A DNA stretch of 62,105 bases from an uncultured Flavobacteriales bacterium (GTDB lineage: Bacteria > Bacteroidota > Bacteroidia > Flavobacteriales_D > Sanyastnellaceae). The notes under the pieces were generated by a model. It was not told the origin of the DNA. It saw nothing but the letters and a program-made list of their open reading frames with translations, and did not search any database. Below are positions 1 to 62,105 of the stretch, piece after piece. The DNA lies in assembly GCA_937881575.1 (NCBI GenBank), contig CALGEI010000054.1, positions 1 to 62,105 of the forward strand, read 5' to 3'. A program made the translations under genes and the position numbers. Position 1 is the stretch's first letter. Each line of letters begins with the position of its first letter.

Positions 1-1
1 T

Positions 2-2218
2 CGAGATCTCGCGAAAGGCAATGGCAGCATTGATATTGACAAAGGATTCGAACCGAGCTATATTATCTCGGAGGACAAAAAGCAGTTGGTCAAAGACTTG
101 CAAAAAGCCGCTAAAGAAGCGGATGTTGTTTGGCTCGCGACGGACGAGGACCGTGAGGGAGAAGCCATCAGCTGGCATTTGTATGAAACACTCAATTTGA
201 CGGAAGAAAACACACGTCGAATCGTCTTTTCTGAAATTACGAAGTCCGCCATTTTAAAGTCCATCGAACATCCAAGAAAAGTCGATGTCGACTTGGTCAA
301 TGCCCAGCAAGCGCGTCGAATATTGGACCGGTTAGTGGGGTTTGACTTGAGTCCCGTGTTGTGGAAAAAAATCAAGCCAGGGCTCAGTGCAGGACGCGTA
401 CAATCTGTCGCTGTTCGGATCATCGTCGACCGAGAAAGGGAGATCATGGCCTTCAATTCTGAAGCTGCATTTAGGGTAGTGGGTGAGTTCCGGGCTTCGG
501 GACTCCCTGTTAAAGCTGTGCTCAATAAGCGGTTCAAATCCGAAGATGAGGCACGTCTCTTTTTGGATGAAACAGCGTCGGCCACACATTCGGTCACCTC
601 GGTCGAAACCAAACCTGCGAGTCGCAAACCTGCCGCTCCGTTCACTACTTCGACTCTTCAACAAGAAGCTTCGCGAAAGCTTGGCTTCTCTGTTTTGAAG
701 ACGATGCGTGTCGCTCAGACGTTGTACGAAGCAGGGCATATTACCTATATGCGAACGGACAGCACCAACCTCAGTGATTTAGCCCTAGAGCATGCTGAAT
801 CCGTCATCGGGGAGCTTTACGGCGCTCAATACCAAGAGAGACGGCAGTACAAGGGCAAGAAAGCCAAGGGCGCCCAGGAAGCGCACGAAGCAATCCGGCC
901 TTCTGTGATGTCCAACAAAGAAGTTGCTGGAGAACGGGATGCTCAGAGACTATATGATCTCATCTGGAAAAGAACGGTTGCATCGCAAATGGCCAATGCC
1001 AAGTTGCAAAACACGACGGCCATCATCAATGTTTCTACCCGATCAGAGGTATTCACTGCAAAAGGCCAAGTGATTGAATTCGATGGATTCCTCAAGCTTT
1101 ATCTAGAAGGCAATGATGAAGAAGGGGAGGAACAAGACAAGGATCGTTTGCCAGCCATGACCGTAGATCAGATCATGGATCGTGATCGCATCGTGGCTAC
1201 AGAGCGATTCAGTAAGCACCCCCCTCGCTATACAGAAGCCAGCCTAGTCAAAAATTTAGAAGAGCTGGGCATTGGACGTCCATCGACTTACGCGCCAACG
1301 ATTAGCACGGTGCAGAACCGTGGATATGTCGAGAAAAAAGACCACGATGGTACCCCTCGCAATTACCGTGTACTCGAATTGGAAAAAACATCTGTAAGCG
1401 ATCGAACGGACACAGAAAACACGGGCGTTGAGCGTTCCAAACTCTTCCCCACTGACATTGGCATGGTCGTCAATGACTTCTTGGTGAAGCATTTTGAGCA
1501 AATCATGGACTTCAATTTCACAGCAGATGTGGAAGCGAAATTCGATGTCATTGCTCAAGGGCAATTGGATTGGCGACAAATGCTCAAAGACTTCTACTCG
1601 GGGTTCAAGCTGAACGTCACCGACACGCAAGAAAACGCAGAACGCGCATCTGGAGAGCGGATTTTAGGAGACCACCCGGAAAAGGGCAAAACCATTTTAG
1701 TACGAATTGGACGCTACGGCCCCATTGCACAAATTGGCGGCGCTGACGATGAGGAGAAAGAATTCGCTTCTTTACTTCCGGACCAAAAACTAGAAACCAT
1801 CACTTTGGAAGAGGCCATCGACCTCTTCAAGCTCCCTCGAAAGCTGGGTGAATTAGAGGGCAAGGTTGTCGTTGCAGCCATTGGCCGTTTCGGACCCTAT
1901 GTGCGGTATGACGGTAAATTCGTTTCTCTGAAGAAAGACAGTGACGACGACCCCTACACCATCACGTTGAAAAGGGCCATAGAACTCGTGAAGGCTAAGA
2001 TCGAAGCAGATGCAAAAGCCTTGATCAAAGTGTTTGAAGAGGACGAGACTATCCGGATTCTTGAAGGCCGCTATGGCCCTTACATCAAGGCAGGCAAGAA
2101 GAATGTCACGATTCCAAAAACGGAAGATGCGCATGCAATTGACTGGGCGCGTGCTCAAGAATTGATTGAAGAGCATGCCAAAAAGCCGCCGCGTGCGCGC
2201 GGCAAGAAAAAGAGCTAA
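2..2218 (+). CDS. topA: DNA topoisomerase I, 3' part (5' end outside window)
   Basis: Type IA topoisomerase that relaxes negative supercoils by cutting one strand through a tyrosine. The open frame is already running at base 2, so the N-terminus lies upstream; the TTG at 86 is an internal leucine, not a start. Visible parts: the Toprim acidic motif (TDEDREGE, near base 140), the archaeal-type central domain with the active-site tyrosine in YMRTDS (near base 750), and two or three C-terminal topoisomerase repeats (GRYGPI, GRFGPYV, GRYGPYIK). It ends in a lysine/arginine-rich tail instead of cysteine-type zinc fingers, as is common in this phylum. The next gene starts 96 bases downstream on the same strand. 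Confidence 0.97.
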   Translation, partial: RDLAKGNGSIDIDKGFEPSYIISEDKKQLVKDLQKAAKEADVVWLATDEDREGEAISWHLYETLNLTEENTRRIVFSEITKSAILKSIEHPRKVDVDLVNAQQARRILDRLVGFDLSPVLWKKIKPGLSAGRVQSVAVRIIVDREREIMAFNSEAAFRVVGEFRASGLPVKAVLNKRFKSEDEARLFLDETASATHSVTSVETKPASRKPAAPFTTSTLQQEASRKLGFSVLKTMRVAQTLYEAGHITYMRTDSTNLSDLALEHAESVIGELYGAQYQERRQYKGKKAKGAQEAHEAIRPSVMSNKEVAGERDAQRLYDLIWKRTVASQMANAKLQNTTAIINVSTRSEVFTAKGQVIEFDGFLKLYLEGNDEEGEEQDKDRLPAMTVDQIMDRDRIVATERFSKHPPRYTEASLVKNLEELGIGRPSTYAPTISTVQNRGYVEKKDHDGTPRNYRVLELEKTSVSDRTDTENTGVERSKLFPTDIGMVVNDFLVKHFEQIMDFNFTADVEAKFDVIAQGQLDWRQMLKDFYSGFKLNVTDTQENAERASGERILGDHPEKGKTILVRIGRYGPIAQIGGADDEEKEFASLLPDQKLETITLEEAIDLFKLPRKLGELEGKVVVAAIGRFGPYVRYDGKFVSLKKDSDDDPYTITLKRAIELVKAKIEADAKALIKVFEEDETIRILEGRYGPYIKAGKKNVTIPKTEDAHAIDWARAQELIEEHAKKPPRARGKKKS

Positions 2219-2314
2219 AACAGCCAATTCTGCCCATCGAAATCCATACCTTCTTGTCAGCAACCTTTTGAATGGCCTGCTTCAAAAGGCTTTGTTATCG
2301 CGGAACTTCGCCTC

Positions 2315-3487
2315 ATGACGGAAGGTATTTACGACCTATTTGAATCGGTTCATACGCCCCATTATTCCAACGCTGAAGGATCGCAACGCCTCGCTGACCG
2401 CATTGACGTGCACCGATTTGACCACCGACCTGAACTTGAAGGTATGCGTGTGGCCATGTTTGGCATTTTAGACGGACGACGATCCGGAGACAACGAGGGT
2501 TGCGCAGATGCACCTCAAGCCATTCGCGAATGCCTCTATCGACTGACTCCCCATAGCAGCTGGCAAGCAACCGTCGACTTGGGTGATTTACGCCCTGGAC
2601 TGACCGAAGAGGACACCGCTGCGGCCCTCGAATCTGTCGCCTCTGAGTTGATTCAGATGGGAATTATCCCTTTGGTTATTGGAGGAGGTCAGGATCTGAC
2701 AGTTTCCATGTACAAAGCGCTTGAGGTACTTGGACAACCTGCCCAAGTAGTGTCCATCGATGCACGCCTTGACTTCGGGGCGGACCCAGACCAAGTGACG
2801 TCCTTGAACTTCATGAATGACATCATTCTGCATGAGCCCAATTTCCTTTTCGACTACACCAATCTCGGCCACCAAGGATATCTAACGGACCCTGACACTT
2901 TAGAGTTGCTCGAAAAAATGCAATTTGAATCGGTGCGACTAGGAGCTGTTCAGGCAGACCTTCAGGCCATGGAGCCCATTCTGAGAGATGCCGACTTGGT
3001 CTCTTTTGATTGCAGCGCTATTCGAGGATCTGACCATCCTGCGCATGCTCAAGCCGGCCCCAATGGACTGAGCGCAGTTGCATCCTGTCAACTTGCTCGC
3101 TACGCTGGAATGAGTGACCGCCTCAAAATAATGGGCATTTTTGAGCACAATCGCTCATTGGATGATCGGGATCGAGGAGCTCAGCTCGTAGGCCAAATGA
3201 TCTGGCATGCACTCGATGGTATTTTCGCACAAAAAGCGGATTTTCCAAAATGCTCAATAGACGAATACACGCGTTATATCGTTGCAATAGCAGGCATTGA
3301 CCAAGACGCTGTGTTTTTTAAAAGTAGCCGCAGTGATCGCTGGTGGATGGAAGTTCCATATCCCTTGAGAAAAGGCAATCAAGTGAAACGATCACACTTT
3401 GTGAGTTGCACGTATGACGACTATCAAATGGCCTCTAAAGGCGAGATGCCGGACCGTTGGTGGAAGACATTTCAGAAACTCGGATAA
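2315..3487 (+). CDS. Arginase/formimidoylglutamase-fold protein with degenerate metal site
   Basis: A 390-aa ureohydrolase-fold protein. The family hydrolyses guanidino or formimino groups (arginine, agmatine, formiminoglutamate) with a two-manganese centre. The fold landmarks are recognisable but several metal ligands are changed: the GGDHS box reads GGGQD, the DAHxD box reads DARLD, and the SxDxD box reads SFDCS. A classical binuclear enzyme is therefore doubtful. Homologues annotated 'formimidoylglutamase' sit near T9SS genes in other Flavobacteriia, from memory of the group. The gene lies between topA and PorP/SprF-gldKLMN on the same strand. ATG at 2315 is the only sensible start. The true function is unknown. 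Confidence 0.75.
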   Translation: MTEGIYDLFESVHTPHYSNAEGSQRLADRIDVHRFDHRPELEGMRVAMFGILDGRRSGDNEGCADAPQAIRECLYRLTPHSSWQATVDLGDLRPGLTEEDTAAALESVASELIQMGIIPLVIGGGQDLTVSMYKALEVLGQPAQVVSIDARLDFGADPDQVTSLNFMNDIILHEPNFLFDYTNLGHQGYLTDPDTLELLEKMQFESVRLGAVQADLQAMEPILRDADLVSFDCSAIRGSDHPAHAQAGPNGLSAVASCQLARYAGMSDRLKIMGIFEHNRSLDDRDRGAQLVGQMIWHALDGIFAQKADFPKCSIDEYTRYIVAIAGIDQDAVFFKSSRSDRWWMEVPYPLRKGNQVKRSHFVSCTYDDYQMASKGEMPDRWWKTFQKLG

Positions 3488-3623
3488 TCTCAATGAGTCA
3501 ATTTCCGCCCCAAATCTCATCTCATTTTAAAGTTGAAGTCAGCAAGTTTGTGAATTTCTCTATATTAGCGTTCTTGAGCGCAGACCATTTTGCCTCTAAC
3601 CTGCTGAAACACAATTAGTTAAC

Positions 3624-4583
3624 ATGAATCGCCATCTCCTTTTGATTTGTGCTTTTGCCGCATTCGGCAATTCCATCCATGCACAACAAGACCCGCAATT
3701 CACCCAATGGTTCATGGAACCTGCTTCGTTCAATCCTGCTGTTGCTGGAAATAGCGACCTCACATGCGTTTCGGGCACATACCGCAATCAATGGCAAGGG
3801 TTAGACCGTGATCCAAACACGTCCATGTTGACAGCCCACACTTTTGTAGACCAACTCAAAGGCGGGGTGTTGTTGTCGTTTTACAACGATGCTCTCGGGC
3901 AAGAAGAAAACAACATGGCACGATTGGGATATGCGTATCATCTAGAACCCTTATCAAACGGAGCCATTGTGAGTGTCGGTTTAGCAGCTTCGATGTTCAG
4001 CAAAACCTTAGGCAACGATTGGATTGCAATTGACGATTACACATTAGATGCTGCCATTCCAGACAACGAAACAAGTTCCACGGCCATTGACTTAGATTTC
4101 GGTGTCTTCATCCGTAAACCTGGATCTTTTTATGCCGGCATTTCAGCTACCCACATTATGGAACGAGAGCTTGAAGGATTGAGCATCAACCCGAGAAGAC
4201 ATTTGTATTTTATGGGGGGATACGACTATCCATTGAATGGAGACTATCTCGTTCTTCGTGCCAATGTTTTAGCGAAAACAGATTTCAGTGCGACCATTCA
4301 AGACATCAACATCAATGTCCTCTGGGATAACATGGTCTGGGCGGGTGTTTCCTATCGTCCTGGTGATGCTGTGGCTCCAACAATTGGCGTTGAATACGCC
4401 ACTGAAGACAAGCAACGAAATAGCTATTCCAAACAAGTCTTTCGCTTAGGATATTCCTATGATGCCACCACGTCTGAGTTGAGCAATTACTCGAGTGGTT
4501 CACATGAAGTATTTCTTAGCTATTGTTTCAAATTCCTGACGATTCCAGCCGTGAACCGATTGGCCAATCCTCGCTTTCTATAA
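3624..4583 (+). CDS. PorP/SprF-family type IX secretion membrane protein
   Basis: Outer-membrane barrel of the PorP/SprF family (319 aa). A signal peptide ends near IHAQ (residue 21), followed by the family's typical opening (QQDPQFTQWF, then an FNPAVAGN box), after which the protein is rich in alternating aromatic strands. Members associate with the T9SS and help place individual cargos or the gliding adhesin at the surface. Its position 74 bases upstream of gldK in the same direction matches the conserved porP/sprF-gldKLMN arrangement. The PorP versus SprF assignment cannot be made from sequence alone. Confidence 0.9.
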   Translation: MNRHLLLICAFAAFGNSIHAQQDPQFTQWFMEPASFNPAVAGNSDLTCVSGTYRNQWQGLDRDPNTSMLTAHTFVDQLKGGVLLSFYNDALGQEENNMARLGYAYHLEPLSNGAIVSVGLAASMFSKTLGNDWIAIDDYTLDAAIPDNETSSTAIDLDFGVFIRKPGSFYAGISATHIMERELEGLSINPRRHLYFMGGYDYPLNGDYLVLRANVLAKTDFSATIQDININVLWDNMVWAGVSYRPGDAVAPTIGVEYATEDKQRNSYSKQVFRLGYSYDATTSELSNYSSGSHEVFLSYCFKFLTIPAVNRLANPRFL

Positions 4584-4657
4584 GTGAGACATACGAAAAG
4601 CGAACACTTTTCGGTTATTAATCGTATACTCAATCTGGATACTAGCCTGCAAGCAAA

Positions 4658-6025
4658 ATGAAGAATATCCTCATCATACTCATCGCATCAGCCACTTTGT
4701 TTGGCTGCTATGCTGGCCCTCAAGGGGAGCTCGTTGGCGTCGTGCCGCGTGAACAATGGATTCAAGTCAATCCCTATGGCATGAATTACATTCATTTGGG
4801 CTCATATACCATGGGACCCAGTGACCAAGATGTCCCTTTTGCTTTGAACACTCGTTCCAAAACTGTTACCGTTCCCGCTTTTTATGCAGATGTGCATGAA
4901 ATATCGAACAACGAGTATCGTCAATTCGTCACCTACGTCAAAGATTCTCTCTTCAGGAACACACTCGCGGAAGATGATCAAGAAGACTACTTCTTTGCTG
5001 AAGACGCATTGGGTAGAGAATTGGACCGATTCATTGACAAAGGATACATTTTGAATTGGGAGAACCCCGTTAATTGGGAAGATGAGGACATCTTTGATCT
5101 CCTTTATGATGAGTACTTCCTCCAAGGCTCAGATCAGTTTTACAACCGGGCTGAATTAGACACAAGAAAACTCAATTATCGCTACTGGTGGATTAATTTT
5201 GATGCTGCCGCGAGTAAAGGGAGTCAAGACGAAGAGTTTGGAGAAGTCAATAGTCTCAATCAATTGCACTCGGTACGAGGCCATGGAGACCGATCGCAAT
5301 TCGTCATTGAAGAAACGATTAATGTCTATCCAGACACGTTAGTTTGGGTTCGAGATTACACGTACGGTTTCAATGAACCTCTCGCCGATAAATATTTCTG
5401 GCATCCCGCTTTTGACGATTACCCCGTCGTAGGGGTTACCTGGAGTCAAGCAAAAGCGTTCAACGCTTGGAGGACTCAAATATTGAGCGAATGGAGAGGA
5501 AAGAATGGACAGTCTGACGTTTCACGCTTCCGCCTTCCGACAGAAGCCGAATGGGAATATGCCGCTCGAGGTGGATTGGAGTTAAGTCCTTATCCATGGG
5601 GTGGTCCCTACATGAGGAATGCTCAAGGATGTCCCCTGGCTAATTTCAAACCAATGCGTGGCGACTATGTTGAGGATGGGGGTGATTACACCGTTCCTAT
5701 TGCTAGTTTCACACCCAATGACTACGGACTCTATCAAATGGCCGGAAACGTTTCTGAATGGACAAGCACAGCGTATGACGAGACCGTGTATGAGTTTGCC
5801 CATGATTTAAGTCCAGAGTATTCATACAAAGCAACCGTTGATGACCCTCCGGCTTTGCATCGAAAAGTAATCCGCGGTGGTTCTTGGAAAGACATTGGAT
5901 ACTATTGTCAAACAGGAACGCGTTCATTTGAATTCCGAGACACCTGCAAAGCATACATCGGATTTAGAAGTGTCATGAGCTACCTCGGAAGAGGAAAGAG
6001 CGGTGATCCAGAAGATTGGAATTAA
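4658..6025 (+). CDS. gldK: Gliding motility/T9SS lipoprotein GldK
   Basis: Outer-membrane lipoprotein of 455 aa that, with GldN, forms the periplasmic ring of the type IX secretion system. It has a type II signal peptide with lipobox LFGC (Cys 17). The rest is a formylglycine-generating-enzyme/SUMF1-like fold, recognisable from the LPTEAEWEYAARGG block, the GNVSEWT block and the C-terminal RGGSW and IGFR motifs. Acidic insertions in residues 90-200 are typical of GldK/PorK. First gene of the gldKLMN block. Confidence 0.96.
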   Translation: MKNILIILIASATLFGCYAGPQGELVGVVPREQWIQVNPYGMNYIHLGSYTMGPSDQDVPFALNTRSKTVTVPAFYADVHEISNNEYRQFVTYVKDSLFRNTLAEDDQEDYFFAEDALGRELDRFIDKGYILNWENPVNWEDEDIFDLLYDEYFLQGSDQFYNRAELDTRKLNYRYWWINFDAAASKGSQDEEFGEVNSLNQLHSVRGHGDRSQFVIEETINVYPDTLVWVRDYTYGFNEPLADKYFWHPAFDDYPVVGVTWSQAKAFNAWRTQILSEWRGKNGQSDVSRFRLPTEAEWEYAARGGLELSPYPWGGPYMRNAQGCPLANFKPMRGDYVEDGGDYTVPIASFTPNDYGLYQMAGNVSEWTSTAYDETVYEFAHDLSPEYSYKATVDDPPALHRKVIRGGSWKDIGYYCQTGTRSFEFRDTCKAYIGFRSVMSYLGRGKSGDPEDWN

Positions 6026-6104
6026 AAGACGGTCTCAACCCAGTGACTCAGCACTGAGGATCGCAAAGAACATAGAATTGAAACCATATTTAGCGAAATA
6101 GAGC

Positions 6105-6863
6105 ATGAAACCAGGAAGCAAGGGCTGGAAAAATTTGATGGCAAAGATGTACGGCATTGGAGCATCCATTGTCATTATCGGAGCATTGTTTAAGATTCAA
6201 CACTGGCCTTTCGCAGGTCCGATGTTGATTGTCGGGTTGGGAACGGAAGCCATTATCTTCTTTTTCTCAGCTTTTGAAAAACCACATGAAGAACCAGATT
6301 GGTCTCTTGTATATCCTGAACTCGCTACGCCAGCTGATGGATCAAAGCCCTTGAAAGGAACACTCACTGGTCAGTTGGACGATATGCTCGCTGAAGCGAA
6401 CATCGAACCTGCATTGATCGAACGATTAGGTGATGGAATGAGGCACTTAGGTGATCAAGCGGAAAAGCTAGGAAAAGCCTCTGACGTATCAACTGCGGCC
6501 CAAGACTATGGAGACGCACTCACCGCTGCTTCTACACGAGTCACAGAATTGGCTGACAATTATTCGCAAGTGAGCGAGTCGCTTACTGGATTAAAAGACG
6601 CTCAGGCACTCGGTGACTCGGTTGGTGGAGCAATGCAGAAGATGACAGAAAACCTAACTTCCTTGAATGACATGTACAGCACACAACTCGAGCAATTGGC
6701 TGTGAACAAAGAACTGTACACGAACATGGGAGTCTTGGTCCAGAACTTAGGAGATTCAATTGAAGACACCAAGCTGTACAAAGAGAATATCGCTCAGTTA
6801 TCCAAGAATCTCGCTTCTCTCAATACTGTTTATTCCAACATGTTGAATGCCATGGGCAAATAG
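6105..6863 (+). CDS. gldL: Inner-membrane T9SS motor protein GldL
   Basis: A 252-aa inner-membrane protein that with GldM forms the proton-driven motor for T9SS export and gliding. Two hydrophobic helices lie at the N-terminus (about residues 15-35 and 40-60), with the conserved KIQHWPFAGPML stretch between them and a glutamate (GLGTEA) in the second helix, where the family has its essential acidic residue. The rest is a long, mostly helical cytoplasmic region. It lies 79 bases after gldK and 39 bases before gldM. Confidence 0.96.
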   Translation: MKPGSKGWKNLMAKMYGIGASIVIIGALFKIQHWPFAGPMLIVGLGTEAIIFFFSAFEKPHEEPDWSLVYPELATPADGSKPLKGTLTGQLDDMLAEANIEPALIERLGDGMRHLGDQAEKLGKASDVSTAAQDYGDALTAASTRVTELADNYSQVSESLTGLKDAQALGDSVGGAMQKMTENLTSLNDMYSTQLEQLAVNKELYTNMGVLVQNLGDSIEDTKLYKENIAQLSKNLASLNTVYSNMLNAMGK

Positions 6864-6902
6864 GGCTAGCACCTTATTCAAACCATAGCGAATACGAATA
6901 AC

Positions 6903-8618
6903 ATGGCCGGAGGAAAAGAAACACCCAGGCAGAAGATGATCGGAATGATGTACTTAGTACTCACCGCTCTTCTCGCTTTGAACATTTCCAAAGAAGTCTT
7001 AAATGGCTTCGTTAAAGTGGAAAACAGTTTGCTAACGACGCAAGAAACCTTGCATTCAAAAGTGAACGAAACGAATAGTGAACTCGAGGTCAAATACATT
7101 CAGAACCAAGAAAAAGTCAAACCATTTCGTGATCAAGCAGCCCAAGTGAACACGAGTTCAACTGGACTCATCGCTTACATTACTGAATTGAAAGCTCGTT
7201 CAATGGCTGCATCTAGCGGTCAATATGCTGAACAAGAATTGACCAACTTTGATGGCTTTCTTGGCAAGAATGAAAACGGTCGCGATACCGTTCTCAATTT
7301 GTCTTTTATCCCTCAAAAAGACGAGTATATGGCCTTGACCCAATTCATGGTCGGTGGAGAGCCCAATTCGCCAAAAGACGGAGAATGGACCGCCAAGCAA
7401 TTGCGACTCCGTATGGAATCGTATAGAGATGAGCTGAAGGCCATTTCGTTCTTGGACAATGAGGGAAACACTCGCGTTCTCCCACAAAGCCTAAAGGACC
7501 AATTGGACCTCACGTTTCAGTTTGGAACGGAACTGGAAGATGGCAAGGAAGTCCTGTGGGAAGTGGCCAATTTTTACGATGTCCCATTGGCTGCAGTCAT
7601 GCCATTGATGACCAAGATGACTCTGGATATTCAAGACATTCAGGAGGATATCTTGTCTTGGTTACTCGGTAGCGTAGATGCCAAGGCGTACAAGTTTACA
7701 AATTTGATGCCTCTCGTCGTTCCTGAGTCCAATTATATCCTGCGTGGTGATAGCTTTCGTGCAAATGTTTTGCTCGCAGCTTTTGATGGCACGAACCCCC
7801 CACAATTTTTTGTAGACCCCAAGAAGTTCAACGGGAGAGACTCCTCTTTGTTAGAATTCGAAACAATCGAATCCCTGCCCATCGGCAGTGACGGTTTAGG
7901 GAAATTGAGGATCTCTACAAAGGGCATGCAGTTGGGTGATGTCAATTATAAGGGCCTCATTCGATTTCAAGGTCCAGACGGAAATATTGAACCTTATCCC
8001 TTCTATACGCCATCATTCACTGTAGCCGAACCTGCTTTGGTTGTTTCGCCAACGAAAATGAATGTCTTCTATCGCGGCTTGCCCAATCCTGTGGAGGTTT
8101 CTGTTCCAGGGGTAGCTGGCGATGCTCTTGAAGTGCGGATAAGCGGAGACAACAAAATCAAAAAAGCACCCGACGGGTCCTATGTTGTTGACCCGGGGAA
8201 ATCCGGTGAAGCAAAAATCACGGTTACAGCCACTATGGCTGACGGCTCGAAAAAGACATTGCCTGCCCGTGATTTTCGCGTGAAACGAATACCTGATCCC
8301 GTCCCCTCCTTTGCCGGGAAGACACCTTCAGATCGTTTAATCAGTAAAAACACCTTGTTGGGAGCTCCAGGTGTCAGCGCCAAAATGGAAAATTTTGACT
8401 TTGATGTCAAAGTCACAGTGAAAAGTTTCAGCATTTCTGTCAGTCGAGATGGAACGCTCGTTGAAAAGAAATCCAACAGCAATCAATTGTCCTCAGATAT
8501 GACTGAATTGTTGAAGCGGGTTGGTAGAGGAAACGTTATCTACATTGAGGACATCGTTGTCTCAATGCCTGATGGCACAGAGCGTCAATTGGCGCCTATG
8601 AAATTGAAAGTATCCTGA
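6903..8618 (+). CDS. gldM: T9SS/gliding motor protein GldM
   Basis: A 571-aa protein anchored by one N-terminal membrane helix (about residues 15-32, after the conserved MAGGKETPRQKMI opening) with a large periplasmic part. In the family the periplasmic part is a dimer of four domains that reaches from the GldL motor to the GldK/GldN ring. The C-terminal third (from about residue 370) is beta-rich with immunoglobulin-like spacing. The length is slightly above the usual ~515 aa. It lies 14 bases upstream of gldN. Confidence 0.96.
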   Translation: MAGGKETPRQKMIGMMYLVLTALLALNISKEVLNGFVKVENSLLTTQETLHSKVNETNSELEVKYIQNQEKVKPFRDQAAQVNTSSTGLIAYITELKARSMAASSGQYAEQELTNFDGFLGKNENGRDTVLNLSFIPQKDEYMALTQFMVGGEPNSPKDGEWTAKQLRLRMESYRDELKAISFLDNEGNTRVLPQSLKDQLDLTFQFGTELEDGKEVLWEVANFYDVPLAAVMPLMTKMTLDIQDIQEDILSWLLGSVDAKAYKFTNLMPLVVPESNYILRGDSFRANVLLAAFDGTNPPQFFVDPKKFNGRDSSLLEFETIESLPIGSDGLGKLRISTKGMQLGDVNYKGLIRFQGPDGNIEPYPFYTPSFTVAEPALVVSPTKMNVFYRGLPNPVEVSVPGVAGDALEVRISGDNKIKKAPDGSYVVDPGKSGEAKITVTATMADGSKKTLPARDFRVKRIPDPVPSFAGKTPSDRLISKNTLLGAPGVSAKMENFDFDVKVTVKSFSISVSRDGTLVEKKSNSNQLSSDMTELLKRVGRGNVIYIEDIVVSMPDGTERQLAPMKLKVS

Positions 8619-8632
8619 TAAACTCAGAAATC

Positions 8633-9490
8633 ATGCGTGTATTCACATCCTCACTCTTGTTGATTCTCTGCTGTCTGTTCTTCCAAACAGGCACGTCACA
8701 GGTCTCGAACGTACTCGACGGCGCATATGTCAAAGAATCCAATATCACCAAGCGCGTCGTGCCTTATCCCTACCTGAGGGAAGCGGATGTGATGTACACC
8801 AAGCGCATCTGGCAACAGGTTGACTTGAGAGAAAAAATGAACCACCCGTTCTACTATCCCATCAAGCCAATTGCTGACCGTCAAAGTCTCTTTGATGTCA
8901 TTCGAAATGCACTATTGGTTGAAGGATCTCTAGTGGCTTACAGCACAGGTCCAGCTGGAGATGATGATGAATTTCGCTATCCATTCTCTGCCAATCAGGT
9001 CGATTCCGTGCTCAATCCCACTGTATTGATTCCTGAATTCGACTTGGACTCGGGAGAAAAGATTGGAGACCGCCCTGAACAACGCGCAATTGAGTCTCAG
9101 GCGATCACTAAATATCTCATCAAAGAAGATTGGATCTGGGATCGACAACGTGGAGAGCGGTATGTGCGCATCATTGGTATTGCACCGCTTTGGCAGGAAA
9201 CTGATAAAGAGGGTGAATTGAAGGCACCACAGACACTCTTCTGGTTGTACTACCCAGAATGTCGATACGTATTTGCCAATGCTGAAGCGTACAACCCCAT
9301 GAATGATTCGCAAAGGAGGACTTTCGAAGATCTATTTCAGAAACGATTCTTCAATAGCTATATCGTTAAAGAGTCCAACGTTTACGATCGCTCCATAGCC
9401 AGTTATGCCTTGGGACTCGATGCTTTGTCAGAATCACAACGCATAAAGCATGACCTGTTTCTACTCGAACATGATCTGTGGCATTATTGA
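8633..9490 (+). CDS. gldN: T9SS/gliding protein GldN
   Basis: A 285-aa periplasmic protein with a Sec signal peptide ending near GTSQ (residue 23). The family-typical DVMYTKRIWQ and LREKMNHPFYYP motifs are present. GldN/PorN forms the periplasmic ring with GldK and receives torque from GldM. It is the last gene of the gldKLMN block: a strong terminator follows 18 bases after the stop. Confidence 0.95.
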   Translation: MRVFTSSLLLILCCLFFQTGTSQVSNVLDGAYVKESNITKRVVPYPYLREADVMYTKRIWQQVDLREKMNHPFYYPIKPIADRQSLFDVIRNALLVEGSLVAYSTGPAGDDDEFRYPFSANQVDSVLNPTVLIPEFDLDSGEKIGDRPEQRAIESQAITKYLIKEDWIWDRQRGERYVRIIGIAPLWQETDKEGELKAPQTLFWLYYPECRYVFANAEAYNPMNDSQRRTFEDLFQKRFFNSYIVKESNVYDRSIASYALGLDALSESQRIKHDLFLLEHDLWHY

Positions 9491-9507
9491 ACGGGCAATT
9501 TTCGTTC

Positions 9508-9542
9508 AAAAAGCCGATTCCTGATGGAGTCGGCTTTTTTTT
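9508..9542 (+). terminator. Rho-independent terminator of the gldKLMN operon
   Basis: A GC-rich hairpin (GCCGA at 9513-9517 pairing with TCGGC at 9530-9534, extended inward by TTCC/GGAG including one G-T pair, TGAT loop) is followed by an unbroken run of nine Ts. It sits 18 bases after gldN and so closes the PorP-gldKLMN transcript. Confidence 0.9.
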
Positions 9543-9575
9543 TATGCCATCTGATCAACGACCTTTGCAAAACGC

Positions 9576-11552
9576 ATGCTGAATATTTCCAACGTCTCGG
9601 TCCATTTCGGACAACGCACCCTTTTTGAATCTGTTGATCTTTTCGTTGGGAAAAGAGAACGAGTGGGACTCGTTGGTCGCAACGGCGCCGGCAAATCTAC
9701 CTTACTCCGAATCATCGCAGGAGAAAATAAGCCCACGACAGGCAACATCATCATGCCCAATGGTGCTCAAATAGGGTATCTCGCTCAGGAGATGGTGCAC
9801 AATGAGCAGGCGACTATCATTGAAGAGGCCAGCAGCGCATTTGAAGAAGCCAAACATCTCGAACAGCAGGTCGAAGAGCTCTCCAAGCAACTTGGTGAAC
9901 GCGACGATTACGAGTCCAAGGAGTATGCCCAGATCATCGAGGATTTGACCAGTGCGAATGAAAGAATAGACCTCATTGGGGGTGCCAGCTTAGAGGAGCA
10001 TGTTCAACGCATTCTTCAGGGCCTGGGATTCTCCGCAGCAGACATGGACCGAAGAATGAGTGAGTTTTCAGGAGGATGGAAGATGCGCGTAGAACTCGCG
10101 AAATTACTCCTCCGTAATCCTGATCTTCTTTTACTTGACGAGCCGACCAACCACCTCGATCTTGAGAGCATCGATTGGCTTGAAACTTTCCTCTTGCAGT
10201 CAGCTAGTGCCATCATATTGATTTCACACGATCGGGCCTTCTTGGACAATCTAACTACACGGACTGTCGAGATCACACCGGTTAAACTCTATGATTACAA
10301 GGCTTCATACACTGCATATCAAGCCTGGCGAGAAGATGATCGCGAAAGACAAGAGCAAGCGGTCAAGAACCAACAGAAGTACATTGAAGAGACCGAGATA
10401 CTCATCAATAAATTTCGAGCTAAGAAAAACAAAGCAGCTTTTGCTCAGTCTCTCATTAAAAAACTAGACAAACTTGAACGCCTCGAGGTCGACGCTTCCG
10501 ACAAGCAAGACATCCGTTTTCGTTTTCCCAAAGCCCCTCGATCAGGAAAAGTCAGCATTGAATCTTCCAATTTAAGCAAGTCTTTCGGTGATCTCAACGT
10601 GTTTCAAGACCTTGACTTCATACTCGCTCGACAAGAAAAAGTGGCTCTCGTCGGAAAGAATGGCGCTGGAAAAACCACTTTAACCCGCATTTTCATGGGG
10701 CTGGAAACAGCCGATGGGAGCATGAACATTGGCCACAATGTCGACATCGGATATTATGCTCAGAATCAAGCGGAAGAATTGGACGGTAATCTCACCGTTT
10801 TCGAAACATTAGACGAAGTCGCCGTTGGGGATATTCGGAGTCAATTACGCAGTATTCTTGGAGCATTTCTGTTCTCTGGAGACGACGCTGAGAAAAAAGT
10901 CAAAGTGCTTTCTGGAGGTGAAAAGGCGCGACTCGCTTTATGCAAGCTTCTTCTTCATCCTTACAACCTTCTTATACTCGACGAGCCGACCAACCACCTC
11001 GATATCCGCGCAAAAGGAGTCTTAAAAGATGCGCTACGATCTTACGATGGAACGCTCATTGTCGTATCACACGACCGCGACTTCCTATCCGATTTAACTG
11101 AGCTTGTCTACGAGGTTACACCGACAGGATTGCGGCAGTACATTGGCGATATCAAGCAATTCTTGCACGAAAAACATGCCGCGAGTATTCGAGCGTATGA
11201 AGCTGGGAAGGCCCAAAACATTCATTTGTCGAAAGAAAAAAAGAGAGAATCCAACGACAATCCACCTTCCAACCAATCAACGGAATCTAAAAAAGAGCTC
11301 AGCTACAACGAAAGAAAAAATAGAGATAAACTTGAACGCAAGCTTCGCAATCAACTCAAGAAACAAGAGGGCATCATTCAGGCCAAAGAGGCTGAAATCA
11401 AGGCGTTGGACGAAGAAATCGCGAGTGTGTCTTCCGACAATCGGAATCGACTCACTGAGCTCGCCTATCAATACGAAACAGTTCAGAACGAACTGAATCA
11501 AGCATTGGAAACATGGACCGAGACAGGCGTCGCCCTCGAAGAATTCGGTTGA
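9576..11552 (+). CDS. ABC-F family ATPase (YheS/Uup-like)
   Basis: A soluble protein of 658 aa with two ABC ATPase domains and no membrane segment. It has Walker A sites GRNGAGKST and GKNGAGKTT, signature motifs SGGWKMR (first domain) and SGGEKAR (second), and Walker B plus LLLLDEPTNHLD / LLILDEPTNHLD. An inter-domain linker lies at about residues 240-310. A charged coiled-coil C-terminus follows residue 540, as in YheS- and Uup-type proteins. ABC-F proteins bind the ribosomal E site and act on stalled or slow translation; no drug-resistance role can be inferred. Transcribed alone after the gldN terminator. Confidence 0.93.
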   Translation: MLNISNVSVHFGQRTLFESVDLFVGKRERVGLVGRNGAGKSTLLRIIAGENKPTTGNIIMPNGAQIGYLAQEMVHNEQATIIEEASSAFEEAKHLEQQVEELSKQLGERDDYESKEYAQIIEDLTSANERIDLIGGASLEEHVQRILQGLGFSAADMDRRMSEFSGGWKMRVELAKLLLRNPDLLLLDEPTNHLDLESIDWLETFLLQSASAIILISHDRAFLDNLTTRTVEITPVKLYDYKASYTAYQAWREDDRERQEQAVKNQQKYIEETEILINKFRAKKNKAAFAQSLIKKLDKLERLEVDASDKQDIRFRFPKAPRSGKVSIESSNLSKSFGDLNVFQDLDFILARQEKVALVGKNGAGKTTLTRIFMGLETADGSMNIGHNVDIGYYAQNQAEELDGNLTVFETLDEVAVGDIRSQLRSILGAFLFSGDDAEKKVKVLSGGEKARLALCKLLLHPYNLLILDEPTNHLDIRAKGVLKDALRSYDGTLIVVSHDRDFLSDLTELVYEVTPTGLRQYIGDIKQFLHEKHAASIRAYEAGKAQNIHLSKEKKRESNDNPPSNQSTESKKELSYNERKNRDKLERKLRNQLKKQEGIIQAKEAEIKALDEEIASVSSDNRNRLTELAYQYETVQNELNQALETWTETGVALEEFG

Positions 11553-11650
11553 TTACATGCTCCGTTTTGTTGAAAACCTCTGTTTATAAGTCCAGCTAGA
11601 ATAGACGACTTCCGCTTTCGTAGACGCAACCCATAGCGGAATTTCGTCGT

Positions 11651-12592
11651 ATGCAGCACATGAAGTCTTTCATCGTTTCCATTGTGATGTCCGGTATGGC
11701 GCTCGTCGCCTTTGGACAAGCCTCTCCCCTTTCAGCAGGATTCCTCCTAGGAGGCTCCAATTATCTCGGTGAAATCGGAGGCAAACTGGACCCAAGAGCA
11801 TCGATCATCGATGCCAACATCATCACTACATCACCGACGACAGGGATCTTCCTGCGCTACGCTGCCAACGAGCGCATTCGCATTTCGGGGGAAGTGAATT
11901 ATGTGCACATCCGTCAGTCGGACAAAAATGCTGAAGACGCTGCGCGGCAAGGGCGGAATCTGAACTTCCGAAATCGCATGTTTGAATTTGGCTTTCGATC
12001 CGATTTCAAAGTGTTCAGCATCTCGGACCGCCAAGGAGTGCGCAATGAAACCAAACCTGGTCGCCTGTCCTTTGATGTATTCGTCTTCACAGGCTGCTAC
12101 GGTGTGCTGCACAACCCTCAAGCTCAAGTCACCTACGATCCCAACAACAACTGGGAAGATCGTTGGTACGATCTGCGTCCATTGCGCACAGAAGGACAAG
12201 TTGAAGAGTACGCTACGATCATTGCATCCATCCCATTGGGAATTGGAATGGAGGTCAAGATGGGCAATGGTTGGATCTTCGGAATTGAAGGTTCGTGGAG
12301 AGCCACATTCACGGATTACCTCGATGACATCTCTGGCATGTACGCCAATCCAGAAACGCTCACTCCGTTAGCCGCAGCAATCAGCAGCCAATCCAATGAA
12401 GCTGTGATTGCAGCCATCAATGACCCTTCATCAGGCAATGTCGGCAACCACCGCTACAATGAGGGAGGAACGTATCGAGGCAATCCCGAGAGCAATGATT
12501 CGTACGGAACGATCCAATTTACTTTCGCCAAGACCATTGACACCCGAACGTCCTTTGAACGCGCCTTGGATCACATTTCTAGACGCAACTAA
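11651..12592 (+). CDS. DUF6089-type outer-membrane barrel protein
   Basis: A 313-aa secreted protein with a signal peptide ending near VAFGQA (residues 19-24). It continues with the GGSNYLGEIGG block that opens DUF6089 proteins in Bacteroidota, then amphipathic strands ending in a short charged tail. The family is predicted to form a small outer-membrane beta-barrel of unknown function. ATG at 11651 or the in-frame ATG at 11660 could be the start; both keep the signal peptide. It faces the convergent rluA-type gene across a 54-base gap. Confidence 0.75.
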   Translation: MQHMKSFIVSIVMSGMALVAFGQASPLSAGFLLGGSNYLGEIGGKLDPRASIIDANIITTSPTTGIFLRYAANERIRISGEVNYVHIRQSDKNAEDAARQGRNLNFRNRMFEFGFRSDFKVFSISDRQGVRNETKPGRLSFDVFVFTGCYGVLHNPQAQVTYDPNNNWEDRWYDLRPLRTEGQVEEYATIIASIPLGIGMEVKMGNGWIFGIEGSWRATFTDYLDDISGMYANPETLTPLAAAISSQSNEAVIAAINDPSSGNVGNHRYNEGGTYRGNPESNDSYGTIQFTFAKTIDTRTSFERALDHISRRN

Positions 12593-12646
12593 GCCGTTTC
12601 TCTCAAGCTAGCTCTAGGATTCAATCACGTTCCGTTCGGTGCTCAT

Positions 12647-13723
12647 TTAAGCAAGGTAAGACCGCCAGCGGTCCAAGATCTGCTCTAAGTCGTCAGGAAG
12701 AGGAGTTTCAAAGTTCATCCGCGCATTCGTTCCAGGATGGGTGAAAGCTAGCGAGCGAGCATGGAGCGCTTGCCGCGGCAGAATTTCAAAGCAGTTGTGC
12801 AAGAAAGAGCGGTACTTCCCGCCTAGCACCCCCTTTACGGGACGATTTCCTCCATACGTGACATCACCAAACAAGGGATGTCCCATGTGCTGCATGTGAA
12901 CCCGTATTTGATGCGTGCGCCCAGTCTCCAATTTACACTCGACCAATGTGACAGGCCCTAGCCTTTCTAAGACCTTGTAGTGCGTGATGGCGTGCTTCCC
13001 TTCATGTCCATCGGCAAAGACCGCTTGGACCCTCCGGTCTCGATGATTTCGGCCAATGTTGCCTTCAATCGTTCCATCCTCGTCCAAATCACCCCAAACC
13101 AAAGCCAGATATCGCCGGTCCACAGTGCGTTCGAAGAACTGCAGGCTCAGGTCTGCCATCGCTCGCTCAGTCTTTCCTAAGACCATGACGCCCGTCGTGT
13201 CTTTGTCTAAACGGTGAATCAAACCTGGCCGCGGGATGCTCCCCTCATCGTCATCTCGTTTTAACGGCGTCGACGTATCCGGCGGCAATTCAACCTGCTG
13301 CTGCATCAAATGCCAAGCCACCCCATGCACCAAGGTGCCCGTGTAATTGCCATTTCCTGGATGCACCACCATGCCGGCTGGTTTTACCAAAACGAGCACT
13401 TCGTCATCTTCGTGCAGGATTTCCAAATCCATTTCCTCTGGAATCAGCTTGAAAACCTGAACGGGCTTTGGAAATTCAATGGTCACGACGTCCAAGGCCT
13501 TGACCTTAAAGTTCGACTTGACCGGCTCACCGTTCACACGGACATAGCCCGCTTTTGCTGCAACCTGCAACTTCGAACGAGAAATCTGACCAATGAGATT
13601 GGTAACAAACTTATCGACCCGCAATGGCTGTTGTCCCGGATCCGCTACCAAGCGGTGATGTTCAAAAAGCTCCTCAGTCTCAGTCTCTTCAGCCCCTAAA
13701 TCGGGGTGTAAATCTTCTACCAT
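12647..13723 (-). CDS. RluA-family 23S rRNA pseudouridine synthase
   Basis: A 358-aa enzyme that isomerises uridine to pseudouridine in RNA. An N-terminal S4 RNA-binding domain (about residues 35-95) is followed by the catalytic domain with the HRLDKDTTG motif (about residue 170), whose Asp is the catalytic residue, and the RTHQIRVHM block near residue 270. The S4 plus RluA layout is that of RluD (helix 69 of 23S rRNA), but the target cannot be proved here. It starts one base after the stop of the upstream T9SS cargo gene, so it is translated from the same transcript as the PASTA protein. Confidence 0.92.
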   Translation of the reverse strand: MVEDLHPDLGAEETETEELFEHHRLVADPGQQPLRVDKFVTNLIGQISRSKLQVAAKAGYVRVNGEPVKSNFKVKALDVVTIEFPKPVQVFKLIPEEMDLEILHEDDEVLVLVKPAGMVVHPGNGNYTGTLVHGVAWHLMQQQVELPPDTSTPLKRDDDEGSIPRPGLIHRLDKDTTGVMVLGKTERAMADLSLQFFERTVDRRYLALVWGDLDEDGTIEGNIGRNHRDRRVQAVFADGHEGKHAITHYKVLERLGPVTLVECKLETGRTHQIRVHMQHMGHPLFGDVTYGGNRPVKGVLGGKYRSFLHNCFEILPRQALHARSLAFTHPGTNARMNFETPLPDDLEQILDRWRSYLA

Positions 13724-13724
13724 A

Positions 13725-15725
13725 TTATTGAATCAGAACACGTGCTGAGAACCCCTCACTATGCCGCAGAATATACATTCCCGGCGTAAAATCCATTGTT
13801 GAAATCGAATGCAATCCTGGCGTGCGCCATTGCCCTTGCGCTACCACCTGTCCTTGAATATGGGTACAAGACCAGTGACCGGCGCTTTGGACAGAGACCC
13901 GAAGTTCGCCCGCAGAGGACGGATTGGGAAACACAAGCAATTTCTTGTCTTCATCGATAGACTCGCCTATAGATGACCACGTCTCCGACTTACCCGCTCG
14001 GAGCACCGGTCGAATCATGACTGACCCCGGAATTTCTGACGAAATCCATGAGCCCCCCAATCCCAACTGATAATGTACTTCCCCCAAATTGGCATTGGTG
14101 TTTTTGTCCAATCCAAAATTCAACATCGCATCATTGGCTTGAACCAAGCCCACATGAATGATCCCGTCCACAGGAATGGGCTGATCGTATGCGTAAAATG
14201 CAAACAAATCATAGCCATCCGTGAAATACTGAGGCGTATGAAATTGAAAATTTTCAGCCAACTCTTCACCTGGCACCCCTGCGCTATCACTCCAAGCCCG
14301 AAGCAAGAAAGTCTCCAAGTCGGAATTGGTATAATACGGCGTGAAGTGAATGGCCAATCCCAATAAGGTGTCTTGCTCCGCAATCGGAAATCGCATGGCC
14401 AACTTGCCCCCAATCGCCGTCAGAGAGTAGGCTTTTTCAGCCGTGCCATCATCGTAGGCATAATCGTTTGCAAAGACTTGTTGGAAAACAATGCTGTCAT
14501 TGTCCATGACCCCCTCCTTCTCTGTGTGCAACAAACCAATGCTACTTTGCCAGAGACTTACATCGAACACGGCACACGAATCATTCACCCCCTCATCAAA
14601 CACAAAATCTTCTCCTTGGGGATTGCTCCCGATGTACATTCCTGTGGTAAACACACTCTCAGGCAACACATTGGTATTCTGGAAAAAGTTGGGGTACTCC
14701 ATGATCTCTTCTTCATAGCGCACTGAAAAACCGGTAAAGACGTTGTCTGCTTGCGTCGTGCTCAGATTGCGCTGCAAAAGCGTCAAGCTGTCGCGCATGA
14801 AGAATGCTGGATTTTCTTGAAAATGGGTCCACGGTATCCGGGTGAAATCCCGCAACAATGTATTTTCTGGGCGGCTAATCGCTACCTCACTTGCAATCTC
14901 AAAAGTGCTCGGATCAAGTTGATCATTGAGAAGCACATAATCAATGTGCCACAAATCTACGTTGCCCCCCATGGCACCATAATTCCGGAAACGGAATTGA
15001 AAACCATTCGACAAATGCATCGGCTGGTCAACAGGAACGAAGAAGCGGTCAAAAGAATCGACAGACACGCTGTCGACAGACCAAACTTCCGTCCAAAACA
15101 CTTCTCCAGAAACGTCATCAACAGATTTGAACTCCAAAATCAATTGGTCTTCGAAAGGCTCTGGCGCATTGCCCAATCCCCCTCCTTGAACATAAAACAT
15201 CAAATGAACATTGGACTCCGCTGAGTATCCATTCAACGCCAAGGGAACTGATGTCAAAGTATCACACCACCCCGGAGTGTTGACATCCACAAAGCTGTAA
15301 GGGTACCCTGTTGCGTCCAAGCCGTCCAAAGTAGCCACACCAATCGTTGGTGCACTCACCGCGTAGGTTTGTGTCAAACGTGCTGACTCATCCGTCCAAC
15401 GATGGTACAATTCAAAGCCTGCACCCTGAGCATTGGGCAATGACGGTGTGGAGAAATCATCGAAAAAGGGCAACGCCAAGCTGCCGCCTCGCGCCAGCAA
15501 CGTATGTTCCGAATTCAATCCACGCGGGGCGTTTTCGTTTCTAGGGATGGGGACAAATTGCAAATCCCGTTCTCCTTCGTTCAAAGCTCCCGAAATCCCA
15601 GACGTTTGCTCCATCAAGGTTTCGGACACTTGCGCGTTCGTGCTATTTCCTGCTGAAATGGCTCCCAAAAAGGCCATCACCAGCCAGGAACGGAAATCAA
15701 TCGATGGAGTTTCAAGCCTATTCAT
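13725..15725 (-). CDS. Secreted protein with T9SS type A sorting domain
   Basis: A 666-aa secreted protein. It has an N-terminal signal (hydrophobic stretch near residues 14-30, cleavage near STNAQ) and a classical T9SS C-terminal domain of about 75 aa (KLLVFPNPSSAGELRVSV, then GMYILR). The body has concanavalin/jelly-roll-like strand blocks beginning with LPFFDDFS. It is probably exported across the outer membrane by the GldKLMN system encoded at 4.6-9.5 kb. The gene between a PASTA protein and an RluA gene is a recurrent Bacteroidota arrangement, from memory. No enzymatic motif seen. Confidence 0.88.
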   Translation of the reverse strand: MNRLETPSIDFRSWLVMAFLGAISAGNSTNAQVSETLMEQTSGISGALNEGERDLQFVPIPRNENAPRGLNSEHTLLARGGSLALPFFDDFSTPSLPNAQGAGFELYHRWTDESARLTQTYAVSAPTIGVATLDGLDATGYPYSFVDVNTPGWCDTLTSVPLALNGYSAESNVHLMFYVQGGGLGNAPEPFEDQLILEFKSVDDVSGEVFWTEVWSVDSVSVDSFDRFFVPVDQPMHLSNGFQFRFRNYGAMGGNVDLWHIDYVLLNDQLDPSTFEIASEVAISRPENTLLRDFTRIPWTHFQENPAFFMRDSLTLLQRNLSTTQADNVFTGFSVRYEEEIMEYPNFFQNTNVLPESVFTTGMYIGSNPQGEDFVFDEGVNDSCAVFDVSLWQSSIGLLHTEKEGVMDNDSIVFQQVFANDYAYDDGTAEKAYSLTAIGGKLAMRFPIAEQDTLLGLAIHFTPYYTNSDLETFLLRAWSDSAGVPGEELAENFQFHTPQYFTDGYDLFAFYAYDQPIPVDGIIHVGLVQANDAMLNFGLDKNTNANLGEVHYQLGLGGSWISSEIPGSVMIRPVLRAGKSETWSSIGESIDEDKKLLVFPNPSSAGELRVSVQSAGHWSCTHIQGQVVAQGQWRTPGLHSISTMDFTPGMYILRHSEGFSARVLIQ

Positions 15726-15737
15726 TCGCGATGAAAT

Positions 15738-16544
15738 TCAATTGTGAAGGGGCAACCTGTTCGCGTTGTCTCCCGAAAGACCAAGGTACAAATCTAACTC
15801 TGTGCCGGCCGGAACGGTTCGATCATTGCTAGCGGCCAAATGCTGATGTAAAACCCGCGCCTTCAGCGAGTCGGAAGTGTCTTCACAGGACGAAGAATAT
15901 TCCACCAAGCCTAAACTCAATCTAGCCCGTGTTAGCTGATGACGTGCGGAATCCAACGACTGTCCTATGAGGTCCGGTATTCCTACCAATTCATCCGCTG
16001 TCGTTCCAGAAATTAAGCGGACTTGACTTCCGCGAGGGATTCGGCTATCCTCAGACAATAAAAAACCTTTTCGATTCTCCACCCGAATGACTCGACCCAC
16101 CAACGCAATGTTCGGTTCTTCACGCTCTTCCACGCGAAATCCCTTGTTCTCCAAGACAATGCGGGCCAAGTTCAAATCCTGGCCTTCCCGGACGCCAACC
16201 CGCTCATTCGGAGGAGTACTTCGATACGTGCTGACATAAATCTTCCTTCCCGACTTGATGCCTGATCCCGACGGTGGCATTTGTTCGATGACCTCAAAGG
16301 CACGGCCCTCTCTGCTGTAGACACTGTCCAAATGCACTATCTCAAGTCCCTGACTCATGAGCGCCTGCTCTGCATCTTGAAGCAACAAACCGCGTATTTC
16401 CGGAACCTCCATGGATTCTCCATGACGACTATAAAAATGAAGGAAAAACCATGCTCCACCGAGCACGACAAACCACACCCAGCCGACGCGATAAATCGTT
16501 CGCAAAAATGCACGGCTAAACACGAATTGAATCCAGCTTTTCAT
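15738..16544 (-). CDS. Membrane-anchored triple-PASTA protein
   Basis: A 268-aa protein with one N-terminal membrane helix (about residues 19-36) and three periplasmic PASTA repeats, recognisable at VPEIRGLLLQDAEQAL, at the VREGQDLNLARIVLENKGF block, and at GIPDLIGQSLDSARHQL. PASTA domains bind peptidoglycan fragments or serve as spacers; there is no kinase or transpeptidase domain here. The ATG at 16544 is preferred to the TTG at 16550. It ends 12 bases upstream of the T9SS cargo gene, giving a likely three-gene unit with the RluA enzyme. Confidence 0.88.
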   Translation of the reverse strand: MKSWIQFVFSRAFLRTIYRVGWVWFVVLGGAWFFLHFYSRHGESMEVPEIRGLLLQDAEQALMSQGLEIVHLDSVYSREGRAFEVIEQMPPSGSGIKSGRKIYVSTYRSTPPNERVGVREGQDLNLARIVLENKGFRVEEREEPNIALVGRVIRVENRKGFLLSEDSRIPRGSQVRLISGTTADELVGIPDLIGQSLDSARHQLTRARLSLGLVEYSSSCEDTSDSLKARVLHQHLAASNDRTVPAGTELDLYLGLSGDNANRLPLHN

Positions 16545-16602
16545 CCGCAATGAGAACGTTTGAATGGGGTGATTCGTATGGGGCTGGACATGGGCTCGAT
16601 GA

Positions 16603-18846
16603 TCATCCCATCAATTCCTCTTCCAAGGCATTGTCAAAGGTGTTGCGCCATTCAGCGCAAAAACCAAAGGCCTCGTTGTCAATCTCAATCTTTCCCTTCG
16701 TCACATGCCCCAGAAGGACCACAGGAACATTCAACTCTTCAACCGCATCCAGTAAAGTGTCTTGCTGCATCTCCGTGCAGGTTACGACAATTCGACCTTG
16801 TCCTTCACCGAACAAGAACGCATCGAGACGAATGTCATCATCGGTCACAATATCGAAGCCCAAACCATTCGGCATTCCCATTTCCAAGAGTGAGATAAAT
16901 AGCCCTCCATCCGCCACGTCGTGTGCTGCTTGGATGCATTCTCGTTGAATCGCCAGTCGAACGCAAGCCTGCACTTTGTCCTCCGCATCAATATTGAAGT
17001 GGGGGGCGGGAGATTTCTTTACGCCGACAATCGAACTAAGATACTCCGAAGCGTTGATGCATGATGTCGTTTCTCCGATCAAGAAGATCAATTCCCCTTT
17101 CTCTTTGAAGTCAAGCGACATGTGATGCTTCCGATTCTCCATGATCCCAACCATACCGATCGTTGGAGTGGGAAAAACCGCTACAGCTGTTCCATCTTCT
17201 TGAACCGATTGGTTGTAAAAGCTCACATTTCCACCTGTGACTGGCGTATTGAAATGCCGGCACGCTCGTCCCATGCCCTGAATGGCATGAACGAACTGCC
17301 AATAGACTTCTGGATTGTATGGATTGCCAAAATTCAAGCAATTGGTAATCGCGCTCGGAACAGCTCCTGTGCAACTGATGTTTCGAGCCGCTTCGGCAAC
17401 GGCGATGGCTGTGCCAATTTCAGGATCCATATCCACATAGCGCGCATTGCAATCCACCGTCAAGGCCAACGCCTTCTCTGTCCCTCGCACTCGAACGACC
17501 GCCGCATCAGACGGTCTATTGGTCGATCGATTCAATGTTCCGACCATGCTATCGTATTGTTCCCACACCCATCGTTTGGATGCGATGTTGGGATTCTCAA
17601 CAAGTTGCTCTGCAATCGCCTTGACCTCTTTGATGGTTGGAACCGGAACAGACTCCGAATCCCAAGCTTGTGCTTCCGCATACCACGCTGGCTCAGAATA
17701 TTCCCGATCATAGACCGGAGCTCCACCGCCTAAAACCAACGTGTCACCTGGAACTTCCGCCACAAGGAGCCCTTCTTTGAAGTAGCGCAATTGATTGCCT
17801 TCCGTGACGGTTCCGATTTCGACGGCATGCAAATCCCATTTGTCGAAAATGCCTTCAACCATCGCTTCTTGGCCTTTATCCACCACCACCAACATCCGCT
17901 CTTGGGATTCACTCAATAAGATTTCAAATGGCTCCATGTCCTGCTGACGCAAAGGAACCTTATCCAAATGAATGTCCATCCCTACTTCACCTGCTGCTGA
18001 CATCTCGGATGTCGAACACGTAATGCCAGCAGCACCCATATCCTGCATGCCCCGCACCGCATCGGTAGCAGCCAATTCGAGCGTCGCTTCAAGCAATAAT
18101 TTTTCTTGGAAAGGATCGCCGACTTGGACCGCAGGCAAGTCAGAAGCGCTTTCAGCCGTGATGTCTTTTGATGCAAATGAAGCTCCTTGAATGCCATCCT
18201 TGCCTGTTGCAGAACCAACGATGTACACAGGATTCCCAACGCCCGTGGCCGTAGCACTCACGATTTTATCAACCTCTAAGATGCCAACAGACATCGCATT
18301 GACCAGCGGGTTGACTTGGTAACAAGGGTCGAAGAACACTTCTCCGCCCACAATGGGAACCCCAAAACTGTTGCCGTAATCTCCAATTCCTTTGACCACC
18401 CCTTCCAAAAGCCATTTGGTCCTGGGATGATCGAGGCTACCAAAGCGCAAGCTATTCAGCTGCGCAATCGGACGAGCACCCATGGTAAAGATGTCACGAT
18501 TGATTCCACCCACGCCAGTCGCTGCCCCTTGATAAGGCTCCAACGCGGAGGGGTGGTTGTGTGATTCAATTTTGAAGGCACAGCCTAGCCCTCCGCCGAT
18601 GTCTACGATGCCGGCATTTTCCTCACCCGCCTTTACGAGCATGTGCTCGCCATCTTTGGGAAGTGTCTTCAACCACTTGATGGAATTCTTGTAAGAACAA
18701 TGCTCACTCCACATCACAGAGTAGATACACATCTCGGTGAAATTCGGAGTCCGGCCCAGAATGGACTTGATTTCATCAAACTCATCGGGCGTAAGGCCCA
18801 TTTCTTGAGCCTGATCAAGGGTAGCAATGGCTGTAGAGGCTTGCAT
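16603..18846 (-). CDS. purL: Phosphoribosylformylglycinamidine synthase subunit PurL (small form)
   Basis: ATP-dependent amidation step of purine synthesis: FGAR to FGAM. It is 747 aa, the small PurL that needs separate PurS and PurQ subunits rather than the ~1200-aa fused enzyme. Conserved blocks include SEHCSYKNS with the catalytic His (near residue 50), the ESHNHPSA nucleotide site (near 95), GGGLGCAFK, and AIRS/GARS-type repeats. Neither purS nor purQ lies in the window. It is divergent from dtd across a 161-base gap and lies 58 bases upstream of the PASTA gene on the same strand. Confidence 0.95.
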   Translation of the reverse strand: MQASTAIATLDQAQEMGLTPDEFDEIKSILGRTPNFTEMCIYSVMWSEHCSYKNSIKWLKTLPKDGEHMLVKAGEENAGIVDIGGGLGCAFKIESHNHPSALEPYQGAATGVGGINRDIFTMGARPIAQLNSLRFGSLDHPRTKWLLEGVVKGIGDYGNSFGVPIVGGEVFFDPCYQVNPLVNAMSVGILEVDKIVSATATGVGNPVYIVGSATGKDGIQGASFASKDITAESASDLPAVQVGDPFQEKLLLEATLELAATDAVRGMQDMGAAGITCSTSEMSAAGEVGMDIHLDKVPLRQQDMEPFEILLSESQERMLVVVDKGQEAMVEGIFDKWDLHAVEIGTVTEGNQLRYFKEGLLVAEVPGDTLVLGGGAPVYDREYSEPAWYAEAQAWDSESVPVPTIKEVKAIAEQLVENPNIASKRWVWEQYDSMVGTLNRSTNRPSDAAVVRVRGTEKALALTVDCNARYVDMDPEIGTAIAVAEAARNISCTGAVPSAITNCLNFGNPYNPEVYWQFVHAIQGMGRACRHFNTPVTGGNVSFYNQSVQEDGTAVAVFPTPTIGMVGIMENRKHHMSLDFKEKGELIFLIGETTSCINASEYLSSIVGVKKSPAPHFNIDAEDKVQACVRLAIQRECIQAAHDVADGGLFISLLEMGMPNGLGFDIVTDDDIRLDAFLFGEGQGRIVVTCTEMQQDTLLDAVEELNVPVVLLGHVTKGKIEIDNEAFGFCAEWRNTFDNALEEELMG

Positions 18847-19007
18847 TTTCGCGTGTTTTAGCGCTCAAAAATACGCCTGAGAAAAACGGATTCAGTGCTG
18901 AATTCAAGGCATTTGTTCACCATTTACGAAGACGATGTGAATGAACTCCATTTGCTCGACTTCCTCCCATCAGATTCGACTGTGTCTCGTGTTGTATTTT
19001 CGGCGGC

Positions 19008-19460
19008 ATGAGAGCAGTCATTCAACGCGTCCAATCTGGCAAAGTCACCATCGAAGGTCAAGACGTCGGAGCGATTCAACAAGGCCTGGTCGTCTTACTG
19101 GGCATCGAAGATGCAGATGGACCCGCAGATGTTGAGTGGCTCGCTGCTAAAATTGCCGCACTTCGAATTTTTTCTGACGGCGAAGGGAAAATGAATCACT
19201 CCGTGATGGAAATCGACGGCGAGATACTCGTGGTCAGTCAATTCACCTTGCATGCCTCCACCAAGAAAGGCACTCGCCCCAGCTTCATCAAGGCGGCTCG
19301 ACCGGAACACGCCATTCCGCTCTATGAATCTTTTCTGAAAACGATGGAATCCACATTGAACAAGCCCATTCAAAGCGGTCAATTTGGAGCAGACATGCAA
19401 GTATCCTTGATCAACGATGGTCCCGTCACACTGTGGATCGACACACAAAACAAATCATGA
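19008..19460 (+). CDS. dtd: D-aminoacyl-tRNA deacylase
   Basis: A 150-aa homodimeric editing enzyme that removes D-amino acids (and glycine from tRNA-Ala) from tRNAs. It has the full set of DTD landmarks: the MRAVIQRV opening, the SQFTLHA active-site block followed by KKGTRPSF, and the GPVTL Gly-cisPro motif near the C-terminus. Full length for the family. Its stop overlaps the ATG of the MazG-like gene (ATGA). Confidence 0.96.
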   Translation: MRAVIQRVQSGKVTIEGQDVGAIQQGLVVLLGIEDADGPADVEWLAAKIAALRIFSDGEGKMNHSVMEIDGEILVVSQFTLHASTKKGTRPSFIKAARPEHAIPLYESFLKTMESTLNKPIQSGQFGADMQVSLINDGPVTLWIDTQNKS

Positions 19461-19801
19461 GCACCCCCTCTCCCACGCTGCGTGAAGCGCAGCAACAGGT
19501 TGATGAATGGATTCAAACCATTGGCGTCCGTTATTTTAGTGAATTGACCAACTTGGCTATTCTGACGGAAGAGGTCGGCGAACTGGCCCGCATCATCGCG
19601 CGGAAATTTGGCGACCAGAGCGAAAAGCCTTCCGATCGTGGCGCAGACCTCGGTGACGAGATGGCCGATGTGCTCTGGGTCTTGATGGCACTCGCCAATC
19701 AAACAGGCGTTGACCTATCCGATGCTTTGGCCCGCAACATTGAAAAGAAAACGGAGCGCGATGCACAGCGCCACCGCAACAACCCGAAACTTCACCCCTG
19801 A
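19457..19801 (+). CDS. MazG-family nucleotide pyrophosphohydrolase
   Basis: A 114-aa all-alpha NTP-PPase with the metal-binding signature EExxE (EEVGE, near residue 41) followed by ExxD (DEMAD, near 70). It likely cleaves non-canonical or damaged dNTPs to the monophosphate plus pyrophosphate. ATG at 19457 overlaps the dtd stop by four bases and is chosen over a GTG at 19433 inside dtd. It is followed three bases later by the Asp-box protein, so all three genes share a transcript. Confidence 0.9.
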   Translation: MSTPSPTLREAQQQVDEWIQTIGVRYFSELTNLAILTEEVGELARIIARKFGDQSEKPSDRGADLGDEMADVLWVLMALANQTGVDLSDALARNIEKKTERDAQRHRNNPKLHP

Positions 19802-19804
19802 TCC

Positions 19805-22714
19805 ATGGCCCGAACACCCACCCTTGTCTTCGCACTGGCCTTGCTCCTGTCTCCTGCAGCACACGGCCAACGTTCCAAAATCGCATTGACCCCGACACCA
19901 GCATCCGATCGGATGGACGTCGCCGAAACTCGACTTGCTGCCTCCAACAACAGCTGGACTGCCGGACTGCCTTTGCGGTGCGTCGGTCCGACCATCATGA
20001 GTGGACGTGTCTCCGACATCGCTGTGGCTCCAGGAGACGGAAGCGAATTCTATGTAGCCTACGCCTCTGGAGGCCTGTGGCATACCGTCAACAATGGAAC
20101 CAGCTTCGAACCGCTCTTCGATCAGGCTCTTACCATCACACTTGGAGCCGTGGCGCTGCACCCGGAATCCGAAAGGTTGTGGGTCGGAACCGGTGAAGTC
20201 AACTCATCAAGGAGCTCTTACGCTGGCTCTGGCGTATACGTGAGCGACGACCAAGGACTATCATGGGAACATCGCGGACTTGAGGACACACAACACATTG
20301 GCCGGATCGTTCTCAACCCCGATGACGATGACGTCGCGTGGGTTGCCGCACTCGGTCCTCTTTATTCCAAAAACACCAGCGGCGGCGTATACCGAACGGA
20401 GAATGGCGGTTTGGATTGGTCGTGCGTCCTGGCCATCGACGGCCTGGACGATCGAGCAGGCGCAGTGGACCTCATCCTGGACCCCGCCAATCCGAACCAT
20501 TTGTTCGCCTCCACTTGGGATCGGACTCGGCGCGCGTGGAATTTCATTGGAAATGGCGCAGGATCTGGAATTTGGGAAAGTCATGATGGCGGAGATTCTT
20601 GGTTGGAGTTGAGCGCGTTGGAAGGATTCCCGAACGAAGAAACAACAGGGCGCATTGGCCTTGCTTGGCACCCAGAAGCGCAGCAACTTTATGCCTTTGT
20701 GGACAACCAGGCTCTCCAAATCGATTCAACGTCAACGGATGAAAAGGAAGAGCTCGAATACGAATCCACTCAGTTTTCGACGATGACAGCGGTTGAATTC
20801 TCCGCGCTAGACACCGCCAAATTGGAGCGATTTCTTGCAGATAACGGCTTCCCGGAATCAGACGATGCCTCGTCCATCTTCGCCCGCGTGGCAGACAATT
20901 CTTTGCAGCCTCATGCCCTTCATGATTACCTCACCGACGGCAACAAAGCCCTCTTCGAAACAGAGATCATCGGCTCCGAGGTGTACCGACTTGAATTCCA
21001 AAATGGTCAAGCGACCCATTGGATGAGAACACACGCCACACCGCTGGAAGACGTGGGATACACCTATGGGTATTACTTCGGGTTGATCGAAGTGGACCCG
21101 AGTAATCCCGATCGCCTTTGGATTGCGGGGGTTCCCTTGATTGAATCGACCGATGGCGGCGCAACCTGGAAGTCCCTGGGAGCACCTAACGCGCATGTCG
21201 ATCACCACCACTTGTGGGCGAACCCAAATCGCGAAGGACACCTCATCAATGGCAACGATGGCGGCATCAACATTTCGTGGGATGGCGGAGCGCATTGGAT
21301 CAAATGCAACAGTCCCGCTGTTGGTCAATTCTACGCCATCGAAGTGGACCAAGACGAGCCCTACAACATATACGGAGGCCTCCAAGACAACGGCACTTGG
21401 GCTGGACCTTCCGATTACCGATTCTCCATGGGATGGCACCAAAACGGTCGGTATCCTTGGCAATCCATCAGCGGAGGAGATGGCATGCAAATCGAAGTCG
21501 ATCCGCGCAATTCCGATGTCGTCATCACCGGCTCCCAGTTTGGATGGTACAACCGCATTGATCGCCGACAGGATGATTACACCAGCCTTCACCCGCAACA
21601 CGAATTGGGCGAAACCCCCTTGCGCTGGAACTGGCAAACACCGATTTGGCTCAGTCGCCACCAGCCGGACATCTTGTACATGGCCTCCAATCGACTGCAC
21701 CGATCCTTTGACCAAGGCGATAATTGGGAAACGCTCAGTGATGATTTGACCCGAGGTGGCCGAGAGGGAAACGTCCCCTTTGGATCCATCACCTCATTGC
21801 ATGAAAGCCCGTTGCGCTTTGGACAGCTGGCCGTAGGAACAGACGATGGACTCATTCAAGTGTCACGCGATGGCGGCCATGCCTGGAACACCCTGAGTTC
21901 TCCTGTTCCTCAAAATCCAAAACTGGACCAGCTGCTCTGGATCAGTGAAGTCTTGTGGAGTCACCACCATGAGCAGCGCCTTTACGTTGCACTCAACGGC
22001 TACCGTCTCGACCATTTCGACTCCTGGATTTTTATGACCGAAAATGACGGCCGCACTTGGACTCGGTTGGGAATTCAAGATTTGCCTTGCGAACCCGTCA
22101 ATGCTTTGGCTGAAAGCGCATCACGCGAGGGCGTTTTGTTTGCTGGAACTGACGGGGGGGCTTACGCCTCATTCGACAACGGTAAAACATGGGGGACTTT
22201 GCATCCTGACCTTCCGGCCGTTCCCGTGCACGACTTGGTCATCCAAGAACGCGACAAGGACCTGGTCATTGGAACCCATGGACGCAGCATTTGGGTACTC
22301 GAATTGGATGTGATGTGGGAACATTGGGAAGAGGATCAGTTGTGGGAATCATCCCAACCTGTGGCCTTTGTTTTATCCGAAATCGAAGAGATCGAATTCA
22401 ATGAGAATTGGGGTGAAAAAGGTTGGGCCTGGTCAGAACCTCGCGCGGTGCAGGCTGATGTTGACCTGTTCAGCCCGCAGCCTATTGACGCGCATTGGGT
22501 CATCAACAATGACAGCACGCAAACGACGTGGACTGGCGACACGCTTCTACTTCAGCGCGGTTGGCAATCTCATTCCGTCTCGTTGAAATTGCCCGATGCA
22601 TCGGAGTCTGAATTCATGCAGCCCGGCACTTACCGCATCGCCCTACACGATGAGAATGGCCAAGAGCTCGCCTCGTCTATCCTTTTGATTGCAAGCAAAG
22701 ACGAGGAGGAATAA
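19805..22714 (+). CDS. Secreted Asp-box (BNR/VPS10-like) beta-propeller protein
   Basis: A 969-aa protein with a signal peptide (cleavage near AAHGQ, residue 23) and nine Asp-box turns of the S/T-x-D-x-G-x-x-W type spread over the length (for example SDDQGLSW, SHDGGDSW, STDGGATW, SRDGGHAW, SFDNGKTW). These place it with the sortilin/VPS10- and sialidase-like beta-propellers annotated 'WD40/YVTN/BNR-like' or 'glycosyl hydrolase' in Bacteroidota. No sialidase arginine triad is evident, so a glycosidase activity should not be assumed. The C-terminal ~130 aa are beta-rich, with no T9SS type A signal. Confidence 0.82.
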   Translation: MARTPTLVFALALLLSPAAHGQRSKIALTPTPASDRMDVAETRLAASNNSWTAGLPLRCVGPTIMSGRVSDIAVAPGDGSEFYVAYASGGLWHTVNNGTSFEPLFDQALTITLGAVALHPESERLWVGTGEVNSSRSSYAGSGVYVSDDQGLSWEHRGLEDTQHIGRIVLNPDDDDVAWVAALGPLYSKNTSGGVYRTENGGLDWSCVLAIDGLDDRAGAVDLILDPANPNHLFASTWDRTRRAWNFIGNGAGSGIWESHDGGDSWLELSALEGFPNEETTGRIGLAWHPEAQQLYAFVDNQALQIDSTSTDEKEELEYESTQFSTMTAVEFSALDTAKLERFLADNGFPESDDASSIFARVADNSLQPHALHDYLTDGNKALFETEIIGSEVYRLEFQNGQATHWMRTHATPLEDVGYTYGYYFGLIEVDPSNPDRLWIAGVPLIESTDGGATWKSLGAPNAHVDHHHLWANPNREGHLINGNDGGINISWDGGAHWIKCNSPAVGQFYAIEVDQDEPYNIYGGLQDNGTWAGPSDYRFSMGWHQNGRYPWQSISGGDGMQIEVDPRNSDVVITGSQFGWYNRIDRRQDDYTSLHPQHELGETPLRWNWQTPIWLSRHQPDILYMASNRLHRSFDQGDNWETLSDDLTRGGREGNVPFGSITSLHESPLRFGQLAVGTDDGLIQVSRDGGHAWNTLSSPVPQNPKLDQLLWISEVLWSHHHEQRLYVALNGYRLDHFDSWIFMTENDGRTWTRLGIQDLPCEPVNALAESASREGVLFAGTDGGAYASFDNGKTWGTLHPDLPAVPVHDLVIQERDKDLVIGTHGRSIWVLELDVMWEHWEEDQLWESSQPVAFVLSEIEEIEFNENWGEKGWAWSEPRAVQADVDLFSPQPIDAHWVINNDSTQTTWTGDTLLLQRGWQSHSVSLKLPDASESEFMQPGTYRIALHDENGQELASSILLIASKDEEE

Positions 22715-22733
22715 ACGAAGTCTCAGCAAATGT

Positions 22734-23540
22734 TCAAGACATCGCGAAGCGCGTCTTGTCAGGAATCAAGCAAACGGGAATCGGCTGCATTTTGTGCCGA
22801 TTGGCTTGGTGCATGCGCTGGTAAATGGCCATCACCTGCTGTTCTCTTTCGCTCCATTGAACTGGATCCTGCTCAACGTGCTCCATTGCCCACTCCAGCT
22901 CAGGATACGAGGCGCCGATCTGCATTTCATCCGTGCGGTCATCGCCCCACAAACCATCGGTAGGCGCCGCCTGCTGAATTTCCATTGGAACGCCCAAATG
23001 AGCCCCCAGAGCAAATACCTCCGTCTTCATCAAATCCGCAATTGGGCTCAAATCCACACCTCCATCCCCGTATTTGGTGTAAAATCCGACCCCGAAATCC
23101 TCCACTTTATTTCCTGTCCCCACCACGAGTGCGCGGCGTTGAGCCGCCAGGGCATACAAAGCCGTCATTCTCAATCGTGCACGCGCATTGGCTAATGCAA
23201 GTCCGTCAGAGGCATCCTCTTGCTGTGGCAAGGCCAATCGAAACGCTTCATACGGTGCCGTCAAATCGATGGATTCCATGCGCACAGCGGCGAAGGTTTT
23301 CGTCAACTGGTTCATATGCAATCGCGCGCGATTGACTTGATCCGGGTGCTGGTGAATGGGCAATTCAACCACGTGCGTGGACAACCCTGTTCGCGCACAC
23401 AACGCAGAGGTCACGGCAGAGTCAATCCCCCCACTAACCCCAATCACCCATCCTTTCTGCCCTGATTGATCAGCATACCGCTTGAGCCAGTCGATGATGT
23501 ATTCCGCTACGCGGTCTGCTTGAAATGTTGTCAATATCAT
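22734..23540 (-). CDS. nadE: NAD(+) synthase, ammonia-dependent type
   Basis: A 268-aa enzyme that amidates deamido-NAD with ATP and ammonia. It has the PP-loop SGGIDSAV motif (near residue 37), the GTGNKVED block and the KYGDGGVDLSPI region, all typical of NadE. There is no N-terminal glutaminase domain. It lies four bases downstream of the PorT-like gene on the same strand. nadE next to gldB/gldC is a familiar flavobacterial neighbourhood. Confidence 0.95.
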   Translation of the reverse strand: MILTTFQADRVAEYIIDWLKRYADQSGQKGWVIGVSGGIDSAVTSALCARTGLSTHVVELPIHQHPDQVNRARLHMNQLTKTFAAVRMESIDLTAPYEAFRLALPQQEDASDGLALANARARLRMTALYALAAQRRALVVGTGNKVEDFGVGFYTKYGDGGVDLSPIADLMKTEVFALGAHLGVPMEIQQAAPTDGLWGDDRTDEMQIGASYPELEWAMEHVEQDPVQWSEREQQVMAIYQRMHQANRHKMQPIPVCLIPDKTRFAMS

Positions 23541-23544
23541 GCTC

Positions 23545-24372
23545 TCAAAACATCAATCCCACCATCAATTCCAATTGCCCGGATTTTCCGGACATGTTGA
23601 CACCCTGATGCCTGGTCTGCGTTGCCCCCTCATCCACATGGTAGAGAACTCCATCGGCAACGGTACCCTGAATCACCTCAAAATCTTCATACTGGTTCCG
23701 AATGCCCACATTGTACCGGATGCCCAAGGCCAATGCCGTGGTGCCGGTGAACCTCCTCTCCAATCCAAGTCCGACAATCAAAGCGGGACGGAAAAGACGT
23801 GTTTGATTTGTTAAATCCACATCCAATGGCAAACCCGGCAATTCAGATGCCGTCAATACAGGCACCCAGTTTTGTAGAGAATCCTGCAGTGCAACAGTCG
23901 TTCGACTCGCCTTCCCTTCTGCCCGGACATTGAGCCCCAGCCCCAATCCAAATTGACCCCAATAGGTCGTGTAGCCAATTTCCTTGGTCCGCATTTTAAA
24001 GGTCAAGGGCACCTCAACATATTGAAGCCTCTGAGCCAGCTCGACACGCTGAATTGCTGGAATCTGACCCGTTTCAGTCGCTTCAAAATAGGAGATCACC
24101 CCTCCTGTATGAAACACATTCACGCCCGTACCAATGGCGTACGTATCCGTGAATTTCGCATCGAAGATAAATCCATAACCAAAATGTGCAGAGGAACGCA
24201 ACGCCTCATGAGAAAACCCTCTCGGAACGCCAAAACCCACATTGGGCGAGAGGGTCAAACCCAAATGGAAACCCTGACCAGAAGATCCCGTGGCTGCGAG
24301 CAACATGATTCCACAACAAACTCCTTTATAAGTCTTGGAGAGTAAAGTCAAAAAGCGATGGGTCTGTTTCAT
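23545..24372 (-). CDS. PorT-family outer-membrane beta-barrel protein
   Basis: A 275-aa protein with a signal peptide ending near GSSGQ (residue 33) and an eight- to ten-strand barrel of the OMP_b-brl_2/PorT type. The YVEVPLTFKMRTKEIGYTT block followed by YWGQFGLGLGLNV is the family's most recognisable part. PorT/SprT is needed for T9SS function in some species, but many members of this broad family are not secretion proteins, so the role is unproven. It is divergent from gldB with a 53-base gap and shares a transcript with nadE. Confidence 0.8.
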   Translation of the reverse strand: MKQTHRFLTLLSKTYKGVCCGIMLLAATGSSGQGFHLGLTLSPNVGFGVPRGFSHEALRSSAHFGYGFIFDAKFTDTYAIGTGVNVFHTGGVISYFEATETGQIPAIQRVELAQRLQYVEVPLTFKMRTKEIGYTTYWGQFGLGLGLNVRAEGKASRTTVALQDSLQNWVPVLTASELPGLPLDVDLTNQTRLFRPALIVGLGLERRFTGTTALALGIRYNVGIRNQYEDFEVIQGTVADGVLYHVDEGATQTRHQGVNMSGKSGQLELMVGLMF

Positions 24373-24425
24373 CTTTGCGTTTGTCCAAAACTAACGCGGA
24401 AGAACCTGCGATATTCGACTCCAAC

Positions 24426-25490
24426 ATGCCAATTCTCACTAAAGCTTGTTCAAGAAAGTGGTTCCAAGCCCTGTTTCTCTTCACCATCGTCACAAGCTTG
24501 CCAGCGTGCTCAAGCAACCCCTGGGCAGTCGACCCCAATGACATCACCCTGAACAGTCCCTGGGAACCACTGGATCTGCTGGCTGTCTTGAGCAACCTCC
24601 CGCAAGACAGCACGGATGCCCTGGCAGTCTTCCAGGAACGTGCGGGCGATTTTGGTCCGTACTACCTCGAAGACATTTTGCGCATTGGACCTGCTGACAG
24701 CCTTCAGACTGTTCAAGAATTGAGCAGGTTTGTCAGCCACCCTGAAGTGTACCCCATTGCCGAAGCCATCGATTCCACAAGCGGCACCACCGCGAGAAAG
24801 ACCTTGCAGTCGCAGGAGTTGGAAGCGGCATTCAAGCGGTTTCACCACCACTTTCCGCAAGAACCCATCCCCCAATTGGTTTGGATGAACAGTGGATTCA
24901 ACCACGCCATTTACCCCACGCGCGATCATTTAGCTGTTGGCCTCGAGTGGTTTTTGGGAGCGAACCACCCGGTTGTCCAATCCTTACCGCCTCATATGTT
25001 TCCCGCCTACCAACGTGAACGCATGGAACCCAACCGTGTCGGACCAACCGCTTTGCGCGGCTGGCTACTGGTTCACTTTAGCGACCCTTGGTACGCCCCC
25101 AAAACGTGCGCTGACGAGTTGCTCTTCTGGGGGAAAACACTCTTTATCCTGGAGCAAATTATGCCCAACACTCCGTCCTATTTACTCATGGACTGGACCG
25201 AGGAGCATTGGGATTGGGCCGTGGAAAATGAGCGACAAGTATGGGTTGAACTTCAGCCACAAGGAGAATTATTTGAGACCAACCGACTTGAGTTTGGGCG
25301 CTGGTTCAATGAAGGCCCCTTTACACGGGCAGCCTCGATACCACAAAAAAGCCCGGATCGCTTGGGCGCTTGGATTGGCTGGAACGCCGTGCGCGACTAT
25401 ATGAATCAGCATCCCGAGACGTCATTGAATGAACTGATGCACATGACCGATCCACTTCCTGTGCTCAAAGCATACCGACCCGACCGTTGA
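24426..25490 (+). CDS. gldB: Gliding motility lipoprotein GldB
   Basis: A 354-aa lipoprotein. The start at 24426 is preferred over a TTG 51 bases upstream because it places a compact type II signal peptide with lipobox LPAC (Cys 27) at the N-terminus. The remainder matches the GldB layout: an RIGPADS block, an ARKTLQSQELEAAF block, and a C-terminal GAWIGWNAVRDYM motif. GldB supports T9SS/gliding through assisting outer-membrane components. gldC follows 30 bases later. Confidence 0.9.
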   Translation: MPILTKACSRKWFQALFLFTIVTSLPACSSNPWAVDPNDITLNSPWEPLDLLAVLSNLPQDSTDALAVFQERAGDFGPYYLEDILRIGPADSLQTVQELSRFVSHPEVYPIAEAIDSTSGTTARKTLQSQELEAAFKRFHHHFPQEPIPQLVWMNSGFNHAIYPTRDHLAVGLEWFLGANHPVVQSLPPHMFPAYQRERMEPNRVGPTALRGWLLVHFSDPWYAPKTCADELLFWGKTLFILEQIMPNTPSYLLMDWTEEHWDWAVENERQVWVELQPQGELFETNRLEFGRWFNEGPFTRAASIPQKSPDRLGAWIGWNAVRDYMNQHPETSLNELMHMTDPLPVLKAYRPDR

Positions 25491-25520
25491 TGCCCGACCT
25501 TCGCACCCTTACTTTTTACC

Positions 25521-25853
25521 ATGGCTGAATCCAATATCCACATCACCGTCTCTACTGACGAAAACAAGGTGCCTTCCAAAATCATGTGGACCGCTGAAGA
25601 CGGCAACGTCAACAATCGAGAAGCCAAAGCCATGGCCCTTTCGATGTGGGACGACCTCGATGGAACCGCCATGCGCATGGATCTGTGGACCAAGAAGATG
25701 AGCGTTGAAGAAATGCAGCACTTTGTCTGTCAAACCATGATGACCCTAGCGGATACATTTGAGCGCGCAACAAGCGACAAAGACCATGCAGGCGCCATTC
25801 GTGGATTCACCGAAGAGTTGGCCAAGCGCCTGGGCGTTCTCAAGGACGACTAA
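25521..25853 (+). CDS. gldC: Gliding motility protein GldC
   Basis: A small cytoplasmic protein of 110 aa with the characteristic GldC opening (MAESNIHITVSTDENKVPSK), the MWTAEDG block and the ALSMWDD block. In gliding Flavobacteriia it is encoded beside gldB and enhances motility; its biochemical role is unknown. It converges on engB with a 16-base gap in which no clear terminator is seen. Confidence 0.93.
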   Translation: MAESNIHITVSTDENKVPSKIMWTAEDGNVNNREAKAMALSMWDDLDGTAMRMDLWTKKMSVEEMQHFVCQTMMTLADTFERATSDKDHAGAIRGFTEELAKRLGVLKDD

Positions 25854-25869
25854 AAGACCCTCAGGCGTT

Positions 25870-26490
25870 TTAAATGTTCTCGAACAAGGCGTTGGTCTGC
25901 TCAATGAAGCGCAACAATTCATCTCTGCCGTCCCCCTTCTCAGCACTTGTGATGTAGACCGGTGGCATGCGATGCCATTGCTTGAGCATGACCTCTTCGT
26001 AATGCGGTAAAAAAGCCGCTCTTTCCGCTTGATTCAACTTGTCAACTTTGGTGAAGACCATCACAAATGGAAGGTTATTTTCACCCATCCAAGCCATGAA
26101 TTCCATGTCCACTTTTTGTGGTGGATGACGGCTATCCAATAGCATCATCACACACATCAAGTTGGATCGACTTGTCAAGAATTGTTCACTGGTGCGTTGC
26201 CATTTGGTGCGGCTCGTCTTGCTGACCTTCGCATAGCCGAAACCCGGCAAATCGACCAGATACCAGCACGTCTCTTTTTCCAGGTTGATGGCGAAGTGAT
26301 TGATCAATTGCGTCTTTCCAGGAGTGCCCGAAATTTTGGCCAGGCTGTTGCGATTGGCCAGCATGTTGATCAAAGATGACTTCCCTACGTTGGACCGCCC
26401 GATGAAGGCATATTCCGGAAAATCAGGCGCCGGGCACTCTTTCGGGTGCGCACTGGACTTCATGAATTCTGCCGTGTGTACGTCCATCAT
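25870..26490 (-). CDS. engB: Ribosome biogenesis GTPase EngB (YihA/YsxC)
   Basis: A 206-aa GTPase that helps assemble the large ribosomal subunit. All G motifs are present: GRSNVGKSS (G1), GTPGKT (G2), DLPGFGYA (G3), TKVDK (G4) and TSAEKG (G5). The start at 26490 overlaps the stop of the upstream hydrolase gene (TGATG); a longer reading to 26526 would lie inside that gene and adds no conserved residues. ATG at 26487 is an alternative start. Confidence 0.94.
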   Translation of the reverse strand: MMDVHTAEFMKSSAHPKECPAPDFPEYAFIGRSNVGKSSLINMLANRNSLAKISGTPGKTQLINHFAINLEKETCWYLVDLPGFGYAKVSKTSRTKWQRTSEQFLTSRSNLMCVMMLLDSRHPPQKVDMEFMAWMGENNLPFVMVFTKVDKLNQAERAAFLPHYEEVMLKQWHRMPPVYITSAEKGDGRDELLRFIEQTNALFENI

Positions 26491-27266
26491 CAAACAGCTT
26501 GACCCATTCCACGGCTGACATACCAAGCATCCAATAGCGCATTGAACTGCTTAGGATGCTCCATCATGGGTGCGTGACCGCATTCATCAATCCAGAACAA
26601 CTCGCTGTCTGGAAATCCTGCTTGAAACTCCTCCGCGACCTCTGGCGGCGTAATGATGTCATTGCGTCCCCAAATCAAACAAACGGGAATCGACATGGAA
26701 GGCAGATCCTTGGACATGTTGTGTCGAATGGCACTTTTTGCAATGGCTAGAATTCTCAATATTTTCTCTCGGCTGTTGACTGCCTCAAAACACTCATCTA
26801 CCAATTCATCCGTCGCATGCTTTGGGTCAAAAAACGTCACTGCGACCTTGTCCCGAATAAAGGTCTTGTCCTCCCGTCGCGGAAAGCTATTCCCAAAGGC
26901 ATTTTCATACAAACCGCTACTCGCCGTAAGCGAAAGGCTGGCAACACGATCCAGATTGTCACGGGTGAAAATCAAGCCGACGTGACCGCCTAAACTGTTG
27001 CCCAACAGGTGAACCTTCCCCAGCTCGAGCTCATCTACAAACCCCTCAATGTGTTTGGCGATGTTTTTGGCACTCGTACTGAGCATCGGGAGTTCGTAGA
27101 TCGGCAGCATCGGAATGATGACCCGAAAACGATTCGAAAAATGATCTAAAACGTCAGCAAAATTGCTCAGCGCGCCAAAGAGACCGTGCAGCACAACGAG
27201 TGGCTCACCACTCCCCGCCTCCACGTATTTATACTCTCCGCGTTCTATGATGGTCGGTGCTTCCAT
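26490..27266 (-). CDS. Alpha/beta hydrolase
   Basis: A 258-aa alpha/beta-fold hydrolase with the HGLFG oxyanion-hole motif, the nucleophile elbow GNSLGG (Ser near residue 96), the catalytic Asp in WGRND and the His in GHAPMMEHP. The substrate is unknown. ATG at 27266 is preferred to an upstream start at 27323, since the conserved part begins there. Translation is coupled to engB. The gene is divergent from mraZ; a hydrolase-engB pair beside mraZ recurs in Bacteroidota. Confidence 0.9.
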   Translation of the reverse strand: MEAPTIIERGEYKYVEAGSGEPLVVLHGLFGALSNFADVLDHFSNRFRVIIPMLPIYELPMLSTSAKNIAKHIEGFVDELELGKVHLLGNSLGGHVGLIFTRDNLDRVASLSLTASSGLYENAFGNSFPRREDKTFIRDKVAVTFFDPKHATDELVDECFEAVNSREKILRILAIAKSAIRHNMSKDLPSMSIPVCLIWGRNDIITPPEVAEEFQAGFPDSELFWIDECGHAPMMEHPKQFNALLDAWYVSRGMGQAV

Positions 27267-27357
27267 GTATAATGATTTGCGTCTAAGAGTCCTTGAAAAA
27301 ACACTCTTGCAAAGGAACACCATGAATTCTCTGGAATCCGAAGAAAAAAACGACGCT

Positions 27358-27489
27358 GTTCCACGTTGAAGTGTTCACAATTTCTGTGGATAACGTGTGA
27401 ATAGCGTAATTCCCATTCTAACCTAGCCATTCCGCAAGAGCCTATCCCTGCTCAAAAACAGCCCTTTTCCACCTAAAGACTTTTCCACA
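27358..27489. promoter_or_regulatory. Cluster of DnaA-box-like sequences
   Basis: One perfect DnaA 9-mer on the minus strand (TGTGGATAA at 27385-27393, which is TTATCCACA reversed) is accompanied by near matches: TTTTCCACA at 27481-27489, TTTTCCACC at 27465-27473, GTGTTCACA at 27371-27379 and TGTTCCACG at 27358-27366. They sit in the 293-base divergent gap between the hydrolase and mraZ genes. This could be DnaA control of the dcw cluster or part of an origin; no dnaA gene or clear AT-rich unwinding element is visible. Confidence 0.4.
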
Positions 27490-27492
27490 AAG

Positions 27493-27527
27493 TGGGAGAA
27501 AGTGGCGATTAATGGGAGAAAGTGGGA
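27493..27527 (+). promoter_or_regulatory. MraZ operator: four TGGGN boxes with 10-base period
   Basis: Four direct repeats start at 27493, 27503, 27513 and 27523, reading TGGGA, TGGCG, TGGGA and TGGGA, each separated by five bases. This is the established MraZ binding pattern (repeated TGGGN with ~5-base spacers, one face of the helix), located 33 bases upstream of the mraZ start. MraZ bound here would repress its own operon. The second box carries the only deviation from TGGG. Confidence 0.85.
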
Positions 27528-27536
27528 AATTCTAGA

Positions 27537-27544
27537 TATTTTTG
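27537..27544 (+). promoter_or_regulatory. Candidate Bacteroidota -7 promoter element for mraZ
   Basis: TATTTTTG matches the Bacteroidota -7 consensus TAnnTTTG exactly. The expected -33 position falls on the MraZ boxes rather than on a clean TTTG, so repression by MraZ would block polymerase directly. A transcript from here would have a leader of only about ten bases before the ATG at 27560. Confidence 0.4.
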
Positions 27545-27559
27545 AAAAGCGAATCAGCC

Positions 27560-28045
27560 ATGCTCAATCTACTCGGAGAATACAAGTGTAAAATCGACGT
27601 CAAAGGACGTCTGATGTTTCCTGCACCACTCCGTCGGCAGCTAGAATTGATTCTACACCACGGCTTGGTGGTGAACCGCGATATTTTCGAAGATTGCCTG
27701 GTCATCTATCCGCAACCTGAGTGGGACAAAGTCAATCAAGAGATGTCGCGCTTGAGTCGATACAACCGAAAGCACCAGCTCTTCCAACGGAAGTTCATGA
27801 AGGGCGCGACGCACGTTGAGCTGGATGGATCAGGCCGAATCAACCTCCCTTCGCTCCTGCTCGAGCACGCAGGAATCAATGCCAAGGAGGACAATGAAAT
27901 CATTGTATCCGGGCTCGGTGAAAAAATCGAAATCTGGAGCAAGGCACGTTATAGCGCCTCTGTTCTCGATGACAACGAAGATTTTGACTTCGGTGATTTG
28001 GCAGAAGAAGTTCGCCGCGATCTCGAACCCGGCAGCGAAAACTGA
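27560..28045 (+). CDS. mraZ: Transcriptional regulator MraZ
   Basis: A 161-aa regulator made of two tandem SpoVT/AbrB-like MraZ repeats, each with the DxxGR motif (DVKGR near residue 13, DGSGR near 92). It forms a ring-shaped multimer that binds TGGGN repeats and represses the dcw operon; four such boxes lie just upstream. ATG at 27560 is chosen over TTG at 27542 because the conserved MLNLLGEYKCKID opening begins there. The acidic C-terminal tail is slightly longer than usual. Confidence 0.95.
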   Translation: MLNLLGEYKCKIDVKGRLMFPAPLRRQLELILHHGLVVNRDIFEDCLVIYPQPEWDKVNQEMSRLSRYNRKHQLFQRKFMKGATHVELDGSGRINLPSLLLEHAGINAKEDNEIIVSGLGEKIEIWSKARYSASVLDDNEDFDFGDLAEEVRRDLEPGSEN

Positions 28046-28047
28046 GC

Positions 28048-29004
28048 ATGAGCGCCTCCACCTACCATATACCCGTTCTGCCCGAGGCCAGCCTCACAGG
28101 ACTCGGAATAGGCACCCAGCAACACGGTGTATTCGTTGACGCTACGTTTGGAGGCGGCGGCCACACGCAGCTCATGCTCGATCGCCTCGACGAAGGTTCC
28201 CGTATTTACGGTTTTGACCAAGATCCCGACGCTCTAGCCAATGTCCCGCAGGACACCCGGTTTGAATTGATTCCGGAGAACTTCCGCTTCATCCGCAACT
28301 TCCTGCGGCTCGCGGGTGTACGAACCGTGGATGGCATCCTCGCTGACCTTGGTGTCTCTTCCCATCAATTCGACCAAGCAGAACGCGGTTTTTCCATTCG
28401 AGGAGAAGCCCCATTGGATATGCGCATGAATCCGAAAGAAGGGAAAAGTGCTGCTGACCTCATCGCTAACTGCTCCCCCATTGAATTGACCCGGATTTTC
28501 CGCCAGTATGGGGAAATCAATCGGCCTGACAAAGCCGCTTATGCCGTGGAACGTGCACGTCAGTCGCAACGGATTCACACCACACGACAACTCATGGATG
28601 CCTTGGTCGGCCAAGCTCCAAGAGGCCGTGAGAATAAGTTCTTCGCTCAAGTATTTCAGGCCTTGCGCATCGAAGTCAATGACGAAATGGGAGCGCTCCG
28701 CACCTTGCTCGAATCTTCCATCGAATTGCTGCCAGAGGGCGGGCGGCTCGTGGTCATTTCTTACCACAGTCTCGAAGACCGCTTGGTGAAGCACTTCATG
28801 CGTTCCGGGAATTTCGAAGATGCCATGCAGCGAGACTTCAAGGGGCAACTTCTCGCGCCCTTTGAACCGATTTCACGCAAAGCCATTGTGGCAGAGGCGA
28901 ACGAAATCGAAGCCAATCCACGCTCCCGCAGCGCACGCCTTCGCATCGCTCAGCGCACAGGATTTTCTCCAGAGGCTGACTCCTCGAATACGCAATTGGC
29001 ATGA
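28048..29004 (+). CDS. rsmH: 16S rRNA (cytosine-1402 N4) methyltransferase RsmH
   Basis: A 318-aa SAM-dependent enzyme (formerly MraW) that methylates C1402 in the decoding centre of 16S rRNA. It has the HIPVL-type opening (YHIPVLPEA), the SAM site DATFGGGGHT (near residue 32), the DLGVSSHQFD block, and the late SYHSLEDR motif. It starts two bases after the mraZ stop and overlaps ftsL by four bases (ATGA). Confidence 0.96.
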   Translation: MSASTYHIPVLPEASLTGLGIGTQQHGVFVDATFGGGGHTQLMLDRLDEGSRIYGFDQDPDALANVPQDTRFELIPENFRFIRNFLRLAGVRTVDGILADLGVSSHQFDQAERGFSIRGEAPLDMRMNPKEGKSAADLIANCSPIELTRIFRQYGEINRPDKAAYAVERARQSQRIHTTRQLMDALVGQAPRGRENKFFAQVFQALRIEVNDEMGALRTLLESSIELLPEGGRLVVISYHSLEDRLVKHFMRSGNFEDAMQRDFKGQLLAPFEPISRKAIVAEANEIEANPRSRSARLRIAQRTGFSPEADSSNTQLA

Positions 29005-29633
29005 AATCTATTTTCAGCCGACTCCTTCAACGCAAAGAGGAAAAGACCCTGCCCACCCCCAAAGGGAACCGGGTACTTTCAGAAAAAGAAATTGCACACC
29101 AGCAAGAGAAGCTTCAAACGCAGCGAACCCAAGAAGCCGCCAGACAACGTGCCATTCTCTCTGCTCAATCAAACGGTCCGCGCAACCTCCCCAAATCGCA
29201 CGAGACCAAGACGAAGCGCGCAACTAAGCCCTCCCTTTGGACACGCCTCAGCACTAGACGAAAGAAAGCAGATCCGCAAGCCCGTGCAGCAAAGCAAAAG
29301 AAAAACGCCATTGGACCGGTCATTCGCGATTTGCTCAGCGGTGAGTTCTTGACCACGGAAGGTGTCACACGCCACATCCCCTACCTCCTCTTTATCAGCG
29401 GCTTGTTCATTGCCTACATCGCAATGGGCTACCAGTTCGAACGCATTGAACGTGAGAAGAGGAAGACAAAGGAGCACATCGAGGAATTAAGCGCAGAATT
29501 CAAAACGCTCCAAGCAGACTTCGAAAGCCGCCTGCAACAAAGTAGCGTTGAAAAGAGCATTGCGGAACTAGGCCTCATCCAACCGGTTGAAGCCCCCTTC
29601 TTGCTGGAACAAATCCGACAAGAGCAGCCATGA
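29001..29633 (+). CDS. ftsL: FtsL-like cell division protein
   Basis: A 210-aa bitopic protein in the ftsL position. It has a long Lys/Arg/Gln-rich cytoplasmic region (about residues 1-123), one membrane helix (about 126-145) and a short periplasmic coiled coil (about 146-195). FtsL bridges the FtsQ/DivIC complex and FtsW-FtsI at the septum. The cytoplasmic tail is far longer than in Escherichia coli FtsL. The call rests mainly on topology and on position between rsmH and ftsI. Confidence 0.85.
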   Translation: MKSIFSRLLQRKEEKTLPTPKGNRVLSEKEIAHQQEKLQTQRTQEAARQRAILSAQSNGPRNLPKSHETKTKRATKPSLWTRLSTRRKKADPQARAAKQKKNAIGPVIRDLLSGEFLTTEGVTRHIPYLLFISGLFIAYIAMGYQFERIEREKRKTKEHIEELSAEFKTLQADFESRLQQSSVEKSIAELGLIQPVEAPFLLEQIRQEQP

Positions 29634-31756
29634 AAAACCAACGCGAAATCGCTTTCCGTGGCTGGCTGATCTTTTCGGCTTTTGTCATCCTTGGCTTCGC
29701 CGTCTTCGGGCGCATTCTCTGGATCCAGAGCGCAGAGCACGACCAATGGAAAGCAATCGGTGAGCGTTTCGAAAGCAGCGTTCGTTCGATTGAACCTTCA
29801 CGCGGTCAGATCTACGCCTCCAACGGCAGCGTTTTGGCCACCTCAGTCCCTGTTTACGAAGTCCGATGGGACAGCAAAAGCGAAGCCATTCAATGGGACC
29901 AATTCGATCGTGACCTCGACAGCCTCTGCCTGGGACTGAGCACGATTTTACGTGACCGCTCTGCAAGTGAATACAGGAATGTCCTGCGCGCAGGACGAAA
30001 CGGAGGCCGTCGCAACGTTTTGATCGCTCGCCGCGCAACCTATTTGCAACAAAAGGAACTCGCGAAGCTTCCCTTCGTGCGCCGAGGTCGGTTTAAAAGC
30101 GGTTTCACATTTGCCCGAAATGAGGTGAGACGAAGACCATTTGGCGACCTAGCCGGCCGCACCGTTGGCATCGACCGAGAAGAAAATCGGGTCGGACTGG
30201 AAGGCAGTTGGAATGAATCCCTTGCCGGCGTCACAGGCAAACAATTGCAACGCCGCATCTCTGGAGGCGACTGGATGCCCGTGTCGGATGACTACATCGT
30301 CGAGCCGCAGGCAGGTTTGGATGTGATTTCAACCATCGATATGCATTTGCAAGATGTCGCATCGCGCGCTCTTGAGCGACAACTCTTAGAGCACAACGCA
30401 GCTTGGGGAACGGTGATTCTAATGGAAGTCGCTACGGGTAAAGTCCGGGCCATGTCCAATCTCACCCGCGACGGCAATGGCGATGGAGCGCAGCCCCCGC
30501 GCTATTACGAGTCTTACAACCACGCCATCGGTACCGCAGTTGAGCCCGGCTCAACGTTCAAACTCGCTTCACTGATGGCTGCGATGGAAGCCGGGGGAAT
30601 AAACCCCGAAGAAGACGTTGACACTGGAAATGGCGTAGTCTCCTTTCACGGTCGGAAAATGTCCGATTCCAACGCCGATCAAGGGGGCCATGGAGCCCTC
30701 AATTTGGAAGAAATATTCGCATTGAGCTCCAACGTCGGCACGGCGCTGACCGTCAAAAAAGCCTTCGAAGAACGCCCGCAAGTTTTCCTAGACGCCCTCA
30801 ATCGAATGGGCGTAAGCGACCCCACCGGAGTTCGACTCAATGGCGAGTCGCAGCCACAGGTCTATAAAAAAGCCGGTGAGGATCGATGGTCTAAGATTTC
30901 CCTGACGCAAATGGCCATTGGGTATGAATTGACCCAGACCCCGTTGCAAACCTTGACATTTTTCAACGCAGTCGCCAACAATGGTACCCTGGTTCGCCCA
31001 TTGCTCGTTGAAAGCACCGAGTACAATGGTCAACCCGTAGCGCGATTTGATACGGAAGTGATCCGGAAAAACATCTGCTCTTCGAACACGTTGGAAACCT
31101 GCCAACGCATGCTAGCCCGTGTCGCGGACCCAGAAGGCAACGGAACAGCCCAGTACATTTTTGCCCAAAGTCCTTACCGCGTCGCCGGTAAGACAGGCAC
31201 GGCTCGAATCGCAGGACCGCAAGGATACGACGGACGATACCGCGCCTCTTTTGCAGGATATTTTCCTGCTGAAAATCCGCGATATTCATGCATTGTTGTC
31301 ATAGCGGACACACAAAGTGGCGCCTATTATGGATCGACCATCGCTTGCCCCGTTTTCAGGGATGTCGCCAACAAAGTCTACGCGACCGACCCGACCTTCC
31401 ACCACACCACCACGGGACCGTTGGCCAAAGCGCCGCATTTGCCCGGCTCGAAAGACGGAGCCAAAGCCGAACTCATCGCCTTGTACGATGCCTTTGGACT
31501 TCCTTTTAGCACTGAAGGCGAATCGGACTGGGTCAGTGTAGAAACCTCTTCGGATCAAGCAGCACTCACAGAACGATCATTCGAACCCAACAGCGTACCC
31601 GATGTGCGCGGCATGGGACTCAGAGACGCCCTCTATTTATTAGAAAATGCAGGACTCACCGTCAAATCTGACGGCGCTGGCACGGTTCGTCGGCAATCCA
31701 TCCGTCCGGGAACAGCGCTCCGCTCCCGCCAAATAATCACCCTTGAACTCTCCTGA
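29630..31756 (+). CDS. ftsI: Septal penicillin-binding transpeptidase FtsI with C-terminal PASTA domain
   Basis: A 708-aa monofunctional class B PBP that cross-links septal peptidoglycan with FtsW. One membrane helix (about residues 10-30) is followed by a pedestal domain and a transpeptidase domain with SxxK as STFK (in EPGSTFK, near residue 307), SxN as SSN (near 366) and the KTG triad in GKTGTA (near 520). A single PASTA domain ends the protein (VPDVRGMGLRDALYLLENAG, about 655-708), the SpoVD-like form common in this phylum. It overlaps ftsL by four bases. Confidence 0.96.
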   Translation: MKNQREIAFRGWLIFSAFVILGFAVFGRILWIQSAEHDQWKAIGERFESSVRSIEPSRGQIYASNGSVLATSVPVYEVRWDSKSEAIQWDQFDRDLDSLCLGLSTILRDRSASEYRNVLRAGRNGGRRNVLIARRATYLQQKELAKLPFVRRGRFKSGFTFARNEVRRRPFGDLAGRTVGIDREENRVGLEGSWNESLAGVTGKQLQRRISGGDWMPVSDDYIVEPQAGLDVISTIDMHLQDVASRALERQLLEHNAAWGTVILMEVATGKVRAMSNLTRDGNGDGAQPPRYYESYNHAIGTAVEPGSTFKLASLMAAMEAGGINPEEDVDTGNGVVSFHGRKMSDSNADQGGHGALNLEEIFALSSNVGTALTVKKAFEERPQVFLDALNRMGVSDPTGVRLNGESQPQVYKKAGEDRWSKISLTQMAIGYELTQTPLQTLTFFNAVANNGTLVRPLLVESTEYNGQPVARFDTEVIRKNICSSNTLETCQRMLARVADPEGNGTAQYIFAQSPYRVAGKTGTARIAGPQGYDGRYRASFAGYFPAENPRYSCIVVIADTQSGAYYGSTIACPVFRDVANKVYATDPTFHHTTTGPLAKAPHLPGSKDGAKAELIALYDAFGLPFSTEGESDWVSVETSSDQAALTERSFEPNSVPDVRGMGLRDALYLLENAGLTVKSDGAGTVRRQSIRPGTALRSRQIITLELS

Positions 31757-31762
31757 TTTCTC

Positions 31763-33220
31763 ATGAAGCTATTGAAAGACATCCTTTACGGAACGCGCAT
31801 TCAGGAAACCACAGGGAGTACACACGTGGCGATAGAAGACGTGGCTTTTGATAGCCGCCAAGTGAAAGCTTTCAGCCTATTTGTAGCCGTTCCTGGCACC
31901 CAAATGGATGGGCATCACTTCATCGATGAAGCCATTGCCAAAGGTGCCATTGCCATCGTAGCCGAAAAAATCCCTGAAGAGAAAAAAGAAGGCATTGCCT
32001 ATATCCGCGTGCACGATACGGCCGCTTCACTCGGCCCCATTGCCGCAGCCTTCTATGATCACCCGAGTGCAAGCATGAAGGTCATTGCGGTCACGGGAAC
32101 CAACGGAAAAACCACTACGGTCAGTTTGCTGCACCAGCTTTTCCGTTCAATGGGGCGCAAAGCAGGCATGCTCAGCACCGTTGAAAATAGCATTCTTGAC
32201 CGCGCCATACCAGCCACCCACACGACACCCGATGCACTGCAAATGCAACGCTTGTTTCGCGATATGGCAGACGCCGGTTGCCGCTATGTTTTCATGGAGG
32301 CGAGTTCGCACAGCATTCACCAGCACCGCCTTGCTGGAACCCAATTGGCAGGAGCCGTTTTTACCAATATCACGCACGAGCACTTGGATTACCATGGTGA
32401 TTTCAATGGATACATCCAGGCAAAGAAGGGTTTGTTTGATCTATTGACTAGTGAGGCCTTTGCCCTCTACAATCAGGATGACCCCCATGGGATGGACATG
32501 GTCCATGACACCAAAGGACGCATTGTCGACTACGCTTTGACCTCCATGGCTGATTACAGAGGACGCATTGTCGAAAACCAACTCGACGGTCTGCACTTGC
32601 ATGTATCGGGGCACGATGTGTATTCCCGCTTAATCGGGGGATTCAATGCTTACAACTTGATTGCTGTGTACGCCGTAACAAAGGAGCTCGGCATGGAGAC
32701 CATGGAAGTCTTGACGCATTTATCCATGCTCAAGCCTCCTCCTGGACGCTTTGAACAAGTGGCAGCGCCAGAAGGCGTAACGGCAGTGGTTGATTACGCA
32801 CACACACCCGACGCGCTCGACAACGTACTCAAGACGATTGACACCTTCCGAACAGGGAATACACAGGTCATCACCGTTGTTGGATGTGGGGGCAATCGGG
32901 ACCGAACCAAGCGACCCATTATGGCCAAAGTGGCGGTCAAATGGAGTGATCGAGTCTTTTTGACTTCCGACAATCCGCGCAACGAGAATCCAGACGAAAT
33001 CATCGAAGACATGCGCCGTGGATTGGACCCCATTGAAGCGCGCAAATGCATTGCCATTGCCAACCGTCGTGAAGCCATTCGCATGGCCGCTCAACTGACC
33101 CAAAACGGTGACATCGTCATCGTCGCAGGCAAAGGCCATGAAACCTACCAAGAGATTCAAGGGGTACGCCACGACTTTGACGATCGCTTGGAATTGATAA
33201 ACGCATTCAAACTCGTCTAA
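31763..33220 (+). CDS. murE: UDP-MurNAc-tripeptide synthetase MurE
   Basis: A 485-aa Mur ligase that adds the third stem residue to UDP-MurNAc-L-Ala-D-Glu. It has the ATP loop TGTNGKTTT (near residue 112), and the DNPR motif near residue 410 that in the family marks the meso-diaminopimelate-specific enzyme; the product is therefore probably the mDAP tripeptide. Its stop overlaps the mraY start (TAATG). Confidence 0.96.
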
Positions 33221-34488
33221 TGCTCTATCATCTGTTCACCTATCTGGATCATATTTGGGACCTTCCCGGTGCCGGTTTGTTTCAATTTATTTCTTTCCGG
33301 GCAGCCATGAGCTTGATGACATCGCTCGTCATCGGCATCCTATTCGGAAAGCGGATCATTGAGTGGCTTCAACTCCAGCAGGTGGGTGAAATCGTTCGGG
33401 ACTTAGGGTTGGAAGGTCAAATGAACAAACAAGGCACGCCTACCATGGGTGGCTTGATCATTCTCGCCGCCATCATCATCCCGACACTTTTATTTGCCGA
33501 CTTGTGCAACATCTACACTCAGATGATGCTGCTCGTGACCGTGTGGCTCGGCACCATCGGATTCATCGATGACTACATCAAGGTTTTCAAGAAAAACAAA
33601 GACGGACTTGCTGGCCGCTTCAAAATTATTGGTCAAGTTGGCGTTGGAATTATCGTCGGCGCCATCATGTGGTGGCATCCTGATGTCGTCGTGAAAGATC
33701 AAGCCGATCGGCAGTTCATCGGAGAAACCGTGAGCATGACAGCCACGGACGGTCAAACATTCGAAGTCTTTGACCCGAAGGGCGGTCGACCGATTTGGGA
33801 AGCCAAGAAATCCTCACAAACCACCGTCCCCTTTATCAAGGACAACAACTTCGACTACGCCTGGCTCATCGAATGGATGGGACCCAATGCCGCCGGTTGG
33901 GGCTGGATTTTCTTCATTCCGATCGTCATCTTAATCGTTACTGCGGTTTCAAATGGCGCCAACTTAACCGATGGCATTGACGGACTCGCGACGGGGACTA
34001 GCGCCATCGTAGGCCTCGGACTCGCCGTACTCGCTTACGTCAGTTCCAATGTCGTCATCGCAGATTACCTCAACATCGTTTACATCCCGTTGTCTGAAGA
34101 ACTCGTGGTCTTCATCGCCGCCTTTGTCGGTGGGTGCATCGCCTTTCTGTGGTACAACGCCTTCCCAGCGCAAGTGTTCATGGGTGACACAGGCAGCTTG
34201 GCGCTCGGAGGCATCATCGCTGCATTTGCCATCGCCATTCGAAAAGAACTGTTGCTACCGATTCTATGCGGCATTTTTCTGATTGAGAATCTGTCCGTCG
34301 TGATGCAAGTTGCTTGGTTTCGGCACACCCGAAAGAAATACGGGGAAGGCCGCCGAGTTTTCCTCATGGCTCCTCTGCATCATCATTACCAAAAGTTGAG
34401 CATTCCAGAATCCAAGATCACGGCGCGCTTCTGGATTGTCGGCATTCTGCTGGCCGTCATCACCATCGTCACCCTAAAAGTTCGCTAA
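33220..34488 (+). CDS. mraY: Phospho-MurNAc-pentapeptide translocase MraY
   Basis: A 422-aa integral membrane enzyme with about ten helices that moves phospho-MurNAc-pentapeptide to undecaprenyl phosphate, making lipid I. It has the conserved GTPTMGG loop (near residue 70), the FIDDY acidic pair (near 116), NLTDGIDGL, and the FMGDTGSL and HHHYQ motifs. A periplasmic insertion of about 60 residues (about 160-225) is longer than in proteobacterial MraY but is usual in Bacteroidota. Confidence 0.97.
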
Positions 34489-34494
34489 TTCGTC

Positions 34495-35931
34495 ATGGCA
34501 TCCACTCGACTACCCATTCTAGGAGCAGGTGAAAGCGGTGTTGGCGCTGCGCGCTTGGCGCTATTGCATGACTTCGTGCCTTGCGTCAGCGACGCGGGCA
34601 AAGGTGTGGATTCAAAGCGGCATGAATTGGAAATCCTTGAAATTGAGTGTGAATTCAACGGCCACAGCAGCGAAACCATTCTCAAAGATGCACATGCACT
34701 GGGCTGGCTCATTAAAAGCCCTGGCATTCCGGAAGACAACCCGCTCATTGAAGCCCTTCGTTCAAAAAACATCGAAGTCATCAGTGAAATTGAATTCGCC
34801 AGTCGATTCGCACGCAAACAAAACGAGCAAGTCGTGGCCATCACAGGCGCCAATGGCAAGACGACAACGACTGCCTTGGTCGCTGCTCTGCTTCAAGATG
34901 CCGGTAAGGATGTCGCCTGCGTTGGCAACATCGGCAAGAGCTGGGCCCGTGATTTAGCTGAGCGTGAAAACCCTGCGGCTCACCAAGTGGTCGAAGTCAG
35001 CAGCTTCCAACTCGATGGCATCACCTCGTTTCGCCCCAACATTGCCATTCTATTGAACATCACGCCCGATCATCTCGACCGATATGGCGATGACATCGGA
35101 CGGTATGCGGATGCCAAGTGGCGGATCACGGCCTTCCAAACTCCAGACGACTTCTTGATTCTCAACGCCGAAGACGACTTGTCCATCGAGCGCTGGAAGT
35201 CTTCAGAAAAACAGCACGGCACACGTGCTCGCGTAGTGGCCGTATCCACGCGCAAAACGCTCAATTCCCTTCGCAAAAACCTCCAAAAACAAGGACTGCA
35301 TCCTTGGGGAGTTGCCGGGGTTGATCAGAGCAAACAACCACAACGATTCACGATTCACATTCCTCATCAAAAACCATTTACCATGACCATCCAAGAATTG
35401 GCATTGCAGGGCAAACACAACCTGTACAACAGCATGGCTGCCAGCGTCGCAGCACGTGTTCTCGACCTACGTAGCGAAGGCATTCGCGAGAGCCTTAAAC
35501 AGTTTGACGCCATTGAACACCGCATGGAGTTCGTGAAAGAAGTCAACCAAATTAAATTCATCAACGATTCAAAAGCCACGAACGTGAACAGCACTTGGTT
35601 TGCTCTTGAGAGCATGCGCGGTCCCGTCATTTGGATTGCTGGCGGAGTGGATAAGGGCAATGATTACAGTTCCCTCATGCACCTGGTCACCAACAAGGTG
35701 GACCATCTGATTTGCTTGGGCAAGAACAACGAAAAGCTCCTCGCGACATTTGGCGACCGCGTGCAAAGCATTCATGAAGTTGAAGATGCCAGCGTAGCGG
35801 TTCAACTCGCATATGATTTAGGCATGCCCGGTCATAGTGTTCTGCTTTCACCTGCTTGTGCCAGTTTCGACTTATTCGGATCGTACGAAGAGCGGGGGCA
35901 CGCATTCAAAAAGGCGGTCAAGGGTCTCTAA
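34495..35931 (+). CDS. murD: UDP-N-acetylmuramoylalanine--D-glutamate ligase MurD
   Basis: A 478-aa ligase that adds D-Glu to UDP-MurNAc-L-Ala. It has the N-terminal Rossmann-like start (PILGAGESGVGAARLA), the ATP loop ITGANGKTTT (near residue 118), the SSFQLDG block, and the late NDSKATN and AGGVDKG motifs. Full length. It begins six bases after mraY and ends two bases before ftsW. Confidence 0.96.
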   Translation: MASTRLPILGAGESGVGAARLALLHDFVPCVSDAGKGVDSKRHELEILEIECEFNGHSSETILKDAHALGWLIKSPGIPEDNPLIEALRSKNIEVISEIEFASRFARKQNEQVVAITGANGKTTTTALVAALLQDAGKDVACVGNIGKSWARDLAERENPAAHQVVEVSSFQLDGITSFRPNIAILLNITPDHLDRYGDDIGRYADAKWRITAFQTPDDFLILNAEDDLSIERWKSSEKQHGTRARVVAVSTRKTLNSLRKNLQKQGLHPWGVAGVDQSKQPQRFTIHIPHQKPFTMTIQELALQGKHNLYNSMAASVAARVLDLRSEGIRESLKQFDAIEHRMEFVKEVNQIKFINDSKATNVNSTWFALESMRGPVIWIAGGVDKGNDYSSLMHLVTNKVDHLICLGKNNEKLLATFGDRVQSIHEVEDASVAVQLAYDLGMPGHSVLLSPACASFDLFGSYEERGHAFKKAVKGL

Positions 35932-35933
35932 AA

Positions 35934-37220
35934 ATGAGTCTGTTTTCGCAAGAACAGGCCGCCACAAGCGGCCACTTAACGCTGAACAAGCGCATCGGTG
36001 CCTGGCTCGAAGGTGATAAGGTCATTTGGATGGTTACCTTGATTCTGAGTCTGTGTTCACTGCTCGCTGTCTACAGCGCCATTTCGTCGTTGGCCTACAA
36101 ATCGGACGGCGGTTCTCTGCGATTTTTATTCAAGCAAGCGACCATGCTCAGCATCGGCTGGGTCGTCATGCTTTTGATTCACAAAGTGAATTTTCGCTAT
36201 TTCTCTCGAATTTCTCAAGTCTTGATCTGGGTGGCTGGGATTCTGCTCATCCTCACACTTTTGTTCGGCGCAGACATCAACGACGCCAAACGGTGGCTGC
36301 GCATTCCATTCGTTGGATTGACTTTACAGACCTCTGATTTTGCCAAAGTGGTGCTCGTCACCTTCGTGGCCCGAGAACTCACGCAGCGACGCATGCAGTT
36401 GCATGATTTTCGCAATGGCGTTTTGCCCATTCTTGTTCCCATCGGGGTCATCTGCGGATTGATTTTACCCGCCGACTTCTCCACCGCTGCAATGCTCGCA
36501 CTGGTTTGTGTCGGCATGCTCTTCATCGGCGGAATTCCCTGGAAACATCTTTTCCGAATTGGAGGATTCGGTATCATGGCCCTCTTTGTGCTGTACGGCA
36601 TTGGAAAAGCCGCTCCTGAGTTATTGCCCCGATTCGGAACTTGGGCCGGCCGAATAGAACGTTTTGCGGGCGTCAACGAAGCCGCAGAAGGAGACGCGCT
36701 CGATTATCAGATCGAGCTCGCGCAAGTCGCAATCAACCGGGGTGGTCTGTTGCCCCACGGGCCGGGTACAGGGACCTCACGGAATTTCCTTCCCCACCCG
36801 TATTCCGACATGATTTACGCCTTCATCATTGAGGAATGGGGCGCCATCATGGGAGGGCTGGGCTTGGTATTGCTTTATCTCATTCTCCTGTTTCGAACGA
36901 TTCGAATCTCCACACGCTGTCCACGGCATTTTGGTGGGCTGCTGGCCATGGGGCTTGGCATCTTGCTCGTTTTTCAGGCGATGATCAATATGGCCGTGGC
37001 TGTGCGGCTTTTCCCAACCACAGGCCAGCCGCTCCCCTTGGTTTCCTACGGAGGCACCTCCATGGTTTTCACGTGTTTGGCCATCGGCATGATCTTGGCC
37101 GTTAGCCGTTCTGTCACCGACCCCAAGGGTTGGGAACAAACCAGTGACGCTTTGGACGCCAAAGACCGGGAACGGGGAATCGGAAACCGCTTCATCGACA
37201 CCGCAGCCAGTGAGCAATAA
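35934..37220 (+). CDS. ftsW: Septal peptidoglycan polymerase FtsW
   Basis: A SEDS-family glycosyltransferase of 428 aa with about ten membrane helices; it polymerises lipid II at the septum with FtsI. It has the conserved AKRWL block (as DAKRWLRIP), the catalytic-loop Asp region, the HPYSDMIYAFIIEEWG block and the QPLPLVSYGGTS motif near the C-terminus. The ATG at 35934 is chosen; a longer frame reading from 35856 runs inside murD. It overlaps murG by 11 bases if that gene uses GTG. Confidence 0.96.
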   Translation: MSLFSQEQAATSGHLTLNKRIGAWLEGDKVIWMVTLILSLCSLLAVYSAISSLAYKSDGGSLRFLFKQATMLSIGWVVMLLIHKVNFRYFSRISQVLIWVAGILLILTLLFGADINDAKRWLRIPFVGLTLQTSDFAKVVLVTFVARELTQRRMQLHDFRNGVLPILVPIGVICGLILPADFSTAAMLALVCVGMLFIGGIPWKHLFRIGGFGIMALFVLYGIGKAAPELLPRFGTWAGRIERFAGVNEAAEGDALDYQIELAQVAINRGGLLPHGPGTGTSRNFLPHPYSDMIYAFIIEEWGAIMGGLGLVLLYLILLFRTIRISTRCPRHFGGLLAMGLGILLVFQAMINMAVAVRLFPTTGQPLPLVSYGGTSMVFTCLAIGMILAVSRSVTDPKGWEQTSDALDAKDRERGIGNRFIDTAASEQ

Positions 37221-38355
37221 AAAGTCCCTTCAGCGTGTGGTCATCTCCGGAGGAGGAACTGGAGGTCACATTCACCCCGCTCTCGCCATTGCCGATGAAA
37301 TCAAACGGAGATATCCGCAATGTGACATTCAATTCGTCGGGGCCAAAGGGCGCATGGAGATGGAAAAAGTTCCCCAAGCCGGTTATCCCATTCAGGGATT
37401 GTGGATTACCGGCATTGATCGAAACTGGAAAAGCCTTCGGAATTGGCTTTTCCCCTTGAAGTTGATTCACAGCCTCATCCAAGCCCAACGCTTGCTTCGC
37501 AAGTGGGACCCCCAAATCGCTATCGGCGTCGGCGGATTTGCCAGCGGGCCCTTGCTTCAGGTCGCTTCGCGAAGAGGCATCCGGACCTTGATCCAAGAAC
37601 AGAATTCGTTCCCTGGGATTACCAATCGCATCCTGGCCAAAAAAGTCGACCGCATCTGTGCGGGCTTCCCAGGCCTCGAAAGGTGGTTTCCGGCAAATCG
37701 CATCATCGAAACGGGCAACCCACTCCGGAGTCATGTTGCCGCACTTGCAAGCGAAATCCCACTCCATGTGCTCCTCGATGCTCGCCATCATTTCCGATTG
37801 AACAGCAGCCGCCCTGTCGTCTTTATCATGGGCGGCAGTCTGGGAGCCTTGTCCATGAACGAAGCTGTGCAGCACCTGTGCAAACACCATTCCAATGGCC
37901 TTCCTTTTGATGTGTTGTGGCAATGCGGAGGACGCTATGAAAATCGCTGTCAAGAATGGCTCAAGGCCCAGAATTCAATCGCAGCAAGTCAGATTCGTTG
38001 CTTTGGATTCATCGACCGCATGGACTGGGCATACGCCGCTGCAGACGTCATTGCCAGCCGAGCCGGTGCGATGTCCATCGCTGAATTGTCCTTGGTCGGC
38101 AAACCGACCATTTTGGTTCCTTCTCCAATGGTCGCTGAAGACCACCAAACCCGGAACGCCCTTTCGCTCAGCGAGCGCGGTGGTGCGATCCTATTGAAAG
38201 ACTCACAAGTCGTACTCACATTGGGAGAGACCTTGAAATCACTCCTGAACGATCCCGCCACCTGTGACCGCATGGCCCAAGCCATCCAACAGGCCGCTCG
38301 TCCAGACGCGGCCTCTCAAGTGGTTGATGCGGTTGAAGCCCTCATTGTATCGTAA
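37210..38355 (+). CDS. murG: UDP-GlcNAc--lipid I transferase MurG
   Basis: A peripheral inner-membrane GT28 glycosyltransferase of about 381 aa that makes lipid II. It has the glycine-rich donor loop SGGGTGGHIHPALA near the N-terminus, GVGGFASGP, QEQNSFPG, and the C-terminal GAMSIAEL and HQTRNA motifs. The frame stays open back to a GTG at 37144 in ftsW; the GTG at 37210 gives the normal short N-terminus before the first strand, so the exact start is uncertain. Confidence 0.95.
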   Translation: MSNKKSLQRVVISGGGTGGHIHPALAIADEIKRRYPQCDIQFVGAKGRMEMEKVPQAGYPIQGLWITGIDRNWKSLRNWLFPLKLIHSLIQAQRLLRKWDPQIAIGVGGFASGPLLQVASRRGIRTLIQEQNSFPGITNRILAKKVDRICAGFPGLERWFPANRIIETGNPLRSHVAALASEIPLHVLLDARHHFRLNSSRPVVFIMGGSLGALSMNEAVQHLCKHHSNGLPFDVLWQCGGRYENRCQEWLKAQNSIAASQIRCFGFIDRMDWAYAAADVIASRAGAMSIAELSLVGKPTILVPSPMVAEDHQTRNALSLSERGGAILLKDSQVVLTLGETLKSLLNDPATCDRMAQAIQQAARPDAASQVVDAVEALIVS

Positions 38356-38361
38356 CATCCC

Positions 38362-39780
38362 ATGTTGCATTTGAAATCCACTCGAACCGTTTATTTCATT
38401 GGCATCGGCGGCATCGGAATGAGTGCCTTGGCGCGATATCTGAAACGAAAAGGAGGCCTTCATGTTGCCGGGTACGACCGCGTTGCTTCGCGCGTTACGG
38501 ACGCATTGATGGAGGAAGGAATCGCCGTCAACCACGACCATGATCGTCTCCCTGATTCCATTGCTGCTCTCCCCTCGGACTCCCTCTTGGTTGTTCGCAC
38601 CCCGGCCGTTCCTCTGGAGCATCCGCACCACCTCACTTTGGCAGAAAAAGGGGCGCGCATCATCAAGCGGAGCGAATTGCTCGGAGAAATTGCAGATGAA
38701 ACGCCTACCCTCGCTGTCGCCGGAACACATGGGAAAACAACGACTACTGCAATTTTAGCTCATCTGCTCGACGGATGTCCTGGAAAATGCAATGCGTTTT
38801 TGGGCGGAATCGCAACGGGCGTCAATTCCAATCTGTACTTGCATGAGAACGCCGCTTGGAACGTCGTAGAAGCCGATGAGTTTGACCGCAGCTTCTTGCA
38901 CTTGCATCCTGCGTATGCGGTGATCACGAGCTTAGACGCTGATCACTTGGACATTTATGGGGATGAGGAAACCTTTCGTGAAGCGTTTCAATTGTTTGCT
39001 CAACAAGTGCAAAAAAGAATCCTCATCCACGCTGATGTGCATTGGCCAGAGGAGGATGTCGATCGGTACGGAGTCGTTTCGAATCGAGAAGAAGCCGCAC
39101 TCTTGACCTATGCGGCTGTTCACCCCCAAGTCATCGCCGGAAGCTGGACTGCGGACGTCAAATTGGATGGGCTGTGGATGGAGCAAATGGAATTCCCCAT
39201 GCCCGGAATCCACAACATTTCCAACGCATTGGCTGCTCTAGCATTGGCTCACCGCAGCGGAGCGCCCATGGAAATCTGTCGACAACGGATGCGAACCTTC
39301 CAGGGAATCCAGCGGCGATTCTCTTACCAAATCCGAGAAGAACGCGGAGTCTTTATTGATGATTATGCACACCACCCCACGGAATTAAAAGCCGCCATTG
39401 AAACCGCGCGCACCCAACATCCAGGCAAAGCCATAACGGGCATTTTTCAGCCCCACTTATTCAGCCGGACACGCGACCACTTGATGGAGTTCGCCTCTGT
39501 TCTGAGCACTTTGGATCATCTTATCCTGCTCCCTGTTTACGCCGCAAGAGAAATACCCATTCCTGGAATCGATTCACAACGGCTGTTTGAAAACATCCCG
39601 AACCCCACCAAACATCTCATTGATTCAGAGCGGATATTCGATTGCTTGAAAGCGCATCCACCTGAAGTGCTGATGACATTGGGAGCCGGAGACATCGACC
39701 GGTCTGTTGCCCCATTGAAACAGTGGCTTCTGGAGGACTTGAACCGATTCAAACAAACGAAGACAACGCCAGCACCATGA
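38362..39780 (+). CDS. murC: UDP-N-acetylmuramate--L-alanine ligase MurC
   Basis: A 472-aa ligase that attaches L-Ala to UDP-MurNAc, the first stem-peptide step. It has the N-terminal GIGGIGMSALA dinucleotide-like loop, the ATP loop AGTHGKTTT (near residue 118), EADEFDRSF, and the DDYAHHPTE block. No D-Ala ligase is fused to it. Its stop codon overlaps the ftsQ start (ATGA). Confidence 0.96.
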   Translation: MLHLKSTRTVYFIGIGGIGMSALARYLKRKGGLHVAGYDRVASRVTDALMEEGIAVNHDHDRLPDSIAALPSDSLLVVRTPAVPLEHPHHLTLAEKGARIIKRSELLGEIADETPTLAVAGTHGKTTTTAILAHLLDGCPGKCNAFLGGIATGVNSNLYLHENAAWNVVEADEFDRSFLHLHPAYAVITSLDADHLDIYGDEETFREAFQLFAQQVQKRILIHADVHWPEEDVDRYGVVSNREEAALLTYAAVHPQVIAGSWTADVKLDGLWMEQMEFPMPGIHNISNALAALALAHRSGAPMEICRQRMRTFQGIQRRFSYQIREERGVFIDDYAHHPTELKAAIETARTQHPGKAITGIFQPHLFSRTRDHLMEFASVLSTLDHLILLPVYAAREIPIPGIDSQRLFENIPNPTKHLIDSERIFDCLKAHPPEVLMTLGAGDIDRSVAPLKQWLLEDLNRFKQTKTTPAP

Positions 39781-40508
39781 TTCAACGCCTCCTGCCCATC
39801 GCTCTAACCGTCCTGCTTCTCGGGGCCACCGGAGCTTTGGTTGGATTTGCTTTGAGTGAAGAAGCCGAAATAGTTTACTCTGGATTGGACGTTGAAGTCG
39901 AAGAAGTCAAAGGCATGTTTTTTGTCGACGCCGCAGGGGTGCGAGATGCCATTCTTCAACACGATAGCATTGCCGGATCTTGGGTTCAAGCAGTCTCCCT
40001 TCAGGACGTCGAAACCTGGATTCAATCCATTCCCGCCGTTGATGACATTCAAGTATATCCTGGATTGGATCGTGTGCTCCATGTGCGCGTCTCTCAAAAA
40101 GAGCCGGTCGCACGTCTCCACAAGGGATCCGATCAGGACGATGTTTACATGGACACGAACGGCGACCCTCTCCCCTTATCCCCCTATTTCACAGCACGGG
40201 TTCCCATCATCCACGCCGCATCGATGGACCAGGCTCAAGAAGCTTTTGCACTGATCCAATCCACGTGCAAACACCCCATTTGGTCCGCATTCATCGACCA
40301 AGTTGAAGTAGGGGTCAACGGCGAACTCGAAATCGTACCCCGAATCGGAGGTGCCCGTGTAGCCCTAGGGGACACCTCCAATCTACAGACCAAATTGAAC
40401 AACCTATTGACCTTTTATCGAGAGCAAATTCGAAGAGGCAATTTGAACGAGTACAAACGCATCAACTTGGCCTTTGCCGGTCAAGTCGTAGCCCAACGCT
40501 ATTACTAA
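39777..40508 (+). CDS. ftsQ: Cell division protein FtsQ
   Basis: A 243-aa bitopic division protein with one N-terminal membrane helix (about residues 3-24), a POTRA-like region (about 35-100, with DIQVYPGLDRVLHVRVSQK at its end) and a beta-rich FtsQ domain. It scaffolds FtsL/DivIC at the septum. Sequence identity in this family is low, and the call relies on topology plus position between murC and ftsA. ATG at 39777 overlaps the murC stop. Confidence 0.9.
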   Translation: MIQRLLPIALTVLLLGATGALVGFALSEEAEIVYSGLDVEVEEVKGMFFVDAAGVRDAILQHDSIAGSWVQAVSLQDVETWIQSIPAVDDIQVYPGLDRVLHVRVSQKEPVARLHKGSDQDDVYMDTNGDPLPLSPYFTARVPIIHAASMDQAQEAFALIQSTCKHPIWSAFIDQVEVGVNGELEIVPRIGGARVALGDTSNLQTKLNNLLTFYREQIRRGNLNEYKRINLAFAGQVVAQRYY

Positions 40509-40530
40509 GTCAACGCAACTCACCCAAAGA

Positions 40531-41820
40531 ATGGAAATGGATCAACAAGCCCACAACGACGAATTGGTCGTCGGTCTCGATATCGGAACAACCAAGATTG
40601 CGTGTTTCGTCGGCCGCAGGAACGAGCACGGTAAAATTGAAATTCTGGGATACGGCAAAAGTGAATCGGTCGGCGTTTCACGCGGTGTCGTGGCCAACAT
40701 CGAACGGACTGTGGAGTCCATCCGAAAAGCCATCGACGAAGCAGAACGCACTTCAGGTGTCGCCATTGAAGTCGTCAACGTCGGCATAGCGGGGCAGCAC
40801 ATCAAAAGCCAACAGACGCGTGGCCAGCGCACCCGGGATGACTTGGAATCAGAAATCAGCAACGAGGACATCCAGGCATTGATTCAAGACATGTACAAGC
40901 AGGTGATGCAACCGGGCGAAGAAATTCTGCACGTATTGCCACAAGAGTACACGGTCGACAACGAACAAGGCATTAAAGAGCCTGTAGGCATGAGCGGCAT
41001 TCGATTGGAAGCCAACTTCCACCTCATTATCGGTCAGATTGCAGCCATTCGCAACATCTACCGCTGCATTCAAAAAGCCAACCTCACGGTGGATCAATTG
41101 ATTTTAGAGCCTCTTGCCTCTGCTGCAGCGGTGCTAAGCGAAGAGGAAAAAGAAGCCGGCGTGGCTCTGGTTGACATTGGTGGTGGTACCACGGACATTG
41201 CCATTTTTCAAGATGGGATCATCCGGCACACGGCAGTCATTCCTTTCGGAGGCAATGTATTGACTGAGGACATCCGTCAAGGGTGCCTCATCATGAAAAA
41301 GCAGGCAGAGCAACTCAAGCAACGCTTTGGATCCGCCATTTCAACGGAAATGAAAGACAATGAAATCGTATGCATCCCAGGACTTCAGGGGCGCAATGCA
41401 CGGGAGATCAGCTTGAAAAACCTAGCCGCGATCATCGAAGCGCGCATGACTGAAATCATCGAGCATGTGCACTTTGAAATCCGCAATTCAGGATTTGCCG
41501 ATCAGTTGATTGGTGGCGTCGTACTGACCGGTGGCGGATCGCAATTGCGTCATGTGACCCAACTTTTCCAATACGTGACCGGATTGGACTGCCGAGTAGG
41601 CTATCCAAGCGAGCATTTGGCTGAAGCTCCGGACGCACATGCTACAGCGCCAAGTTTCGCCACGGGCGTTGGTCTCGTCATCAAAGGCTACGACCGATTG
41701 GCTCCTAAAAATGACTCTGTAAAGGCAGAAGACATTCGCAAAGACGCTGAGAAATCACAGCGTATTCGTCTCATCGACAAGCTCAAGAACTACTTCGTTG
41801 AAGAGGAAGAGGAAGATTGA
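40531..41820 (+). CDS. ftsA: Cell division protein FtsA
   Basis: A 429-aa actin-fold ATPase that tethers FtsZ to the membrane. It has the phosphate-1 loop VGLDIGTTK (near residue 13), the SHS2/1C insertion (about 85-165), the phosphate-2 block VDIGGGTTDI (near 215) and the adenosine block GVVLTGGGS (near 330). The C-terminus ends in a basic amphipathic segment (IRLIDKLKNYF) followed by a run of acids, the expected membrane-targeting helix. It is 45 bases upstream of ftsZ. Confidence 0.97.
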   Translation: MEMDQQAHNDELVVGLDIGTTKIACFVGRRNEHGKIEILGYGKSESVGVSRGVVANIERTVESIRKAIDEAERTSGVAIEVVNVGIAGQHIKSQQTRGQRTRDDLESEISNEDIQALIQDMYKQVMQPGEEILHVLPQEYTVDNEQGIKEPVGMSGIRLEANFHLIIGQIAAIRNIYRCIQKANLTVDQLILEPLASAAAVLSEEEKEAGVALVDIGGGTTDIAIFQDGIIRHTAVIPFGGNVLTEDIRQGCLIMKKQAEQLKQRFGSAISTEMKDNEIVCIPGLQGRNAREISLKNLAAIIEARMTEIIEHVHFEIRNSGFADQLIGGVVLTGGGSQLRHVTQLFQYVTGLDCRVGYPSEHLAEAPDAHATAPSFATGVGLVIKGYDRLAPKNDSVKAEDIRKDAEKSQRIRLIDKLKNYFVEEEEED

Positions 41821-41865
41821 TTCTTCTCATTGTAAACACTATCTCATTCCCTGAATTCTCCATTC

Positions 41866-43620
41866 ATGAACGATTACAACAATTCATCAGATTCAAAGCC
41901 TGCGTTGCATGCTCCCATTAAAGTCATTGGTGTCGGAGGTGGCGGATCCAACGCTGTGAATACCATGTTCAACCGCGGCATCACCGGGGTCGATTTCATC
42001 GTTTGCAACACCGACGCACAAGCATTGGACGCCAGTCCAGTCCCGATTAAGATTCAACTCGGAGCGACACTGACCCGAGGGCAAGGCGCTGGATCCTTAC
42101 CAGAAGTAGGACGCAATGCCGCCATCGAATCTTTGGATGACGTCAAAGAACTGATCGGAGCGGATACCAGCATGGTGTTCATCACTGCAGGCATGGGCGG
42201 TGGTACAGGCACGGGAGCTGCACCTGTGATCGCACAGGCTGCGCGTGACATGAACATCCTCACGGTGGGAATCGTCACCGTTCCCTTCCTTTTTGAAGGA
42301 CGCCGGCGAACGGAGCAAGCCAATATCGGACTCGCTGAAATGCGCGATGCTGTCGACACCTTACTGATTATCCGCAATGATAAATTGCGTGAATTGTATG
42401 GGAATCTGACCATTCGAAAGGCCTTTGCCAATGCGGATGAAATCTTATGTACCGCTGCCAAAGGCATTGCTGAAGTGATCACATTGACTGGAGAAATCAA
42501 TGTGGACATGAACGACGTGAATACCGTCATGCGCAATTCGGGGCGCGCAATCATGGGATCGGGCATGGCTTCTGGAGAAGGCCGAGCGAGTCTGGCCGTC
42601 AGTGAAGCATTGGAATCCCCTTTGCTCAATGATTGCGACATAACAGGCGCCAATTTTGTCCTGCTCAACATTACGTTCGGCACAGAAGAAATTCTGATGG
42701 ATGAAATCATGGAGATCACCGATATCATTCAAGAATCGGCTGGCCAATCTGCCGAAGTCATTTGGGGATATGGCGTGGATCAATCACTCGAAGATGATTT
42801 GTGTGTAACGGTCATTGCTACCGGTTTTAAAGGCCAAGACCTCGATGGCGCATCACATGCCATGGCGCCCAAAAAAATCATGCTACTCGATGAGGAGCGT
42901 GAAGTCAAAAAGCCAGTGCAACCCGTTCAACAGCGAATGGACGATGCGGCTGTAGATGCACCTTACTTGCTCTCCGCTGAGCCCACAAGTGCGATTCAGG
43001 ATTCGCCTGCGCCGGAATCAACACCAGTAGATTCAATCGAAGCAAGCCATTCGTCCGAGATCGAGTCCGATTCAGATCTTCATTTCAAATTGCTCAAGCC
43101 AAACGAAATAGACGACGAATCCGCACCGGCTGTCGCACCTGCTCCTGGCAACGACACCCCGGAAATCACTGTTTACACGCTCGACAGTGACCCGCTGCCA
43201 TTGACATCAGATCTGCCCGATTTGGAAGGAATCCAATTCCAAGAGAAACAAGAGGAGCTCAAAACGCCTCAAGTGACAAACAACACCCCGCTCTCATCAG
43301 CAGGAAACGGACGCGATTCACAGGAAGCTCACCAATCCTCAAGGCCTTCTTTTTCGTCACCATCGGATGTAACGAAAACGCCGACCTCACGGACATCGCG
43401 CATTCAACAATTCACGCGAAAACTGAAGACGCCCGGTGGACTGGCCGATTTGGAATCTGAACCTGCTTACAAGCGACGTCATGTTGTACTGGACGACATC
43501 GACCATTCTTCGGCATCCCAGGTGAGTCGACTCAATCTGAGCACCGAAATTGATGACGAGGGTGAAAGCCACATTCAATTGAGAAACGACAACCCTTTTT
43601 TACACGATAACGTCGATTGA
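41866..43620 (+). CDS. ftsZ: Cell division GTPase FtsZ with long C-terminal linker
   Basis: Tubulin-like GTPase that builds the division ring. It is 584 aa: GTPase core to about residue 320 with GGGGSNAV and the tubulin signature GGGTGTGAAP (near 105), then a ~240-aa Pro/Ser/acid-rich low-complexity linker and a conserved C-terminal peptide ending NPFLHDNVD. The linker is long compared with E. coli FtsZ (383 aa in total), but long tails are usual in Flavobacteriia. The GTPase core is intact. Confidence 0.97.
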   Translation: MNDYNNSSDSKPALHAPIKVIGVGGGGSNAVNTMFNRGITGVDFIVCNTDAQALDASPVPIKIQLGATLTRGQGAGSLPEVGRNAAIESLDDVKELIGADTSMVFITAGMGGGTGTGAAPVIAQAARDMNILTVGIVTVPFLFEGRRRTEQANIGLAEMRDAVDTLLIIRNDKLRELYGNLTIRKAFANADEILCTAAKGIAEVITLTGEINVDMNDVNTVMRNSGRAIMGSGMASGEGRASLAVSEALESPLLNDCDITGANFVLLNITFGTEEILMDEIMEITDIIQESAGQSAEVIWGYGVDQSLEDDLCVTVIATGFKGQDLDGASHAMAPKKIMLLDEEREVKKPVQPVQQRMDDAAVDAPYLLSAEPTSAIQDSPAPESTPVDSIEASHSSEIESDSDLHFKLLKPNEIDDESAPAVAPAPGNDTPEITVYTLDSDPLPLTSDLPDLEGIQFQEKQEELKTPQVTNNTPLSSAGNGRDSQEAHQSSRPSFSSPSDVTKTPTSRTSRIQQFTRKLKTPGGLADLESEPAYKRRHVVLDDIDHSSASQVSRLNLSTEIDDEGESHIQLRNDNPFLHDNVD

Positions 43621-43622
43621 AC

Positions 43623-44081
43623 ATGTCACTGTACACCACCATATCTGAAGGCATCAAAGATGCCATGCGCGCCAAGGACAAAAATCGACTCTCCACTCTT
43701 CGAGACATCAAGAGCAAGCTCATGCTCGAAGCCTCCAAAACAGGCGCCGATGGCGATTCGATTGATGATGCCACTGCCATGGCCATTCTCAACAAGCTCT
43801 ACAAGCAACGAACGGAAACTGCCACACTCTACGCAGAGCAAGGCCGCACTGATCTGGAATCAGAAGAACGCGCACAAGCCGAAGTCATTGAGTCCTTTCT
43901 TCCTACACAACTGAGTGAATCTGAAATTGAACAAAGGGTGCATGCCATCCTCAACGAAATCGGAGCCACATCCATGGCTGACATGGGGCGCGCAATGGGG
44001 GCCGCAAGCGCATCCATGGCAGGACAAGCGGATGGAAAGCTCATTGCAACGTTCGTCAAGGCTGCTCTTCAGAAGAACTGA
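43623..44081 (+). CDS. GatB/YqeY domain protein
   Basis: A 152-aa helical protein of the YqeY family, related to the tail domain of the GatB amidotransferase subunit. It has the characteristic KDKNRLSTLRDIKSKL opening, an E-rich helix, and the MGRAMGAAS and ADGKLIA blocks near the end. It may bind tRNA, but its role is not known. ATG at 43623 lies two bases after the ftsZ stop; the TTG at 43617 would overlap ftsZ. Last gene of the dcw transcript. Confidence 0.92.
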   Translation: MSLYTTISEGIKDAMRAKDKNRLSTLRDIKSKLMLEASKTGADGDSIDDATAMAILNKLYKQRTETATLYAEQGRTDLESEERAQAEVIESFLPTQLSESEIEQRVHAILNEIGATSMADMGRAMGAASASMAGQADGKLIATFVKAALQKN

Positions 44082-44197
44082 GCCCATCATTTGTTAGAGT
44101 ATGCCAACAGAGGCAATCGCTCTGTACATTGCATTTATCTTGCCTGTCTAAATAACGCCTGTCACAAGGCCATTCCGCTTTATCACACATCACATCA

Positions 44198-44872
44198 ATG
44201 AAGACTACACTCCTGACTGCATTTGCAGCCGTCGCACTGACCGCAACATTGTTCTCTTGCAATGAATCCTCAACGGCCAATCCCGATGCGACCAACAAGC
44301 CTGAAGAAACAGGTGACGCCAAATTGGTTTCTACTCTCACGTTTGCTGATGGCAAATACAATTTAGACGGCGCTCTCAGCACTTGCAATTGGGAGGGGAA
44401 AGAAGCCTCAACAAAAAGTCATTCTGGAGACATCCAATTTCACAAAGGCAGCATCAGCATTGTGGACAATGCATTCAAAACTGCATTTGTTGGAATTGAC
44501 ATGAATAGCATCAATTGCACTGATTTAGAGGGTGAAGCCAAATCAAGTCTAGAAGGACATCTAAAATCTGATGATTTCTTTGGAACTGCCAATCATCAAT
44601 ACGCCACATTGGCTGTTGAGGCCGTCAAGACCAAAAATGGTGAATCCATGGCGGTAGGCAAACTCACAATCAAAGGCATCACCCAGCCCATCGGATTTCC
44701 GATTACCATGACCAAGGACGGAGACAACATCGTTGTCGACGGCACAATGACGTTCGACCGTTCTCAATTCGACGTCCGTTTTCGTTCAGACAAGTGGTAC
44801 TCCGAACTCGGAGACAAACTCATTTACAATGACATCGATTTGAGCGTGCACATCGTTGCGCTGCCTGAGTGA
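44198..44872 (+). CDS. YceI-family lipoprotein
   Basis: A 224-aa lipoprotein with a type II signal peptide and lipobox LFSC (Cys 24), a short Ser/Thr/Pro linker, then a YceI lipocalin-like barrel (from about residue 52). YceI proteins bind isoprenoid-type lipids in a central pocket. The SDDFFGTANH and KLTIKGITQPI blocks are typical. It stands alone after the dcw cluster with a 116-base upstream gap. Confidence 0.9.
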   Translation: MKTTLLTAFAAVALTATLFSCNESSTANPDATNKPEETGDAKLVSTLTFADGKYNLDGALSTCNWEGKEASTKSHSGDIQFHKGSISIVDNAFKTAFVGIDMNSINCTDLEGEAKSSLEGHLKSDDFFGTANHQYATLAVEAVKTKNGESMAVGKLTIKGITQPIGFPITMTKDGDNIVVDGTMTFDRSQFDVRFRSDKWYSELGDKLIYNDIDLSVHIVALPE

Positions 44873-44978
44873 ATCGAGCAGCCACCTCATTCGCTGTTAA
44901 ACAAGGACTCAAGCGCTTCATGGCACTTGGGTCCTTTGTATTTTGCACCATTGTCGTTGTTACCTCAACAATTACCCA

Positions 44979-46031
44979 ATGCGTTGGACGAACTATTTCA
45001 CTCATCCCGGAGACAACCGCTACTATGTCTTTGCCTTCAGCGAGGATGAGCACGCAGACGCGTTTCAACAACGCCTCAACAACGCCGGCATTGAGCATGA
45101 ACGACACCATGAGCTGTTGGATGACCAGCCTCACCGCACTGATCACAGCGAATGGCTCTTCGGTGTCCACCGTCAATATTTCAAACAAGCGTTGGAGGCC
45201 AATCATCTGGTTCATGCTCAGTATCGCGAGAAGTTCATTCCGTCGGCTGGATTGCGCTGGGGCCTGCTCATCGGCACGCTGGCCGTTATCCTGTTGGCCC
45301 TTGCTGGAGCGTGGACCCAACGAGCCCACGGGCAGGCCATGCCCAATGGAAATGACTGGCAAATCGCCATCTCTACCAGTTGGGTAGCCCCTTTGCCATT
45401 GCTAATTGGTGAATCCATTGGAGTGGAAGAAGACGGTTTGGGTCTGGCGTGGACTCCGACGGGAGGCGCTAGTTTTGGCATGCGGTTGCTCCGGCATTTC
45501 CCTTCTGCGTGGAGCCTTGAAACGGGACTCGAAACCATGCGCACAACCTCCGATTGGGCACTGACATTTCAACCGGGATTCGCCAGCGGACAGATTCCTC
45601 TGAGTCCAGCATTATCAGACACCCTCTCCTTGCGCACTTCGCGCTATCGGATGCCCGTTTTGGCCCGGACACAGGTCCAACTGACCAACCAAACACGGTT
45701 TACCGCTGCGGCGGGAATCAGCGTGGATTTTTTGCTCAGCGATGCCTTTACCACGGGATTTCAATCCGTGGATGCCATTTACAGTGATTACCTCATTGAA
45801 GAAAACCGTCAGTATCGGGTTACCGTGCCCTTGCGCGTCGAATTGGGTTGGGAATTTCTTCCTACCCAAAAAGACCGTCCCGGAGTGTATCTCGGGGCTC
45901 TTTGGTGGCGCGAATGGAATGCCAATCGTTGGGGAGAAGCCACCTGGACGCGACAGCTAGAGACAGCGGATGTCCGCCTGTACATGGGACAAGCCGCATT
46001 CGCTTTGGAATGCCGTTTAATTTTGCCTTAA
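44979..46031 (+). CDS. Unusual protein: cytosolic domain, membrane helix, then barrel-like region
   Basis: A 350-aa protein I cannot assign to a named family. Residues 1-90 form a compact alpha/beta domain (FTHPGDNRYYVFAFSEDEHA, then a helix-rich HELLDDQPHRTDH part). A strongly hydrophobic helix follows at about 92-112 (GLRWGLLIGTLAVILLALAG) with a signal-peptidase-like AHGQA end. Residues 120-350 are an aromatic, alternating-strand region like a small outer-membrane barrel, ending in a strand. A soluble domain ahead of a signal-like helix is odd. No start codon exists immediately before the helix that would split it into two genes. ATG at 44979 is chosen. Confidence 0.65.
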   Translation: MRWTNYFTHPGDNRYYVFAFSEDEHADAFQQRLNNAGIEHERHHELLDDQPHRTDHSEWLFGVHRQYFKQALEANHLVHAQYREKFIPSAGLRWGLLIGTLAVILLALAGAWTQRAHGQAMPNGNDWQIAISTSWVAPLPLLIGESIGVEEDGLGLAWTPTGGASFGMRLLRHFPSAWSLETGLETMRTTSDWALTFQPGFASGQIPLSPALSDTLSLRTSRYRMPVLARTQVQLTNQTRFTAAAGISVDFLLSDAFTTGFQSVDAIYSDYLIEENRQYRVTVPLRVELGWEFLPTQKDRPGVYLGALWWREWNANRWGEATWTRQLETADVRLYMGQAAFALECRLILP

Positions 46032-46621
46032 ACCGGAGCTTGATCGACCCACTGGGTCACGTATTCCAACGGTTTTCGATGGCTCTTAGGCCACCCTTCT
46101 TCAGGATAACCCATGTAGAAGAAACCGAGCACACGCCCATCTTCAGGGAGACCAGCAAATACGCGCACTTCGTCCAAATGTATCATGGATGGCGTTGACC
46201 AAAATCCTCCTATGCCATGAGCTGTGCAGGTCAAGTACATGTTTTGAACGGCGCACGCCACAGCCAGCATTTCATCTTGTTCGCTAATCCTGCCTGCAGC
46301 GTCCGGGACCATACCGATCACCACCAAGGCCGAAACGCGTTGTCCTCGTCGCTCCAATTTCTCGAATTTCGCAGGTGAGAATGCCTCACCAGCTGCCGTT
46401 TTGTACCACGTCGCTAATTTCGGACCAATGGCTTGCATGCCTTCGTTCACAAACGCCGTGAATCGCCAAGGCTGCGTCATGCCGTGCGTGGGAGCCCATG
46501 TAGCATTCGTTAATGCCAACTCTACGATTTCACGGTGGACTTTTCTTTCGGAAAACTTTTCTGGCGAGAGACTGCGGCGATCTCGAATCAAATCGGTCAC
46601 CTCGGATAAATTGTGGCGCAT
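46028..46621 (-). CDS. Nitroreductase-family flavoprotein
   Basis: A 197-aa FMN-dependent oxidoreductase of the nitroreductase fold. It has the N-terminal RDRRS phosphate-binding block, the WAPTHGMTQPWRF block, a central ISEQDEMLAVACAVQNM helix, and the GIGGFWSTP segment. The physiological substrate is unknown. ATG at 46621 is chosen over a TTG at 46654. Its 3' end overlaps the 3' end of the upstream convergent gene by four bases. Confidence 0.9.
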   Translation of the reverse strand: MRHNLSEVTDLIRDRRSLSPEKFSERKVHREIVELALTNATWAPTHGMTQPWRFTAFVNEGMQAIGPKLATWYKTAAGEAFSPAKFEKLERRGQRVSALVVIGMVPDAAGRISEQDEMLAVACAVQNMYLTCTAHGIGGFWSTPSMIHLDEVRVFAGLPEDGRVLGFFYMGYPEEGWPKSHRKPLEYVTQWVDQAPV

Positions 46622-46739
46622 GGAATGAACTTGTGAGAATGGAATGGAAAACAAAGGACGAAGTTAAGGACAGCGCCCAAGGCAAAGAAGCTCATCACTG
46701 CGGCATGCACGTCCTTGCAATTTGTGCTACTTTTCGGCC

Positions 46740-48155
46740 ATGCGATGGATGAACTTTTTTTGTGCCGTGGTCTTTTTTTGCACCCACACATTGGGGCAAT
46801 CAACTTCTGATTCAAATGACAGCCTTTGGATCCGACATCTTTATGATGACGTCTTACTCAACGGGGAAGCTTATGACAATCTCCGCACGCTCACCAAAGA
46901 CATCGGTCATCGCTTAAGTGGCTCGGAAAGTGCCGAAAATGCCATGCAATGGGGAGCTGACGTCATGCGTGCGTATGGCGCAGATGAAGTGCGGATCATG
47001 CCGGTCATGGTGCCCCATTGGACCCGTGGTCAAGTGGCGAGCGCCATAGCACGTTGGGGCGATGGACAGGAGAAGAAGCTCCATGTTACGGCGCTCGGAG
47101 GCTCCGTAGGCACGGATGCACTCTCTGAAGCGCAAGCCCGTGTGACGGTCGTGAAGCAATTGGAAGAGTTGCAAAATCTCCCATCTGACCAAACCGAAGG
47201 ACGCATCGTTTTATTCAACCGCCCCATGGACCCCGTGCAAATCAACACGGGCTCAGCTTACGGGGGAGCCTACGATCAACGAGGCAATGGAGCGAGCGCT
47301 GCCGCCGCAGTGGGAGCCCAGGGAGCCTTGGTTCGCTCATTGACCCACGCACTGGACACCTTGCCGCACACCGGTGCAATGCGTTACCAAGAAGACGTCG
47401 ACAGAATCCCCGCGGCAGCCATTTCAACGGTCGATGCCGCCTGGTTGGCGAAGGCCGTTGCCGAGTTTCCAGATTTGACCGTGCAAATGGAATTGGATTG
47501 CCAAGCATTCGACGATGTAGAGCAAGGCAACGTCATCGGCACATGGCATGGAACGGAGTTGCCGCATGAAATCATCACGTTGGGAGGCCATCTGGACTCA
47601 TGGGACATCGGCGAAGGAGCGCACGATGACGGCGCTGGCGTTGTGCATACCTTGGAAGTGCTCCGTGTGCTCAAAGCCATCGGCTATGAACCGCGACGCA
47701 CCCTCCGTTTTGTGCTGTTCATCAATGAAGAAAATGGCAACCGCGGTGGCATCACCTATGCGGAAAAAGCCCGTGAGGAAATGGAAAAAACCAATCGTGT
47801 GCATGTCGCCGCTTTGGAATCAGACGCGGGTGGTTTCGTACCCAGAGGGTTTAGAATTGATGCCTCCGATGATGCTACAGAGCTCATGCGCAGCTGGACC
47901 GATCTATTTGACCCTTACAACATCCACCAATTCAGACGAGGGGGAGCCGGTGTCGACATTTCGCCGCTCAAGGAGTTGACTCCCCGTCCCACCTTGGTAG
48001 GACTGAGTCCAGATGGTCAGCGGTATTTCGATTTCCATCACAGCGCACAGGATATTTTTGAAAACGTCCACAAACGTGAATTGGAACTCGGCGCAGCGAC
48101 GTTTGCCGCAGCAGTCTTGATGCTAGACCAACACCTCCCTTCACCGATCAAGTGA
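46740..48155 (+). CDS. Secreted M28-type zinc metallopeptidase
   Basis: A 471-aa exopeptidase with a signal peptide (cleavage near LGQS, residue 20), a PA-type insertion (about 110-250) and an M28 catalytic domain. All five zinc-ligand motifs are visible: GGHLDSWD (His), HDDGAG (bridging Asp), NEENGN (catalytic Glu plus ligand), ESDAGG (Asp) and DFHHSAQD (His). It probably releases N-terminal residues from peptides in the periplasm or outside the cell. ATG at 46740 is used; a GTG at 46722 is a weaker option. Confidence 0.93.
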   Translation: MRWMNFFCAVVFFCTHTLGQSTSDSNDSLWIRHLYDDVLLNGEAYDNLRTLTKDIGHRLSGSESAENAMQWGADVMRAYGADEVRIMPVMVPHWTRGQVASAIARWGDGQEKKLHVTALGGSVGTDALSEAQARVTVVKQLEELQNLPSDQTEGRIVLFNRPMDPVQINTGSAYGGAYDQRGNGASAAAAVGAQGALVRSLTHALDTLPHTGAMRYQEDVDRIPAAAISTVDAAWLAKAVAEFPDLTVQMELDCQAFDDVEQGNVIGTWHGTELPHEIITLGGHLDSWDIGEGAHDDGAGVVHTLEVLRVLKAIGYEPRRTLRFVLFINEENGNRGGITYAEKAREEMEKTNRVHVAALESDAGGFVPRGFRIDASDDATELMRSWTDLFDPYNIHQFRRGGAGVDISPLKELTPRPTLVGLSPDGQRYFDFHHSAQDIFENVHKRELELGAATFAAAVLMLDQHLPSPIK

Positions 48156-48164
48156 AGCGAGTGA

Positions 48165-50012
48165 TTAAGGGCAGTCCAAGTTGAAGTTGGCCAAAAGAAT
48201 CAGCAAATCAAAGATGTTCACGTAGCCATCACCATTGATGTCATGCGGGCAGGGGTCCTCCTCTGACACTCCAATGCAAAGCGAAAGGACATCATCCCAA
48301 AAAGTACCCGGACCGCACTGATCGGAATTCAAATAGCATCCGAAATCGCAACTCCCATCGTCATTCAATGCGCTGGAATCGTAGTTACACGCCACTTCGT
48401 AGGTACAGCCCGCCGCTACATCCGGACAGCCCGGAGCAAATGGCATGAACAATGCTCCACCCTCCATCACGATGATGTGTTCGTCGATTGGCAAATCATA
48501 AAGTGCATCCACGTTTCCAGAGGGCCACGCCACAACGACCGAATCAATCAAAGTGGCACTACCCAAACCGAAGTGTTCCCAAGCACTGTTTTGCCCCAAG
48601 TAGCTTTCCCCTGCGAATCGCATATGGTACTGGGACATCCCTCCTGCGTGAACATAAATCTTGGCCCCGATGCCATCAAAATTACTCGCAACTCCTTCTG
48701 TTCCGATTTTAATCCAATGATTCCCATTGGGGGTGCCCTCGAGAATCTGAGCATACTCCCCTACGCGGTGCGAGACCAAATCTGGGAATCCATCCAAGTT
48801 GTAGTCCCCAACTGCCGTGGCAAATGACAACACATTGCTCGTGGGAAAATCTCCCACAGCCTCAGTGAAATTACCGGCATCGTTGTAAAATAGTCGGTCG
48901 GGGTGATCCGTATAAATGTCCATTACATCCGGATAGTCCGTGAAAACACTATAGCCTGTCGCGACATGCAGGTCTTCGTAACCGTTGTTATCGACATCCA
49001 ACCAATTCGCCCCCCAACAGACATCATTGACCTGCACACTATCATTGGAGGTATTGCCCGCTTCTAAACCAAAAAAAGATCCATTGTTGCTCAAAAGCCA
49101 ATTTCCATCATCAGCAAATGCCGTCAGGTAAATATCTTGAAATCCATTGTGATCAAAATCGGCGACCGAACCCGACATGCAATTGATCATGATATCAAGT
49201 CCGTAGTTCGCCGCACTTTCTTGAAAAGTGATCATGGCATTGGGCACTTGCTGCTCATAGAATTGATTGGCATAGATCGTTCGATCTCGGATGATGTGCA
49301 AATCCAGCAGGTCATCCTCATTGAAGTCCACCCATACACTTTGAAAGCTCTGGATTCCGAATTCATCCATCCCCTCTTCAATTGTTACTTCTTCAAAAAA
49401 GGTGTGTTCCGTTGCTTCTCCGGCTAAATTTCGATAGAGCTCATTGAACGCATCGGCATCAATCGCTGAGCTGTAATTGGTGATGTGTAGGTCCAAGAAA
49501 CCATCCGCATCATAGTCGCCAAAAGCAGCGCCATAACTCTTACTCGGATCCTGGTCCAGTCCAGAAGTAGCAGATACATCGGTGAACGTGAGATCCCCAT
49601 TGTTGCGATACAATCGATTCGGGGCCAATCGAAATCCCACAAACAAATCCCGATCACCATCGTTGTCTATATCTCCCCAAAGCACCATTTTCGCTTCATG
49701 ACCGTAATCTGGAAAATCCAATTCCAACGGGATGAATCCGGTTCCGGTGCCTTCAAAAAAGTGTATATCGCCCTCGTAATCCGCGAATGTGAGATCATCG
49801 ATGTAATCACCCGTAAAGTCAACAAAGCTCACTCCAGCTCCCAAATACCCGCCGAAATGGCCGGTCTCCAATTCAATGGTATTGCTCACATCCACCAGCT
49901 GTCCCACACATAATTTCGGAACACCAAACACACCCGTCCAAATCAAGGCGAACAAGGTCAGCCAAGAGGCTCGCCTTTGGACAGACTGATTGGAGTGGCG
50001 TTGCACGAACAT
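48165..50012 (-). CDS. FG-GAP/ASPIC secreted protein with single EF-hand C-terminal module (paralogue 1)
   Basis: About 615 aa. The start at 50012 gives a signal peptide ending near CVGQL. The body holds FG-GAP/VCBS-type beta-propeller repeats (GDIDNDGDRDLF, GDYDADGFLDLH, GDYNLDGFPDLV) and an ASPIC/UnbV domain (GIGAKIYVHAGG, YLGQNSAWEHFGLG), the CRTAC1-like layout. The C-terminus has three short modules: a DDGSC cysteine unit, a CGPGTFWDDVLSLC unit, and a cysteine-bracketed EF-hand loop (DINGDGYVNIFD) followed by DLLILLANF. No classical T9SS tail. It is 62 bases downstream of paralogue 2. Confidence 0.85.
   Translation of the reverse strand: MFVQRHSNQSVQRRASWLTLFALIWTGVFGVPKLCVGQLVDVSNTIELETGHFGGYLGAGVSFVDFTGDYIDDLTFADYEGDIHFFEGTGTGFIPLELDFPDYGHEAKMVLWGDIDNDGDRDLFVGFRLAPNRLYRNNGDLTFTDVSATSGLDQDPSKSYGAAFGDYDADGFLDLHITNYSSAIDADAFNELYRNLAGEATEHTFFEEVTIEEGMDEFGIQSFQSVWVDFNEDDLLDLHIIRDRTIYANQFYEQQVPNAMITFQESAANYGLDIMINCMSGSVADFDHNGFQDIYLTAFADDGNWLLSNNGSFFGLEAGNTSNDSVQVNDVCWGANWLDVDNNGYEDLHVATGYSVFTDYPDVMDIYTDHPDRLFYNDAGNFTEAVGDFPTSNVLSFATAVGDYNLDGFPDLVSHRVGEYAQILEGTPNGNHWIKIGTEGVASNFDGIGAKIYVHAGGMSQYHMRFAGESYLGQNSAWEHFGLGSATLIDSVVVAWPSGNVDALYDLPIDEHIIVMEGGALFMPFAPGCPDVAAGCTYEVACNYDSSALNDDGSCDFGCYLNSDQCGPGTFWDDVLSLCIGVSEEDPCPHDINGDGYVNIFDLLILLANFNLDCP
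48168..48251 (-). other. C-terminal half-dockerin-like module, paralogue 1
   Basis: The last 28 residues. They start with Cys-Pro, carry the 12-residue calcium-loop pattern D-I-N-G-D-G-Y-V-N-I-F-D (ligands at 1, 3, 5 and 12, a dockerin-type Asp at 12), then a leucine-rich helix, and end with Cys-Pro. Only one loop is present, where a true dockerin has two. Confidence 0.7.
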
Positions 50013-50074
50013 CTTGCTGAACGTTAAGGATTGAATGAATGAATGAGGATGGATTGAATTCAACTTGGCGCATG

Positions 50075-51901
50075 TTATTCGGGACAAGGCACGTTGAAAT
50101 CGGACAAGAACCACAGTAAATCATCCGTATTCACCAACCCGTCAAGGTTGATGTCCGCGGGGCAGTCATTTGTCGTTGCCTGCACGCATTGTCCTAACAT
50201 TTCATCCCATTCCGTTCCCGGACCACAACTCTGGCTGCCATCGAAACAGTTGAAATCACATGATCCATCCTCCTCGAGCGCTTGCGGTTCATAATTGCAA
50301 GCTTGGGCATACGTGCAGCCGAGACACCCCGTGGGAAGACCTGGACAAGGATCCTCTGCAATGGACGCACCCTCTATCAAAACCAAAGATTGCAGCCCAT
50401 TCACATCGAAATACTGGTCCAGCACACCCGAAGGCCAGAGAATCTCCAGCGAATCCGCCGCTTGCTGATTTCCTAAGCCGAAGATTTCCCAACGGCTATT
50501 TTGTCCTAGATAATTTTCACCGCAAAACGTCATGCGGTAGGTGACTTCACCATCCACATACACCGAAATTTTCGCCCCAATGCCGTCTCGATTGCTTTCC
50601 ACGCCTTGAAGCATGATTTTGATCCACTTGTTGCTATTGGGCGTGCTTTTTAAAACCTGAGCGTACTCGCCCAAAGTGTGAGAGACTAAATCCGGAAAAC
50701 CATCCCCATTGTAATCACCAACGGCACTAGCGAATGACAATTGATTGGTTTGAAGAACATTGGATGTGTCCTTTTCAAACACCCCTTCATTGTTCCAGAA
50801 AAAATGATTCGGAACATCGGGGTATTGCATAAATACTTGAGGATACTGGGAGTATTCGCTGTAACCCGTGGCCACGTGCAAATCATCCCAGCCATCGTTG
50901 TCTGCATCCAACCAATTTGCGGCCCAGGAGGTCAAATGAACTTCTGTACTATCCCCTGATTCAACGACATGCGGTGTAAAAACACCTCCCGAATTGTCCA
51001 GCAAAAAATTCCCTTCAAATAACCCGGCAGCCAGATACAAATCCAAATCGTGGTCTCGGTCGTAATCCGCTATGGACGTGGACATGCAATTGATGGCAAG
51101 ATCCAATCCCATTGCGTGGGCCTCATTGCTGAATTCTCCGTTTTCTTGCCGATAGTATTTGTTCTCGAAGCATAAGCGGTCCTGGATCACATGCAGGTCC
51201 AGCTCATTGTTCTCATCAAAATCAACCCAGTGTCCCTGAAAGCTGTTGTCCATATTCTCGCCGATTGCGGACTGAAGGGTAACGTCTTCAAAAATCCCAT
51301 CTCCAAGATTGTGATAGAGTTCATTGTGCGGGTAATCCTGTCCAATCACATAATTGGCAACGAACAAGTCCAACAAACCGTCCTGATCATAATCTCCGAA
51401 ATTCGCGCCGTAACTCCGTTGATTGGATTGAGTAATGCCGCAAACTTCACTGATGTCATCGAACATCAAGCCGCCTAAATTGCGGTACAGGCGATTCGAT
51501 GCCAGACGGTATGTGACAAATAGGTCTTGGTCTCCATCATTGTCAATGTCCGCCCATAATATGCCTTTCGCTTCATTGGCGTACTCCGGGAGATTCAAGT
51601 AAATTTCATTGAATCCCGTGCCATCACCCAAATAAAACTTGAGCATACCACCGTAATGGGCAAAACTCAAATCATCCAATCCATCGTTGTTGAAATCAGC
51701 CATGCTGATGCCTGCCCCCCAATTGCCTCCCGTGTGGTCTGTGTAAAGATTCACTTCATTGCTGACATCCACGAACTGCGCTGAAACCAGGCACGGCCAG
51801 GAGGTCAATGCCGCGAAAACACCAAAAAAGATTGGCCCGCAGAATCTTTCGACTCCAAGCCACTCGCCAAAGGTTTTCGAAAAAAAAGAAGCATGAGCCA
51901 T
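50075..51901 (-). CDS. FG-GAP/ASPIC secreted protein with single EF-hand C-terminal module (paralogue 2)
   Basis: A 608-aa protein with a signal peptide (hydrophobic stretch about residues 22-40, cleavage near VSAQ) and the same domain order as its neighbours: FG-GAP repeats (ADFNNDGLDDLSF, ADIDNDGDQDLF, GDYDQDGLLDLF, GDYNGDGFPDLV), an ASPIC/UnbV domain (GIGAKISVYVDG, YLGQNSRWEIFGLG), a DDGSC-like unit (EEDGSCDF), a CGPGTEWDEMLGQC unit and the EF-hand loop DINLDGLVNTDD bracketed by cysteines. It is closest to paralogue 3 in the N-terminal half. Function unknown; probably surface-exposed or released. Confidence 0.85.
   Translation of the reverse strand: MAHASFFSKTFGEWLGVERFCGPIFFGVFAALTSWPCLVSAQFVDVSNEVNLYTDHTGGNWGAGISMADFNNDGLDDLSFAHYGGMLKFYLGDGTGFNEIYLNLPEYANEAKGILWADIDNDGDQDLFVTYRLASNRLYRNLGGLMFDDISEVCGITQSNQRSYGANFGDYDQDGLLDLFVANYVIGQDYPHNELYHNLGDGIFEDVTLQSAIGENMDNSFQGHWVDFDENNELDLHVIQDRLCFENKYYRQENGEFSNEAHAMGLDLAINCMSTSIADYDRDHDLDLYLAAGLFEGNFLLDNSGGVFTPHVVESGDSTEVHLTSWAANWLDADNDGWDDLHVATGYSEYSQYPQVFMQYPDVPNHFFWNNEGVFEKDTSNVLQTNQLSFASAVGDYNGDGFPDLVSHTLGEYAQVLKSTPNSNKWIKIMLQGVESNRDGIGAKISVYVDGEVTYRMTFCGENYLGQNSRWEIFGLGNQQAADSLEILWPSGVLDQYFDVNGLQSLVLIEGASIAEDPCPGLPTGCLGCTYAQACNYEPQALEEDGSCDFNCFDGSQSCGPGTEWDEMLGQCVQATTNDCPADINLDGLVNTDDLLWFLSDFNVPCPE
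50078..50164 (-). other. C-terminal half-dockerin-like module, paralogue 2
   Basis: The last 29 residues: Cys-Pro, the calcium loop D-I-N-L-D-G-L-V-N-T-D-D, a hydrophobic helix with DLLWFLSDF, and closing Cys-Pro-Glu. Same length and spacing as in the three neighbouring proteins. Confidence 0.7.
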
Positions 51902-52019
51902 GAACGAACAAATCAGAATGAATTGTTCAAATCATGCAGGTTCCTAAAAATACACAAAACAATTGACACATCCTACCCCTCCCTAACAGACCGTCTTGCG
52001 CGCTCAGACTCAGCAGATC

Positions 52020-53753
52020 CTACATGGGGCACAATGTTCCAAAAGAAAGCAGGAGCAATAATAAATCCTCTACCGTAACCAAATTATCACCATCGAGATC
52101 TGACGGGCAATTTTCAACGCACTGTTGAAGGTTTGGATTCCACATTGCTCCATCTCCACAAACGTTGGCAGCAAACCAACAGGAGAAATCGCAAGAACCA
52201 TCATCGACCAAGGCCAGCAAATCGAAATTGCACGCTTGGACATAGACACAACCTGAGCCGTTATCAGCGCACGTTTCGGCTGTCTCACCTTCTGTGAATG
52301 TTAGACTCAAATTCGACGGCACCTCATAATGCACATCCACTAGCCCCGATGACCATTCCACTCGAATCGAATCAATGGTGACAGCTTCGCCCAATCCAAA
52401 GTGCTCCCATCGACTATTCTGCCCCAGATAATTCTCTCCGCAATACGTTTCTCGATACAAGGGAACCCCTTCGATCCACAATTCCAATTTGGTTCCTACG
52501 CCATCGCGATTGCTTATCGTTCCGACTGGCAATATTTTGAGCCAATTCTGGCCATTTGGCGTGCCCTTCCATACCTGAGCCGTCTCGCCAATACGGTGTG
52601 AAACAAGATCCATAAAACCATCCCCATCAAAATCAGATGTAGCCGTTGCAAAACTGAGGATGGATGGAGACTGAAAAAATGCGATGTCCTCACTAAAAGT
52701 CCCTTCAGTATTCATCCACATTCCGTCAGGCTCATCTGCATTCTGAACCAACACTGCCGGAAAATCATTGTAAGCGGCGATCCCCGTCGTAACGTGTAAA
52801 TCCTCCCATCCATTGCAATCCGCATCAAACCATTGGCCAGACCAACACACTTCATTCATTACCAGCAGAGGCTCATCCAAAGCGACATACGATCCGTCTC
52901 CGTCATTTTCCAAGAAAACATTGCCCTCCAAACCACCACTTAAAAAAACATCCAAATCACCGTCCCGATCAAAATCACAGGGACTTGTGGACATGCAATT
53001 GATGGCGACATCCAAACCTATATCAGGAGCCACATCGACAAAGGTCAATTCAGCTTCATCCCCCATATTTCGATACAATAGGTTGGGATAAATAAAGCGG
53101 TCTCGAACAACATGCAAATCAAGCTTTCCATCCCGGTCCTGGTCCATCCACTGCCCCTGAAAACATTGAAGCAGATCGCCACCGACACCCAATTCTGATG
53201 TTACATTCTGAAATTGTCCTCCACCCAGATTTCGATACAATTCATTTCCAGGTAAATCTGACGCATACGAGTAGTTGGAAATAAACAAGTCCAACAACCC
53301 ATCATGATCAAAGTCTCCGAAACAGGCACCAAAGCTTCTTCGGTCATCTTGGGCAATGCCGCACGTTTCACTCACGTCTTGCATCACCATACCCCCCAGG
53401 TTCAGAAAGAACTTATTGGGCGCCAATCGATACGTCACCAACAAATCCTGGTCTCCATCATTGTCTACATCAGACCAAAGAATCCCTTTAGATTCCGCCT
53501 CAGGTAACGTCAAACCCAAATCAACCTCCTCGAAACCAACACCGTCACCGGCATAGAATCGCAACAAACCGTTGTGATGACCAAATGATAAATCATCTTT
53601 CCCATCCCCATTGAAATCAGCAAAACTCATTCCGGTTCCCAGGTAGCCTCCCGTATGGTCGGTAGGAATTACATACAAAGGCGTTACATCTTCCAGCTGT
53701 CCATTGCCTTGGACGCAAACGAACAGCATAAACACATACAGTAAACTTTTCAT
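52020..53753 (-). CDS. FG-GAP/ASPIC secreted protein with single EF-hand C-terminal module (paralogue 3)
   Basis: About 577 aa from ATG 53753, which gives the clean signal peptide MKSLLYVFMLFVCVQGNGQ. In-frame starts further upstream (53786, 53798, 53870) approach or enter the terminator of the preceding gene and are less likely. It has FG-GAP repeats (ADFNGDGKDDLSF, SDVDNDGDQDLL, GDFDHDGLLDLF, SDFDGDGFMDLV) and an ASPIC/UnbV domain (GVGTKLELWIEG, YLGQNSRWEHFGLG). A DDGSC unit, a CGDGAMWNPNLQQC unit and the loop DLDGDNLVTVED complete the C-terminus. It is 118 bases upstream of paralogue 2. Confidence 0.85.
   Translation of the reverse strand: MKSLLYVFMLFVCVQGNGQLEDVTPLYVIPTDHTGGYLGTGMSFADFNGDGKDDLSFGHHNGLLRFYAGDGVGFEEVDLGLTLPEAESKGILWSDVDNDGDQDLLVTYRLAPNKFFLNLGGMVMQDVSETCGIAQDDRRSFGACFGDFDHDGLLDLFISNYSYASDLPGNELYRNLGGGQFQNVTSELGVGGDLLQCFQGQWMDQDRDGKLDLHVVRDRFIYPNLLYRNMGDEAELTFVDVAPDIGLDVAINCMSTSPCDFDRDGDLDVFLSGGLEGNVFLENDGDGSYVALDEPLLVMNEVCWSGQWFDADCNGWEDLHVTTGIAAYNDFPAVLVQNADEPDGMWMNTEGTFSEDIAFFQSPSILSFATATSDFDGDGFMDLVSHRIGETAQVWKGTPNGQNWLKILPVGTISNRDGVGTKLELWIEGVPLYRETYCGENYLGQNSRWEHFGLGEAVTIDSIRVEWSSGLVDVHYEVPSNLSLTFTEGETAETCADNGSGCVYVQACNFDLLALVDDGSCDFSCWFAANVCGDGAMWNPNLQQCVENCPSDLDGDNLVTVEDLLLLLLSFGTLCPM
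52023..52109 (-). other. C-terminal half-dockerin-like module, paralogue 3
   Basis: The last 29 residues: Cys-Pro, the calcium loop D-L-D-G-D-N-L-V-T-V-E-D (the usual Gly at loop position 6 is Asn), a run of leucines, and FGTLCPM at the end. Confidence 0.7.
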
Positions 53754-53820
53754 CCCAAACGAATCGGGACACCCTGTGCACTTCATTTCCTGTCTCATCT
53801 TATCGAGAAGATACAACATT

Positions 53821-53858
53821 AAACAAAAAAAGGGGCTCAGCTTTCGCTGAGCCCCTTT
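53821..53858 (-). terminator. Rho-independent terminator downstream of the 1559-aa gene
   Basis: A perfect 13-base stem (AAAGGGGCTCAGC at 53829-53841 with GCTGAGCCCCTTT at 53846-53858, loop TTTC) is followed on the minus strand by a T-rich run. It lies 24 bases after the stop of the giant gene and separates it from the FG-GAP/ASPIC trio, which therefore needs its own promoter. Confidence 0.9.
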
Positions 53859-53882
53859 CGGAAAAATCATGTTAATCTCAGA

Positions 53883-56800
53883 TTACTCGCACACAGTACC
53901 GAACGCACCCAAGAACAGGAGCAAGTCAGCAGTCGTTACAGAGCCATCTTCGTTAATATCCGCAGGACAAGGGTTTGAAAGATCAAACTGACATGTACCA
54001 TCGTCATTTCCAGCTGCTGGATCATAATTCGACGCATCAGCATACGTACAACCAGCGCAATCATCAAAGATGCATTCTGAAAGATCTAAGATGTTTGCAG
54101 TCTCGTCATAGTTACAAGCACAAGCAATATCACATCCCTCGATGCAATTCTGTCCACCTGTAGAAATGTAAGCAGGACCGTAAAGCTCACCACCCGTGAC
54201 CACGCCACCGAAGATTCCAGCAACCGACCATGAAGGCTCATTGTTGAACGTATCATCGCCTGTAGTCAGGATGTAGCATCCATCTTCCAAGCAATATGTC
54301 TCTTGAGCAAAGCTACCAGAAGCCAATGAGGTTTCAATTACTACGTTGCCTTCCAAGTCCGTGATAAGGACGTTACATCCAGACCATCCGTCTCCGAATG
54401 AATCGTTCATGGTCACGACTACACAAGAGCCATAGCAGCAAGTTCCATCTTCAATGGTTGCAGTTTCGTCAAAATCACAAGCAGTCTCGTCCGTGCAACC
54501 CGCACAAGTCAGGTACTCACAAGTACCATTCTCATCCGTGGCTTCAACATCGTAGTTACAAGCGAAGTCATCCATACAGCCACAAGTCACGTCACCCAAT
54601 CCGAATGGATAAGACTCCGTTACTAAGCTTCCAGCTGCGCCTCCTTCAGCCAACGTGTTTGTGCCATCAGACACATACCAAGACTGCTCTTCAGACCAAA
54701 GGAACGCACCAGTGAAGTCATACGAATAGCAACCTGGATCCAAGCACAATACGTCTAGACCAAATTCAGCTCCGTCGAAGTTGTCTTCGTCAATGATGAA
54801 CATAGCATCGTCAATCGCACCGGCAGTAATGCTGTTACCGTCCGCATCGAATACTTCGTATCCACCAGTAGAACCGCTGTTACCACCTGTCCATCCGTCA
54901 CCGAATGAATCAGCCATCCAGATGATCAACGCAATTCCGTTAGGGTTAGCGTCACAAGCACATGAAGTGTACTCACAATCGTCAGCATCAATGTTAGCTT
55001 CTGGGTTGTAGTTGCAAGCAACATCAACGAAGCAACCATAAATAGCCTCTTCGCATTCCATCTCGATCTGATATGAACCGCCTCCGTCAAAGATGCCATC
55101 CAAATCATAACCTACATAGACGTAGTAAGTCAACGCGGGATCAGATACAAACTGAACTGCTGCATCATCTTGGTCGAAGAAACCACAAGTAGCAAAGCTA
55201 TTGTCGCTAATCGCAACACTGCCGTCAACTTGGAATACACAACCATAATCACCACAATCTGCAGTAGCTGAGCTATAAACGTGCATACGCGTGTCAATAA
55301 CAGAACCACACGTGTTGATCGTATGCAATTCACCTGTTCCAGCGAATGTGTACCAGACACCTTCATAAGCTGGGAAAGTCAATTCAGACGTTCCATCTTC
55401 AGCAGCCGTACCTGTGCTAGTACCACCAGTACCTGCATATGTAACACCTGCCAAGACTTCGTTTCCGTTGAAATAGATCGTTGCAGTTGCACCGTTCCAT
55501 CCATCACCAAATGAGTCAATGCCTTGGAATACGAAATCTCCTTCAGCCATGCCACAAGCCCACTGGCCTGAAGTCGCAGACCCTTCGAAAACGTTGCCGT
55601 CAGCATCCGTCAACACCCACGTGATTTCACTATCCCATGTACCACCTCCTACGATTACGTAACCCATGTTTTCGCCTTCGGCACAAGCACCACACTGCAC
55701 ATCAGGAAAACCTGTGCCGGTAGCACCACCCATCGAAGCTACTATAACCTCTCCACAAGGAAGGTCAGCAGCATTCTCACAGAGATCATTATCAGGAACT
55801 TCAGTATAGGTACAAGTACCGTCATCCTGGTTCGCTAATGCGTCATAGTTGTCAGCGTCCGCATCTGTGCAACCCAAGAAGATACCTTGAGTTGTGAATT
55901 CAAATTCACCACAAGTCTCAGCATCTGTTGTTCCAACAGCGAAGTAATAATCTGTGTTCGGCTCCAACGTGATGAAGGACTCAATTGAACCGGCACAAGT
56001 GCCTGTAAAGTTGCAACCTACATACGTCGTCAAAGCTTCACAATCACCACCTGCCAAATAAATGGTCAAGGTCAAATCCCCTGACGAGATGTTCGTTGCA
56101 TTGAAGTAGAACGTATCAAAGTCTACACCAGAAACAACATCCGTGCTGTTGAACGTGAACCAAACAGCATAGTTTGTTCCGCCGAAGCTAGGAATAGCCG
56201 TTGGAGACGCACAGCAGTTCGTTCCAGTAAACGTTACGTTATCAATTTGAGGCGTTGCATCAGCACAGAAATCATTGCTTGGGATATCATCACAAGCAGC
56301 ACATTCAACACTCAACAAGAACTCCGAGCCAGAACTGAATGCACTGTACTTCGAAACGTAGATGTAGTAGTCTTCACCAGTCGTGGCAATGAATGCTACG
56401 CTTGACATCAAACCACATGCATCGTCATTTCCAACAAGCAATTCCAATTCACCTTCGTCGTTGTACTGGAATACGTGCATCTTGGTATCACTGACTGGGT
56501 CAGCAAAACCAGAAGTAGATGTCGGCGTATCACATGTATTCGCAAAAACCTGTTGGTCTGAATCCGAATTGAACTCATACCAGACACCAGGAGTTGTGAT
56601 AGAAGTGCCTAGGAACAAGCCTGTTACATTTTCCTGATCCGATGCATTGGACAAGTTTCCTGTTGAAAGTGCTCCACAGAAAACAGCTTCAGCATCTGCA
56701 ATAGCATCATTCGATGGAGGGCAGATACAAGAACCATCATCAATCGTCACAGAAACATTGTAGTTAAAGCAACCTTCATCCATGCAACCCTCAAAATCAC

Positions 56801-58562
56801 AACCTCCAAGCAAGCCGAAGTCTATGAACCAACCGCCGCTAGGGAAACCGACTGGAGGAGGCAACACGCCGTAATAGTTCGACGCAACCTGATCACCATA
56901 TACCGTACCGAATTCGTCAGTTATAATAAGAGCGATTTCATTATCCGCTGTACCTCCACCGGAAGACAAAATGTAGCAGCCCAATGCAACGCAATGGAAA
57001 TCAGTTGCTACACCATTGATATACAAGTCGGCATCGTCCCAGTTTCCAGAAACAGAAGTCACTCCATCGTAGCTATCGATGTAGTATGAAGCTCCGTTCC
57101 AACCGTCACCTCCGAGGTCGTACATCTCGACATTCAAAACATTCGTGCCTGCTTCACAGTAAACGCAAGAACCTGGGTTCTCCTGGGTCGCAGTAGGGTC
57201 GAAGTTGGCAGCAGTCACGTCCATACAACCAATGCAACTGTAGTCACAAGAACCATCATCCAAGTTGGCTGTGTCCTCAAAATTACAGGCCAAGTCATCT
57301 GTGCAACCCGGGAATGCTGGCAAGCAGAAGTCGCTTGATTCGCTTGAACCAAATTGTGAACCAGAAGCGAGGGACGTTCCGTTCGCATCAGACACGCTGT
57401 ATGAACCATTACCATAAGAACAGCACATACCATCGCCGAATGAATCGTACATGGTAAACGTGTAGCATGTCTCATTCACACAGAAATCTCCACCTACTGA
57501 ACCGCCACTAGCGATCATCATGCCTTCAGCATCGACAAGATCCCAAGATGTTTCACCTGGATAGTTGTCTGGAGTGATGGAAATCGTAATCGCTTCAAAC
57601 GCACAAGACTCATCATCAATCTGCGCAGCAGGATCAAAGTTACAAGCCGTTGCATCTGTACAACCTACATACTGGCAAGAACCATCGTCCTCTGTTGCAA
57701 ACGGGTCAAAGTTTGACGCCGCAGAATCAACACAACCTGGGAAAGCACAAGCAGCTACCCAGTCAATAGGCGTGTAGCCTGATGACGCGCAAGAGCCAGA
57801 GCCGTCTGAGTCCATGACGATGTTCACAACACCGGTTGGAGACTCGATAAAGGTGCCAGAGATGTCCTGGTTACCCGCTACAGATGAGAATCCTGTTGAC
57901 CACAAGATGTTGGCCGTAGCCAAGTCCAATCCATCATACACATAGATTTGATCCCAGTAGTCCTCAATTTGACCAGAGTTGATCAACAAGAAGATGGATT
58001 GTCCCGCAGGAGCAACCGCGTAACCATAGGATACAAAGTTTTGGCTATTGCCATAGCAAAAGTTGCCAGCCCAATCGCATGAAGGAAACTCGCAAGAGCC
58101 ATCGTCTTCACCAGCATCCGGGTTGAAGTTGATTGCCTCAGCGTCAGTGCAACCTGGAATCAATTCGACACCAATGCAGAAGTCTGTTGATTCAGCTCCA
58201 CCAAAATCACCGCCTGAAGCGAGGACGTTGCCGTCTACATCAGTCAATGAATATGATCCATCACCCCAAGCGCAGCACATGCCATCATTGTACTGGTCAT
58301 ACATGGTCAATGTGTAACAAGCGTCTACTAAGCACACAACTGCTTCCGCAGTCGTCCCAGAGTAATCACCTGGAGCAGCGGATGCAATGACGTTTCCTGC
58401 GCCATCGGCAATATCCCAACTGGTTTCACTTGCATAGTTATCGAACACAAGTGACAAAGTCACTTCGTTGGCAGCACACTGCCCATAGGCCGCGGGTGCT
58501 GAGTAAAGATAAAGCGCGAACATCGCTACGATGCCACAACACTTTGTAAACGTGTTAAACAT
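53883..58562 (-). CDS. Giant secreted cysteine-rich repeat protein (1559 aa)
   Basis: A signal peptide (cleavage near AAYGQ, residue 28) starts a very acidic, cysteine-rich extracellular protein. It has twelve ~35-aa units of the pattern GCTDxxAxNFxxxAxxDDGSC, about six beta-domains with the MYDSFGDGMCC / DSFGDGWNG theme, a CUB-like region (about residues 155-270) and pre-peptidase-like beta-domains with GVWYEF or AVWFTF strands (about 630-950). It ends with the same Cys-bracketed EF-hand module as its three neighbours and has no type A T9SS tail. Paired cysteines suggest disulfide-stabilised units. Function unknown; a surface or matrix protein is plausible. Nothing in it suggests an enzyme. 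Confidence 0.88.
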   Translation of the reverse strand: MFNTFTKCCGIVAMFALYLYSAPAAYGQCAANEVTLSLVFDNYASETSWDIADGAGNVIASAAPGDYSGTTAEAVVCLVDACYTLTMYDQYNDGMCCAWGDGSYSLTDVDGNVLASGGDFGGAESTDFCIGVELIPGCTDAEAINFNPDAGEDDGSCEFPSCDWAGNFCYGNSQNFVSYGYAVAPAGQSIFLLINSGQIEDYWDQIYVYDGLDLATANILWSTGFSSVAGNQDISGTFIESPTGVVNIVMDSDGSGSCASSGYTPIDWVAACAFPGCVDSAASNFDPFATEDDGSCQYVGCTDATACNFDPAAQIDDESCAFEAITISITPDNYPGETSWDLVDAEGMMIASGGSVGGDFCVNETCYTFTMYDSFGDGMCCSYGNGSYSVSDANGTSLASGSQFGSSESSDFCLPAFPGCTDDLACNFEDTANLDDGSCDYSCIGCMDVTAANFDPTATQENPGSCVYCEAGTNVLNVEMYDLGGDGWNGASYYIDSYDGVTSVSGNWDDADLYINGVATDFHCVALGCYILSSGGGTADNEIALIITDEFGTVYGDQVASNYYGVLPPPVGFPSGGWFIDFGLLGGCDFEGCMDEGCFNYNVSVTIDDGSCICPPSNDAIADAEAVFCGALSTGNLSNASDQENVTGLFLGTSITTPGVWYEFNSDSDQQVFANTCDTPTSTSGFADPVSDTKMHVFQYNDEGELELLVGNDDACGLMSSVAFIATTGEDYYIYVSKYSAFSSGSEFLLSVECAACDDIPSNDFCADATPQIDNVTFTGTNCCASPTAIPSFGGTNYAVWFTFNSTDVVSGVDFDTFYFNATNISSGDLTLTIYLAGGDCEALTTYVGCNFTGTCAGSIESFITLEPNTDYYFAVGTTDAETCGEFEFTTQGIFLGCTDADADNYDALANQDDGTCTYTEVPDNDLCENAADLPCGEVIVASMGGATGTGFPDVQCGACAEGENMGYVIVGGGTWDSEITWVLTDADGNVFEGSATSGQWACGMAEGDFVFQGIDSFGDGWNGATATIYFNGNEVLAGVTYAGTGGTSTGTAAEDGTSELTFPAYEGVWYTFAGTGELHTINTCGSVIDTRMHVYSSATADCGDYGCVFQVDGSVAISDNSFATCGFFDQDDAAVQFVSDPALTYYVYVGYDLDGIFDGGGSYQIEMECEEAIYGCFVDVACNYNPEANIDADDCEYTSCACDANPNGIALIIWMADSFGDGWTGGNSGSTGGYEVFDADGNSITAGAIDDAMFIIDEDNFDGAEFGLDVLCLDPGCYSYDFTGAFLWSEEQSWYVSDGTNTLAEGGAAGSLVTESYPFGLGDVTCGCMDDFACNYDVEATDENGTCEYLTCAGCTDETACDFDETATIEDGTCCYGSCVVVTMNDSFGDGWSGCNVLITDLEGNVVIETSLASGSFAQETYCLEDGCYILTTGDDTFNNEPSWSVAGIFGGVVTGGELYGPAYISTGGQNCIEGCDIACACNYDETANILDLSECIFDDCAGCTYADASNYDPAAGNDDGTCQFDLSNPCPADINEDGSVTTADLLLFLGAFGTVCE
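53886..53969 (-). other. C-terminal half-dockerin-like module of the giant protein
   Basis: The last 28 residues: Cys-Pro, the calcium loop D-I-N-E-D-G-S-V-T-T-A-D, the helix DLLLFLGAF, and closing GTVCE. It aligns without gaps to the loops of the FG-GAP/ASPIC paralogues, although the rest of the proteins differ. Confidence 0.7.
54000..58180 (-). repeat. Twelve DDGSC-type cysteine units within the giant protein
   Basis: Twelve copies of a GC(T/M/V)D..A.N(F/Y)....A..DDG(S/T)C unit are distributed through the coding sequence, some adjacent and others separated by beta-domains. They are diverged at the DNA level, so this is an old protein repeat rather than a recent tandem duplication. Four copies depart from the DDG(S/T)C end (for example IDDESC, IDADDC). 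Confidence 0.85.
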
Positions 58563-58919
58563 TTGATTTGGTTTTGGTTAGAATTTTCAGACAATTTGGT
58601 GGGCTCAACTTTTCAAGCCTTTGCAACAACATTTAACTCCACACTAACCGATTGACACACTCTGAAAGCCTTTCACAGCAACAATCGATCTGTTTTCATT
58701 CATCACAGCATATCTAAACTTTGTTAAGAGACACAATGATTCGGGCTAAATGTAGCCCAAGCTTTTAATAAAACCAACAAATCACAACGGAAAATAAGCA
58801 CAGGCGAAAATTACTTCATCGCGGTTTTCAGACAATTGAAAGATTATTCAATGCGATTTACCGAATCTACACCTTGCTCGATTTAAGCTAAAAACTATTG
58901 AGAATGAGCTATTTACAAG
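58563..58919. other. Intergenic region upstream of the giant gene (357 bases)
   Basis: The only gene-free stretch above 300 bases. It is AT-rich compared with its surroundings and must hold the promoter of the minus-strand giant gene, but I find no convincing TTTG/TAnnTTTG pair. One perfect 6-base inverted repeat with a 4-base loop (GGGCTA at 58743-58748, TAGCCC at 58753-58758) may be a regulatory hairpin; it has no T-run. No RNA gene or small ORF is supported. Confidence 0.4.
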
Positions 58920-59462
58920 TTATTGCCACATATCACGGTGCCAACTTGCAGAAAAGTCATGAAAACACTCAACCTCCCAATCTCCCTTGTTTGAGCAAAG
59001 CGCATTCAACACCGCCGTGTCATCTTGAATCAATCCTGCTTTACGAGCCCTCCAAAATGCAGATAAGTTCATCTCTTCCCAAAAATCGGATTCAGCCTGG
59101 CAAAACAAAACACAATCACGCCTTAGCCAGTCAATAGAAGGCGATCCCACTTCACTGAGCCCTTGCATGCATCGAATTGACGCATCAATGGAGCAACCCG
59201 AGGCGCCATGCCGGCTTTCATCCAAGGCAATCGCCACAACCCGTGAACCTTGCAATTTCCAGCTGGCATGGAGCTCTGTGCCGTGGGCAGCCCATTCTGC
59301 TGTGAACCTTTCCAATTCCTCCGCCACACGCTGACACTCTATAGAGGACAACATGCGGTCCGCTACATACAGCCACAATCGACTTGAATCCGACAGGGCG
59401 TTCCATCCACTCCCCTCCAACGCGACCTCCGGAAACCAAGACCCCTTCAGTTTTTCATTCAT
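58920..59462 (-). CDS. Conserved Bacteroidota hypothetical protein (often mislabelled 'ABC transporter ATPase')
   Basis: A 180-aa soluble protein matching a small family restricted, as far as I recall, to Bacteroidota. The conserved blocks are RLWLYVADR, FTAEWAAHG.ELHASW, the VVAIALDESRHGASGCSID stretch and, near the end, NKGDWEVECFHDFSASWH. There is no Walker A or other ATPase motif, so the 'ABC transporter ATPase' label seen on homologues is unsupported. The invariant ASGCSID cysteine is a candidate functional residue. It is divergent from the Wzc-type gene across 203 bases. Confidence 0.75.
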   Translation of the reverse strand: MNEKLKGSWFPEVALEGSGWNALSDSSRLWLYVADRMLSSIECQRVAEELERFTAEWAAHGTELHASWKLQGSRVVAIALDESRHGASGCSIDASIRCMQGLSEVGSPSIDWLRRDCVLFCQAESDFWEEMNLSAFWRARKAGLIQDDTAVLNALCSNKGDWEVECFHDFSASWHRDMWQ

Positions 59463-59665
59463 CCGACGAATTTAATCATGCAATCCCAAAAGACTTGTCT
59501 TCCATAGGAGGGCACTAGAAATCACTTCATTCACCAAAACACATGGACTACAGAAGCACGTGAAATTGCAACTCTACCCTGTTTATAACATGAGCCGTAA
59601 GATTCCACTAAATTCATCCCTTCGTTTTTCCCACACTAATCAATTCCTTGCGAACTTGCGAGCGC

Positions 59666-62105
<2,440 letters not shown>

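Follow-up and report, generated by a model that had tools for sequence, protein, structure and literature searches.

The window, by which we mean the whole 62,105-nucleotide stretch of DNA analysed here, is one whole contig of a 2.59-Mb genome assembled in 213 contigs and judged to be 99% complete. Between positions 48165 and 58562, it carries four consecutive ORFs, all on the minus strand, whose products share their C-terminal end. Three of them (48165..50114, 50075..51901 and 52020..53870) encode FG-GAP/ASPIC proteins of 649, 608 and 616 aa, assigned as such by Pfam matches, and these paralogues exhibit 48-50% mutual identity. The 649 aa are counted from a GTG start that runs into the neighbouring ORF, and an ATG around position 50012 (MFVQRH...) is by our reading a likelier start. 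The fourth ORF (53883..58562) encodes a cysteine-rich secreted-type protein of 1559 aa without known family, to which neither Pfam (E ≤ 0.001) nor NCBIfam (E ≤ 0.01) assigned a family. Elsewhere in the window, positions 28048-43620 are occupied by an ordinary dcw (division and cell wall) cluster with matches to RsmH, an FtsI-like PBP, MurE, MraY, MurD, MurG, MurC and FtsZ.

In the order given, the four ORFs end in DPCPHDINGDGYVNIFDLLILLANFNLDCP, NDCPADINLDGLVNTDDLLWFLSDFNVPCPE, ENCPSDLDGDNLVTVEDLLLLLLSFGTLCPM and NPCPADINEDGSVTTADLLLFLGAFGTVCE. A first-pass annotation had described a cysteine-bracketed EF-hand unit at the end of all four proteins, and the ORF translations confirm it: the unit lies at 48171..48257 in the 649-aa protein, 50084..50170 in the 608-aa protein, 52029..52109 in the 616-aa protein and 53886..53975 in the 1559-aa protein, each time on the minus strand. 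All four tails are single units, not tandem ones.

Copies of the module in the same genome and in a sister genus

A search of the genome with the tail of the 1559-aa protein (E ≤ 10) returned 52 places within 42 ORFs, which indicates that the shared tail is not a matter of chance. The module that had been noticed in four adjacent proteins is thus present in all four, but it is by no means limited to them. The match ends no more than five residues from the end of the ORF in 37 of the 42 ORFs; in one more, on contig C208, a weaker second repeat extends by eye to the C-terminus, so that 38 of the 42 copies are terminal. Two copies are clearly non-terminal. One (C178:41781, E 3.6e-7), in the ORF C178:40968-42704 (L064), comes after an LTD-type region and is followed by 271 aa that contain an esterase-like domain, and the other (C190:3482, E 0.007) directly follows the signal peptide in the ORF C190:3395-4090 (L086); no type A C-terminal domain (CTD) of the type IX secretion system (T9SS) was seen in either protein. 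The two remaining matches, at C118:14685 (E 0.25) and C42:55310 (E 0.85), may be due to chance. Inspected by eye, the ORF C42:54284-55594 (L092) displays repeated HAEG-type motifs that resemble the head of a trimeric adhesin, and its signal peptide is followed by a weak dockerin-like stretch.

The closed genome G020, a single 4.1-Mb contig from another genus of the window's family, contains at least 93 tail matches at E ≤ 0.01 (150 of 187 candidates scored). They form at least 62 groups, 31 of them single and 31 tandem, and four residues at most follow the last match in 57 of the 62 groups. Among the other five, three show by eye a degenerate repeat or a short extension at the end, one runs on for another 46 residues and the frame of one is broken. 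The description of the module as a single unit therefore holds for the tails of the window, but the tandem form is also common. Likewise, occurrence that is mostly internal or in tandem had been set by the first-pass annotation against its own proposal; the copies of the window's genome are mostly terminal, with two clear internal ones, and half of those of G020 are tandem, which in part speaks against this proposal.

Sequence and predicted structure of the unit

The tails follow the calcium-loop pattern D-x-[ND]-x-D-x6-D and then a helix. In the 56 single units compared, Asp occupies loop positions 1 and 12 without exception and position 5 in 50 cases, and large hydrophobic residues are found in all 56 at helix positions 13, 14, 16, 17 and 20. 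In tandem tails, these hydrophobic residues are almost always kept in both repeats as well, and the conservation in all single units suggests that the hydrophobic face of a lone unit should be left unpaired. At loop position 22, Cys is present in 33 of 38 first repeats of the tandem form, while Thr is the commonest residue both in single units and in second repeats; single units thus resemble second repeats. Both bracketing cysteines are found in 76 of 94 terminal units (94 of 95 were tabulated, one without a recognisable loop being dropped), which makes them usual, not obligatory, and the last two cysteines are spaced by 26 in 71 of the 88 counted. We also considered a disulphide coupling between the bracketing cysteines, but over the 94 terminal units the presence of one was not significantly linked to that of the other (Fisher p 0.29).

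The unit is a relative of dockerins. When the tail profile was compared with solved structures, the top match was the dockerin 2y3n_B (E 1.2e-11), followed by other dockerins, and calmodulins were also matched, from E 1.4e-4. Curated models recover this kinship with low scores. Among the four whole proteins of the window, the NCBIfam model dockerin_GC matches only the 608-aa protein (15.8 bits for a cut-off of 29) and the Pfam model Dockerin_1 gives one match (13.8 bits for a cut-off of 22.9); the isolated tail of the 1559-aa protein reaches 24.2 and 17.5 bits, respectively, both below cut-off. Of 32 tails from the same genome, 23 match dockerin_GC, 17 Dockerin_1 and up to 15 EF-hand models at E ≤ 1. 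As single units score below the curated cut-offs, automatic annotation likely misses them.

Structure prediction for the tandem form (pLDDT 91, pTM 0.77) yielded a model whose best solved match is again 2y3n_B, with a TM of 0.81 and a Foldseek E of 2.1e-3, Foldseek giving no match at 1e-3 or better. VIA-align superimposed the two with a Z of 10.3 and an rmsd of 1.5 over 59 aligned residues, and the next among the folds listed, 2ozn_B (Z 7.7), is also a dockerin complex. The single form, modelled from the tail of the 1559-aa protein, was predicted to consist of a loop leading into a single helix (mean pLDDT 84.7, pTM 0.53). The predicted fold is accordingly that of a dockerin for the tandem form only.

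Cargo proteins and their cysteine-rich repeats

The 42 tailed proteins of the window's genome are diverse. Pfam identifies FG-GAP/ASPIC domains in five of them, LTD in three, M12 reprolysins and LVIVD in two each, and endonuclease I and an M43 peptidase in one each; NCBIfam adds ExeM-type nuclease models (three), choice-of-anchor B (two) and choice-of-anchor L (one). This fits a cargo of exported enzymes and of surface proteins with a varying anchor.

A cysteine-rich repeat of the type CTYxxACNYDxxAxxDDGSC occurs upstream of tails in the window and at other loci of the genome (L061-L092). In the 608-aa protein it takes the form GCTY..ACNY..EEDGSC at residues 528-548 (50258..50320, minus strand), and the 1559-aa protein is full of such DDGSC repeats, for which a Pfam scan of the protein returned no family. 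Within 430 aa of the tail, DDGSC repeats are present in 23 of 38 dockerin-tailed proteins of the genome and in 37 of 62 from G020, versus 6 of 70 proteins with a type A CTD in the window's genome (Fisher p 1.3e-8 for the comparison within this genome).

Taxonomic distribution

A survey of 299 genomes of the order with the tail profile (E ≤ 0.001, at most 27 candidates scored per genome) gave matches in 130 of them. By our own tally of this survey, the window's family accounts for 111 matching genomes out of 114, 80 of which have at least 27 matches each; in the rest of the order, 19 of 185 genomes match, with one to three matches each. The family, which is known mainly from environmental DNA, includes two tail-poor genera, g7 (nine genomes with 1-2 matches) and g16 (seven genomes with 0-1).

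Across the phylum (392 genomes, E ≤ 1e-4, at most 21 candidates scored per genome), only seven genomes match, and two of these belong to the window's family. Four others have one internal dockerin-like match followed by 229-311 residues. The remaining one, from family f9 (L204, genome G008), has a true single, terminal and cysteine-bracketed tail outside the window's family; f9 genomes with a match in the order survey have one to three each. Outside the order survey, 70 genomes were picked and 50 of them searched, of which 8 match. Five are Flavobacteriales MAGs with 33-61 matches each: casp40-mb.41, MED692, UBA1531 and UBA974 (39-61 matches each) share match coordinates with the family genomes G207, G178, G170 and G287, and the fifth, Cryomorphaceae bacterium ASP10-05a, has 33. 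The others are two Poribacteria (2 and 8 matches) and one Solibacter (1 match), with a best E of 4.6e-5. The tail hence marks one family of Flavobacteriales, and the rest of the order and phylum is almost devoid of it.

The tail stands in the place of the type A CTD

The first-pass annotation had stated that the tailed proteins lack the CTDs of type A and B that T9SS cargo normally carries, and this is borne out for all 42 tailed proteins of the genome, none of which matches the type A (TIGR04183) or type B (TIGR04131) model at E ≤ 0.01. Type A CTDs are nonetheless abundant in this genome, with 70 matches over cut-off and 81 at a lax E ≤ 1. Only the 70 were taken as type A, since the lax threshold also gave matches in 13 of 14 control genomes, of which one matched over cut-off. 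None of the 42 tailed ORFs overlaps any of the 81 matches, and none of the 62 in G020 overlaps a type A match (150 of 232 candidates scored).

Homologues of the FG-GAP/ASPIC proteins are informative in this respect. Their C-termini were read in 28 of 79 loci, five of which are cut or masked at the end (L105, L107, L110, L111 and L163). Thirteen of the loci read are of the family type, and in the 11 complete ones the module is always terminal. Eight come from other records labelled Bacteroidota, five of them complete: four end in a TIGR04183 domain over cut-off (25.9-48.3 bits) and the fifth in a match below cut-off (19.4 bits), and no tail match was found in the genomes of these five homologues. 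The seven loci from other phyla all stop, by eye, after the ASPIC domain.

A similar exchange is visible within the family. We compared dockerin ectodomains with the 70 over-cut-off type A proteins out of 81 (for 30 of which the upstream sequence was limited to about 500 aa), leaving out the four non-terminal ORFs of the window's genome and, from the remaining 100, one whose ectodomain did not exceed 60 aa. Once DDGSC repeats were masked, 57 of these 99 ectodomains had a relative with a type A CTD in the window's genome (BLAST, E ≤ 1e-8), many of these pairs having only one domain in common. In five pairs, the alignment spans 70% or more of each of the two ectodomains: G020_772436/C116:6199 (54% over 840, with a borderline type A match of 23.5 bits for a cut-off of 23), G020_4071339/C178:8821 (57% over 683), G020_1413250/C195:36395 (40% over 653), C7:3682/C10:3775 (33% over 467) and C178:44296/C178:42665 (41% over 417). 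The last pair consists of adjacent genes of one genome, the former with a dockerin tail and the latter with a type A CTD. The point at which a shared ectodomain gives way to differing tails can be seen in the C-terminal alignments of the C178, C7 and G020_772436 pairs; for G020_1413250 and G020_2627560, the last blocks of the alignments show only non-aligning tails. Homologues of tailed proteins thus carry a type A CTD in the place of the tail in the same genome, in sister genera and in other Bacteroidota.

The secretion apparatus itself is present. SprA is encoded on contig C62 of the window's genome and was found in 110 of 114 genomes of the family, including 50 of 50 high-quality ones. Recognition of the tail by the T9SS, which the first-pass annotation had envisaged, is compatible with this co-occurrence, but the T9SS is widespread in these bacteria and its presence is therefore weak, non-discriminating evidence. 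As for export, a hydrophobic N-terminal segment was detected in 32 of 34 tailed proteins of the genome and 55 of 55 of G020, but also in 19 of 29 other ORFs of the window, so that this signal-peptide heuristic discriminates poorly. Such a segment followed by [AGS]Q was found in 28 of 34, 48 of 55 and 9 of 29, respectively.

Cohesins are rare and scattered in the family

The first-pass annotation had alternatively proposed a surface cohesin-like partner. For the organism studied here, this finds no support: the Pfam cohesin model (PF00963) has no match in its genome at E ≤ 1, though divergent cohesins may escape this search, and none in its genus at E ≤ 0.1, a threshold at which 19 of the 114 family genomes match. 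Five of the 114, from genera g4, g5, g8 and g9, have a cohesin over cut-off. The cohesin matches do not track the number of tails, and cohesins are also found in the tail-poor genera g4 and g7. One genome of genus g5, G049, encodes a 668-aa scaffoldin-like ORF (L229) combining a signal peptide, cohesin-like repeats and a tandem tail; Pfam recognises cohesin in two stretches (8.3e-14) and we read four repeats. In genome G039 of genus g4, a protein with a cohesin match (L228) has by eye a type A-like CTD at its end. A profile of the G049 repeats, searched in 51 genomes, matched G049 itself four times and otherwise gave just one weak match, in a broken frame of G044. With so few and scattered matches, a classical cohesin system is not the general partner of the tails, unless the cohesins have diverged beyond recognition. 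A cohesin-like partner is possible in a few other genera of the family.

Discussion

The presence of a type A CTD in the same place on homologues, together with the lack of a cohesin match in the window's genome and genus, suggests that the tail behaves like an interchangeable anchor or sorting tag. The terminal position of the unit, the absence of overlap with type A CTDs and the existence of type A-tailed homologues support the proposal of the first-pass annotation, which saw in it a distinct tag for attachment, sorting or oligomerisation. Dockerin homology, the predicted dockerin fold of the tandem form, terminal placement, CTD exchange and near-restriction to one family lead us to read the tail as a tag for docking or sorting that derives from dockerins and can be exchanged for the type A CTD; we consider the chances of this reading to be about even. 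A calcium-folded docking tag originating from dockerins would have come to occupy the place of the type A CTD on part of the exported proteins of the family. These proteins would be exported by the Sec pathway, as their N-termini suggest, and the terminal EF-hand unit would then fold around calcium; the bracketing cysteines probably form a disulphide that closes it. The exposed Leu/Phe face of its helix could bind a receptor of the envelope other than a recognisable cohesin, and the protein would finally be delivered to, or retained at, the cell surface, most likely via the T9SS route.

Most CTDs of T9SS cargo fall in two major families, types A and B, although several families exist (PMC12618676, 2025, in excerpt). 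It is tempting, if rather speculative, to regard the dockerin-derived EF-hand unit as a T9SS sorting signal of a third kind, which some shuttle or receptor would read, and it is plausible that the T9SS recognises the tail directly. What speaks against the T9SS itself as the reader of the tail is that two copies are clearly non-terminal, that a receptor is missing and that some relatives bear cohesins, and the non-terminal copies and cohesin-bearing relatives argue for a more general docking module.

Such a module could function as in cellulosomes, with the tails binding divergent or rare cohesins on a surface scaffold and serving for assembly without being a secretion signal. The dockerin fold of the tandem form agrees with this, as do the architecture of the G049 protein, the five genomes with a cohesin over cut-off, the type A-like end of L228 and the fact that dockerins can be non-terminal, like two copies in the window's genome. 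Moreover, a scaffoldin of Cloacimonadota that carries cohesins and a CTD has been proposed to collect dockerin enzymes (PMC8542988, in the part available). We nevertheless regard cellulosome-like docking as unlikely, given that the window's genome and genus have no cohesin match, that the G049 repeats are confined to G049 and a weak place in G044 among 51 genomes, and that cohesins also turn up in tail-poor genera.

Two further explanations concern the unit by itself. The unpaired hydrophobic helix face could allow single half-dockerins to pair in trans, producing dimers or mixed assemblies. The strict conservation of the hydrophobic positions and the resemblance of single units to second repeats would be explained in this way, but tandem tails, which would be satisfied internally, are found on the same kinds of proteins, the same face could equally bind a receptor, and half-dockerins of Ruminococcus flavefaciens are called functional alone in an excerpt of PMC8063739; oligomerisation thus seems improbable to us. 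Less probable still, and in our opinion quite remote, is that the unit is a partnerless C-terminal plug, locked by calcium and a disulphide, that protects against proteases. Its small size, its usual two cysteines, its extreme C-terminal position and its association with DDGSC repeats would suit a stability cap, but many unrelated proteins carry the unit where a sorting domain would be, a lone hydrophobic helix face calls for a partner, and the cysteines are not obligatory.

Returning to the interchangeable tag, its distribution and the replacement of CTDs suggest that proteins are sorted or anchored at the cell surface in a way that has not been described. It concerns a whole family of Flavobacteriales with about 40-60 dockerin-tailed proteins per counted genome (42 ORFs in the window's genome, 62 groups in G020). 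If the T9SS does read the tail, dozens of cargo proteins per genome have exchanged the Ig-like type A CTD for a docking fold that depends on calcium. The occurrence of the tail in the place of a T9SS CTD makes it possible to ask which other features can act as signals for sorting to the surface and what recognises them, and the natural tail-exchange pairs are ready-made constructs for such tests.

In the open-licence literature searched, as far as its texts were accessible, we found no description of a terminal tail of this kind in Bacteroidota. The term 'GC-type dockerin' had no match there, no paper combined 'choice-of-anchor' with dockerin, and no dockerin appeared among the matches listed for Flavobacteriales or Cryomorphaceae. 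An excerpt of a study of rumen Bacteroidetes reports that no cohesins or dockerins were found in them, as in other Bacteroidetes genomes (PMC5831590).

The best NCBIfam match of the tails is NF041540 (dockerin_GC, 'GC-type dockerin domain-anchored protein', 67 positions), the tandem form having its FG-C and Cys features; the name of the model implies an anchor too. In contrast, the model was built for a double unit, and the tails of the window are single and below its cut-off. GC-type dockerins are common in Planctomycetota. The type I/II dockerins of cellulosomes (Dockerin_1; 2y3n_B from Pseudobacteroides cellulosolvens) share the calcium-loop pattern with the tails and the fold with their tandem form, but the system described here differs by a genome without cohesin, single units, bracketing cysteines and non-cellulolytic cargo. 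The half-dockerins of R. flavefaciens are likewise non-duplicated and said to be functional, but are part of a cohesin-based cellulosome (PMC8063739, same excerpt). The dockerin/cohesin system of Cloacimonadota (PMC8542988) and the 'planctosome' of freshwater Planctomycetes (PMC6461901) are both non-cellulosic according to the parts available, with C-terminal dockerins on signal-peptide proteases. Their LTD and M12 peptidase parts recur among the cargo of the window's genome; unlike the latter, both systems have cohesin scaffolds.

Two of the dockerin-tailed proteins match the choice-of-anchor family TIGR04312 and one matches NF038133, families named for their changing C-terminal anchors. Finally, the type A CTD itself (TIGR04183) is an Ig-like beta-sandwich of about 70 residues (PMC12618676, in excerpt), whereas the tail is one EF-hand unit of about 28; both are terminal, occupy the same position on homologues and are found on many cargo proteins per genome.
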